From positions 1-39,845 of IMG/VR virus record IMGVR_UViG_3300028361_000059: DNA of 39,845 nt. One strand, 5' to 3'. Below are positions 1 through 39,845 of this stretch, piece after piece (position 1 is the stretch's first letter; every line of letters begins with the position of its first letter). Below the pieces are notes generated by a model. It searched no databases and was not told the origin of the DNA. It worked only from the letters and a program-made list of their open reading frames with translations. This stretch comes from a virus. A program made the translations under genes and the position numbers.

Positions 1-20
1 CATATTGTATTTCTATTAAT

Positions 21-96
21 TGGCAGTGCCGACGAGATTCGAACTCGCATTCCCCACCGTGACAGGGTGGTATTCTAGCCGTTGAACTACGACACT
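21..96 (-). tRNA. tRNA-Asp (anticodon GTC)
   Basis: On the minus strand a full cloverleaf can be drawn. The 7-bp acceptor AGTGTCG/CGGCACT is followed by discriminator G and an encoded CCA. The anticodon stem CCACC/GGTGG holds the loop CTGTCAC, the variable loop is a normal 5 nt, and the T arm has the usual TTCGAAT loop. Length is 76 nt, normal for class I. It would decode GAC/GAT. It lies just downstream of the ADP-ribosyltransferase-like gene on the same strand. Confidence 0.95.
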
Positions 97-135
97 ATTA
101 TTTTTTACCTACACGGATTTATCTCCGATGTAGTT

Positions 136-1017
136 TCAATTGGGCATGGGGTGTGTTTTTATTATATTGTTTAATTGCTCATCACTCCATGTTAAATCTC
201 TAGCATATCTTTGTAGAATATCTTTATCAGTAAATATCTTATCAACTTTAGCAGCATCTGTAAACTTGTGTTTAGCCGCTAACCGTTTGACAAGTTCTTG
301 GTATGTCGCGGTTTCGCGTGGTTTAAAAATTTTCTGCCGATGTTTATCAAGTTTCATAGATTTAATGCTGGTTGGCTCATCACCATACCGCGTTGGTATT
401 CCATGTTTCTCGAACTTAGCAATAGCCTGCTTGCGAGTTAGTCGCATATAATCTTGGCCTATCCGTTTAGGGTTAGAGCTTATCCAGACTGCACGAATTG
501 AAGTGGGGTCTAGATTGCCGATAAAGAGTGCCTGATTTTCAGAAAAGTTCATCAATCTGGAGGCTACATCTGGTTGATCACTTTGTGATATGGCCCGATG
601 GGGGCTTTTTTCTTGTGATCTTTGTAATTCTTGTTGATCTTCGGATCGCTCTGTGTCCGAGCCGTACTGTTGGCTATATCCACCTTGAACGGTATATGCG
701 CCGCCTTTCCAAACTGGCGCTTCTAGATCACTCATTTTGGTATGGAATTCTATTATATACGGACCGAACTCTTTCGCTCTCTTAAAGTCTATCGTAACGA
801 ATAGACCTTTTGGATTATTTACAGTCTCATATGAATATTTTCGCGGTACTGCTCTATCTCCACTAACACCCTGAGTCAAGAATTCCACTAATGTCGATGG
901 ATCATCGGTAGCGTGATATACTCGAATGGTTTGTCCCCGCTTGAGCGGTTGCTGTTGATCAACAGATTTGCGGGAGTCGATCACGTCAGCCTCATGGAGC
1001 AAAGTTAATATTTGCAT
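136..1017 (-). CDS. ADP-ribosyltransferase-like protein with possible capsid-targeting N-terminus
   Basis: 293 aa. Residues about 30-110 read like the N-terminal half of an ADP-ribosyltransferase fold of the H-Y/F-E type: a VYHATD strand with the candidate NAD-binding His, then GLFVTIDFKRAKEFG, which resembles the 'G-Y/F-x-T...A' strand-helix of the family. After a Q/S/E-rich insert, ALFIGNLDPTSIRAVWI resembles the C-terminal strand, with a nearby Glu (SENQ) as the possible catalytic residue. The first residues MQILTLLHE|A match the pattern of T4 capsid-targeting peptides, which gp21 protease cuts after (L/I)-x-E; T4 Alt, a packaged ADP-ribosyltransferase, begins in a similar way. A perfect late promoter lies at 1043-1050. 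Fold assignment is by pattern only. The ATG start at 1017 has no clear Shine-Dalgarno sequence. Confidence 0.5.
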   Translation of the reverse strand: MQILTLLHEADVIDSRKSVDQQQPLKRGQTIRVYHATDDPSTLVEFLTQGVSGDRAVPRKYSYETVNNPKGLFVTIDFKRAKEFGPYIIEFHTKMSDLEAPVWKGGAYTVQGGYSQQYGSDTERSEDQQELQRSQEKSPHRAISQSDQPDVASRLMNFSENQALFIGNLDPTSIRAVWISSNPKRIGQDYMRLTRKQAIAKFEKHGIPTRYGDEPTSIKSMKLDKHRQKIFKPRETATYQELVKRLAAKHKFTDAAKVDKIFTDKDILQRYARDLTWSDEQLNNIIKTHPMPN

Positions 1018-1042
1018 AACGTATTTTATACTTTGATTACAA

Positions 1043-1050
1043 TATTTATA
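1043..1050 (-). promoter_or_regulatory. T4-type late promoter TATAAATA
   Basis: A perfect TATAAATA on the minus strand. With T4 geometry (box at -13 to -6) transcription would start near 1037, 20 nt before the ATG of the ADP-ribosyltransferase-like gene. Confidence 0.75.
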
Positions 1051-1074
1051 GTTATCCTATCACGTTGTGCTATA

Positions 1075-1107
1075 TGGATAGTCATTCACTGTTATGACGC
1101 CCCCTTA
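1075..1107 (-). repeat. Direct repeat copy A (gene-start-like, about 33 bp)
   Basis: Minus-strand sequence AGTAAGGGGGCGTCATAACAG followed by a GTGAATGACTATCCA-type gene start. It is nearly the same as the stretch at 1325-1356, including a purine-rich ribosome binding site and a GTG start. Here the GTG opens only a 9-codon frame, so this copy looks like a decayed duplicate of a gene start. Confidence 0.6.
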
Positions 1108-1117
1108 CTATTATTTT

Positions 1118-1249
1118 TTACAGACAAGGATCATCACAATTTGCACACCACCCATTAAAATTTCTTCTAGGGTAATTGCAGCATGGTTGATTCCAGTCCC
1201 CAGAAATTCCTCCATCTGGGTTAATTATTACTTCATTCTTGTTTTTATT
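1118..1249 (-). pseudogene. Cys-rich open frame without a start codon, in frame after a TAA
   Basis: Directly after the TAA of the small gene at 1250-1339 the same frame stays open for 43 codons and ends at a TAA (1118-1120). It reads INPDGGISGDWNQPCCNYP and ends with a Cys-rich part (GWCANCDDPCL), which looks like real protein composition. It has no ATG, GTG or TTG before the likely coding part. It may be the broken C-terminal half of the preceding small gene, an extension made by stop-codon readthrough, or a remnant of a duplicated gene. Confidence 0.35.
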
Positions 1250-1339
1250 TTATTGAAACCATTTGTCATCTTGATATAATACTTCTGCGTCGGCTTCATC
1301 TTCTTCATCATATTTAATGTTATCTGGATGGTCATTCAC
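1250..1339 (-). CDS. Small acidic protein (29 aa)
   Basis: GTG start at 1339 with a strong AGGAGGG ribosome binding site 9 nt upstream. The start overlaps the stop of the gene at 1332-1700, which suggests translational coupling. The product begins MNDHPDNIKYDEEDEADAEV and is very acidic. The reading frame continues open beyond its TAA stop (see 1118-1249). Function unknown. Confidence 0.5.
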   Translation of the reverse strand: MNDHPDNIKYDEEDEADAEVLYQDDKWFQ

Positions 1340-1356
1340 TACTATGACCCTCCTTA
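1325..1356 (-). repeat. Direct repeat copy B (gene-start-like)
   Basis: Partner of 1075-1107. It holds the AGGAGGG ribosome binding site and GTG start of the 29-aa gene and the last codons of the upstream gene. Confidence 0.6.
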
Positions 1357-1700
1357 TTTTTAATTGACACTATGTAAATGTCTCGCAATATCTCATCATC
1401 TACTTGGTGTCTAAACCATAGGGCACCAAGGGCATCAAGGGTGCTACCATCAGTATCAATTTTTTCAGCGTCTCGATATTCTTGAACTTTTTGTTCAACG
1501 TCTTGCTCGTAATCTATATTGATATCATTTAAGATTCCTCGCAAACAATAAAGTTTGGCTCGATCACTCTCACTTTTTGGACCTCTTTTAATTTCCATCG
1601 CTACGATTCGATCACGTATACTGTTAATCAACGTTATATAGTTTTTAGCCAAAAGTTCTAACGTAATATCTTCGCCATTTTCTTGATTTATTCTTATCAT
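1332..1700 (-). CDS. Hypothetical protein (122 aa)
   Basis: ATG at 1700 with an AAAGGAT ribosome binding site (1706-1712) about 6 nt upstream. The product is charged and mainly helical by composition, with no membrane segment and no motif I recognise. It is preceded by a leader of about 170 nt that holds four hairpins (1732-1848), so expression may be controlled through RNA structure. Its stop overlaps the GTG of the 29-aa gene downstream. It sits in the early/accessory region next to an anti-defence candidate, but no function can be assigned. Confidence 0.75.
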   Translation of the reverse strand: MIRINQENGEDITLELLAKNYITLINSIRDRIVAMEIKRGPKSESDRAKLYCLRGILNDINIDYEQDVEQKVQEYRDAEKIDTDGSTLDALGALWFRHQVDDEILRDIYIVSIKNKEGHSSE

Positions 1701-1731
1701 GATGTATCCTTTAGGTGTGATAAATAAAACT

Positions 1732-1848
1732 GCTGGTGTCGATCCCCAGCGTATGTTATTAGGTGGATATAATATCCATTCATCGGGGTGGCCTAGGCGC
1801 GACCCGATTCATAACACTACCATCTTAGCCCAGCACATCGACCTGTGC
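1732..1848 (-). ncRNA. Structured RNA or leader with four hairpins
   Basis: In the gap between two leftward genes the minus strand can form, in order, GCACA/TGTGC (1833-1848), ATCGGG/CCCGAT closing an inner GCCTAGGC (1782-1808), the 15-nt hairpin TGGATATTATATCCA (1764-1778), and GCTGG/CCAGC (1732-1750). GTTAT/ATAAC (1755-1759 with 1811-1815) could close the two middle hairpins into a multibranch element. No U-tract follows, so a plain terminator is unlikely. It is not a tRNA, as I find no cloverleaf or CCA end. It may be a cis-regulatory leader of the gene at 1332-1700 or a separate small RNA. I do not recognise a known riboswitch. Confidence 0.5.
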
Positions 1849-1870
1849 ATTAAGTTTCATCTATAATTGT

Positions 1871-2401
1871 TTACCTTGTTACGTGTTTAACAGCCCACAT
1901 AACAGCTTCTTCTAGTTTAGTTTTAGCTATCGAGAGTTCCCTAGAGTCACCCAAGCTATCAATATATTCGTGAAACTCTAGTCCTACATCTTTCAATGTT
2001 TGCATTGTTTCCTTTTCGGAATCATCCAGAACTCTATAGTTGTGTCGCATTACATTGTTTATAGTTCTTTCGTTACTCGTACTATCAACCATCTGCTCGT
2101 TCTTCTCGTTCTGTTGCTTGGAAGCTGAATCATCTCCCACTATTAGTAAATTTTCACCCAGCATATGATCATGTATATCTTTTAATTTTCTAAGATTTGT
2201 ACCCTCAAGGCACCATACATACGTTGTCGATGGGTCCATACTAAACTCGGGCCTTGTACTTGTACCTTTCCATTGATAGTTTGTTATACCACCAGCAACA
2301 TATTGGGCGTTTAGGAACGCTGTGAACATATTAAATTCACGTTCGGTATATCTTGTTAAGAAGGTGATTAGGTAGTTATTTGTGCTTTCGTTTTCAATCA
2401 T
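1871..2401 (-). CDS. Acb2/Tad1-type hairpin-domain protein with N-terminal extension (probable anti-CBASS/anti-Thoeris)
   Basis: 176 aa. Residues 116-176 match the helical-hairpin domain shared by Acb2 and Tad1. The core RELSIAKTKLEEAVMWAVKH is close to the C-terminus of T4 Vs.4 (Acb2), which as I recall it contains LTIAKTKLKEASMWACRAV. Known members are small sponges that bind cyclic nucleotides made by CBASS or Thoeris defence and so stop effector activation. Residues 1-90 are a separate segment (NYLITFLTRYTEREFNMFTA... to LLIVGDD) that I do not recognise, joined by a polar linker (91-115). Acb2 is usually about 90-100 aa, so this is a longer, probably two-domain form. ATG at 2401 follows GGAG. 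It is preceded by tRNA-Glu and lies in the early region downstream of sigma70 promoters, as expected for an anti-defence gene. The domain call is firm; the ligand is unknown. Confidence 0.8.
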   Translation of the reverse strand: MIENESTNNYLITFLTRYTEREFNMFTAFLNAQYVAGGITNYQWKGTSTRPEFSMDPSTTYVWCLEGTNLRKLKDIHDHMLGENLLIVGDDSASKQQNEKNEQMVDSTSNERTINNVMRHNYRVLDDSEKETMQTLKDVGLEFHEYIDSLGDSRELSIAKTKLEEAVMWAVKHVTR

Positions 2402-2492
2402 ACTGTATTCTCCATTTAAGATTGGTGGACTTATGTATATTTGCCACTTTTCTTATTCTACATTCTTGGTAAACCCCATGGCAAGGGTTAAT

Positions 2493-2579
2493 TGGTACAC
2501 TGTGTGGGATTCGAACCCACTTTAGTCTTTCGACAACCAGCGTGAAAGGCTGGGGACCTGCCAATTAGTCATACAGTGC
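2493..2579 (-). tRNA. tRNA-Glu (anticodon TTC) with hairpin in variable loop
   Basis: 87 nt on the minus strand. Acceptor GCACTGT/ACAGTGT, discriminator A, encoded CCA. Anticodon stem CCAGC/GCTGG with loop CTTTCAC (identical to the bacterial tRNA-Glu loop), T arm GTGGG-TTCGAAT-CCCAC. The variable region is 16 nt and contains a mini-hairpin GTC-GAAA-GAC. A long variable arm belongs to Leu, Ser and Tyr tRNAs, not Glu. Position 8 is A instead of the near-universal U. It is a real tRNA-shaped gene, but charging and function are uncertain. Confidence 0.85.
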
Positions 2580-2611
2580 ATTTGTTTAGTAATGTTTACT
2601 TTACTGTCGCC

Positions 2612-2663
2612 GCCCCGACTACCTTCCTACACATCTTTCAACCTACAAAACGGTAGCCGGGGC
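2612..2663 (-). ncRNA. Long GC-rich hairpin between tRNA-Glu and terminator
   Basis: The minus strand has GCCCCGGCTACC and, 28 nt later, GGTAGTCGGGGC: a 12-bp stem with one G-U pair, in a strongly AT-rich setting. No U-run follows. It lies upstream of tRNA-Glu on the leftward transcript, so it may be a processing (RNase III-like) site or a small structured RNA. Confidence 0.5.
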
Positions 2664-2691
2664 ACTTACAATTTATTTTTAAACGGGTTTT

Positions 2692-2766
2692 TCATTCTAC
2701 ACAAAGAATTTCATCACCGTTCCCGTCCGTTTGTTTTTTAGAGTGCTGGCAGGACCACGTTTCCAT
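2692..2766 (-). CDS. Possible microprotein (24 aa)
   Basis: ATG at 2766 to TGA at 2692; the product begins METWSCQHSKKQTDGNGDE. No clear ribosome binding site. It lies just past the terminator at 2787-2817, so transcription would need readthrough. Given only as a possibility. Confidence 0.15.
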   Translation of the reverse strand: METWSCQHSKKQTDGNGDEILCVE

Positions 2767-2786
2767 TTGCACTGTGTTTTAAACAT

Positions 2787-2817
2787 AAAAAAAGGTAGCT
2801 TATAGCTACCTTTTTGT
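2787..2817 (-). terminator. Intrinsic terminator (usable in both directions)
   Basis: A-run, then ggtagct-tat-agctacc, then a T-run: a 7-bp stem extended by A/T pairs, with a U-tract on either strand. It is 28 nt past the stop of the 56-aa leftward gene and would end that short transcript. Confidence 0.8.
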
Positions 2818-2844
2818 TTTTCTTTGTTGTGTGGTTAACTATTG

Positions 2845-3015
2845 TTAATACCCACTCCAACCTTCAAACAAAAAGGCTCTAGTCGCAAAATTATCTCGCG
2901 CTTGAGATTTCTCCGACCATTCCTTGGCCGAGTTATTAATTATTCCATGATTACCATCAAACACAATAAAATTGTGTCCGTCGGTAGCATTCATGTTGTT
3001 AATAATATTGTTCAT
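2845..3015 (-). CDS. Small protein of unknown function (56 aa)
   Basis: ATG at 3015 with AGGA ribosome binding site 6 nt upstream. The product begins MNNIINNMNATDGHNFIVFD and ends RAFLFEGWSGY; it is soluble and rich in Asn and aromatic residues. It forms a complete transcription unit: a sigma70 promoter (3036-3064) and a late promoter (3090-3097) in front, an intrinsic terminator behind. Such a set-up for one tiny gene makes it very likely real and expressed throughout infection. No family recognised. The frame on the other strand is a shadow. Confidence 0.75.
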   Translation of the reverse strand: MNNIINNMNATDGHNFIVFDGNHGIINNSAKEWSEKSQARDNFATRAFLFEGWSGY

Positions 3016-3035
3016 AAGTTTCCTAAGTTTTGTTC

Positions 3036-3064
3036 ATTAAATCATATTAAATTTGTTCAGTCAA
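3036..3064 (-). promoter_or_regulatory. Sigma70-type promoter (TTGACT-N17-TTTAAT)
   Basis: On the minus strand -35 TTGACT and -10 TTTAAT are separated by 17 nt, giving a start near 3029, about 14 nt before the 56-aa gene. Confidence 0.6.
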
Positions 3065-3089
3065 GTGTTTTGTTCACATTGACACGTTC

Positions 3090-3097
3090 TATTTATA
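3090..3097 (-). promoter_or_regulatory. T4-type late promoter TATAAATA
   Basis: Perfect TATAAATA on the minus strand, about 75 nt before the 56-aa gene and just upstream of its sigma70 promoter, so the gene could be transcribed both early and late. Confidence 0.6.
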
Positions 3098-3133
3098 GCT
3101 TACATGAACTTTAAGATCATGTCAAGCAAAAGT

Positions 3134-3220
3134 TGGAGCGGGTGACAGGATTCGAACCTGCGGAACCTATTCGCCTCTAGCTTGGAAGGCTAGTGCTCTG
3201 ACCAACTGAGCTACACCCGC
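3134..3220 (-). tRNA. tRNA-Gly (anticodon TCC) with hairpin in variable loop
   Basis: 87 nt on the minus strand. Acceptor GCGGGTG/CACCCGC with discriminator U and encoded CCA, D stem GCTC/GAGC, anticodon stem CTAGC/GCTAG with loop CTTCCAA, T stem GCAGG/CCTGT with TTCGAAT loop. G1-C72, U73 and C35-C36 fit bacterial GlyRS identity. The variable region is 15 nt: a normal AGGC...C interrupted by GAA-TAGG-TTC, a 3-bp hairpin. Gly tRNAs normally have a 4-5 nt variable loop. A strong sigma70 promoter ends a few bases upstream. Confidence 0.9.
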
Positions 3221-3229
3221 ATTTGTAGT

Positions 3230-3258
3230 ACTATACATCGTTATTTAGTTCTTGTCAA
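3230..3258 (-). promoter_or_regulatory. Strong sigma70 promoter for tRNA-Gly
   Basis: Minus strand TTGACA (3258-3253), 17-nt spacer, TATAGT (3235-3230). The predicted start is near 3224, just before the tRNA-Gly 5' end at 3220. Confidence 0.8.
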
Positions 3259-3390
3259 TCTTTTTGGAATTATTTTTCGCATTCTGATTGTAAACTGTTC
3301 AAAGTAATAGCTTTTATATATTCCCCAATTTCTCAAAACATCATATAGGGACGCAATAATTACTAATTCATGTGGACAAAAATGTATCAT
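3241..3390 (-). CDS. Doubtful small frame (49 aa)
   Basis: ATG at 3390 to TAA at 3241; the product begins MIHFCPHELVIIASLYDVLR and ends in a basic tail. The ATG lies about 7 nt past the -10 box of the promoter at 3397-3426, so the transcript would be nearly leaderless with no ribosome binding site. It may be leader sequence for the tRNA unit rather than a gene. Confidence 0.25.
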   Translation of the reverse strand: MIHFCPHELVIIASLYDVLRNWGIYKSYYFEQFTIRMRKIIPKRLTRTK

Positions 3391-3396
3391 GTGGTA

Positions 3397-3426
3397 ATTA
3401 TAGTACCTTTCATAATCTCTTGTCAA
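3397..3426 (-). promoter_or_regulatory. Consensus sigma70 promoter (TTGACA-N18-TATAAT)
   Basis: Both hexamers are perfect on the minus strand, 18 nt apart. It heads the leftward early region (tRNAs, small genes, Acb2-like gene). Confidence 0.8.
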
Positions 3427-3449
3427 TATCTATTAGTTTCTTTCCAAGC

Positions 3450-3457
3450 AATAAATA
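3450..3457 (+). promoter_or_regulatory. T4-type late promoter (AATAAATA)
   Basis: 7/8 match to TATAAATA; expected start near 3463, 23 nt before the ATG of the metalloprotease gene at 3486. Confidence 0.55.
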
Positions 3458-3485
3458 CATGCACTCCAACTCAACTAGGATTATC

Positions 3486-5450
3486 ATGCACTCTTATATT
3501 GGTTACGTAACAGAACTTTCGGGCAGTCATTATGATTGTATGTTTGAAACATATGATGACATACAATCTTGGTTATATAATCAACATGAAATAGAGGAAG
3601 AGCGTATACCACTTGATACGTTGGTTCAAGTTGATGGGGAAATAGTTGATGGGGAGATTGTCGTTTCTGACTGGCGAGTATATGTTGCCTCTGAAAGAGT
3701 CCCAGACGATGAAGAGCCAAAGCATTACCATCTAGCCGTATTTGCGGTTGTGCGAGAGCGCGACCGTAATAATTTAGACCGCCTTATCGGTGCCAAACTA
3801 TTCGCGGATGAACGCGCAGCCAAAACTCAAGCGTTTTGGAAAAACATATTCAAAGGTGATAGGATAGTTGATTGTAGGGGATTCGTATTAATTACTGATG
3901 AACATACCCAGCCCCCAGCTTTTTGTAGGGAATCTGTTGCTGAATTTAAAGTAACCAACCAAGAATATATTGACTCTGGGTGGGAATTTAATTACTACCA
4001 CCTAGAAGGTGGTTTTAATCCCGGCTTCAATGGCCACGGTGGCGGTAATAAGTCGGTAACATATGGTGGCGCACCAATGCGAACAACTATACATGAGACC
4101 GGTCACACTGCTCCCGGAAGTAATGTTTGGTTACTTCCACACAACGGTAAATTTTTACCAAATGGGCGGCTGTCGGAGTATGGTGGAGATAGTTGTATGG
4201 GAAGAAAATATACCATTCTCACAGCGAGAGAGTTACATCAATTACAGTTTCTAGAAGATACCTACATCATGAGAAATCCGGACCAAGGAGAATTCTTCTT
4301 GGCTTCTGCCAATTTACGCCACTTCAGTGTTTGTGATCGCGAGCATCAAGCAATAAGATTTGATGTGAATAATGCCAACAATGATTCTCTAATAGATTTT
4401 GGCAATTATTGGGTATCTGTACAAAGCCACGCAGGGCCATATGCATCAACACGGGACTACCAGAAAGTCAACATCCATGTGTTTGGTCGGCTGAAAAGCA
4501 CTAATGAAATGAAATATGTGATGTTAGCCGAATTGGCAAAAGGTGAATCATACACCATAAACGGTAACGTCATCAAGGTCGAAGACTTTTCTGCCAATGG
4601 TACCGCACGAGTCAGTGTAAATGGCACACAACCAATTGCAGAATTCCCTGATCCATTTGAGCAAATTAAACAGGGTGCTCCACTGTCGTCGGAACTATCT
4701 GGTCTTTGGATGAATGAAGAAATGGATGGTCAAGGATTCTTGCTCAATATTGATGGAGAACAATCGTTTGGTGGGTGGTACACGTTTGATGATAGGGGCC
4801 ATCAGCGTTGGTATGTTATGGAAACCGATGAAGTTGGAGATGATTATATAATCTTTAATGTCTATTGGACAGAGGGTGGCACGGTAGAAGCCCCTAACAC
4901 CGCAACGCTGAATCAACAGGGACGAGTATTGTATACGTTCCCCTCCGATCATACGGCACAGATGATCTGGGATATGGATGATCTTGGTAGAGGTGAACAA
5001 GATTTAATTAAGTTTACTCCAACAACTAGTGGTGTAGAGTCCGGTTGGTGGTATAACCCTTCTAGGAATAAAGAGGGAATTCTCACCCATGTACATGAGA
5101 TTATGATTGAGAATGAAATCCGAAATGAGATTGTGGGATTCTTTTATACCTATGGACCAGAACTAAGTCGATGGGACGCTGATACAACCCAAAGGTGGTA
5201 TATGGTGCAGGGTCTCCAGAATGAAAATGGTGTGTTCGAATGTGATATATATTTAGCAAATGGTACCCATTGGCTTTCTTACCAAAGTGCTAATATAGAT
5301 ATTGTGGGTCGCGGAACTATTCAATCTATTGGAAATGAATTAATGTTAGATTTTGATATTGAGGCCATTGAATATGAGACCTATCCTAGAGATAGCGATA
5401 TTAATGATCCTGCTAGAACAGTGAGCCATAGGGTTTCTAGACTACTATAA
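3486..5450 (+). CDS. M11 (gametolysin)-like zinc metalloprotease with repeated C-terminal beta domains
   Basis: 654 aa from the ATG at 3486 (TAGGA ribosome binding site 6 nt upstream, late promoter at 3450). The frame is open further upstream, but that part would precede the promoter start. At about residues 200-270 there is TTIHETGHTAPG (HExxH zinc site), then EYGGDSCMG, which fits the spacing of a Met-turn, then a helix TARELHQLQFL; this order fits peptidase family M11. The C-terminal third has two copies of a beta-rich unit with the pattern SGLWMN...GQGF...GGWYTF...QRWYVM and SGWWYN...KEGIL...FFYTYG...QRWYMV. No signal peptide is seen. The late promoter suggests a virion-associated enzyme, perhaps acting on host surface protein, or a lysis-stage protease. 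Protease class is fairly sure; role is inferred. Confidence 0.7.
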   Translation: MHSYIGYVTELSGSHYDCMFETYDDIQSWLYNQHEIEEERIPLDTLVQVDGEIVDGEIVVSDWRVYVASERVPDDEEPKHYHLAVFAVVRERDRNNLDRLIGAKLFADERAAKTQAFWKNIFKGDRIVDCRGFVLITDEHTQPPAFCRESVAEFKVTNQEYIDSGWEFNYYHLEGGFNPGFNGHGGGNKSVTYGGAPMRTTIHETGHTAPGSNVWLLPHNGKFLPNGRLSEYGGDSCMGRKYTILTARELHQLQFLEDTYIMRNPDQGEFFLASANLRHFSVCDREHQAIRFDVNNANNDSLIDFGNYWVSVQSHAGPYASTRDYQKVNIHVFGRLKSTNEMKYVMLAELAKGESYTINGNVIKVEDFSANGTARVSVNGTQPIAEFPDPFEQIKQGAPLSSELSGLWMNEEMDGQGFLLNIDGEQSFGGWYTFDDRGHQRWYVMETDEVGDDYIIFNVYWTEGGTVEAPNTATLNQQGRVLYTFPSDHTAQMIWDMDDLGRGEQDLIKFTPTTSGVESGWWYNPSRNKEGILTHVHEIMIENEIRNEIVGFFYTYGPELSRWDADTTQRWYMVQGLQNENGVFECDIYLANGTHWLSYQSANIDIVGRGTIQSIGNELMLDFDIEAIEYETYPRDSDINDPARTVSHRVSRLL

Positions 5451-5469
5451 ACCATCTCGCAGGAGGAAT

Positions 5470-5489
5470 CCCCCATCTTTAGGTGGGGG
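5470..5489. terminator. GC-rich hairpin between convergent genes
   Basis: CCCCCATC-TTTA-GGTGGGGG, an 8-bp stem with one wobble, sits between the stops at 5450 and 5494. The U-tract is poor on both strands, so it may act as a transcript 3' end or stability element more than as a strong terminator. Confidence 0.5.
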
Positions 5490-5493
5490 GGTG

Positions 5494-6315
5494 TCAAATG
5501 TTTTCTTTTTCATGATTGTCTACAACAATTGCAGACACTTTGGAAATAATATCTTTTGGGTCCATTGCATACCAGCCAGAACAACTAAAAGAGTTCAATT
5601 CTACTATTTTTGGGCCATTCTCGGTTGTTGCTATGTCAATGATAAACAAATCGTCTGGTACCCATGCACAAGTGTCCAATATGTCTTCGACTAACTGGGT
5701 AGATTCCACATTAACCTTGGTATCTTCTTGGTGTTTTCCCCCCACCTGATATCTGGAACTACCTAAAATCTCGCGATTTCCTATTACAAATCTAGCCTCG
5801 TCTAAGATTTTTTTGGGTGTAGAGATAAGAATCATAGAGTCTAATCCAACACCATAGAGTTTAATGATAGCATCTATTTCTCTAGTAATATTATCCATAG
5901 TCCATACGTTTCCGGTGAATTCTTTTCCACCCCTATTAGGTCTAAAGAATAGTTTGTCCATTCCCATAAGCCTAAAGTAGTATTCGTGATCACCTATTAG
6001 GTTGGCGAGAGTAACATACATATGGTCGGAATTTAAAAATAATTTATCATCCACTTCAAGCTGAGACATGTATACATTGCAGTTATACTTAAGATCGTCA
6101 TAATAGCACCCATAGAAGCCCCGCAAGTGGGAAACCGCATTAATTGTAGAATAGGTCACGACCGGTTCATCTTTTGTGAATGGGACGGTTATATTTTGTA
6201 CCATAAATGGAATGTAGTCAAACTCAAAGAACTCTATACCCAACTCATTAAAGGCTTCTACAGGTATTCTGGAATCCTCAAATATATATTTGTCAACAAC
6301 CCACTTAGCTTTCAT
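5494..6315 (-). CDS. ATP-grasp (R2K-type) domain protein
   Basis: 273 aa. The pattern fits the phage/bacterial R2K group of ATP-grasp proteins (DUF4343-like): an N-terminal half without strong motifs, then KEFTGNVW, LISTPKKILDEARFVIGNREILGSSRYQVGGK, and near the end DLFIIDIATTENGPKIVELNSFSCSGWY, where the Asp...Glu-x-Asn pair would bind Mg-ATP. ATP-grasp enzymes join a carboxylate to an amine through an acyl phosphate; the substrate is not known. The start overlaps the stop of the peroxiredoxin gene by 11 nt, so the two are probably translated together. Confidence 0.75.
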   Translation of the reverse strand: MKAKWVVDKYIFEDSRIPVEAFNELGIEFFEFDYIPFMVQNITVPFTKDEPVVTYSTINAVSHLRGFYGCYYDDLKYNCNVYMSQLEVDDKLFLNSDHMYVTLANLIGDHEYYFRLMGMDKLFFRPNRGGKEFTGNVWTMDNITREIDAIIKLYGVGLDSMILISTPKKILDEARFVIGNREILGSSRYQVGGKHQEDTKVNVESTQLVEDILDTCAWVPDDLFIIDIATTENGPKIVELNSFSCSGWYAMDPKDIISKVSAIVVDNHEKENI

Positions 6316-6844
6316 TGATCAGTTCTCCTTGGAGATATTCTAACATGGTGTTAGCATCAGAAACCTCAAATGGGTCTCCTTCAAATTCATCCATACGCAT
6401 TGTTGGCCAATAATTCTCAACAAATATAGCGTCAATATAACCATTGTCAACAACTGCGCTATATCTCCATGATCTATCACCAAGACCTGTGTTATTCTTA
6501 GTACACAGCATACCCATTGCTCTGGTGAATTCGCCATTTCCGTCTGCAACCATTTCAACATTACTAATATCCAAACTGTCAAACCATGCAGACATAGTAA
6601 AGTGATCATTGACACTGATACAGTATACTTCGTCAATGGCAGTGTCTATAATTTGGTCGTATAACTGGTCATACTCTGGTAGATGCCTCGAAGAGCAGGT
6701 TGGGGTGAAAGCTCCGGGAAGTGAGAAAATAACAACTCTCTTGTTATCAAATAGTTCACCAGAAAATACTGGCTGGGTTTTACCATCTTCATCGCGGGTG
6801 AATACTCTGGCACCCAGCGGTACTGATTTAGTTGTGTTGATCAT
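6305..6844 (-). CDS. Peroxiredoxin, Prx5 type
   Basis: 179 aa, full length for the family. SLPGAFTPTCS carries the peroxidatic Cys50 and the Pro/Thr of the PxxxTxxC motif. ISVNDHFTMSAW, MVADGNGEFTRAMGM and GLGDRSWRYSAVVDNG follow in the order seen in Prx5/AhpE-like enzymes. These reduce hydrogen peroxide and organic peroxides in the cytoplasm with thiols from glutathione, glutaredoxin or thioredoxin; no fused glutaredoxin is present. The gene overlaps both neighbours (17 nt upstream, 11 nt downstream) in a tight operon with the ATP-grasp gene. Peroxiredoxin is uncommon in phages and may protect the infected cell from oxidative stress. Confidence 0.93.
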   Translation of the reverse strand: MINTTKSVPLGARVFTRDEDGKTQPVFSGELFDNKRVVIFSLPGAFTPTCSSRHLPEYDQLYDQIIDTAIDEVYCISVNDHFTMSAWFDSLDISNVEMVADGNGEFTRAMGMLCTKNNTGLGDRSWRYSAVVDNGYIDAIFVENYWPTMRMDEFEGDPFEVSDANTMLEYLQGELINES

Positions 6845-7136
6845 TTAGTCGTTTCCTAGTAGTTAAATCTATAATTTCGGCGCTCTCTTTGTTCACTGCG
6901 CCATTAGATTCTTTAATACTAACGGATTCGACGGGCTTTGTCAATACTGGGTTCATTCTATTTTTGGACAAATTCTTCACAAAGCCGTTGTATTCATTTA
7001 CAAACTGAATAGTTGTAGTTTCATCTAACCCCTGCATTATTGACAGAAAGTACGGCTCCAATACTGGATATAGGTTGGCAATGTCTGTTCGGCTCAAAGA
7101 TAGTTTCTTGCCCCCAAATTTAATAAGATATTCCAT
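6828..7136 (-). CDS. Hypothetical protein (102 aa)
   Basis: ATG at 7136 with AGGAT upstream. Starts MEYLIKFGGKKLSLSRTDIA, then a helical middle and a polar, low-complexity C-terminus ending RKRLNDQHN. It overlaps the peroxiredoxin start by 17 nt, so it belongs to the same operon. No motif recognised. The 70 bp before it hold an AT-rich stretch but no late-promoter box. Confidence 0.75.
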   Translation of the reverse strand: MEYLIKFGGKKLSLSRTDIANLYPVLEPYFLSIMQGLDETTTIQFVNEYNGFVKNLSKNRMNPVLTKPVESVSIKESNGAVNKESAEIIDLTTRKRLNDQHN

Positions 7137-7206
7137 TTTTGATTTTATCCTTTATATCTATCTTGTAACATTCGTAAGCTCTTAATTTGTATATATTTTT
7201 TAGTGA

Positions 7207-7710
7207 TCAGCGTGTACTCGCTTTTGCTAACAGTTCCCAAAAAAGTTCGGGGTCAGTGCTTTTATGGATGTATACACCCTTCTCATCTCGTACCCAAAGT
7301 GCTCGCTGGCCATGTGATCTATTATCAATATCCAAGTGTACCATGGGTTGAGGCTGCATAGAATTAACATTAGTGTCTAAGTATACACCAATCCCTCTCC
7401 AATGTAAATTCTCAACAGCACAAAGCCAAAAATCCATTACATTAACTGATGGGAATACGTCTACGGCCATACCAAGTCGTCCGTCACCAATGTAGTGGCG
7501 ACTGGTTCTAGAACCACTACGCCTAACTAGTCCTTCTGGGACTCGGCTGGGAAATACAGCCTTTCCGAAATTTCTTCTGGTGTTGTTTAATTCATATATT
7601 ACTTCGGCTTTGACAAACTTCAAGTCTTCTGGTACTGGCCATTCTTCTGGTGTGAAGAAAGACTGATGATTACGTGCTATTAGATATTCATATGCATTTC
7701 GGTATATCAC
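7207..7710 (-). CDS. M15-like peptidase, endolysin candidate
   Basis: 167 aa, GTG start at 7710. SRTSRHYIGDGRLGMAVDVF and, 40 residues later, PMVHLDID supply a His-Asp-His set (H72, D84, H125) as in zinc-binding M15-type peptidases, which cut peptide cross-links in peptidoglycan. The first His and the Asp are further apart than in the classic SxHxxGxAxD motif, but the SRHY...GRL...A.DVF form occurs in a phage group related to M15. There is no signal peptide, so a holin would be needed; a holin-like gene is at 23504. The ribosome binding site AAAGGA lies in the loop, and the start codon in the stem, of a hairpin (7709-7734) that overlaps a late promoter (7734-7741). This matches the control of T4 lysozyme and supports a lysis role. 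Confidence 0.6.
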   Translation of the reverse strand: MIYRNAYEYLIARNHQSFFTPEEWPVPEDLKFVKAEVIYELNNTRRNFGKAVFPSRVPEGLVRRSGSRTSRHYIGDGRLGMAVDVFPSVNVMDFWLCAVENLHWRGIGVYLDTNVNSMQPQPMVHLDIDNRSHGQRALWVRDEKGVYIHKSTDPELFWELLAKASTR

Positions 7711-7734
7711 GGGAGAATCCTTTGACTCTCCCGT
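7709..7734 (-). promoter_or_regulatory. Start-codon-masking hairpin before the endolysin candidate
   Basis: Minus strand ACGGGAGA (7734-7727), 10-nt loop GTCAAAGGAT with the ribosome binding site, TCTCCCGT (7716-7709), a perfect 8-bp stem. The last two bases of the 3' arm are the G and T of the GTG start codon. Transcripts that come from upstream would form it; transcripts begun at about 7728 would lack most of the 5' arm. Confidence 0.75.
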
Positions 7735-7741
7735 ATTTATT
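7734..7741 (-). promoter_or_regulatory. T4-type late promoter (AATAAATA) overlapping the hairpin
   Basis: 7/8 match to TATAAATA on the minus strand. With T4 geometry the start is near 7728, giving an 18-nt leader that keeps AAAGGA but loses the hairpin's 5' arm. It overlaps the stop codon of the DUF1289 gene. Confidence 0.65.
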
Positions 7742-7922
7742 AATCAAACATTAAAGATATTCTTTCTTCACATTTGATATTAACCTGTTCCCTCTCCAAC
7801 TCCGACATTGAACTCCATTCAGCTATTTCAGACAATGTTCTGGAACATCCAGAACATATCTTAGTTGTCGAGTCAATAACACACACTTGTATACAAGGTG
7901 ATTCTGAACTTAAATATCGCAT
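7740..7922 (-). CDS. DUF1289 family protein
   Basis: 60 aa from the ATG at 7922, which lies inside the end of nrdJ (13-nt overlap). A TTG at 7940 is a longer but less likely start. SPCIQVCVID...ICSGCSRTLSEIAEW is the DUF1289 signature with four Cys (CxxxC...CxxC), probably a small metal or iron-sulphur binding protein. The family is common in proteobacteria, so this may be a gene taken from such a host. Coupling to nrdJ suggests a link to nucleotide or redox metabolism, but no function is known. Confidence 0.85.
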   Translation of the reverse strand: MRYLSSESPCIQVCVIDSTTKICSGCSRTLSEIAEWSSMSELEREQVNIKCEERISLMFD

Positions 7923-10213
7923 CCCTTTTGTCCCGCACAAGCTTGTGAAGCCAGAGTATCTGCATCTACGTAGTCATGATCAACTTCGATAACGTTAGAC
8001 CAATCTACGTCTTTATACTCTCTATGAAGATCGCACCACGTTTTCCAAAGAGAAACATGCTTCAAACAGTAAGTTGTCTTCCTGACATCCCCATCAAAGT
8101 AGCGATCAGCAAACTGTTCCACTCTTCGTATCCAGTCCAACTTGTCAAACCACTTAGTAAAGTCCATCAGACTTCTGTAGTATTCGGAGAGTGCTCCATT
8201 AGTAGGAGTTTTTGGATATTCTGGTAGATACTTTGTTTCAGTAAGGTCTTCGCCCTTATCTAGTGCTGTGTCACACGCTCTCCAGAGGTTGTCCTTAAAC
8301 GCATGTAATCCGTCTACAATAAGACCAGAGGCAAATACCGAAGCATCCCCATATTCTTTTATTAGTTCAGTTGGGGTCAATACTGTAGAAAATGGTGCTT
8401 GTGCATAATCCAAATCCCCTGAAGCTGGTAATAGTGATACGCCCGTAAAGTATTCTCTATTATCGTATATGAAGTCACACACTTCATCCCACTCATCATC
8501 CCTAACAGTAATTGTGTTAGAAACGTTGTGTGTGATTTCCGGATGTAGTGAACGCTCAGGTACATTACCAGCAAGAACCCAATGTTTTTGTGCCTTCTTC
8601 ACTGTTTCCAGTAATTTTACAGCATCTACCTGATTCTTGGTAATAGCGCCCGGTGGAACCTCACATAGAAACGATATAACTTCATCCGTATTGTTTGCAC
8701 TCCAAACAGATTCCTCGGTTGCCATTGGATTCTCCGCTTTAAAGTGTTGTAGAGGAAATTCTTGCTTGTTCGCTTGTACTCTTCGTATGTAACGCCGTGC
8801 GTGGTGTGGGTGAATTCCAGATGCAGTCTTTAATACACAGCTAGTAGACCCTGCTGGCTTAGAGCATGTTAGTCTTGCCGCTGGATTAATGTTTATCATC
8901 TTGGCAATAGTTTCATTCACTGCCTTGATTTCTGCTGCACCCTTTTCTAAAATGCTTTCGTTGAACAGGATATCAGGATTATCCATCCAGCCCGTAATAG
9001 AGCAGCCTAGTAAAGCTTCATGTTTAACAATCTCTTCGGTAGTTTCTCCTAAGTATGGGAATTCATTATACCCAGCTTGTAGTGTTCCAATGATTGCAGA
9101 AGCTCTACACGCTTGTAGGAAATTTTCTTCAGTGTTGCACCACTTACCATTTATCTCGGTCAGGTTACAAAAGTTTACACCGCTCTCGCCATTGGGTAAA
9201 ACGGGCCAAAATCCGATCTCAACGCAGGGGTTGGTTGTAGATGCATAGTCGTCGTTACAGAAATAGAAACCGGGTTCACCAGATTGTCTAATGCTCTCGA
9301 AAATTTTCTTAAAGTCTTCATAGCCGGTTTTATCTCGTTGAAGAACTACTGAGTTATTACTACGACCTCTTTGTGGGTTGGTAACAAACCAGTCTCCAGT
9401 TTTAGCGGTCATCATATCTTGGTCATCTGGAGAAAACAGACATATGGTAGCTGACCGCCGCAATCCACCGGAGATTACAAAGTCAGAAGAGTGCATTAAT
9501 ATATCATAGACTACAATAGGCTTAAGTGCAACTTTGGTTGAGTTCGTTTCAGTGAATTGTGCTTCTAATAGCCTTCCTATTTTTTCTAATCCTTTTCTCA
9601 ACGGGTCTGGGCCGGGTGCCTTAAATTGTCCAGCAATGAGAGCACCTTTTGGTCTGATCTTCGAGAAGTCAAAATTTACAATCTTTCCATGGTATTCTGG
9701 GAATCTCCCACCATCTTCAAAATATGATGAAAGTAGAACACCTACTGAGTCAGCCCAACCTTCACAAGTGTCTGGTATTACGTAGGTCTTTGTTTCGGCA
9801 TTTGATTTTCTATTAACAATTTTTGGGAGTTTTTCGATGTGGTGTTTTTGAACAGTAAATCCAACTCCACAACCTGCTAACAATAACCACACTACTTGTT
9901 GGAATGAAAACGGCTTGTCGATAAGTAAAGAACTACAGTTGTATATTCTTTCGTTTCTCTTCAAAATAGGGTCTCCACCATATTGTAAAGCTCTCTGCGC
10001 TCCCAATACTCGTTTCTTTCTAACCTGTTTTTCGGCAAACTTTAGTTCTTCTTCAAGTTCTGGGTTTTGTGCCAATTCGTCTTTGTATTTCTTCCTATGC
10101 ATAATGAACACTCTAGACACGGCTTCATCCCATGTTTCTCTTCGTTGTTCTTCTGGTAGGTATTGTGCGTAGCGTGAGTAAAACGTGTAATCAGATAGTG
10201 CTTTTAATGACAT
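7910..10213 (-). CDS. nrdJ: Ribonucleotide reductase, class II (adenosylcobalamin-dependent)
   Basis: 767 aa, the usual length of the monomeric class II enzyme. It makes deoxyribonucleotides for phage DNA synthesis using B12 as radical source. Visible active-site parts are C93 (YNCSS) and the later SCVLKTASGIHPHHARR for the redox Cys pair, N328-P-C330-V-E332 for the thiyl radical site, and the C-terminal CAGQKGC pair that re-reduces the active site. There is no small subunit nearby, as expected. It shares its end with the DUF1289 gene. The 90-bp region upstream is too short for a cobalamin riboswitch. Host B12, or uptake of it, would be needed. Confidence 0.95.
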   Translation of the reverse strand: MSLKALSDYTFYSRYAQYLPEEQRRETWDEAVSRVFIMHRKKYKDELAQNPELEEELKFAEKQVRKKRVLGAQRALQYGGDPILKRNERIYNCSSLLIDKPFSFQQVVWLLLAGCGVGFTVQKHHIEKLPKIVNRKSNAETKTYVIPDTCEGWADSVGVLLSSYFEDGGRFPEYHGKIVNFDFSKIRPKGALIAGQFKAPGPDPLRKGLEKIGRLLEAQFTETNSTKVALKPIVVYDILMHSSDFVISGGLRRSATICLFSPDDQDMMTAKTGDWFVTNPQRGRSNNSVVLQRDKTGYEDFKKIFESIRQSGEPGFYFCNDDYASTTNPCVEIGFWPVLPNGESGVNFCNLTEINGKWCNTEENFLQACRASAIIGTLQAGYNEFPYLGETTEEIVKHEALLGCSITGWMDNPDILFNESILEKGAAEIKAVNETIAKMININPAARLTCSKPAGSTSCVLKTASGIHPHHARRYIRRVQANKQEFPLQHFKAENPMATEESVWSANNTDEVISFLCEVPPGAITKNQVDAVKLLETVKKAQKHWVLAGNVPERSLHPEITHNVSNTITVRDDEWDEVCDFIYDNREYFTGVSLLPASGDLDYAQAPFSTVLTPTELIKEYGDASVFASGLIVDGLHAFKDNLWRACDTALDKGEDLTETKYLPEYPKTPTNGALSEYYRSLMDFTKWFDKLDWIRRVEQFADRYFDGDVRKTTYCLKHVSLWKTWCDLHREYKDVDWSNVIEVDHDYVDADTLASQACAGQKGCDI

Positions 10214-10303
10214 GTAATTTTCCTTAAGTTATAGTAGGTGAACATTATTTAGCTTTGCCCGATTGTCGAACAAATACTCTTTCACTATCTTAGGGTTATC
10301 AGT

Positions 10304-10846
10304 TCATTTTTGCAAGAGATAAAACAACTCTTCGTAGAACGGATGCTTTTCCGCGCTTATGGCATAGTAATATGGCATGCCATAAAATATAATTTCTTTG
10401 TTGGATTGCAGCGCTTGTTTTAATGTGCGCTCACCAGATGTATAAGCGTATTCAATTGCATCTTCTACGATGGCCATGGCATCATTTTGTGAGACATCCA
10501 GTTTGATCAGCCTTTCGTATGATTCTTTATACTCTTCATGGTCCGTCACTCTTGGGTTGAACAAAAATGAGAATCCATTTTTTGGGAAAATATAATATGA
10601 AACCGCACCTTCTACAGTAGAGTATGGGCCATTTGTGATTACCGACCTGACATCAATTCCTTCATACTCATCCTTTAATGCATCACCCATCACTCGCATA
10701 AAGCCCGTGGTGTTCTTCTTATGGCGAACTTTAACCCGCTTAACATAACGTCCATCGGGTTTTAACGCTCGCACCGCTGGGTAGCCCCCCGACAGTTCTA
10801 AGAACTGGTCACACTCTACTTTTAATTTTTTAAAACTATCTTTCAT
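10304..10846 (-). CDS. Hypothetical protein (180 aa)
   Basis: Best start is the ATG at 10846 with an AGGG ribosome binding site 7 nt upstream; a GTG at 10873 is an alternative. The N-terminal half is Lys/Arg-rich (RYVKRVKVRHKKNTTGFMR), the middle aromatic (VSYYIFPKNGFSFLFNP), the C-terminus helical. No family recognised. It is divergent from the late gene at 10894. Confidence 0.7.
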   Translation of the reverse strand: MKDSFKKLKVECDQFLELSGGYPAVRALKPDGRYVKRVKVRHKKNTTGFMRVMGDALKDEYEGIDVRSVITNGPYSTVEGAVSYYIFPKNGFSFLFNPRVTDHEEYKESYERLIKLDVSQNDAMAIVEDAIEYAYTSGERTLKQALQSNKEIIFYGMPYYYAISAEKHPFYEELFYLLQK

Positions 10847-10855
10847 TTTTTGCCC

Positions 10856-10863
10856 TATAAATA
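10856..10863 (+). promoter_or_regulatory. T4-type late promoter TATAAATA
   Basis: Perfect box; expected start near 10869, 25 nt before the ATG at 10894. Confidence 0.75.
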
Positions 10864-10893
10864 ACCCTGCCACTTTGATCCAATTATACCAAC

Positions 10894-11556
10894 ATGAGCG
10901 AATTAATAGAAGAACTAGAAAAAGAGGTTAGGAACCAAATTATTTATGTGATTGGTGGCGGTATGTCTTTTAATCCAAAGGCTGATTACGTTAAAAACAT
11001 ACCAAAAGAGCGAACCATATGTCTCAACTCGGCATTAAGTGACTTTGATGAATGTTTAGCTTGCATGTTTATGGACTCCAGTTGGTACACTAATAATAAA
11101 AAGCTGTTATCTGAGGGTAGACAGAAATATGCAATACGAGTTAACTTAGATAAAAGGCGATTAAGTCCCCAAGTAAATGACAATGTGATATATCTTAGGA
11201 ATGCTAATATTTCAAAGTGTTCTTTTGAACCCAACTATCGATTGAAACCCTATGATGTATCTGGAAACAATATCGGAGTGTGTGCTATAGATTTGCTAGA
11301 ACAACTGGGAGCCAAGACAATATACCTATTGGGGTTTGATTGTTCTTCCAATGATGATCAAAAATCGCATTATCATGAAAAATATAATAGGGTCGTAAAA
11401 CAAAAAACATATGATGATAAAATGTTGCCCTGTTTTGAAAACCTTCGATCCCACTTAGAAAAGCGGAAATCACAATTCAAGGTTATAAATCTTTCACCGG
11501 TAACTAATATAAAATCTATTCCGCGAAAAAGTTTGAAAAATTTTGACTTCCCATGA
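10894..11556 (+). CDS. DUF115/MptE-like, sialyltransferase-fold protein
   Basis: 220 aa. IIYVIGGGMSFN at the N-terminus, then CLNSALSDFD, and GNNIGVCAIDLLEQLGAKTIYLLGFDCSSND followed by H-Y-H, fit the DUF115/MptE-like group, whose fold resembles GT-B sialyltransferases. Related phage genes are common in tail-fibre regions. The late promoter and position just before virion genes suggest that it modifies sugars on the virion or makes a nucleotide-activated group. The enzyme activity is inferred from the fold pattern only. Confidence 0.55.
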   Translation: MSELIEELEKEVRNQIIYVIGGGMSFNPKADYVKNIPKERTICLNSALSDFDECLACMFMDSSWYTNNKKLLSEGRQKYAIRVNLDKRRLSPQVNDNVIYLRNANISKCSFEPNYRLKPYDVSGNNIGVCAIDLLEQLGAKTIYLLGFDCSSNDDQKSHYHEKYNRVVKQKTYDDKMLPCFENLRSHLEKRKSQFKVINLSPVTNIKSIPRKSLKNFDFP

Positions 11557-11585
11557 TTTTGAAATAACCGCTAGAGATCAACAAA

Positions 11586-11593
11586 TATAAATA
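11586..11593 (+). promoter_or_regulatory. T4-type late promoter TATAAATA
   Basis: Perfect box; expected start near 11599, 17 nt before the ATG at 11616. Confidence 0.75.
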
Positions 11594-11615
11594 GATAAAA
11601 GGTTCGAATTCAAAA

Positions 11616-13187
11616 ATGGCGACAATAACATACAAGTGTGATACATGTAAGCGGGACGTAGAGCTTCTAGAAAATTCTATGGGGATGACTACGTTTGGTT
11701 CATGTGTAATCACTCAAGACTGTAGGGGTAAGTTATACAAAACCTCTAGAAGTGCATATAACATCCGGGAATCCTTCTTGGAAGCGGACCCCACTGGTAC
11801 AATAGACAATTTTTCACCAAGGAAAATCTTTTTTAATTACGTCCAAGAGATACGTTCGGATAAATGGGTCGTCAATCATCGATTAAATGCTACCCCAGTT
11901 GTTAAGGTGTTCACTGAAACTAATGATGGGACTACCCTATTACCGATGGAGAATGATCAGTTTACTGTGACCTATACTTCCCCGGATAGTCTAGAAATAG
12001 TTTTCATGGACTCCTTTACTGGTCAAGTACATTTAATATCCAGAAGTATATCGGAAGATTCTATAGAGACTATATTACCCGAAGAAGGAATGCTTCAAGT
12101 ATCATATAATGATTCTTTGGCCTTTGGAGTTATTGCCCAGTTTAATGGAATAAGTTCTCCACCCCCAATTTTAACAAATGGTACTATTAGGTTGGACATA
12201 GTCCTAGAAGAACCAAATGAGGAACCAATTTTCTGTGTGGAAACCTTTACGGGCCTAGAAGATGGTACGTCTCCGTGGAACGATTTTAGAGCAATTCTTT
12301 TTAGAAGGCGAAGAAACTTCAATATAAAAACCAAGAGTATATCAGAGTTCAAACTCATAAAAGATCGGTATGACTCATTGAGCGATATTCCCCAACTCAC
12401 TAGGCTTAAGTTCGTAAGAATAGACCTCGGTGATGGGGTCTGGAGAGACATAAAATCAAAGCAAGTGTTAATGATGTTAGCATCTTCTCCATATCTCAAA
12501 GCGGACAAGAATTTAGAAGAAATTGTAGACATTGGTGAACTAAACAGAAAAACTGTAGATTCACAATTCGTTTTCATTAATGGGACACTATTTACTGACC
12601 CTAAAAATTCTGAAGACGTATATCCGAGAATTGAAAAAGATGAAATTGTTGCACTACCACCTACACCAACACCTACACCAACAATTAGTGTAACACCATC
12701 GATTACACCCACATCATCACCAACTCCGACACCAACTCCGACACCATCGGTTGCAGGAATATGTTGGGTCGGGGACACTGGGGGTGACTGGAGTCCAGTA
12801 TTTGCCGAGACAAATGCATATTTTAATGGTACATGTTTTATTTTAGATAACGAGTGGGGTAGTGGGCTGACTGTGGCCAGCCTCGAATACACTGGTGCGG
12901 GTGTTTCCCCAACGAATGGTATACGTTTTACACTGCTATTACAGGGAGAATCACCTACACTTGACGTAGGTATTGAAATAACATCCGAGGCTGCACCTAT
13001 ACCCATAACTGAAACTGTTACCTTGAGTAACGGGGTGACATTCTCCTATGAGTTGGACGAAAACTCTGGAATGTTTGATGGTATTTCTTCTATAGAGCCT
13101 GCCATTATTACGTTGATACTGTTGAATAGTGGTAGCTATGATTCGCTTATTATATGTGACATAGAAACTCGAACCTCGGACTGTTGA
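11616..13187 (+). CDS. Virion or tail-fibre-like protein with N-terminal zinc ribbon and Pro-Thr linker
   Basis: 523 aa. Residues 1-45 form a Cys-rich unit (YKCDTCKRDVEL... SCVITQDCRGKLY) that looks like a zinc ribbon. Residues about 60-345 are beta-rich with a segment (WVVNHRLNATPVVKVF) of the kind seen in phage fibre and baseplate proteins. A linker of Pro-Thr-Ser repeats (about 348-380) leads to a C-terminal beta domain that starts ICWVGDTGGDW. Such PT linkers give flexible extended spacers in fibres. It heads a run of rightward late genes (11616-15302). Host-binding role inferred from architecture. Confidence 0.6.
   Translation: MATITYKCDTCKRDVELLENSMGMTTFGSCVITQDCRGKLYKTSRSAYNIRESFLEADPTGTIDNFSPRKIFFNYVQEIRSDKWVVNHRLNATPVVKVFTETNDGTTLLPMENDQFTVTYTSPDSLEIVFMDSFTGQVHLISRSISEDSIETILPEEGMLQVSYNDSLAFGVIAQFNGISSPPPILTNGTIRLDIVLEEPNEEPIFCVETFTGLEDGTSPWNDFRAILFRRRRNFNIKTKSISEFKLIKDRYDSLSDIPQLTRLKFVRIDLGDGVWRDIKSKQVLMMLASSPYLKADKNLEEIVDIGELNRKTVDSQFVFINGTLFTDPKNSEDVYPRIEKDEIVALPPTPTPTPTISVTPSITPTSSPTPTPTPTPSVAGICWVGDTGGDWSPVFAETNAYFNGTCFILDNEWGSGLTVASLEYTGAGVSPTNGIRFTLLLQGESPTLDVGIEITSEAAPIPITETVTLSNGVTFSYELDENSGMFDGISSIEPAIITLILLNSGSYDSLIICDIETRTSDC
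12655..12750 (+). repeat. Pro-Thr codon repeat tract
   Basis: Imperfect repeats of the types ACACCA and CCAACTCCGACA that encode the PTPTPT linker. Such tracts change length easily by slippage. Confidence 0.8.
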
Positions 13188-13224
13188 GTATGATAGTACG
13201 GGTAATATCCACAGTAGTAAGAAA

Positions 13225-13836
13225 GTGATTGATGTTCATATCATCAATACTGATAGGCCATACCGAAAACGGTGTGTAGACAGTCTTTCTGGTGAGCCGA
13301 TAAACCTGTTTGAGGCACCGTTTATTAAAGGTAGAATTGGGAAGGCCAGAGTGAACGGCATCAAGATGGGTACATCCGAGTTCGTGTCTTTTGTAGATGA
13401 TGATGATATCCTCGTACCGGGGGCCTTCACAAGAGCGTTGGACATACTTCAACAGGGGTTTTCTGCATACTATAGTAATCATTATGTAATGGATGTAGAT
13501 GGAAAAGTTTATGGTAGATGGTTTGACAAACCCGCTAAAGCTATTGGTTTTTCACAAGAAACCCAAATGCATCACATTGTAGTGTACCGAAGAGAACTAA
13601 TAGAACCAGTATTTGCTGCTACTGAACTAGCATTATATAAAGAACGAACCTTGTTCAATTTAGCATCAATATATCATGGTCGAGTGTTCGGTGATGATAG
13701 GATGGGACTATATTGGAGAGTTCATGAAGATTCGGCACACACTCAGGTAACAGCGGAAACCCAAGAGTGGAAAGATGAGGTTAAAAGATATAGAGATATG
13801 ATAATGTGTCCACCAACAGGAAATAATAATGAGTAA
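13225..13836 (+). CDS. Glycosyltransferase family 2-like protein
   Basis: 203 aa, GTG start at 13225. VHIINTDRPYRKRCVDSL at the N-terminus and GRIGKARVNGIKMGTSEFVSFVDDDD give the GT-A pattern, with DDDD as the metal/nucleotide-sugar (DxD) site and EFVSFVDDDDILVPGAF typical of family 2. The protein is short, so only the catalytic core is present. It sits between two virion-like genes and overlaps the next start by 8 nt, so it may glycosylate a fibre protein. Confidence 0.7.
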   Translation: MIDVHIINTDRPYRKRCVDSLSGEPINLFEAPFIKGRIGKARVNGIKMGTSEFVSFVDDDDILVPGAFTRALDILQQGFSAYYSNHYVMDVDGKVYGRWFDKPAKAIGFSQETQMHHIVVYRRELIEPVFAATELALYKERTLFNLASIYHGRVFGDDRMGLYWRVHEDSAHTQVTAETQEWKDEVKRYRDMIMCPPTGNNNE

Positions 13837-14782
13837 AGAGTTTCCACAAAAAAGTTTCATATCAACCAATTTATCCCCCAAAAATGTATATCTCGATGGA
13901 AATACCGTAATATCCTCCACAAACTTTTTTAGTGTGTTCGCTGACGGGCCTTCAAACTACTACTTCGATAATGAAGCTGGAGTAATACTAGATGGGGTTC
14001 CTGACGATGGTTGGGTAATACTATATGTCAACTCTTATACTGGCAAAATAGAGTCTGAAATGGCTGTAGTAGACCCAGTGGTTTATGTTTCCGAGTTTCC
14101 TAGTAGTCCAGTGGAAGGAGAAATATTCTACCATATTATTGATTCACATGGCTATAAGTATGTCAGAGAACAATGGTCTAAATTCATATACCTCCCATTT
14201 TGTGAAATTGTGGGTGGTGACATAAGACGAATATATTCTGGATACAGTCACGGTGAAAATTACTTAAATCAATCTATAGTTGCCGGTAACATTTTATTCG
14301 ATGAAAATCAGAAACCCTTATATGTCAGAGAGGGTAGAGGTATTAGATTTTTAACTGATGTTGATGAGTGGGCACTGTCGCTACAGAATGTCAGAAACTT
14401 AACTAGTGGTAACACGTTCACAACCAATATTGCTTCAACATCTATCACAAAATATTCTCTCTTAAAAAGAGACCCCAACTATGCCGTATCCATATGTTCA
14501 TCAATGGCAGATAGTCCGACTGTTTCTATAGCCCTCAATGATTGTGTAGTCGGAGAATTTTGTCCTATCCTCGAAAAGGGGTTTATTAAGGACGTTAATT
14601 GGAACTGGGTGGTTCAACCAAATACCAACCTATACTGTTCTAAAACTGGGACGCTGTCACTAGTGCCCGACTTTACGGGTGCATCAATACAGATCGTTGG
14701 ATATGTAGTAGATGTAGACACAATATTCTTTGACCCCCAAGATAAGATATACATAAATAACCTCGTATCATTGAATTCCTAA
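13829..14782 (+). CDS. Virion structural or fibre-like protein (317 aa)
   Basis: ATG overlaps the end of the glycosyltransferase gene. The product is rich in beta-type, Asn/Ser/Gly sequence (NVYLDGNTVISSTNFFSVF, DDGWVILYVNSYTGKIE) without membrane segments. The SYTGKIE/SFTGQVH element is shared with the 523-aa protein upstream. Location in a late run and composition suggest a baseplate, fibre or decoration protein. No family name can be given. Confidence 0.5.
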   Translation: MSKEFPQKSFISTNLSPKNVYLDGNTVISSTNFFSVFADGPSNYYFDNEAGVILDGVPDDGWVILYVNSYTGKIESEMAVVDPVVYVSEFPSSPVEGEIFYHIIDSHGYKYVREQWSKFIYLPFCEIVGGDIRRIYSGYSHGENYLNQSIVAGNILFDENQKPLYVREGRGIRFLTDVDEWALSLQNVRNLTSGNTFTTNIASTSITKYSLLKRDPNYAVSICSSMADSPTVSIALNDCVVGEFCPILEKGFIKDVNWNWVVQPNTNLYCSKTGTLSLVPDFTGASIQIVGYVVDVDTIFFDPQDKIYINNLVSLNS

Positions 14783-14783
14783 T

Positions 14784-15302
14784 ATGTTAATTAACGGAGA
14801 CCTCAAAGTGCTTGGGGAAACATTCCTCAAAATCGCTGAAGACGATTCTTATACATTCGATGCTGGTGATAAGGGTTTGTTTATTATACGTGATAACATT
14901 TTATTATACAATAATGGTGTTTCCCTAGACCAGTTTGCAATTGTTTCATTTAAATCAACTCTTGTTGAAAGTCTAGGATTTGTGCTTGATGACCTATCTA
15001 TTAACCCCTCAACTTTAAACACCCTGAGTGGAGTGTCCGAGATAGATGGAAACAGTTCTCTAGTGGATGTACTTGTTCAACTAGGAGCAAACATTCCGTC
15101 CAAGTTTACTTCAACCTATGCAAGTGATACTACGCATATCATTGAACACAATCTGGATAGCCAAAACATACACGTGACTATATTTAATGACAGTAATAAT
15201 GTAATAATTAATGACGCAACGGTTCAAGTCTTAGACTTGAACCGTTTGGCTGTTACGCTATCTTCGCCCCAACCTATAAGAGTGTTGGTAACCTCGTATT
15301 AA
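14784..15302 (+). CDS. Fibre-like virion protein (172 aa)
   Basis: Starts 2 nt after the previous stop. LINGDLKVLGETFLKIAED resembles the repeated beta elements of phage fibres. The C-terminal third (STYASDTTHIIEHNLDSQNIHVTIFND) resembles the short beta domain at fibre ends. Its TAA shares the palindrome TTAA with the stop of thyA on the other strand. Confidence 0.5.
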   Translation: MLINGDLKVLGETFLKIAEDDSYTFDAGDKGLFIIRDNILLYNNGVSLDQFAIVSFKSTLVESLGFVLDDLSINPSTLNTLSGVSEIDGNSSLVDVLVQLGANIPSKFTSTYASDTTHIIEHNLDSQNIHVTIFNDSNNVIINDATVQVLDLNRLAVTLSSPQPIRVLVTSY

Positions 15303-16294
15303 ACACTAAAGGGAAATTTTATTGATGCTTGTGGATCATATTCTGATATAATAAAAGATTCTCTAGTTGCTTTATCACAGAAGTCGCCTAAACTCTCATA
15401 TACTGGTACTTCAATTTTAGGTGACACACCGGGCTTACGTTTCATTTGGTCCCTGAAGAGTTCAAGTTGGTCTTCATATATGTGAATGTTGTGCATTACA
15501 TGAGATAATTCTCCCACCTTCAACCCAACCATGTTAGCAATAATATGTAACATCAGTGCATAACTAGCAACATTATATGGTACACCCAGTGGATAATCAC
15601 ATGACCGTTGGATCATTGTCATATGTAGATAACCATCCAAGATCATGAAAATATATGTCATATGGCATGGTGGTAGAGCCATTTGATCTAACTCACCGGG
15701 GTTCCAGTGAGTGACAATAAGTCTTCTGTCATCTTCACCCTTCTTAAGTTTCGCTATACAGTTCTCTAATTGATCAACAATTTTTCCATCTGGACTTCTC
15801 CACTCACGAGCCTGTACCCCATAGATTCTCCCAAGATCATCTTCCCCACTTCGGTTGGGGTTGTTTAACCATTGTTCATTGTCATTAGCGTTGGCATCCC
15901 ATATTTTACAACCCTCTGTTCTGAATAGTTCTGCACTATCATAACCTTTCATAAACCCTATAAGTTCTGCCGCTATGGGTCTTATATCCATTTTCTTAGT
16001 CGTTAATAGTGGGAAGCGATCTGTGTCGGACATATCATACTTGGCCATCTGTGGTGTCAGTGTTAGACAACGTTTACCGGTTCTCTTATTGTATACCCAT
16101 TTACCCTCATCGAGTAGCATTTTACCAATGCGAATATATTCTTCATCAAAACTTTTCACATCTTTCCCTTTAATCATTTTTTGTACTTCTTGATAACATT
16201 CTCGGCCCACCAAGTAATAATCCATCTGAGACATGCACTCTTCATCTAGGTCGATGCAGTGTTCTTTTACTTTATCTAAGCATTTTTTATTCAT
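15299..16294 (-). CDS. thyA: Thymidylate synthase ThyA
   Basis: 331 aa. It makes dTMP from dUMP with methylene-tetrahydrofolate. FPLLTTKK near residue 94, WDANANDNE, LPPCHMTYIF with catalytic C210, and MIQRSCDYPLGVPYNVASYALM with N241 are all in order. The Asn at 241 indicates dUMP use and argues against a T4-type dCMP hydroxymethylase. An N-terminal extension of about 50 residues (MNKKCLDKVKEHCIDLDEEC...) precedes the usual start of the family. A consensus sigma70 promoter at 16331-16360 points to early expression. It lies alone between rightward late genes. Confidence 0.96.
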   Translation of the reverse strand: MNKKCLDKVKEHCIDLDEECMSQMDYYLVGRECYQEVQKMIKGKDVKSFDEEYIRIGKMLLDEGKWVYNKRTGKRCLTLTPQMAKYDMSDTDRFPLLTTKKMDIRPIAAELIGFMKGYDSAELFRTEGCKIWDANANDNEQWLNNPNRSGEDDLGRIYGVQAREWRSPDGKIVDQLENCIAKLKKGEDDRRLIVTHWNPGELDQMALPPCHMTYIFMILDGYLHMTMIQRSCDYPLGVPYNVASYALMLHIIANMVGLKVGELSHVMHNIHIYEDQLELFRDQMKRKPGVSPKIEVPVYESLGDFCDKATRESFIISEYDPQASIKFPFSV

Positions 16295-16330
16295 TGTTAA
16301 TCTCTTTGTAATATTTCGAAGTATTTAGTT

Positions 16331-16360
16331 ATTATAAAGCTATGTGGTGGTGGTTGTCAA
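16331..16360 (-). promoter_or_regulatory. Consensus sigma70 promoter for thyA
   Basis: Minus strand TTGACA (16360-16355), 18-nt spacer, TATAAT (16336-16331). The start is expected about 30 nt before the thyA ATG. Confidence 0.8.
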
Positions 16361-16400
16361 TTTCTGACTAAATGGGTTAAATCTATAATTTTATCCTGAC

Positions 16401-16408
16401 TATAAATA
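16401..16408 (+). promoter_or_regulatory. T4-type late promoter TATAAATA
   Basis: Perfect box; expected start near 16414, 21 nt before the ATG at 16435. Confidence 0.75.
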
Positions 16409-16434
16409 AAGCTAGACGAGTTGAAAACAATACA

Positions 16435-17643
16435 ATGAAAGAAAGTTTTAATGTTGAATTTAGTACCCGAGTAGTTTGTAGAGAAATTAATCCTGAAACT
16501 GGCGAAACAAACACGCTTCTAGATGATAGTAACGCCATTCATACTCAGAACATGGCAAGAACCATTGCGAAAGGGTTATCAAATGAGCCTAACTTCTTCA
16601 TACACCGAATAGCGTTTGGTAATGGTGGGAGTTTCACGGACGCTGGAGAAGTAACCATTTTAAACCCACCTAATGATGGTACTAGGGGTGATGGTTGGGA
16701 ATCCAGACTGTATAATGAGACATATTCTGAAATCATTGATAATGAAAATTTAAATTTTGGGACAGACCCCGGTTCATATGGACCAAACTCGACTCGTCCC
16801 GGAGGAGGTTCTGTACCCGGTGATGATCCTGCTGGTGGAGGAGTAACATCCTTAGAAGTGGGAAGAAAGTCGAACATCATTGCACGAATGTTTATTAATG
16901 TAAACGAACCTATCTCACAATTACCCGCAATAACTAATGATAGTGTCATTCAAGACAGTGAAAAGACTTTTGAATTTGATGAGCTAGGGTTTTATACTCT
17001 CGGTCTTCCAGCTAGTGCAACTCCAGCCGAGTCCATAGTTAATGTAGGAAACAGGAATTCTTTAGACTCGATACCTTCTACAATGTTTGGATTAGTTTTC
17101 AACTTGGATTATACCGTAAATGGTGTTGTACAGAGTGCTGAAATAACTATTCCCGCTTCAGGTTCAGGTTCGTCCGGTGAAGTTACCTATGGTGATCTTT
17201 GTGAAGGTATAAACACTGATGCTTGGGTTACTGGTGGTGATATTCCTAGTTCTGACCTGACTGTTCTTATAACTGATCAAGAAGGTGGTTCTACATTCTC
17301 AACAATTTCTGGAGAGGAAACTTTTGGTAATTTATTGTTTAGAAGTGTAAATGTGGGAAATATGGCAACACTAGAGTTGGCCTGTGATTCCGTATCCGGT
17401 AGTGATCTATTATATGCCCTGACTAGTGATTGTTCCAATGTGGATACATCCGTCAACACGGGTGTGAACGCTGGAGCACAAAATGATGCTGCTGCGCCTG
17501 AGAACGAAAGAGAAAGATTGATAACTCATATAACATTTTCACCAATCCTCAAGAAGGCCAACAGAATTATTGAAATAGAATATACTTTGACTGTTAGTAC
17601 TTCACAGACACAGAGTACTTCAACCTCTTTCGAGTTTACTTAA
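16435..17643 (+). CDS. Virion structural protein (402 aa)
   Basis: The N-terminus (MKESFNVEFSTRVVCREINP) leads to IHTQNMARTIAKGLSNEPNFFIHRIAFGNGG, then a Gly/Pro-rich linker (PGGGSVPGDDPAGGG), a beta-rich middle and a Ser/Thr-rich C-terminus (TVSTSQTQSTSTSFEF). Late promoter and composition suggest a tail or baseplate component. No specific family recognised. It shares its stop palindrome TTAA with the convergent glycosyltransferase gene. Confidence 0.5.
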   Translation: MKESFNVEFSTRVVCREINPETGETNTLLDDSNAIHTQNMARTIAKGLSNEPNFFIHRIAFGNGGSFTDAGEVTILNPPNDGTRGDGWESRLYNETYSEIIDNENLNFGTDPGSYGPNSTRPGGGSVPGDDPAGGGVTSLEVGRKSNIIARMFINVNEPISQLPAITNDSVIQDSEKTFEFDELGFYTLGLPASATPAESIVNVGNRNSLDSIPSTMFGLVFNLDYTVNGVVQSAEITIPASGSGSSGEVTYGDLCEGINTDAWVTGGDIPSSDLTVLITDQEGGSTFSTISGEETFGNLLFRSVNVGNMATLELACDSVSGSDLLYALTSDCSNVDTSVNTGVNAGAQNDAAAPENERERLITHITFSPILKKANRIIEIEYTLTVSTSQTQSTSTSFEFT

Positions 17644-19235
17644 GCCTCTTTACGCTCTTTCGCTGGATAATGTACAAACCGATGATGTGTTATAGGGGAT
17701 GCCAATAGGCATCCCGCTTTTATATTACCTTTCCTAATTTCTCTCTGAGTATTAGCCATTAGTCCAGATTCATGGGAAATCTTATGAGTGATAAAGACTT
17801 TTTCATTTCCCTCTTTGTTGAATAATATTGGCCAGTTGCAATAAAAAAATTCACCAATAGCATATGGTAGTCCTCGGTATGCTCCACCGTAAGACAGTTT
17901 TGTTTTATCCATATCACATTCAGAATTTTCTAAGTATTCCTTTCGATCTCGATGCGCCATGTTATGCCACGACCAGTTTTTAAAATTATCTCCAAAGAAT
18001 TCACTAAACGTAAGTTTTAAATAGTCTAGCTCATTTTCTTCCAGTATAGTAATAGCCTTGTCGAATACATCTCGATCTCGTTTTGTGAATCCTACTTTGC
18101 ATGATCCATCATCCACGTTTACAATCATATCATCTTCAAAGAATATCATATATCGGTGTTTAGAATCATGGAAATGTTCTGCTGCAAAACGGCGACCCCC
18201 AGTAATTCCAATATTATCAAACTTAAATTGTTCTATGTTATATCTTTCACAGATATTGTCATACTCAGATACATGTTTAACATTTGTAGAATTGTTGATG
18301 AGGTACTTTTTGGCTTCTCCAAAAAATCTCTTAAACTCTCCATCAAATAGCTCTAATTGTTTTTTCAATTGTTCAGGTGCATTGTATGTGAGGAAATATA
18401 ATGCAGTTTCTTCAGTATCAAGTATCTCTATTTTTCTCAAGTCTTCGAAAAATTTATATATCAGACCGTTGGGTTCTATAAACTCTATACTGAATAGACT
18501 TTTGTGGGTGTAACTTATAATCGTGAATACACTCTCCTCCGTACCCATGTAGCCGTTCTGTAGTGTTGTATCAAGGGTAGAGTAGTAAACACCGTTAACT
18601 CTCTCTAGAGCCGTCCTAGAGCCTCCGAAAAACCCTCCTCGAATAACATATTTGGTGTCTGTACCCGCATATTCGTTCATTCCCTTCTTTTTAAACCCGT
18701 GTACTTCATTTTGGCCATCATAAGGGAACGCCAAGTATAACATTTTATTATTCACAACTTTTCTGATTAGGCGTTTTTCAAAATGTGGTTCGTCAAGATA
18801 GCCGAGGCTCACAGTGTTAGAGATACCCGCATCTATCCAGAAGAAGTAGTCAGAATGTAAGTAATTGTGTATGGCAGCGTCATTTAACATAAACTGCTTA
18901 CTCATGACTAATGAGTTATATCCCTTCAGTGAGGCTTGGGGACTTTCTTCCAACCATGATGCTTGTGTTCGCCACTCTTTGTTGTTTCGTATGGTTTCAA
19001 TTTGTTTTTCAAATGGAATGTCGATGCTTTTTCGTACAACTATAGTATTAGTCCTTTCTCGATGGTTCCAAACAAATTCTTCCACCTCTTTGTCACAATA
19101 TATGACTAGGTTTATATCTTTGTCTAGTAAACTTTTGAAAGAATTTAGGTAGTGGCCCATATCCCTAGAGAATGATTCAGAAAGCTTATCTCTACCCAAG
19201 TTGTATAGGGCTGTTACGTATGTTATTTTACTCAT
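17640..19235 (-). CDS. Two-domain glycosyltransferase (HtrL/YibB-like plus GT-A)
   Basis: 531 aa. Residues 1-270 resemble the HtrL/YibB group: VTALYNLGRDKL at the start, VIYCDKEVEEFVW, SDYFFWIDAGISN as the DxD-type site, and GTEESVFTIISY. Residues about 330-531 look like a second transferase domain: GITGGRRFAAEHF, IFFEDDMIVNVDDG (EDD as metal site), then THKISHESGLM and THHRFVHYP at the end. Such enzymes could decorate host surface polysaccharide, virion proteins or DNA. It is first in a leftward block of sugar-related genes. Acceptors are unknown. Confidence 0.65.
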   Translation of the reverse strand: MSKITYVTALYNLGRDKLSESFSRDMGHYLNSFKSLLDKDINLVIYCDKEVEEFVWNHRERTNTIVVRKSIDIPFEKQIETIRNNKEWRTQASWLEESPQASLKGYNSLVMSKQFMLNDAAIHNYLHSDYFFWIDAGISNTVSLGYLDEPHFEKRLIRKVVNNKMLYLAFPYDGQNEVHGFKKKGMNEYAGTDTKYVIRGGFFGGSRTALERVNGVYYSTLDTTLQNGYMGTEESVFTIISYTHKSLFSIEFIEPNGLIYKFFEDLRKIEILDTEETALYFLTYNAPEQLKKQLELFDGEFKRFFGEAKKYLINNSTNVKHVSEYDNICERYNIEQFKFDNIGITGGRRFAAEHFHDSKHRYMIFFEDDMIVNVDDGSCKVGFTKRDRDVFDKAITILEENELDYLKLTFSEFFGDNFKNWSWHNMAHRDRKEYLENSECDMDKTKLSYGGAYRGLPYAIGEFFYCNWPILFNKEGNEKVFITHKISHESGLMANTQREIRKGNIKAGCLLASPITHHRFVHYPAKERKEA

Positions 19236-19269
19236 GTGTTAGTTGGTGTCCAGTTTTGACAAGACTGAG

Positions 19270-19354
19270 GTTGTGGGTCAGAGAGACTTTTATATTATTC
19301 ATCCAAAATCACCCAAAGTAATTAAACATTTTGATCACTCTCTCCGACCACAAC
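19270..19354 (-). ncRNA. Long-stem hairpin between transferase genes
   Basis: Minus strand GTTGTGG-TCGGAGAGA (19354-19339) can pair with TCTCTCTGACCCACAAC (19286-19270), about 16 bp with one bulged C and one wobble, around a roughly 50-nt AT-rich loop. It lies 24 nt after the FkbM gene stop and 35 nt before the next gene. Possibly an mRNA 3' end or processing site. Confidence 0.4.
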
Positions 19355-19377
19355 ATTCAAGCCTCTAAAATAAAAAC

Positions 19378-20061
19378 TCACGAAACCCCCTCATTGGTGA
19401 AAACTATATCATGGGACCATTTGGGGAGAATGTCATGTGAGTAGCCCAAGGAACCTAACTCTTGATATACTCTAAGAAGCTTTTTAGCATTTATATCTGA
19501 AATACTCGCCCATCCGTTGGACTCTGCAATTATTAGGGGTTTTGTTTCTAGTCTATCCAAATATTTGAGCATACCGAGTATTATGTCAAAATCCATACCC
19601 TCTGCATCTATTTTTATGATATCTGGTAAAAATTTTTGAAAGTTTACGTCATCGAAGGGTATTATACTAGTTGAATTCTCGGTTTCGTTTAAACTTTTTT
19701 GGAGAAAGGAAGTTCCAAGATTCTCGTTAGATTCATCTATTTTTATGAAACGCATTACGTCTTCAGCTTCGCCTAGGGCCACATTCATGTAGGAAAACCC
19801 CCTTCCCGGAAATTTGGATTTACTGTATTCCAAAAACTCTTTTATGGGTTCGACCAATAATGCGTTTCTAACCTCGATTTTATTATCTAAAAGTTCTGTA
19901 AAATTACCAGTATTGGAACCAATATCTATTAAATTTATACATGGTTTTGATTTTAACATTTCATGTATGCGGTTTACTAGAGGGGCCACATGAATGATAG
20001 ATGTTTTGTCCCACTTTTTAATGATCTCTAATTCATATTCTCTGTCATCAATGTTTGCCAT
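19378..20061 (-). CDS. FkbM-family methyltransferase
   Basis: 227 aa. INLIDIGSNTGNFTELL (about residues 42-58) is the SAM-binding loop. VEPIKEFLEYSKSKF follows as the acidic-loop strand, and PDIIKIDAEGMDFDIILGM is the FkbM signature. The family O-methylates small molecules or sugars. Between two glycosyltransferases it probably caps a sugar added by them. A 7/8 late promoter is at 20088-20095. A GGGGA ribosome binding site precedes the ATG. Confidence 0.88.
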   Translation of the reverse strand: MANIDDREYELEIIKKWDKTSIIHVAPLVNRIHEMLKSKPCINLIDIGSNTGNFTELLDNKIEVRNALLVEPIKEFLEYSKSKFPGRGFSYMNVALGEAEDVMRFIKIDESNENLGTSFLQKSLNETENSTSIIPFDDVNFQKFLPDIIKIDAEGMDFDIILGMLKYLDRLETKPLIIAESNGWASISDINAKKLLRVYQELGSLGYSHDILPKWSHDIVFTNEGVS

Positions 20062-20087
20062 ATTTCGTCCCCGTTAGGTAATCTAAT

Positions 20088-20095
20088 TATTTATC
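20088..20095 (-). promoter_or_regulatory. T4-type late promoter (GATAAATA) flanked by 15-bp direct repeats
   Basis: 7/8 match on the minus strand before the FkbM gene. It is flanked by cgttaggtaatctaa (20072-20086) and cgttgggtaatctaa (20101-20115), which differ at one base. Confidence 0.5.
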
Positions 20096-20188
20096 AATGT
20101 CGTTGGGTAATCTAACTAGGGGAACCGATAAGTGGCCAGAGTGGAGTATATTGATATTACTCATGTTATTAACAAATTTGTATATACA

Positions 20189-21583
20189 TCATACATCTTT
20201 TATTACTTTATCCAGCCAACCTTTTGATTTACTGTGTGGCCATAGGGTGAAAGTTTTAGGTAACTTGGTTGACACAAAAATAAACCTGTAATCAATAAAC
20301 CCATTTGATGATCCAATATAATTTTTAAACTCACTAGCAGACAGGTCTTTGCGATGTATTTCAACACCATCAGAATCATGGGCAGCAACAACACAAAAAT
20401 CTATATCATCCAACACTTTACCATCTTTTAGAGCCTTTGGAAACTCGTTTTTGTGAATACATACTCGTATGTCGTTCGATCTGGCAAAAGAGTTTTTCCA
20501 TTCGTCCTCATTGTTATACACGAAATTTACTGGAGGCTCACTTTGATCCAATGTGGCCTGTTGTACTCCACGGTACTCAAAACTTATACCAGCATATTCT
20601 TCATATTCTCGCAGCGTTCGTGCATCACCAAAACCATATCGACCAAAGTCTATTTGTTTAGGGTCTTCTCCATCCATGCCGAATAGTATTTTGTTTCTTT
20701 TATGACACAATTCGTTTCTTTGAACCCAGTCTAATTTGACTAATCCCTTATCTCTGTTTATGGTGGTATGATCATCCCACACCTTTGTACGATTTTTTCT
20801 AGTATATTCGTGCCATACTACTATCTTGTGTGGTGTATATAGATCATATCCATGGGTGAAAGCTCGCACCGCAATAGATATTTCTTCACCATGAAAAAAG
20901 TATTCTGGATCATGTTGAACCTCAAGCGAAAATGTGCCGTCCGCAAATGCAAAGTGTCCAGAATAGAATCTGGCCCGAATTGGTTTATCTAAGTTCTTCC
21001 AGTTTTTCATTTCGGAAGGAATAAAGAATACTGGACTCTCCGGAATAAATCTATCAAAGTTTGTTTGCCAAGCCTGTTGTACTCTACCTTCTGGGTCTCT
21101 TTCTGGATCATATGATGGTACGTATCCGGTAAGAATGGGCTTCTCCGAATTCTCTCTACATTGTTCCATCATTTCTAGTAGTATTGTATCCCATCCTTTA
21201 ACAAATCTATGGTGAGAATCTAATTGTAGTGTATAGGTTTCATCCACATAGAACTGTTGAATCATGTGTCTTGCCCAGCATGCGCCTTGTGCCTTGTTGT
21301 GGTCAACATCAATGAATTCTACAATAGCTTCATTTATAACAGCCTGTATGACATCATACGTTACTATACTACCATCTACTTCTTTATGATCGTATTCACT
21401 AGCCCCAACTATTTCAAGCTCAGAATCCAAAAAATCTTCTATGGTTTCATCGCCTCCGTGTTGCCAACAAACAACTATTCTGAGTGCTTTTGGGTTGGTT
21501 GCATTTTCGGTAATATTTGTTATTGTGGGAATAAGTTCTGGATCGCGATAACTTGCAATTTGTACAAAGATGGTATTTTTCAT
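20189..21583 (-). CDS. GlcNAc-transferase-like glycosyltransferase (PF11397 type)
   Basis: 464 aa. IFVQIASYRDPELIPTI at the N-terminus, GACWARHMIQQFYVDETY, TLQLDSHHRF (DSH as DxD-type metal site), RARFYSGHFAFADG and FFHGEEISIAVRAFTHGYDL then HKIVVWHEY are the ordered signature of the Skp1-GlcNAc-transferase-like family. The last about 110 residues (RVCIHKNEFPK...) are a further small domain. A late promoter box is at 21606-21613. Probably modifies a virion or cell-surface acceptor together with the FkbM and HtrL-like proteins. Confidence 0.85.
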   Translation of the reverse strand: MKNTIFVQIASYRDPELIPTITNITENATNPKALRIVVCWQHGGDETIEDFLDSELEIVGASEYDHKEVDGSIVTYDVIQAVINEAIVEFIDVDHNKAQGACWARHMIQQFYVDETYTLQLDSHHRFVKGWDTILLEMMEQCRENSEKPILTGYVPSYDPERDPEGRVQQAWQTNFDRFIPESPVFFIPSEMKNWKNLDKPIRARFYSGHFAFADGTFSLEVQHDPEYFFHGEEISIAVRAFTHGYDLYTPHKIVVWHEYTRKNRTKVWDDHTTINRDKGLVKLDWVQRNELCHKRNKILFGMDGEDPKQIDFGRYGFGDARTLREYEEYAGISFEYRGVQQATLDQSEPPVNFVYNNEDEWKNSFARSNDIRVCIHKNEFPKALKDGKVLDDIDFCVVAAHDSDGVEIHRKDLSASEFKNYIGSSNGFIDYRFIFVSTKLPKTFTLWPHSKSKGWLDKVIKDV

Positions 21584-21605
21584 AATTTAACTCGTAACAG
21601 ATTCA

Positions 21606-21613
21606 TATTTATT
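21606..21613 (-). promoter_or_regulatory. T4-type late promoter (AATAAATA)
   Basis: 7/8 match on the minus strand, directly downstream of the terminator at 21618-21649; start expected near 21600, 17 nt before the ATG. Confidence 0.6.
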
Positions 21614-21617
21614 TAGA

Positions 21618-21649
21618 TAAAAAAAGAGGGAGCGAAAGCTCCCTCTTTT
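21618..21649 (-). terminator. Intrinsic terminator
   Basis: GAGGGAGC-tetraloop-GCTCCCTC stem (8 bp), A-run on the left and T-run on the right, so a U-tract exists on both strands. It ends the leftward gene at 21674-22126 and insulates the late promoter behind it. Confidence 0.9.
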
Positions 21650-21673
21650 CTATCTTTTAATGTAAAAGACTAT

Positions 21674-22126
21674 TTAAGAACTCGCGTTCTTTTTAGGTCT
21701 ACCCGGTGGTCTACCCGGACTCTTTTTAGCAGGGGTGGCCTCTGTTGGAGCCGCATCCGGTTGTACTGGAGTCGGTCGGTGTGCTTGTACCTTGGGTTGT
21801 ATAGGCTGTCTTATACCCTGACGTACAGAAGATGGTGAGATAATCTGACCTGAAGTGGTTCTAACCTGTACCATCTGATGGAAGTAGTCCAATGCGTTTA
21901 CGCCGTTCTTCAGTGTGGTTTGAGCCAATAGGTCCCATAATGGGAACTGTTCCGCGTTACGCTTTGCGAGAATTTGTCTCATACGCTTTCGATCAATTAT
22001 ATCTAAATCTTCTTCTTTGATAAAATACACGTCTCCGGTATTCTCATCTTCCTTGATGATAACGACGTTATATCCGATACCATTACCATATAAGTCCATT
22101 GAAACGTAGTGTCTGTAATTGTTCAT
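21674..22126 (-). CDS. Hypothetical protein with AT-hook-like C-terminus
   Basis: 150 aa. N-terminal half (MNNYRHYVSMDLYGNGIGYN... DIIDRKRMRQILAKRNAEQF) is a small globular region. Residues about 95-135 are a Pro/Gln-rich linker, and the end KKSPGRPPGRPKK holds two GRP cores typical of AT-hooks that bind the minor groove of AT-rich DNA. It may be a DNA-binding regulator or internal head protein. AGGAG ribosome binding site before the ATG; own terminator downstream. Confidence 0.65.
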   Translation of the reverse strand: MNNYRHYVSMDLYGNGIGYNVVIIKEDENTGDVYFIKEEDLDIIDRKRMRQILAKRNAEQFPLWDLLAQTTLKNGVNALDYFHQMVQVRTTSGQIISPSSVRQGIRQPIQPKVQAHRPTPVQPDAAPTEATPAKKSPGRPPGRPKKNASS

Positions 22127-22244
22127 GTTAGTTAACTCCTTTTAAATAGTCCATGTGAACATTTTTCTGAATTCATGATTATTTAGTACTCAGAAAAATG
22201 TGTGAAATTTGGAACACTACTTTTAACATTAAGGAGTTAATAGA

Positions 22245-22700
22245 ATGAAAACAAAAATATATAGAGCGGGAATGATTCCGTTTTTCGTACAAGAAGATGG
22301 GACAGTTCTTATGAATTTCATGGTTCCCAGCGATCAGACCTATGGTGGGAGTGATCCCCAGTTTTGTAAGGGTAGGATTGAAAATGGAGAAAGTCATGAA
22401 GATGCTGCGGTTCGTGAAGCAGAAGAAGAATTGGGTCTTAAGGAAGGTAACGTGTCTTGGTATTACCATTTGGGGGAATATCTAGGTAGAACACACTTGT
22501 ATATTTGTGAAGTTGAAGATATGAACGATTTTAACGAACCCCACTATGAAACAGAAACAACCCATTGGATGACGTTAGAACAGTTTCAGGAGACTGGTAG
22601 AGAGCTTCATAGACCTGTCATCCGTGAAGCCCATGCATCTTTTATGCAAATATACAACAATGAAAATTCAGATGAGTATGAAGAAATAGAAACTAGTTAA
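22245..22700 (+). CDS. Nudix hydrolase
   Basis: 151 aa with a complete Nudix box at residues 43-65 (GRIENGESHEDAAVREAEEE then LGL), matching Gx5Ex7REUxEExGU. These enzymes cleave nucleoside diphosphate-linked compounds such as ADP-ribose, NADH, capped RNA or damaged dNTPs. The substrate is not evident. AAGGAG ribosome binding site 9 nt before the ATG. Rightward gene between two leftward ones, with an 8-nt convergent overlap downstream. Confidence 0.93.
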   Translation: MKTKIYRAGMIPFFVQEDGTVLMNFMVPSDQTYGGSDPQFCKGRIENGESHEDAAVREAEEELGLKEGNVSWYYHLGEYLGRTHLYICEVEDMNDFNEPHYETETTHWMTLEQFQETGRELHRPVIREAHASFMQIYNNENSDEYEEIETS

Positions 22701-23469
22701 ATTGGTTGATAGGTACTTCCATGAGTTCAAGAGAGACCTCGGAGAAAAAGTTTCCGGGGTTTTTTATTAAGTATTCATCTCGCTTACCTCCCATAAAGAA
22801 TGGTTCACCATGTGTGTCAACCATATCTAACCAATCGAAATCTTCATGCATTTCATATATTTTCACAACTTTAAAACTTTCGTCCCGCAACGTATTAATC
22901 ACTGATATAGTGGTACCGAATGTATACACGTTCTGGAATTTTGCATCAGGATAACTACCCACATAAAAATACTGTTTCCGCTCTTGGACATGTTCTATTC
23001 TATGATTGATTCTAGTCCCCAAAAATTCAGTCCACGTGAACCAATTTCCAGTTTTTTTATAGTGTATATCAGGTCTAGCAGGTATATCACTAGGCTTCTC
23101 ACCAGTTTTACAGAATGCATGCCACTGAACCAAAGAGGTAAAGCCTAAATGGTGAGCATACGTTTTGGCATCTTCGTAAGGTCTAAATGTTTTTCTACGA
23201 TATATGGGTATCGGATCATTATAATTTCCTAAGTAATACCCCCATCCCTTCCACTCTTTATGATAGGCTCGGTCTGGCCTCTTTGGCATTCTTGCGGGTG
23301 CATGGAATTCGTACCACCTTACGTAATCTCGATACGACTGTATGTTTTCTTTACGTACAAGTTCCACCGCGTCCTCGAAAGGCATACATACCTTGGGTCT
23401 ACCCGGTTTACCCTTCGTCTTTTTTACTATTCTGGGTCTACCCCTAGGATTTTTAGCTTTTTTGGGCAT
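22693..23469 (-). CDS. INT_rpt (integrase-repeat) protein with AT-hooks
   Basis: 258 aa from the ATG at 23469; a TTG at 23490 would be a longer start. The N-terminus has two AT-hook-like cores (NPRGRPRI, KGKPGRPK). Then two copies of the phage-integrase repeat: MPFEDAVELVR...SYRDYVRWY...W-KGWGYYLGN and RPYEDAKTYAH...SLVQWHAF...IPARPDIHY...WFTWTEFLGT. These repeats are thought to bind DNA. The C-terminal about 90 residues are unlike the repeats. No recombinase catalytic residues are seen, so it is not an integrase. A late box on the minus strand (23495-23502) lies in front. Confidence 0.7.
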   Translation of the reverse strand: MPKKAKNPRGRPRIVKKTKGKPGRPKVCMPFEDAVELVRKENIQSYRDYVRWYEFHAPARMPKRPDRAYHKEWKGWGYYLGNYNDPIPIYRRKTFRPYEDAKTYAHHLGFTSLVQWHAFCKTGEKPSDIPARPDIHYKKTGNWFTWTEFLGTRINHRIEHVQERKQYFYVGSYPDAKFQNVYTFGTTISVINTLRDESFKVVKIYEMHEDFDWLDMVDTHGEPFFMGGKRDEYLIKNPGNFFSEVSLELMEVPINQFN

Positions 23470-23473
23470 AAAA

Positions 23474-23481
23474 AATAAATA
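23474..23481 (+). promoter_or_regulatory. T4-type late promoter (AATAAATA), rightward
   Basis: 7/8 match; expected start near 23487, 17 nt before the ATG of the membrane protein at 23504. It faces the leftward box at 23495-23502. Confidence 0.5.
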
Positions 23482-23494
23482 CTGTGACAAAGGC

Positions 23495-23502
23495 TATTTA
23501 TT
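23495..23502 (-). promoter_or_regulatory. T4-type late promoter (AATAAATA), leftward
   Basis: 7/8 match on the minus strand; expected start near 23489, 20 nt before the ATG of the INT_rpt protein at 23469. Confidence 0.45.
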
Positions 23503-23503
23503 G

Positions 23504-23944
23504 ATGACCAAAATAACTGATTTTATCTTAGACTTCGCAAAAGCCTTTGATTCTTTACGAGTAATTCCAAGAATTGTACTATTCATGTATGGGGTGTTAG
23601 TCTATAATATGTATGCGTGGTACAAGTCAATTCCCATGGTGGAAGAAAGTGCGTGTGATAATAACATTTTACAAACACTTATAGAAGCTGGCATGGACCC
23701 TGTCCTAGCCACTGAGATGTCCTGTACGGTCGTTGCGATTATAGGTGGACCAACGGGGTTCCAAACAAGCTTCGTGTCCATCATTGTAGGTTTGGCTACT
23801 GTTGTTATTGGATTATACTTAAATTCTGGCCCTAAGTGGAGCTTCACGAAGAGTAGAAATGATTTCTATTCTAGTGGTGATACTGGTGGTCCATCGCCCC
23901 CTCGACCACCAAGAGACCCTAGAATATTCAGTGACGGTGAATAA
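23504..23944 (+). CDS. Holin-like membrane protein
   Basis: 146 aa from the ATG at 23504. Two hydrophobic segments: VIPRIVLFMYGVLVYNMYAW (about residues 20-41) and FVSIIVGLATVVIGLYLNSG (about 88-108). A shorter, less hydrophobic stretch (VVAIIGGPTGF) lies between. The C-terminus is Pro/Gly/Arg-rich and polar (SSGDTGGPSPPRPPRDPR). Size, membrane layout and late promoter fit a phage holin, which would let the M15-like enzyme reach the cell wall. The genes are not adjacent, so the link is an inference. Confidence 0.5.
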   Translation: MTKITDFILDFAKAFDSLRVIPRIVLFMYGVLVYNMYAWYKSIPMVEESACDNNILQTLIEAGMDPVLATEMSCTVVAIIGGPTGFQTSFVSIIVGLATVVIGLYLNSGPKWSFTKSRNDFYSSGDTGGPSPPRPPRDPRIFSDGE

Positions 23945-23948
23945 TATA

Positions 23949-24911
23949 TCAGCAGGGTTTGTTGGCTAACGTATCAGCCATTCGTGTTATTGATGATATT
24001 AGATTATTCATATCATTCTTACCCAAGAATCGTAGGAATAAAGGAAGACTAACTTTCTTTTTAGACAGCATCTCTCTTTGTATTTCATCAAAGATTTCAT
24101 CTTTGATGTGTTCGGGTTGCTTTTCTAAATCGAGTAATAGTTGGTTTTCATTGAAGATGTCTCCCACCTTATAGGTCACATTCACATATTCGTCCTGATC
24201 CTCTTTGTAGATGGTTTCTTCGAATGTGTGTTCCATCAAATTTGATTTCTTGAATGTATCGTAAAATGCTTCCACGATTTTAGTCCTAGGCACTCTAGGA
24301 TAACTGGAACGAACGTTGTCTTTGGCATCACCCCGTATACACTTTTCAAACATGTATAAATCAGGGTCATTGTTAAACTCTTTTAGTGTTCTCTTCTTAC
24401 CATTTTTTAACGGGTTTACTATCTCGATATTAGAATAACGCAACAATTGCATATAATCTTTATCAGAAGAAACAAGTTTAACTCTAACATCCGGGGCATC
24501 CCCGTAGATGTGACAAACCCCACCCACAAAATCATCTCCTTCAATACCATCTTTACCCATGATGAAGAGTTTTGTATTTTTTCTTAATGCTTCGGTAAGA
24601 GCGCATATTTTTTCGTCCAAATATTTCTTAACCGCTTTTTCGGATTTAGATAGTTTTTTACTTCTGTTTGCTTTATAAATTTTATGTGTTACTGCATCTG
24701 GTGATTTAGTGTAATCTTTTCTCCAATTACCCCTTGAATCAAAACATAAAATTATGGTTGTTGGACTATGGGTTTTTCTCAAATGAGTCAATCGTAACAA
24801 GAATCGCGATATAGCCAAGTCGGCGGCAGAGTTTCCACCACCGTATCCTTTGTTATTATGAAACTCAATATGTATTAAGTTATTGGCATCTACCACTAAA
24901 AGTGTTTTCAC
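23949..24911 (-). CDS. 5'-3' exonuclease / RNase H (FEN fold, T4 Rnh-like)
   Basis: 320 aa, GTG start overlapping the upstream stop. VVDANNLIH (metal-binding Asp near the N-terminus), ILCFDSRGNWRKD, GIEGDDFVGGVC, KLVSSDKDYMQLL and CIRGDAKDNV are the acidic clusters of flap/5' exonucleases, in order, followed by a helix-hairpin-helix-like part. In T4 the Rnh protein removes RNA primers and flaps from lagging-strand fragments. It is part of the leftward replication block with clamp and polymerase. Confidence 0.88.
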   Translation of the reverse strand: MKTLLVVDANNLIHIEFHNNKGYGGGNSAADLAISRFLLRLTHLRKTHSPTTIILCFDSRGNWRKDYTKSPDAVTHKIYKANRSKKLSKSEKAVKKYLDEKICALTEALRKNTKLFIMGKDGIEGDDFVGGVCHIYGDAPDVRVKLVSSDKDYMQLLRYSNIEIVNPLKNGKKRTLKEFNNDPDLYMFEKCIRGDAKDNVRSSYPRVPRTKIVEAFYDTFKKSNLMEHTFEETIYKEDQDEYVNVTYKVGDIFNENQLLLDLEKQPEHIKDEIFDEIQREMLSKKKVSLPLFLRFLGKNDMNNLISSITRMADTLANKPC

Positions 24912-25315
24912 GCGTTTCGTATTTCATCCAATTCTTCTTTCGACATCATCTCACCATGCTCTCCAATGAGGCCAGCAAATAACATAGAAATCATATCTTC
25001 TTCGGTTGAAGCTCTAAAGCCTTGTTCCTTCAACTTTCTAATCATGGCCTTATTCCAGTCAAACTTGACTTTTACACGACCCTCCTGCTCAGTCATCTCA
25101 ACAGTGAAGTCTGCCCACGGCTCGTCCGAGTCTTTCAATAGTTTCTTTTCTTCTTCGTGCTTCTTATAACCCTCCATGAGAGTGTCAATATCGTCTAAGC
25201 GGCGAGTTACCTCACTCACGTTCGAGTCCAGTTCTTGGTTTTTAGACTCTAGTTCAACTTCTAGACTCTGTACCTTTTGTTCTAATTCTTGTATTTTCTT
25301 AGTATTTCCAAACAT
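24908..25315 (-). CDS. Coiled-coil protein of the replication block
   Basis: 135 aa from the ATG at 25315, chosen for its AGGTG ribosome binding site; a GTG at 25324 is also possible. Residues about 5-65 (KKIQELEQKVQSLEVELESK...) form a strong coiled coil. The C-terminal part (FDWNKAMIRKLKEQGF...LFAGLIGEHGEM) is a small helical domain. Its stop overlaps the GTG of the exonuclease gene, so it is probably co-translated with it. Function unknown. Confidence 0.75.
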   Translation of the reverse strand: MFGNTKKIQELEQKVQSLEVELESKNQELDSNVSEVTRRLDDIDTLMEGYKKHEEEKKLLKDSDEPWADFTVEMTEQEGRVKVKFDWNKAMIRKLKEQGFRASTEEDMISMLFAGLIGEHGEMMSKEELDEIRNA

Positions 25316-25334
25316 AACATTCACCTATTTTATT

Positions 25335-26075
25335 TTAATCAGTTCCCGGAAATATGTATACGCTTAAACCGGATATGCTTAAACACATGACACCTTTTTG
25401 GGAAATCTGTATTTTTGAATCTTCTTCTACGGCTCTAGACAATAAGGGAATCAATATCTTAAAGATGTAAGAGAAATTTACCTCTTCTTCCGCTTCTGTT
25501 TCCAATATCTTCAGTTCTGTTTCCAATTCCTTCTTGAGAACATCCCCCTCTACGTCTGTTATCCTTACAGAGACCGTTTTACCATTCTCGGACACTATCT
25601 CAAAGTGATCCGCACCCATCGCACTCAGGCCCCTCTTAAGCAGTGCTAGTTCCTGTTTATCTAGTTCAAACTCATAATGGATGGGATCGTTAAACTTCTT
25701 GGGTAAACGGTTCCTAGCATTAATGCTAGAGTTACCACATCGAACTTCCACGGATGTCTTCCCACCCTTCAAGATAATTTTGGTTACGATGGTCTCACCG
25801 GAATCCTTCTCTTTGGTTTCAACAAATGCGTCGAAGTCTATTTTGGAAGCCTCAAACATCTTAATTCTTGGGGCTAACGAATCGACCCGGTTGATAAACA
25901 TTTCATCAAACTCTAGGAAATCAAAGTCTCCCGGCTCAATTACGTATACGGCAAACTCATCTTGTTTAGCCCGTATTCCACTTTTATCTATCATAACAGA
26001 TTCAATTTTAACCAAATTACAATATTTGGCCGCAGCAATTATAATGTTCTTGCTATCTTCTGAAAGTTTTATCAT
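25335..26075 (-). CDS. 45: DNA polymerase sliding clamp (gp45-like)
   Basis: 246 aa (T4 gp45 is 228). The N-terminus IKLSEDSKNIIIAAAKYC resembles the KLSKDTTALLKNFA start of gp45. The protein then shows an alternation of beta strands and two helices per half, with LDKQELALLKRGLSAMGADHFEIV marking the second half, and ends on GLSVYIFPGTD. It is located directly upstream of the coiled-coil and exonuclease genes and downstream of the polymerase. The clamp ring holds gp43 on DNA and, with gp33/gp55, activates late promoters in T4, which fits the late boxes seen here. Sequence similarity is weak, so context carries part of the call. Confidence 0.7.
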   Translation of the reverse strand: MIKLSEDSKNIIIAAAKYCNLVKIESVMIDKSGIRAKQDEFAVYVIEPGDFDFLEFDEMFINRVDSLAPRIKMFEASKIDFDAFVETKEKDSGETIVTKIILKGGKTSVEVRCGNSSINARNRLPKKFNDPIHYEFELDKQELALLKRGLSAMGADHFEIVSENGKTVSVRITDVEGDVLKKELETELKILETEAEEEVNFSYIFKILIPLLSRAVEEDSKIQISQKGVMCLSISGLSVYIFPGTD

Positions 26076-26117
26076 GTATCAATCCTTAATGTAAAGTAGA
26101 TTATAGGTTCTTGAGAT

Positions 26118-29100
26118 TTAAAATTCAATCAATTCGTCTGCAAGAGTATTTCTTGTATTTGGTACAGCTTCACCAATAGCCTTTAAAATGTTCTTAATAG
26201 GTTGATCGACCAATGACTGTATCTGGCGATTTCTATCAACATATGGCATAAAGTTATCTAATAACCACTCTGGCTGCAAGTTCATATCTACCGGTACCGC
26301 TATTGAATTGAAATCTCCAAAGTTCTTCTTCTTATAGAAGTAAAACTTCTTAACTTTGTTACCAGAGCGAATAGGGTATGATTCGTGATCTTCATATATT
26401 TCAAGACAGTCATTATATAAAATAGAAGCCTTGACCATATGATATGTGCGACATTTAGGGTCTTTTTTATAATTATACGTTCCCTCTTCCACGTTGTTAA
26501 CCCCAGATGGAACACCTATGTTGAAGATGTCCCCCTCTTTTAATAGCTTCTTGTAGTCTACTACGTCCCGCTTAATAACTATCCAATCTTCACCCTTAAG
26601 TAATCTCTCAAAGAAGCTTGTCAATTTTATGCGAATGGGTTTGGGTATGTTAGTCTTTTTAATCTGTAACCCCATAACCTTCATCTTGTCTACCGGCTTA
26701 CCATCGAGTTCGACTATATGGAGGAGATAGTGTTTCTTACTAACAAAAATCCCTTGATCCGAAACAATCTCTTTTTCCGCAGACATATAGTATTCTCTAC
26801 CATCAGTGCAGTTGAATGCTTTCTTCATATATGCTGGATAACTCTTGTTAACTTTATCGCATATGAGATCGGATATAGCACTAACCTCATCCAATGTTAT
26901 ATCTTCTTCATCTAAGTCTGATTTGAAAAAAATACTATCCGTATCACCGTATAGTATTGATTTTGAAGGATATGTATACTCTCCGTCTAATATTTCGGCT
27001 ATCTTTTTACCCATATGGAGGAGGATATTCTTGCCACTCTTTGTAGTTGATTCTGCAATTCTTACATCGAAGAAGCGGAAATACCTGTTACCGAAAACAC
27101 CATACAGTGAGTTCAACTGAATTTTCTTTAGGTATTGAATATTATCGTAATATTCGGCATCTTTTTTATACTTGGGGTCTTTTGTCTTTTCATACATGGC
27201 ATACGCTTCTGCTTTCAGTCTTTGATACTCAATGCGCTCATCAAACCACTTGGTAAGAATAGAAGGAATAATACCCTCTTTACTCTGATCAAAGATTGTT
27301 CCGTGTCCACTGATAGCCCAATTTCGGTCTTCTAACGCGGTTCTCCATTGGATTGCGCTCATGGTTTCATCCGTGTCCTCATACATGAGTGTTAATTCAA
27401 TATCATTGGCACCCTCTTGGATGTATTCAAACGCCTTTTCATTCTCGAAGAATTGTCCTATTAATGTTTCTGGTGATATATTGAGTGAGCGCATTGTGAG
27501 CGGATACAGTGACTTAAGGTCTACTGCTGATATCCACTTGTGTAAACCCGTCTGTGGGTCTAGGACAAAGGCTCCTTCGAATTTCTTACCATCATCAAAT
27601 ACATCATGAGGGGCATCAGGTACAACAAACCTAACATCCTTTTCATACTTACAACTATTAAGAATGGCCGTGTCGGAAGTACTGGTTGTTCCTAGAACTG
27701 ATGCAAAGTTATTAGCAACTATGTGTGAAAAGCTCAAGGCCAGATTCATATACTTAAACTTCAAGTCTAAGTGTTTAAGAATATCTGTATCCCTGATGTT
27801 ATATCGTAAAAACTCGTCAAAGTCCTCATGGTACAAGTGATATAGTGACTTGTCATAGCTCAATTTGTCAAACCGTCCTTCGAGTACTTCTGATGCCACT
27901 GCTTCCAGTGAGTGAGAATCACGTTCTGAGCTATCAAACTTCTTAACTATTGCCATGAAGTCAATCCAAATGCGGCCATGGGGCTTAACAACCATTTCCA
28001 TTGTGCCAAACTTTTCTCTTTCATCTACCAGAACGTCTAGGTTTGACTCGGGGTAATTCATCAGTCTTGTATACTTCTTACCTAGAGTTTTCAATGTTCT
28101 GTTATAAACATAGGGTCTGTCGAAGAATTCGCAATTATGTGTCCTGAATCCACCACTAACAAAATAATGGGAGTCTGTTTCTATATCCATTGTTTCAGTT
28201 AGCTCTCCCCCTTCTATATTTTTTAGTCGAACCAAGTACTCGAATTCTGATATTTTTTTGAATTTTATAAATTCTGATTTCTGAGAATTATTACGCTTCA
28301 ATGGAGTGTTTAATATTTTGTTAGCCCACTGACTTGTCTTTTTTAGACTAAGTTCGCTTTGGTTAAAGTGTACTAATGTTATTGTCGATTCTGATTTTAG
28401 GGAAAAAATTCCATTCCATAGCAACAGTTCATGGATTGTGTGTAGGTCTTGAGAGTTGAAACAACATAGGGATATTCTTCCTGATGACATCCATCCATTG
28501 CCATCCAATAAACCCGAGAGAAATGCGTAAAATTGTTTTTTAGACAGAGTGGACAATAGGTTCAAGTTTAACTTCTTCTTGAAACTGGTATCATAAATCA
28601 ACGAGTGGAATAATTCACTCCTAGGTCGAATATATGTGGAGTATCCTTTAGTACGGTTTCCACTTATGGTACCACTTTCTGATATTTCAGTTATAAACTC
28701 CAGATCAGATTGGTAAAATGTATATCCATATGTTTTTTTGATATTCGTCAAAGAACCATCAGCATATAATAGTCCCGCCAAATAGCAATCCTCCTCTACT
28801 AATCCTTCGACATCACTGTTAGTATTATCTCGTGTACATATTTTCATAAATACTGAATATGTGTTTTCCTCTAATATATTTTCCATATCCTCGACTGTCA
28901 CAACCTTTTCCTCATGGAGTGTACTACTATGATTGGAAAATTTTGTATATTTTCCGTTTGGTGAAACCACCACCGGAAAACGGTGTTCTTTCGTAGCCAT
29001 TATTTCTGAACCGTCCGCTACTCTGATATTATATACTTTTTTATTGGATATAGGAGAAGTTTGTATCACTGTACTGTCAAATAGTGTGTCTCCTTTGGCG

Positions 29101-29765
29101 AGTTCATCTATTCGAACAATCTCATCCGATTTCCACACCGAGGCATTCCGGGGAAGACAGTTCCACCCACTGACAATATCACTATCCCCAATCTCTTGAT
29201 AGAAGCGCGTCAGAAGTTCTTTTTCATTGGTACACAATTCTATAGAAGAGTGTTCAAATAAATCCTTTGGGAGGTCTTCAAGTTGCACTTTAGACCATTT
29301 ACCCTTCTTAGGTCGTAATGCTAAGACAACAGATTTGTCAGTATGTTTATGGTATAGGGCAATGGAACTGATACGCGCATATGGATCATCTGCATCAGAG
29401 TGTCCACGCGCAGGGTCGTAATCGACCTCAATATCATAAAATGTTAAGTTAAGTTCTGAATCAAGTGGTTTATTGTAATAGTGATCACTGAGAACCTTTA
29501 ATTCGACGGATATGTCGGATTCATAAAGTTGAATCCCTGCTTCCCGTAACCTTTTCCTTGCACCATAAAATTCGTAGGGATTAGAAAACTCTATCTTTTC
29601 GAGTTTCTTTTTGGTTAAAGTATAGTATTCTTGATCTGAATCGTCATTTTCAACAAATAATTCATATGGTGCATCATAATAGACGGCAGATCGCTTACCG
29701 TCTGGGTCTCGTTCCCAGACAATAACATTCTTTTTGTCTTCCGTTAATTGTGTTGAAATATACAT
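26118..29765 (-). CDS. 43: Family B DNA polymerase (gp43-like) interrupted by an intein
   Basis: 1215 aa precursor; about 873 aa after removal of the intein at residues 203-544 (T4 gp43 is 898). Exonuclease domain: ExoI FYDIEVD (D111, E113), ExoII SGWN|CEFFDRPY split by the intein, ExoIII YNIRDTDIL. Polymerase domain: motif A DLKSLYPLTMRSLNISPETL, motif B KKIQLNSLYGVFGN, motif C YGDTDS. It replicates phage DNA with proofreading and works with the clamp encoded next to it. A possible sigma70 promoter is at 29799-29827. An unspliced protein would have a broken exonuclease, so splicing probably sets activity. Confidence 0.95.
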   Translation of the reverse strand: MYISTQLTEDKKNVIVWERDPDGKRSAVYYDAPYELFVENDDSDQEYYTLTKKKLEKIEFSNPYEFYGARKRLREAGIQLYESDISVELKVLSDHYYNKPLDSELNLTFYDIEVDYDPARGHSDADDPYARISSIALYHKHTDKSVVLALRPKKGKWSKVQLEDLPKDLFEHSSIELCTNEKELLTRFYQEIGDSDIVSGWNCLPRNASVWKSDEIVRIDELAKGDTLFDSTVIQTSPISNKKVYNIRVADGSEIMATKEHRFPVVVSPNGKYTKFSNHSSTLHEEKVVTVEDMENILEENTYSVFMKICTRDNTNSDVEGLVEEDCYLAGLLYADGSLTNIKKTYGYTFYQSDLEFITEISESGTISGNRTKGYSTYIRPRSELFHSLIYDTSFKKKLNLNLLSTLSKKQFYAFLSGLLDGNGWMSSGRISLCCFNSQDLHTIHELLLWNGIFSLKSESTITLVHFNQSELSLKKTSQWANKILNTPLKRNNSQKSEFIKFKKISEFEYLVRLKNIEGGELTETMDIETDSHYFVSGGFRTHNCEFFDRPYVYNRTLKTLGKKYTRLMNYPESNLDVLVDEREKFGTMEMVVKPHGRIWIDFMAIVKKFDSSERDSHSLEAVASEVLEGRFDKLSYDKSLYHLYHEDFDEFLRYNIRDTDILKHLDLKFKYMNLALSFSHIVANNFASVLGTTSTSDTAILNSCKYEKDVRFVVPDAPHDVFDDGKKFEGAFVLDPQTGLHKWISAVDLKSLYPLTMRSLNISPETLIGQFFENEKAFEYIQEGANDIELTLMYEDTDETMSAIQWRTALEDRNWAISGHGTIFDQSKEGIIPSILTKWFDERIEYQRLKAEAYAMYEKTKDPKYKKDAEYYDNIQYLKKIQLNSLYGVFGNRYFRFFDVRIAESTTKSGKNILLHMGKKIAEILDGEYTYPSKSILYGDTDSIFFKSDLDEEDITLDEVSAISDLICDKVNKSYPAYMKKAFNCTDGREYYMSAEKEIVSDQGIFVSKKHYLLHIVELDGKPVDKMKVMGLQIKKTNIPKPIRIKLTSFFERLLKGEDWIVIKRDVVDYKKLLKEGDIFNIGVPSGVNNVEEGTYNYKKDPKCRTYHMVKASILYNDCLEIYEDHESYPIRSGNKVKKFYFYKKKNFGDFNSIAVPVDMNLQPEWLLDNFMPYVDRNRQIQSLVDQPIKNILKAIGEAVPNTRNTLADELIEF
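28134..29159 (-). mobile_element. Intein with LAGLIDADG homing endonuclease, in the ExoII motif of gp43
   Basis: 342 aa, residues 203-544 of the polymerase precursor. Block A begins with C203 (CLPRNASVWKSDEIVRIDEL then AKGD). Block B is DGSEIMATKEHRFPVV with the His. Two LAGLIDADG-type motifs follow: LAGLLYADG (about 329-337) and LSGLLDGNG (about 416-424). The end is DSHYFVSGGFRTHN with the terminal His-Asn, then C545 as +1 nucleophile. All splicing residues are present, and joining the exteins restores SGWNCEFFDRPY. Both endonuclease motifs keep acidic residues, so it may still cut and move. Confidence 0.93.
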
Positions 29766-29798
29766 ATATCCGCTTCACCTTCTTAAGTTAGGGTATAT

Positions 29799-29827
29799 AT
29801 TTAACACCTTTGAGCTAGAAAGGTCAA
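29799..29827 (-). promoter_or_regulatory. Possible sigma70 promoter for the polymerase gene
   Basis: Minus strand TTGACC, 17-nt spacer, TTAAAT; it lies over the stop of the upstream gene, about 35 nt before the polymerase ATG. There is no late box here. Confidence 0.4.
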
Positions 29828-30444
29828 TCCCAGTTTTTAGGATTCATGTCATATTCGTCTTTATTGAACGTAAAGCCGGTAGCCGTGCGTATCTGGAAGT
29901 GGACTTGTGTCAAACTCCCATAGGAAATATTTCCAACATTATAAACGAAGTTTGGTGTTGATGGGAAAAGTAGTAATGTCCCACGGCTGGGTTTAAAATT
30001 TATATCAAAATTGGGAAAGTTGAGATTTCCTCCATATACTTCATAATATGGATCAAAATCACTTGAATCATTAAACTCGTTTAACCATAATATAGCTGTG
30101 AAATCTAATAAGTTTGCTTTTTTCCAACCGTCACTTTTTTTATAATGGTATGCATCACACACTGTTTCAACCTTTTTGTATTGGGTTGGATACCATTCGA
30201 ACATCAATTGATGTGTGCCGAGATAGCTAGTATCAAAGTTTTCTTCCATCTTTGATACCACATCATCGAACCTATTCATAATTCTAGTAGTGTTTAGGTT
30301 GTTATGAAATATACTTTTTCGAGGGGAGCCATCTTGTCCTATGATGGGATAAGTGTTGTGAATTTTTAGATCAGTGATGATCTGCTCACAAGCCAAGGGG
30401 CTTACGAAATCTTTGAATATTAGAAACGGTTTTTTCTTTTCCAT
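29824..30444 (-). CDS. 2OG-Fe(II) oxygenase-like protein
   Basis: 206 aa. FTAILWLNEFND, then YGGNLNFPNFDINFKPSRGTLLLFPSTPNFVYNVGNISYGSLTQVHFQIR has the ordered pattern of prolyl-4-hydroxylase-like 2-oxoglutarate oxygenases (strand, GGxLxFP, P-x-x-G-x-LLLFPS). The second metal His normally found after FPS is replaced (NFVYNV), and the first HxD is not clear (AYHYKKSD is one candidate). It may bind metal in another way or be inactive. A late box is at 30474-30481. Similar proteins are frequent in T4-like phages of aquatic bacteria. Confidence 0.6.
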   Translation of the reverse strand: MEKKKPFLIFKDFVSPLACEQIITDLKIHNTYPIIGQDGSPRKSIFHNNLNTTRIMNRFDDVVSKMEENFDTSYLGTHQLMFEWYPTQYKKVETVCDAYHYKKSDGWKKANLLDFTAILWLNEFNDSSDFDPYYEVYGGNLNFPNFDINFKPSRGTLLLFPSTPNFVYNVGNISYGSLTQVHFQIRTATGFTFNKDEYDMNPKNWD

Positions 30445-30473
30445 TGAGTATCAGTGTATTGTATTTGTGTGAG

Positions 30474-30481
30474 TATTTATG
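30474..30481 (-). promoter_or_regulatory. T4-type late promoter (CATAAATA)
   Basis: 7/8 match on the minus strand; start near 30468, 24 nt before the ATG at 30444. Confidence 0.5.
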
Positions 30482-30506
30482 TAAAAGAAAAAAGTGTGTA
30501 TCGTGG

Positions 30507-31355
30507 TTATTGCACCATTACAATCTTTTCTTCTGGGTGTTCATCACTCACCTTAACAATAGAAAACATTTCTGAAAGCTGTTCACCGTTTCGTTTGAAA
30601 TATAGGTTTACTTTTGTATCATCACCCTCTTTACATATACCGGCGTAGAAGTTATTACTTTTATACGTAATATTGCCCATTATGCAAGAGTTATTTTCGG
30701 CTTCATCGTATTCAGCGACAACAATCATATTCTTATCGCCAATTGATACAGTCTCTACATTCTCGAAGAGTGTGATATTGGTAGATTCGTTTAAAGTGTT
30801 ACTATTTTCAACCACTACGTCTACATCACAAGATTCAACAACCTTCTTCTCCGATTCATCTTTAAGACTTAATATTCGGTCTAGGGCTTTATGGAATTCA
30901 GATATTTCTGTATAGACTGGAATGCCCTTTGTATGACACAAAACATCAACATTTCCTTTTCTATGATATCCCTCTGGGCAGAAGACTACTACGTTGTGTG
31001 CTTCTTTAATTTCTGATAGTTTACCCAACTCCATAAGAGTAATTGGGGCTTTACTATCTTTCGTGAAATATACAATTGCTACATCACAGTTGTCAATATA
31101 TGATAGTTCCCAAGAAACTTGTTCGAAAAACTGGGGATTGTTCAGTTCTTGCTTCCACGATGAATTCCAATCTTCGCGTCTCGGGTTATAAATTCCTACA
31201 GAGTCAACCTCTTCTGAAGTTTTAGATTTTAAGTAATCCACCGTTTCTTTTTGCCAGTCTGTGGCTTCGCCCATATCGATAGCTCCCGCTAAAAATATAG
31301 TTGTGTCAAAATATTCTAAACTTTTGTTTGGTGGTTTAATCTCTGTTACTTTCAT
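30507..31355 (-). CDS. Nucleoside 2-deoxyribosyltransferase-like protein with extra C-terminal domain
   Basis: 282 aa. Residues 17-155 fit the nucleoside 2-deoxyribosyltransferase-like family: TIFLAGAIDMGEATDWQKE, YNPRREDWNSSWKQE, NPQFFEQVSWELSYIDNCDV, APITLMELGKL (catalytic Glu) and CPEGYHRKGNVDVLC. Such enzymes move deoxyribose between bases or hydrolyse nucleotides, so a role in nucleotide salvage or modification is likely. Residues about 165-282 are a separate beta-rich part (MIVVAEYDEAENNSCIMGN, FYAGICKEGDDTKVNLYFK) that I do not recognise. The ATG directly follows the stop of the upstream basic protein. Confidence 0.75.
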   Translation of the reverse strand: MKVTEIKPPNKSLEYFDTTIFLAGAIDMGEATDWQKETVDYLKSKTSEEVDSVGIYNPRREDWNSSWKQELNNPQFFEQVSWELSYIDNCDVAIVYFTKDSKAPITLMELGKLSEIKEAHNVVVFCPEGYHRKGNVDVLCHTKGIPVYTEISEFHKALDRILSLKDESEKKVVESCDVDVVVENSNTLNESTNITLFENVETVSIGDKNMIVVAEYDEAENNSCIMGNITYKSNNFYAGICKEGDDTKVNLYFKRNGEQLSEMFSIVKVSDEHPEEKIVMVQ

Positions 31356-31712
31356 TTAAAACTCTCCACGTAATCTCTTGTTCATCCATTGTAACTTCTT
31401 CGATGGTGCCCTTCTCTTAGCAAGTTTGGTTTTTCTAACTCTTTCCCCCTTTCTAACTCTTGAGGCTTTTTTACCTGCCCGTACTTGCTTGGGGTCTTTT
31501 CTCATTCCACATTTCTGAGGATTTTTTACAAGCCGTCCCTTTCTGGGACCACTCATACACCTGAATTGTCTCACATACTTGTTGTCGTATCTCTTGAACT
31601 GTCTAGTAACAGTTCGCTTTGATCGCTCAACGGGAATACTAGGAGTCATTGATCCTTCTTCAATGAATTCTATTTCATCTTCTATCATTTCAAGGATATG
31701 TTCAATTCTCAT
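31356..31712 (-). CDS. Small basic protein, possible internal head/core protein
   Basis: 118 aa. The first 20 residues are acidic and helical (MRIEHILEMIEDEIEFIEEG) and contain I-E-E|G, a possible cut site for the T4-type prohead protease. The rest is strongly basic (RQFKRYDNKYVRQFRCMSGP, PSKKLQWMNKRLRGEF) and could bind DNA. Small genes of this kind occur near head genes in T4-like phages. It overlaps the upstream gene by 4 nt. Core role is inferred. Confidence 0.5.
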   Translation of the reverse strand: MRIEHILEMIEDEIEFIEEGSMTPSIPVERSKRTVTRQFKRYDNKYVRQFRCMSGPRKGRLVKNPQKCGMRKDPKQVRAGKKASRVRKGERVRKTKLAKRRAPSKKLQWMNKRLRGEF

Positions 31713-33028
31713 CGTTGTTGATCCCTGTTATTATAAATGGTTGAGGGTCTGTTATTGTTGCCGCGATCTTCACCTCGTAACTCTTCCTCTCGCCTCTTAT
31801 CTTCTTCCTCTTGCTCCCGGTCTGCATCAGTCTTATGTTTAATTAATCGTCTTTCAGAGTTTAACCCCTGCATACGTAAACGCTTTTCGACAGGGTCTTT
31901 AATTTTTTGAACTTCACGTCTCTTAAATCTAACCGTTGCTTCAGAATCTAGATCATCTAATTCCAATAGAGAACGTACTGTTCCTAAAAACGTGCCACCC
32001 TCGGAAACACTTCGAAGTTTATATCTGGCTAAATCCGCTAATTTCTTAGCATCCTTTTCTGTACTCTTTTGTGCATCAAGCTCTCTTTCCATTTTGGCGA
32101 GTTCTTCTTGCTTATGCATTTCTTCTTTAGCTGCCATAGCTGAATATTCGGCTTGTAGCGCACGAGATTTCTCAGCCTCCGCTTCTGCTTCCGCTGCTTG
32201 TGCTTCTGCTTGTTTGGTCAACATTTGGACAATGTTTCTCAAAAGACTGCTGGCATCATTCTCGCCATCATCTTCACCAAACTCAGTACCCAAGTCATCT
32301 TCACCATCTTCAAGGGATTCTTCATCTCCCTCAGTATCATCGTCTCCAAACTCCCCAAGAGGGTCTTCTCCGTCCGTTGGGTTTTCGTCGTCGGTGTTAA
32401 ATTCTTCTTCATCCGAAAAGTCATCATTATCTGCATCTGGCTTCTGGAAATCTTCCTCATCAAACCCCACGTTTTCTGGATCAGTTACTTTGTCTGCATT
32501 ATACACTTTGTCTTTAGCGATTTCCGGAAATTCAACTGTTATGATATCAAAGTCCTGTTTTAGGTTATACAGTACCTCGGCAATAGAAACTTCTTTGCCG
32601 TGTCCACCTCTACCAGTCATTTTATAGTTTTCCAGTTCTCCCAACTCTTGTGCTAGTGCTACCTCAAACTTCTCAGCTTGATCAGCTTTAACAGTAATCT
32701 TCATAAGGTTACCATCATCATCCTCTACACCATATGTTTGAGAGTTTTCATTATCCTTTCGCCCTTGGTTACGAATGCCCCCAAGTTTGGAATACACTTG
32801 ATCAAGAGAAACTTCCTCTTTGAGTGTTTTCGAAAAAGGTTTCTTTGTTGCGACAGGCTTCATGTCTACCTTGTTTTGTAGTCTTGAATTGAACTTAGCC
32901 ATAAAATTAAGAAAACTATCTTCTCGCTTTTGCATTGGTATATTTGCACCACCATCTGTTCTTACGGCGATAGAGTGTGCTGATACTGATCCACCTGCTG
33001 CTGTTTCTTCTATTTTTATATTAGACAT
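31709..33028 (-). CDS. Putative virion/head-core protein, acidic with coiled coil
   Basis: 439 aa. N-terminus SVSAHSIAVRTDGGANIPMQ, then a small domain (FEVALAQELGEL...), a very acidic Asp/Glu stretch at about 200-260 and a long Ala/Glu/Lys coiled coil at about 268-330 (AEAQAAEAEAEAEKSRALQA). The C-terminal part is Arg/Glu-rich. A perfect late promoter at 33060-33067 and neighbours gp4 and GroES favour a morphogenesis role such as scaffold or core. No firm family. Confidence 0.55.
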   Translation of the reverse strand: MSNIKIEETAAGGSVSAHSIAVRTDGGANIPMQKREDSFLNFMAKFNSRLQNKVDMKPVATKKPFSKTLKEEVSLDQVYSKLGGIRNQGRKDNENSQTYGVEDDDGNLMKITVKADQAEKFEVALAQELGELENYKMTGRGGHGKEVSIAEVLYNLKQDFDIITVEFPEIAKDKVYNADKVTDPENVGFDEEDFQKPDADNDDFSDEEEFNTDDENPTDGEDPLGEFGDDDTEGDEESLEDGEDDLGTEFGEDDGENDASSLLRNIVQMLTKQAEAQAAEAEAEAEKSRALQAEYSAMAAKEEMHKQEELAKMERELDAQKSTEKDAKKLADLARYKLRSVSEGGTFLGTVRSLLELDDLDSEATVRFKRREVQKIKDPVEKRLRMQGLNSERRLIKHKTDADREQEEEDKRREEELRGEDRGNNNRPSTIYNNRDQQR

Positions 33029-33059
33029 ATTTTGACCAAATCGTTGCTTTTCATGAAAT

Positions 33060-33067
33060 TATTTATA
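33060..33067 (-). promoter_or_regulatory. T4-type late promoter TATAAATA
   Basis: Perfect box on the minus strand, inside the stop region of gene 4; start near 33054, 26 nt before the ATG at 33028. Confidence 0.75.
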
Positions 33068-33524
33068 CAAATTGGTCGTTTTCAGACAAAAGTCTAAACT
33101 TGATGTTCCGTTGATTACACCAATGGTCTGCCGCTTCCCACTTTAATTTATTAACCATTAGGGTATATTCCTCAACCATCCGTCTAGCGGGCTTTCTGGC
33201 TCTCGACTTTTGAGTCTGTTTTCTTGGCTTTATTTCAATAAGTTCTCTACGTAGGTTTCCCTTACCATCATCTATGGCAACAAAAAGGTCTGGCTTGTAT
33301 ATGGCGTTTTTCAATGCACCGGTTCGAGGATCGGGTTTCTGGTATGGTATCGCTATTTCCTCTGATGCCCACTTGACTACGTATGGGTTATTATCACAAA
33401 ACCCAAATGCTTCCCGCTCCCATGATGATCGATAGATTATATCAGATGGGTCACCCAAGTACTTGTCGGGGTTTTTGGGGATAAATTGTCCACTTGCCCA
33501 TTTTCCGGAAGGTTTATGTTTCAT
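33063..33524 (-). CDS. 4: Head completion protein gp4
   Basis: 153 aa (T4 gp4 is 150). GQFIPKNPDKYLGDP, IIYRSSWEREAFGFCDNNPY, VKWASEEIAIPYQKPDP, IYKPDLFVAIDDG and LIEIKPRKQTQ are the conserved blocks in order. The E...D...ExK set resembles a nuclease core. gp4 is needed to make filled heads ready for tail joining. Located in the leftward morphogenesis block behind the GroES-like gene. Confidence 0.92.
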   Translation of the reverse strand: MKHKPSGKWASGQFIPKNPDKYLGDPSDIIYRSSWEREAFGFCDNNPYVVKWASEEIAIPYQKPDPRTGALKNAIYKPDLFVAIDDGKGNLRRELIEIKPRKQTQKSRARKPARRMVEEYTLMVNKLKWEAADHWCNQRNIKFRLLSENDQFV

Positions 33525-33535
33525 AATACTTCCTA

Positions 33536-33823
33536 TTAGTCTTCGATGATTCCCATAATGTCACCAAACTTCACCATAATAAATTTCTCATCGTCATGTT
33601 CTAACAGTAAGCCTGTACCTCTAGGGAAGAATACTTTATCACCCTGTTTTAGTGGAATGGCTTCTACCACACCGTGGGGATTTTCAAAACCCGGACCAAC
33701 AGCTTTTACAATGGCGGTGTTAGATGAAACTCGGTTCCCGACAAGAATAATTCCAGATTGTCTTTTTTCGTTATCTCCATCTAAAACTGTTACGAACACT
33801 TCATCTCTTAATGGTTTAATCAT
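33536..33823 (-). CDS. GroES-like co-chaperonin (Cpn10, gp31 counterpart)
   Basis: 95 aa, normal GroES length. IKPLRDEVFVTVLDG, the mobile loop NEKRQSGIILV that would contact host GroEL, AIVKAVGPG, QGDKVFFPRGTG and VKFGDIMGII are all in place. T4 uses gp31 in place of GroES to fold the major head protein; this protein is a true GroES relative, so the phage probably took the host-type gene for the same job. A 7/8 late box is at 33853-33860. Confidence 0.93.
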   Translation of the reverse strand: MIKPLRDEVFVTVLDGDNEKRQSGIILVGNRVSSNTAIVKAVGPGFENPHGVVEAIPLKQGDKVFFPRGTGLLLEHDDEKFIMVKFGDIMGIIED

Positions 33824-33852
33824 ACTAGTTTACTCTAAATTATTTTCAAAAC

Positions 33853-33860
33853 TATTTATT
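33853..33860 (-). promoter_or_regulatory. T4-type late promoter (AATAAATA)
   Basis: 7/8 match on the minus strand, start near 33847, 24 nt before the GroES-like ATG. Confidence 0.55.
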
Positions 33861-33883
33861 GTACATATTTTTAGGTGATTTAA

Positions 33884-34510
33884 TTAAGGGTGCGTGATTT
33901 TATATCCATCATATACAAATGCCATATTGATTAGAGACACCTCTGAAGCTGTCATGTCCAGTTCGTCCGCTATTATGTTAGATATTTTGGGGTTAAAAAA
34001 TTCATATTGTGTTCGGGATGCACCCCCATTACCAACGTGGAGAAGTGTTATCTTTTTTATGACACCCAGTTCGCTCCCATTATCTAGTTCACCTATGGTT
34101 GATAGGGTTGATAGGGTTGACCTCTCTGGACCCCCTGCGTTAGCCAGTGGGCTTACTGCGTTCATATATGCTTCTATGATAGAGTGACTTCGGTTACTGG
34201 TATCATCATATAAGGTAACGTTCAATACAGAGAAGTCTGTTCTGGTAGCTACCTTTGATCTATAGCCATAAAAGTTTACATCTTTATATGTTATTACCGG
34301 TGTTATTCTTCCAGAAGTTTTAATTGGGAGATAATTTGTTTCTAAGTTTAATTCTCCTGATGTCTGTCTACCGGGGTTGATCGAACGGAACTCGAACTTG
34401 AGGAAAAAATTGAACTTTAATTTTGGAGCCTCGTTGGACGCAAATTTGTCCTGTATTGAAGGTGCTCCATACAACCCCTTATCATATAGAATAGGAAATG
34501 CTATAGCCAT
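33884..34510 (-). CDS. Tail tube-like protein (gp19 family type), second copy
   Basis: 208 aa. FNFFLKFEFRSINPG, GRITPVITYKDVNFYGYRSK, VATRTDFSVLNVTLYDD, AYMNAVSPLAN, VIKKITLLHVGNGG and TQYEFFNPKISNIIADELDM follow the layout of tail tube proteins of T4-like phages. The protein at 35150-35761 has the same general fold pattern but a different sequence. One may form the tube and the other the tube initiator or terminator. It starts 2 nt before the stop of the gene upstream. Confidence 0.6.
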   Translation of the reverse strand: MAIAFPILYDKGLYGAPSIQDKFASNEAPKLKFNFFLKFEFRSINPGRQTSGELNLETNYLPIKTSGRITPVITYKDVNFYGYRSKVATRTDFSVLNVTLYDDTSNRSHSIIEAYMNAVSPLANAGGPERSTLSTLSTIGELDNGSELGVIKKITLLHVGNGGASRTQYEFFNPKISNIIADELDMTASEVSLINMAFVYDGYKITHP

Positions 34511-34511
34511 A

Positions 34512-35057
34512 TTATCTCACCACCGATCTATCTTTTACTGCTTGTAGTTTTATAACACTATTTCGAACAAATGGTAAAATTGTGTCATTATTCTTTCTTA
34601 AGAATCTCCCAGTACTTACCTGTTCAAATAAGTCTAGGGATATCTCTTCTGAACGCTGATACAGATCATCTGAGTATATTCTCATTTCAGTGAAAAGTTC
34701 TACCGTACCCAAACTCATAGCAATAAACTGAACTTTTTCGTCAACACTACTAGCACTATCAAGTAAGCTAATATTAGCGTATGTTGGTACGCGATCAAAT
34801 GCTAAAATACTGCCCAACTCTTTTCCCCTTTTAGAAAACGATATAAGCTCTAAGAAAAATAGTCCTTTTGAAACTCTACCGTTTCCGAAATCATTCTTCA
34901 ATTGTGCAAAACCTATATCACTGTTTTTATCCCGTTCCGGTTGAAAAACAACAAAATCCATAGTTGGTAGGCGGGATGATTGACGATCTAGAATGGCTCG
35001 GGCCTCATCAAATCTTCCCTCTTTTATAGAATTCTGTACACTTCTAATAATTTTCAT
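34512..35057 (-). CDS. Putative tail protein (181 aa)
   Basis: Between the two tube-like genes and under its own perfect late promoter (35086-35093). The product is mixed helix/strand (NSIKEGRFDEARAILDRQSS, KGLFFLELISFSKRGKELGS) and soluble. Size and place would fit a tail completion/terminator protein such as gp3, but I see no diagnostic motif. Confidence 0.55.
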   Translation of the reverse strand: MKIIRSVQNSIKEGRFDEARAILDRQSSRLPTMDFVVFQPERDKNSDIGFAQLKNDFGNGRVSKGLFFLELISFSKRGKELGSILAFDRVPTYANISLLDSASSVDEKVQFIAMSLGTVELFTEMRIYSDDLYQRSEEISLDLFEQVSTGRFLRKNNDTILPFVRNSVIKLQAVKDRSVVR

Positions 35058-35085
35058 CGTGGTGGATTTAATCTTGGTATGGTGT

Positions 35086-35093
35086 TATTTATA
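35086..35093 (-). promoter_or_regulatory. T4-type late promoter TATAAATA
   Basis: Perfect box on the minus strand that abuts the terminator at 35093-35124; start near 35080, 23 nt before the ATG at 35057. Confidence 0.75.
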
Positions 35094-35124
35094 AAAAAAG
35101 CCCACAGTTCGTGTGGGCTTTTTT
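35093..35124 (-). terminator. Intrinsic terminator after the tail tube gene
   Basis: A-run, GCCCACA-gttcg-TGTGGGC, T-run: 7-bp stem with U-tracts on both strands. It lies 26 nt past the tube gene stop and keeps the highly expressed tube transcript separate. Confidence 0.9.
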
Positions 35125-35149
35125 GTACTTATGTAACAGGGGGTAGTAC

Positions 35150-35761
35150 TTAGAATCGAGTACCAACACCACCGGTAGCTTTCTTCTCTATTCCAGTTAC
35201 TAACATTCTAGCATGATCATATCGTATTGTCATAGTGGTTTTAATTGTTTCTGAAGCCTGATAGTCTAGGTCCCCAAAATCCACGTTATTTAAAGCACAA
35301 CCTTCCAAGCTCCACGTTTCCAATGGGTTGGTGGTTCCACCCGCATTAGGGTGACTACCGTTCAATAGTTGCATTATCACGTTGAATTTGTAATCTTCAC
35401 CAGCTTCGGCTTGACCCAAAAATTCTCCTGCATCTGGACCAATAAGTCTTTGTTGGACTTCCATTTGATCTTGGATGGCCCTATGGCATCTTCCACCAAG
35501 GTCGGGTTCAATAACAAATGTTACTGGTTGGAAAGTATACTTACCTTGTAGATATGCACGAGAGTTATATCTGTCTAATTGAATCTCTTCATACTCAACC
35601 TTTGGTCTTTCTGCTGTGATTGCCATAGACGTTATCGCCTTAATACCGTTATTAGCGGCTTCTCTTAATAGCATGGTGACCTGCCATCTGTTTTTGTATA
35701 GTGGTTGTTGAATTCCTCCACCAAAACCAGCCGGGATTCCCATATCTGTGATTAACGCCAT
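35150..35761 (-). CDS. 19: Tail tube protein (gp19-like)
   Basis: 203 aa. The segments NRWQVTMLLREAANNG, AITAERPKVEYEEIQLDRYN, FQPVTFVIEPDLGG, DYKFNVIMQLLNGSHPNAGG and WSLEGCALNNVDFGDLDYQA agree with tail tube proteins of marine T4-like phages. It lies next to the sheath gene in gene order (18 then 19), broken only by the two-gene insertion at 35857-38205. AGGAGC ribosome binding site, 7/8 late box at 35796 and a strong terminator downstream fit very high expression. Confidence 0.78.
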   Translation of the reverse strand: MALITDMGIPAGFGGGIQQPLYKNRWQVTMLLREAANNGIKAITSMAITAERPKVEYEEIQLDRYNSRAYLQGKYTFQPVTFVIEPDLGGRCHRAIQDQMEVQQRLIGPDAGEFLGQAEAGEDYKFNVIMQLLNGSHPNAGGTTNPLETWSLEGCALNNVDFGDLDYQASETIKTTMTIRYDHARMLVTGIEKKATGGVGTRF

Positions 35762-35795
35762 GTGTTAAGCTCCTATAATTTTAATCGTTCACCAT

Positions 35796-35803
35796 TATTT
35801 ATC
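35796..35803 (-). promoter_or_regulatory. T4-type late promoter (GATAAATA)
   Basis: 7/8 match on the minus strand; start near 35790, 29 nt before the tail tube ATG. Divergent from the box at 35824-35831. Confidence 0.55.
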
Positions 35804-35823
35804 AAATCTGATAATTTTTACTG

Positions 35824-35831
35824 TATAAATA
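35824..35831 (+). promoter_or_regulatory. T4-type late promoter TATAAATA
   Basis: Perfect box; start near 35837, 20 nt before the ATG at 35857. Confidence 0.75.
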
Positions 35832-35856
35832 CTTTGGACCTTACAAGGATAACCCA

Positions 35857-36573
35857 ATGGCACAGAACCACAATAAAGCTTCACTCGCGATACACGCATT
35901 CGTTGACAACTTAGATAACGCCCACTATGATGCAAGTGATAGGCGATTAGAGTACAATCTAGGAGAAATTATTCAAAATGGTTTTTTCTCTGATGTAGAA
36001 ATAGTTATTGTAGAAGCACAAAGTTTTTCTATACGTGCGGCAAAAATGAAATCATCTGGTAAGTTTGCTATTGTCATTCAAACGCCAACTCTACCAGAGA
36101 TTGGTAAAGTTGATGACTTCATTGAACATTCAAAAGTGTCAATACCCCTCATTAAAGAACTTGCTAAAATTGCTACTTACTTGGACGATACCAGAGTGGG
36201 TGGTGCCCCTGATATTATGACTGACTATGAGAAAGCTAAAAAGTTTAATGAGAAAGAGTTTTTTGAACAAGCATATATGGCTGGTGTAGAAAAAATGAAT
36301 CAGTTTTTATCCAGACTAGCGGGACAGATTAAAAGTTTAGAACAGAAAGCAGAAAACTCCGGTCTAGCTTCAAGAAAATCTACGTATGTACTTGCAATCC
36401 AAAAACTTAAAGATGAAACTATTGGTGAAGATGAGAAAAAGTTTACTTCCAAATTTTATGATCTTTTAGAAGATATTCATAGTGGTTTTAAAAAGCATAT
36501 AGATTCGACAAACAAGAAACGCTTGGAATCACGTATAAGCCAGTTTTATAAAAAGGTGGCTTCTACGTTTTAA
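35857..36573 (+). CDS. Late protein of unknown function (238 aa)
   Basis: AAGGAT ribosome binding site and a perfect late promoter in front. N-terminal part is globular (LAIHAFVDNLDNAHYDASDR, SDVEIVIVEAQSFSIRAAKM), the rest helical and Lys-rich with coiled-coil character (MNQFLSRLAGQIKSLEQKAE). It points right, against the surrounding tail genes, and is followed after 18 nt by a homing endonuclease gene. It may be cargo of that insertion or an old resident gene. Confidence 0.75.
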   Translation: MAQNHNKASLAIHAFVDNLDNAHYDASDRRLEYNLGEIIQNGFFSDVEIVIVEAQSFSIRAAKMKSSGKFAIVIQTPTLPEIGKVDDFIEHSKVSIPLIKELAKIATYLDDTRVGGAPDIMTDYEKAKKFNEKEFFEQAYMAGVEKMNQFLSRLAGQIKSLEQKAENSGLASRKSTYVLAIQKLKDETIGEDEKKFTSKFYDLLEDIHSGFKKHIDSTNKKRLESRISQFYKKVASTF

Positions 36574-36591
36574 TTATAGTATAATATTTGA

Positions 36592-38205
36592 ATGAGTATA
36601 CAATGTCAAATATGTAAAAAAGAATTTAAAAGTATAATAACACAAACCCATCTTAAAACTCATGGAACCACTACCCATGAGTATAAGTTGTTATATGGCC
36701 AAAATTCACTATCTTCTCCAGAATATATCGAAGAGAAGAGAAAAGCGGTGGCTGGTAAAAACAATCCAATGTTTGGTAAAACTCACTCGAATGAAACTAA
36801 AGAGTCTATATCCCTTCAAAAAACTGGGAAACCTTTTAACAAACCTGATGGGTTTAATGAAAAAATGCAACAAGTGGCAAAAACTCGAAAATCTAGGAAA
36901 AGGGGATACGTGAGAACTTCCCCATCTGATGATACAAAGGGTAAAATTTCAAAATCCGTAACACAGTATGCCAAAAATAATCCGGAAAAAATTTCCGAAC
37001 GTGGTAAAAAGGCGTATAACACCAGTGTAATTAATGGTACATATAAAAATATTAATGAGCGGTTTAGAAGTCTTGATCCAGTGAGATATGAACAGCATTT
37101 GAAAGATAGCTCATCTCGTGTACAACATGCTAATGATGTAAGGTCTGAAACATTGAGGTTGGCGGCAATGGATGTGGCTTCTCAAAATAACCTATTGGTT
37201 CTTGAAGAATTTAAAACTTCTTCAGGATTAAATTCCCTACAATTAAAATGTGGTACATGTTCTACCGAGTTTTCAATGACTAGACAATTCTTTACTCCAT
37301 CCAAGGAGCGAGTAGATTATTGCCCCACCTGTTATCCGAGGGAGTTTCGAGTCAGTTCAGCGGAAACTGAAATCTTTGAGTTTCTTCAGTCCATGTCTAT
37401 AGATGTGCGACGGAATGATAGAACCCTCATACATCCACTAGAGGTTGATCTATATTTACCCAACGAAGGTGTTGCTATTGAATATGATGGACTGTATTGG
37501 CATTCTCAAGAGGTCTTAATGCGTAATGGAAATGATCCCCTAAAAACATCTCATAAAAGAGAACTCCTTAAGGCACAAGGAATATCCCTGCTTGTGATTT
37601 TTGAAGATGAATGGCAATATAAAAAGGATATTGTTAAGAGTATCCTCAGAAGTAAACTGGTTAAAGATAATACAAGAATATATGCTAGAAATTGTGATAT
37701 TAGAGAAGTCTCTGTGAAAGACTCACGAAAGTTTGTAGACGATAACCACATACAAGGTTACAACAAGTGTAAATTTCGTTATGGTTTGTACTATGCTGAA
37801 GAGTTGGTTTCCTTAATGAGTTTTTCCAATTCCAACATTTCTAGAAAATCTAAAGTGTGGGAAATAGATAGATTTTGTGCAGCCCAAAATACAACAGTAG
37901 TTGGGGGTGCATCTAAGCTTTTTAAACATTTTTTAAAGTCCTGTGATCCAAGTAATGTCGTTTCTTATGCAGACTTGCGATGGGGGGATGGGTCTGTATA
38001 TGGGTACCTAGGGTTTACACAAGAAAAACTTACTAAACCGAACTATTGGTATTTTCTCCCCAATGATTTAAAACGTTATCATAGATACACGTTAAGAAAA
38101 AATCATAATGATAACCCCACATTAACAGGTTATGAAAATAGGAAACTTGAGGGGTGGTATCGGATATGGGACTGTGGGAGTTCCAAGTGGAGTTGGTCTA
38201 AATAA
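36592..38205 (+). CDS. Homing endonuclease, Vsr-like (EDxHD-type) core with zinc fingers and NUMOD3
   Basis: 537 aa. Residues 1-40 hold a zinc finger (CQICKKEFKSIITQTHLKTH), then a NUMOD3-type DNA-binding segment (NNPMFGKTHSNETKESIS), a second Cys cluster (LKCGTCSTEF...YCPTCYP), and the nuclease core LEVDLYLPNEGVAIEYDGLYWHS with KREL...GISLLVIFEDEW, as in Vsr-related phage homing enzymes. The C-terminal about 170 residues (DNHIQGYNKCKFRYGLYY... VVGGASKLFKHF... SYADLRWGDGSVYGYLGF) are a separate domain seen fused to phage nucleases. It stands alone between sheath and tube genes, like the free-standing homing genes of T4. Confidence 0.82.
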   Translation: MSIQCQICKKEFKSIITQTHLKTHGTTTHEYKLLYGQNSLSSPEYIEEKRKAVAGKNNPMFGKTHSNETKESISLQKTGKPFNKPDGFNEKMQQVAKTRKSRKRGYVRTSPSDDTKGKISKSVTQYAKNNPEKISERGKKAYNTSVINGTYKNINERFRSLDPVRYEQHLKDSSSRVQHANDVRSETLRLAAMDVASQNNLLVLEEFKTSSGLNSLQLKCGTCSTEFSMTRQFFTPSKERVDYCPTCYPREFRVSSAETEIFEFLQSMSIDVRRNDRTLIHPLEVDLYLPNEGVAIEYDGLYWHSQEVLMRNGNDPLKTSHKRELLKAQGISLLVIFEDEWQYKKDIVKSILRSKLVKDNTRIYARNCDIREVSVKDSRKFVDDNHIQGYNKCKFRYGLYYAEELVSLMSFSNSNISRKSKVWEIDRFCAAQNTTVVGGASKLFKHFLKSCDPSNVVSYADLRWGDGSVYGYLGFTQEKLTKPNYWYFLPNDLKRYHRYTLRKNHNDNPTLTGYENRKLEGWYRIWDCGSSKWSWSK

Positions 38206-38232
38206 AAAAGCCCGGAATGTCCGGGCTTTTCT
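38204..38232. terminator. Bidirectional intrinsic terminator
   Basis: AAAAAA, GCCCGGA-atg-TCCGGGC, TTTT: a 7-bp GC-rich stem with tracts on both sides, between the convergent stops of the homing endonuclease (38205) and the sheath gene (38253). Confidence 0.92.
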
Positions 38233-38252
38233 TTATTACTTTTCGAATATTT

Positions 38253-39845
38253 TTATTCGTCGTCTCTTACTTCTATAATACTACCCGGATCACCAATGTC
38301 CGCATTTAGAGCCACTACTCGGATAGGTACGTAAATAAATTCTACCGCAGTAATAGGTTTTAATGCTACATCGATCCAAAGTTCTTTTCTCTGAACTCTA
38401 TCTGGTGTATTGTTGGACTCATCACAGATTGTAGCAAAGTCAAACAATGCTCTATCATTAATAAGTCCAGCTAAGAAGTTGTCAACTGTGCCTTTAACCT
38501 GATCACGAGTGATCTGATCATTAGGTTCGAACAAGTATGGAAACAATGATCTACGAACTTCACGTTTAATAAAACGTAATAGTCGTTCAATGTTTACAGA
38601 TTCTCGTAAAGAGATTGCTGGGTAAACAGTTTTCTGACCAAGTACCACGAACCCTCGTCCCGCAATACGGGTGATAGGGTTAATGTTCTTTGGGTACTCA
38701 TATAGAGAATCCCTAGTTCCAACATCCAAATCATCTTCAACAAATGTAGTCGGGCCACCCAAGTTCCCGGAAACATATCCAGTAGCAGATAGGTGACTAC
38801 ACAAACCACGTTGAACACCAGCGGGAGCATACCATAGGGCTTCTGTTGAATCATTGAAAGCATATACTCTCAATGCAGAACAAGCAGAAGTTGTAAGAAT
38901 GTCCTTACCAGTAATGTTAGAAGAAATCCCATGTCCATAGTAATATGCAGCACCGGCATCAGTAACTCGTCCAGACGAGAGTGCCCATGTTGAAATTCCG
39001 TTGAATCCTGTTGGTGGCTTGTCGAATGGTGTTTCACCAATAACGAAGACTTCGTCCAACATAACATCTGACAATCTAGTTAACTCTTCAACGGTTTCTG
39101 GATATCCCGGACATACCAGCAAGTTGTATGAGTATGCATCAGGGTTTCTGATACCAAGTGTTGGATTGTTGATAGCGGCTTGTAGCCTTTCAACAATTTC
39201 AGTTTTCCTCATTTCATTGTTGGTACCAAGGCTTGTGAAGTTTCTAAACTCTCTAGTCAGTTCATATTCATTAGCCGCAGTTGATAATAGTCCCTGAGCC
39301 GTTGTAATATCATAGGATGTAGCATCGTCAATGGCATTAAACAAGCCATTAAACTGACCTACTGCGTCTTGATCATATCCATCTGGGTAGATAGGTAAAG
39401 GCATAATACCTAATCCCGGTACTGGATCAACCAAAAACTGGTATAAGTTTAGAGAACTAAACAGTCCATTAGCTCCAGATATATTTTCTTCTATTAGAAT
39501 GGCAGACGTTACGCCAGTAGCAGCGGATGTTACACGCAATCTACCTGCATTGAAAGCAATACTAGCATCACTACCTAGGTTAGTGTTAATCTCGGTAATT
39601 AGTTCACCGAATGTCTGGATAGTTGATCCATCGAGGTTGATGACAATATTTCCGCTTCCGGCATCAATGGTGGCCGCATATGAGGTGGCATCGTTATTAA
39701 GCCCGGTCACATCTGCTTCAGTAAGGAAACCACCAGTTGTATCGAATACAATTTCTTGGTATCCTGCTCGGTCTACATTGTTATCATCTAAGAAGTATTC
39801 TCTGAATAGGTTTATTTGATCAGTTCTACCTTTAGAGGAGAATGA
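38253..39845 (-). CDS. 18: Tail sheath protein (gp18-like), N-terminus outside the window
   Basis: The last 531 codons are present; the frame stays open to the right edge, where it reads SSKGRTDQINLFREYFLDDN. The part from RIAGRGFVVLGQKTVYPAIS through NIERLLRFIKREVRRSLFPYLFEPND, GTVDNFLAGLINDRALFDFATICD and KELWIDVALKPITAVEFIYVPIRV is the conserved C-terminal region of T4-like contractile sheaths. The sheath contracts to drive the tube through the cell envelope. In-frame GTG/ATG codons inside the window are internal, not starts. Confidence 0.93.
   Translation of the reverse strand, partial: SFSSKGRTDQINLFREYFLDDNNVDRAGYQEIVFDTTGGFLTEADVTGLNNDATSYAATIDAGSGNIVINLDGSTIQTFGELITEINTNLGSDASIAFNAGRLRVTSAATGVTSAILIEENISGANGLFSSLNLYQFLVDPVPGLGIMPLPIYPDGYDQDAVGQFNGLFNAIDDATSYDITTAQGLLSTAANEYELTREFRNFTSLGTNNEMRKTEIVERLQAAINNPTLGIRNPDAYSYNLLVCPGYPETVEELTRLSDVMLDEVFVIGETPFDKPPTGFNGISTWALSSGRVTDAGAAYYYGHGISSNITGKDILTTSACSALRVYAFNDSTEALWYAPAGVQRGLCSHLSATGYVSGNLGGPTTFVEDDLDVGTRDSLYEYPKNINPITRIAGRGFVVLGQKTVYPAISLRESVNIERLLRFIKREVRRSLFPYLFEPNDQITRDQVKGTVDNFLAGLINDRALFDFATICDESNNTPDRVQRKELWIDVALKPITAVEFIYVPIRVVALNADIGDPGSIIEVRDDE

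Follow-up and report, generated by a model that had tools for sequence, protein, structure and literature searches.

The locus under study in the window (the whole stretch of DNA that was analysed, 39,845 nucleotides) contained a predicted endolysin gene, two genes upstream of it on the same strand, and a leader with a late promoter box and a hairpin. The features were as follows:

7910..10213, minus strand: B12-type ribonucleotide reductase gene (nrdJ), without a late box upstream; the proposed source of read-through
7740..7940, minus strand: DUF1289 gene, upstream of the endolysin gene, with its stop codon at 7742-7740
7734..7741, minus strand: T4-type late promoter box AATAAATA, separated from the start codon by 23 nt
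7724..7735, minus strand: hairpin 5' arm UACGGGAGAGUC, which starts within the late box and holds the predicted late start (about 7729-7726)
7720..7723, minus strand: hairpin loop AAAG
7718..7723, minus strand: Shine-Dalgarno sequence AAAGGA, 7 nt before the GTG
7708..7719, minus strand: hairpin 3' arm GAUUCUCCCGUG, which holds the end of the Shine-Dalgarno sequence and the entire GTG start codon
7207..7710, minus strand: predicted M15-type (DD-peptidase/hedgehog fold) endolysin gene, GTG start at 7710, 167 aa

The source of the window appears to be a large T4-related phage. T4-type late promoters depend on gp55, gp33 and gp45; a gp45-like clamp was found at 25335-26075 (PHROG 223), and genes for gp55 and gp33 would for the most part be expected beyond the 39.8 kb of the window. 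The DNA polymerase ORF (26118-29765, 1215 aa) carried an apparent intein-like insertion, as judged from its sequence. Between nrdJ/DUF1289 and the endolysin gene there was no other late box and no terminator-like site, no early promoter was identified for nrdJ/DUF1289, and no terminator-like site was found on the minus strand in 3000-17000.

On the minus strand, the endolysin leader reads AATAAATACGGGAGAGTCAAAGGATTCTCCCGTG. The first-pass annotation had described a perfect 8-bp hairpin that paired the first two bases of the start codon and carried the Shine-Dalgarno sequence in its loop. Computed folding showed that the hairpin is present and stronger than this, with 12 pairs (7735-7724 with 7719-7708), two of them G-U, and a stability of -19.6 kcal/mol; the 8-bp stem is its perfect core. 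All three bases of the GTG were paired, and the Shine-Dalgarno sequence was split, with its last two bases in the stem and the remainder in the loop as described. None of 200 dinucleotide shuffles matched the stability of the hairpin. Among the 41 gene starts in the window, the endolysin start had the strongest structure (-19.1 vs a mean of -3.7, the next being -9.9) and was the sole one below -10 kcal/mol. By stability, the hairpin also belonged to a small top group among the 32-nt hairpin loci of the window, where about seven loci were similarly strong. The exact hairpin was not found in viral contigs, a blastn search of the leader against phages produced no match, and in Rfam the leader gave a match at chance level only. 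Elsewhere in the window, a near-perfect 13-bp inverted repeat was located at 15216-15247, within the 3'-terminal part of the 14784-15302 ORF and downstream of a convergent thymidylate synthase gene.

The DUF1289 stop codon lies 4 nt before the hairpin and 29 nt before the endolysin start. A hairpin so close behind a stop codon could belong to the 3' end of the nrdJ-DUF1289 message, as a terminator or mRNA stabiliser, and overlap the endolysin start by accident; equally stable hairpins in the window (at 21619, 38233 and 35094) resemble intrinsic terminators. These three, however, end in T-runs, whereas the GC stem of the endolysin hairpin runs on into GAUAUACC, and on neither strand did the terminator scan call this hairpin. 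The terminator reading was rejected since the T-run is missing. A 3'-end element of any kind would leave unexplained both the pairing of the whole start codon and a late box at the typical distance, and we regard it as quite improbable.

The late box that had been reported at 7734-7741 was confirmed as an exact AATAAATA (7741-7734). The total of WATAAATA sites in the window was near chance (14 vs 9.6 expected); 13 of the 14 stood 23-35 nt before a same-strand start codon, where random placement put 0.17 sites on average and never more than 4. Because of this positioning, AATAAATA at 7741-7734 is credible as a T4-type late box. The window thus held -10 boxes like TATAAATA shortly before late genes, as expected of T4-type late promoters, and ATAAATA has been proposed independently as a late promoter motif in the jumbo phages CBB and GAP32 (PMC5259590). 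At 23474-23502, two AATAAATA boxes diverge, facing each other (AATAAATA...TATTTATT). They serve the 22693 minus-strand gene and, on the plus strand (23504-23944), a gene for a 146-aa protein with two transmembrane segments; this protein (PHROG 10198, unknown function) has conserved counterparts in XacN1, RAS14 and Vibrio jumbo phages. Strong T-tailed hairpins (terminators) were also seen directly before late boxes at 21606-21655 and 35061-35125, the TATAAATA box at 35086-35093 overlapping the terminator T-tract.

Opening energy was defined as the computed cost of freeing the region from the Shine-Dalgarno sequence to the start codon, and the difference between the long and the post-box transcript was taken as the drop. 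Transcription from T4 late promoters starts about 5-7 nt from the box, and a box-to-start distance of 5-7 nt was assumed in the calculation. Opening of the endolysin leader cost 18.2 kcal/mol on the long transcript and 6.7, 5.3 and 5.0 kcal/mol on transcripts from 7728, 7727 and 7726, respectively. A predicted start at about 7729-7726 was therefore computed to lower opening to 5-7 kcal/mol, leaving a residual stem somewhat above that of T4 e. T4 gene e, treated by the same method, gave 15.7-16.4 kcal/mol for the long transcript, about 4-5 after the first late box and about 1-2 after the second, and the gene e geometry that the first-pass annotation had recognised in this leader was in this way reproduced quantitatively.

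An energy-drop scan of the whole T4 genome returned only e, I-TevII, 49 and I-TevI at 9 or more (drop 9.0-14.2), all other T4 genes having drops of 6.7 or less; the window endolysin had a drop of 12.4. T4 e, soc, 49 and I-TevI are listed as hairpin-controlled and I-TevII as having predicted structures (PMC3014915). The scan overlooks some real cases because T4 soc was not recovered (drop 1.4). A terminase large subunit gene on a 270-kb jumbo contig (L097:13769-13804) showed a AATAAATA box with an 11-bp hairpin immediately upstream of the ATG; this gene (L097:13802, drop 10.8) was not counted as a switch, since the stem lacks the Shine-Dalgarno sequence. A GC-rich inverted repeat that merely happened to overlap the start site would agree with the presence of about seven hairpin loci of similar strength in the window and with the lack of conservation in relatives described below. 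When the spacer was shuffled with box, Shine-Dalgarno sequence and start kept fixed, however, the observed drop from long to short transcript was attained in 1 of 3000 cases; the hairpin coincides with a positionally validated late box, and the same score picks only documented or predicted switch genes in T4. Chance is on these grounds highly improbable.

The endolysin leader is probably a timing switch of the T4 gene e type. Transcripts from the upstream nrdJ-DUF1289 genes would read into the endolysin gene, and the long transcript would fold the 12-bp hairpin, burying the start codon and part of the Shine-Dalgarno sequence and leaving the endolysin untranslated early. After replication begins, gp55-type late transcription from AATAAATA would start about 5-7 nt downstream, inside the 5' arm, and the resulting mRNA, without most of that arm, would be translatable. 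The late start site, the read-through and the lack of translation from the long transcript are inferred, as is the lytic activity of the endolysin. For the RNA part, the main rival is translational coupling to DUF1289, in which ribosomes ending at its stop codon would open the 5' arm, endolysin synthesis would accompany that of DUF1289 at every stage of infection and the late promoter would only add mRNA. At this stop codon a terminating ribosome could reach over most of the 5' arm, and ribosomes finishing DUF1289 so shortly before the hairpin might melt it. In T4, however, the nudE stop stands at almost the same distance from e (37 nt), and yet e is reported to be about 100-fold repressed (PMC3014915), which makes coupling an unlikely account of the locus.

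The window protein had no Pfam or PHROG match at the thresholds used, and a PDB sequence-profile search with 8 sequences also gave no match. A profile scan of viral contigs detected 36 loci with relatives. In 25 aligned sequences, S70, H72, D84, H125 and D127 were invariant, and H72, D84, H125 and D127 fitted the Zn ligand pattern H...D...HxD; judged from this alignment, the invariant residues are those of a zinc-peptidase pattern. Classical M15 proteins have a shorter H-to-D spacing than the window family. The AF2 model of the window protein (pLDDT 91.8) had the Zn DD-peptidase 1lbu as its closest solved structure (Z 8.4), hedgehog domains were the next matches, MepA and the endolysin Ply500 were also among the matches, and the viral matches in BFVD were M15A peptidases (E 3e-5). 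An earlier AF2 model from 2 sequences reached a pLDDT of 42, and its fold search was disregarded. The scores are modest but mutually consistent, and the modelled protein has the M15/DD-peptidase fold, in agreement with the first-pass description of an M15-like peptidase unrelated to T4 lysozyme.

The window protein is predicted to be an endolysin. A jumbo-phage relative matched the PHROG endolysin family at 3e-5, and in several smaller phages the relatives stood directly after a LydA-type holin gene and before transmembrane or lipoprotein genes. The lysis role, earlier deduced from the switch itself, is backed independently because relatives adjoin holin genes. The hairpin and late box may be real and yet the enzyme may not be the one that lyses the host, but, say, a replication-module or virion-associated peptidase. 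The gene adjoins ribonucleotide reductase genes in three jumbo-type contigs (the window, L001 and L046) with no lysis cassette, and the Vibrio phage VPMS1 record contains both a relative and a gene labelled lysozyme. The holin neighbours and the PHROG endolysin match of the relatives argue against such a role, and T4 gene e likewise lies outside any lysis cassette; a non-lysis enzyme is doubtful, with a low but appreciable probability.

The 34 relatives with a readable start had no late box within 60 nt and showed opening energies of 2-11. The first-pass annotation had proposed comparing the hairpin in related phages and had named its absence from relatives that keep the gene as a refutation of the switch; the hairpin was absent in 34 of 34, and hairpin plus late box were kept in none, two relatives from jumbo-type phages among them. 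The leader has no covariation support because no relative keeps hairpin or box. The jumbo-type phages L001 and L046 share with the window a homologous protein (63% and 50%, respectively) and the same neighbourhood next to ribonucleotide reductase genes, but have neither a late box nor a strong hairpin at the start. The upstream flank differs among relatives, being nrdA-nrdB in L001 and nrdJ-DUF1289 in the window. Gene e is kept without the hairpin in Aeh1, 44RR, 25, 31 and FelixO1 (PMC3014915), and because T4 gene e is equally patchy, demanding conservation in all relatives is too strict. No match to the window protein was found in the genome contigs searched. A scan of ribonucleotide reductase neighbours gave two relatives with an M15 gene in neither, and a scan of redoxin neighbours gave 30 loci with an M15 gene in none.

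M15 endolysins are known from the T4-like phages RB43 and RB49 (PMC8140593). A review mentions RB49 solely for its lack of gene e and leaves its M15 leader undiscussed (PMC3014915). The RB49 enzyme and the window protein had no detectable sequence homology (hhalign probability 0.1). The layout of the window leader was found on M15C endolysin genes as follows:

L103:5108-5170, minus strand: M15C endolysin leader of RB49 with a late-type box and a start-burying hairpin
L107, L190, L191, L192, L193 and L106, upstream of the endolysin ATG: M15C leaders with a late-type box and a start-burying hairpin

The late-type box stood 24-28 nt before the ATG in RB49 and Brandy, in Bragavirus SdyM_006, Pm5461 and SJ_PmiM, in the Straboviridae PSTCR6 and Mm5 (no genus given), and in Gualtarvirus PSTRCR_121. 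In all of these a hairpin covered the Shine-Dalgarno sequence and/or the ATG, its 5' arm coming immediately after the box. Opening in these leaders fell from 7.2-14.3 to 2.1-5.0 kcal/mol on transcripts that start after the box. Among the Bragavirus, PSTRCR_121 and Mm5 leaders, pairing was kept with differing stem sequences, as judged by eye. Slopekvirus and Pseudotevenvirus M15C leaders, which have a hairpin after a box-like site, were not counted, since the Shine-Dalgarno sequence is outside the stem. Other viral contigs supplied 43 non-redundant M15C leaders as a control, and none had such a late box. By itself, strong structure at the start of an endolysin gene is unspecific because 10 of these 43 box-less leaders opened at 9 or more, for other reasons; the signature is box plus hairpin, not hairpin alone. 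In the M15C endolysin genes of L113-L118, the start site was buried in very stable structure (opening about 18 kcal/mol) and no late box was present, which suggests another control. No report of M15 switch cases was found in the literature searched, and an earlier report may still exist.

The endolysin leader is best read as a further case of an already known switch, here on an enzyme unrelated to T4 lysozyme. The proposal that the switch arose here as a singular event did not stand, as several Straboviridae M15C endolysins share the architecture, and the evidence points to a switch that recurs on endolysins without homology to one another. On balance, we lean towards the view that a late promoter within a ribosome-binding-site hairpin tracks endolysin function and not protein family, and that it was assembled independently on at least three unrelated T4-superfamily endolysins (lysozyme e, the M15C EndoRB49-type and the M15A-like window enzyme). 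If true, such recurrent assembly would point to strong recurrent selection for a silent early endolysin mRNA. A textbook single-gene example would become a general, searchable design rule for T4-like phages, by which an endolysin of any family can be silenced on read-through mRNA and the late start cuts off the 5' arm of the hairpin. A simple energy-drop scan recovered most T4 examples and found new ones, endolysin timing in uncultured phages would become predictable and testable, and the signature of box plus hairpin can help to locate lysis genes of unknown family.

Among known systems, the endolysin leader resembles that of T4 gene e, also an endolysin gene, in which a hairpin buries the Shine-Dalgarno sequence and the start at similar opening energies, a late box lies just before the 5' arm and overlaps it, and an upstream stop codon (that of nudE) stands close before the hairpin. 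The T4 e enzyme, however, is a glycosidase unrelated to the M15 peptidase of the window, and its gene has two TATAAATA boxes, whereas the leader in the window has a single AATAAATA, a GTG start and a GC-rich 12-bp stem. T4 49 and I-TevI also use AATAAATA, the same box as the window endolysin, and its last bases likewise form the 5' arm of a start-burying hairpin, but both are nuclease genes and not lysis genes. The M15C genes of RB49 (Krischvirus), Bragavirus and Gualtarvirus share with the window an M15 peptidase endolysin, a late-type box and a hairpin over the Shine-Dalgarno sequence or start; unlike in the window, their ATG is paired in AT-rich stems, and their boxes include TCTAAATA and CATAAATA variants where the window has AATAAATA.
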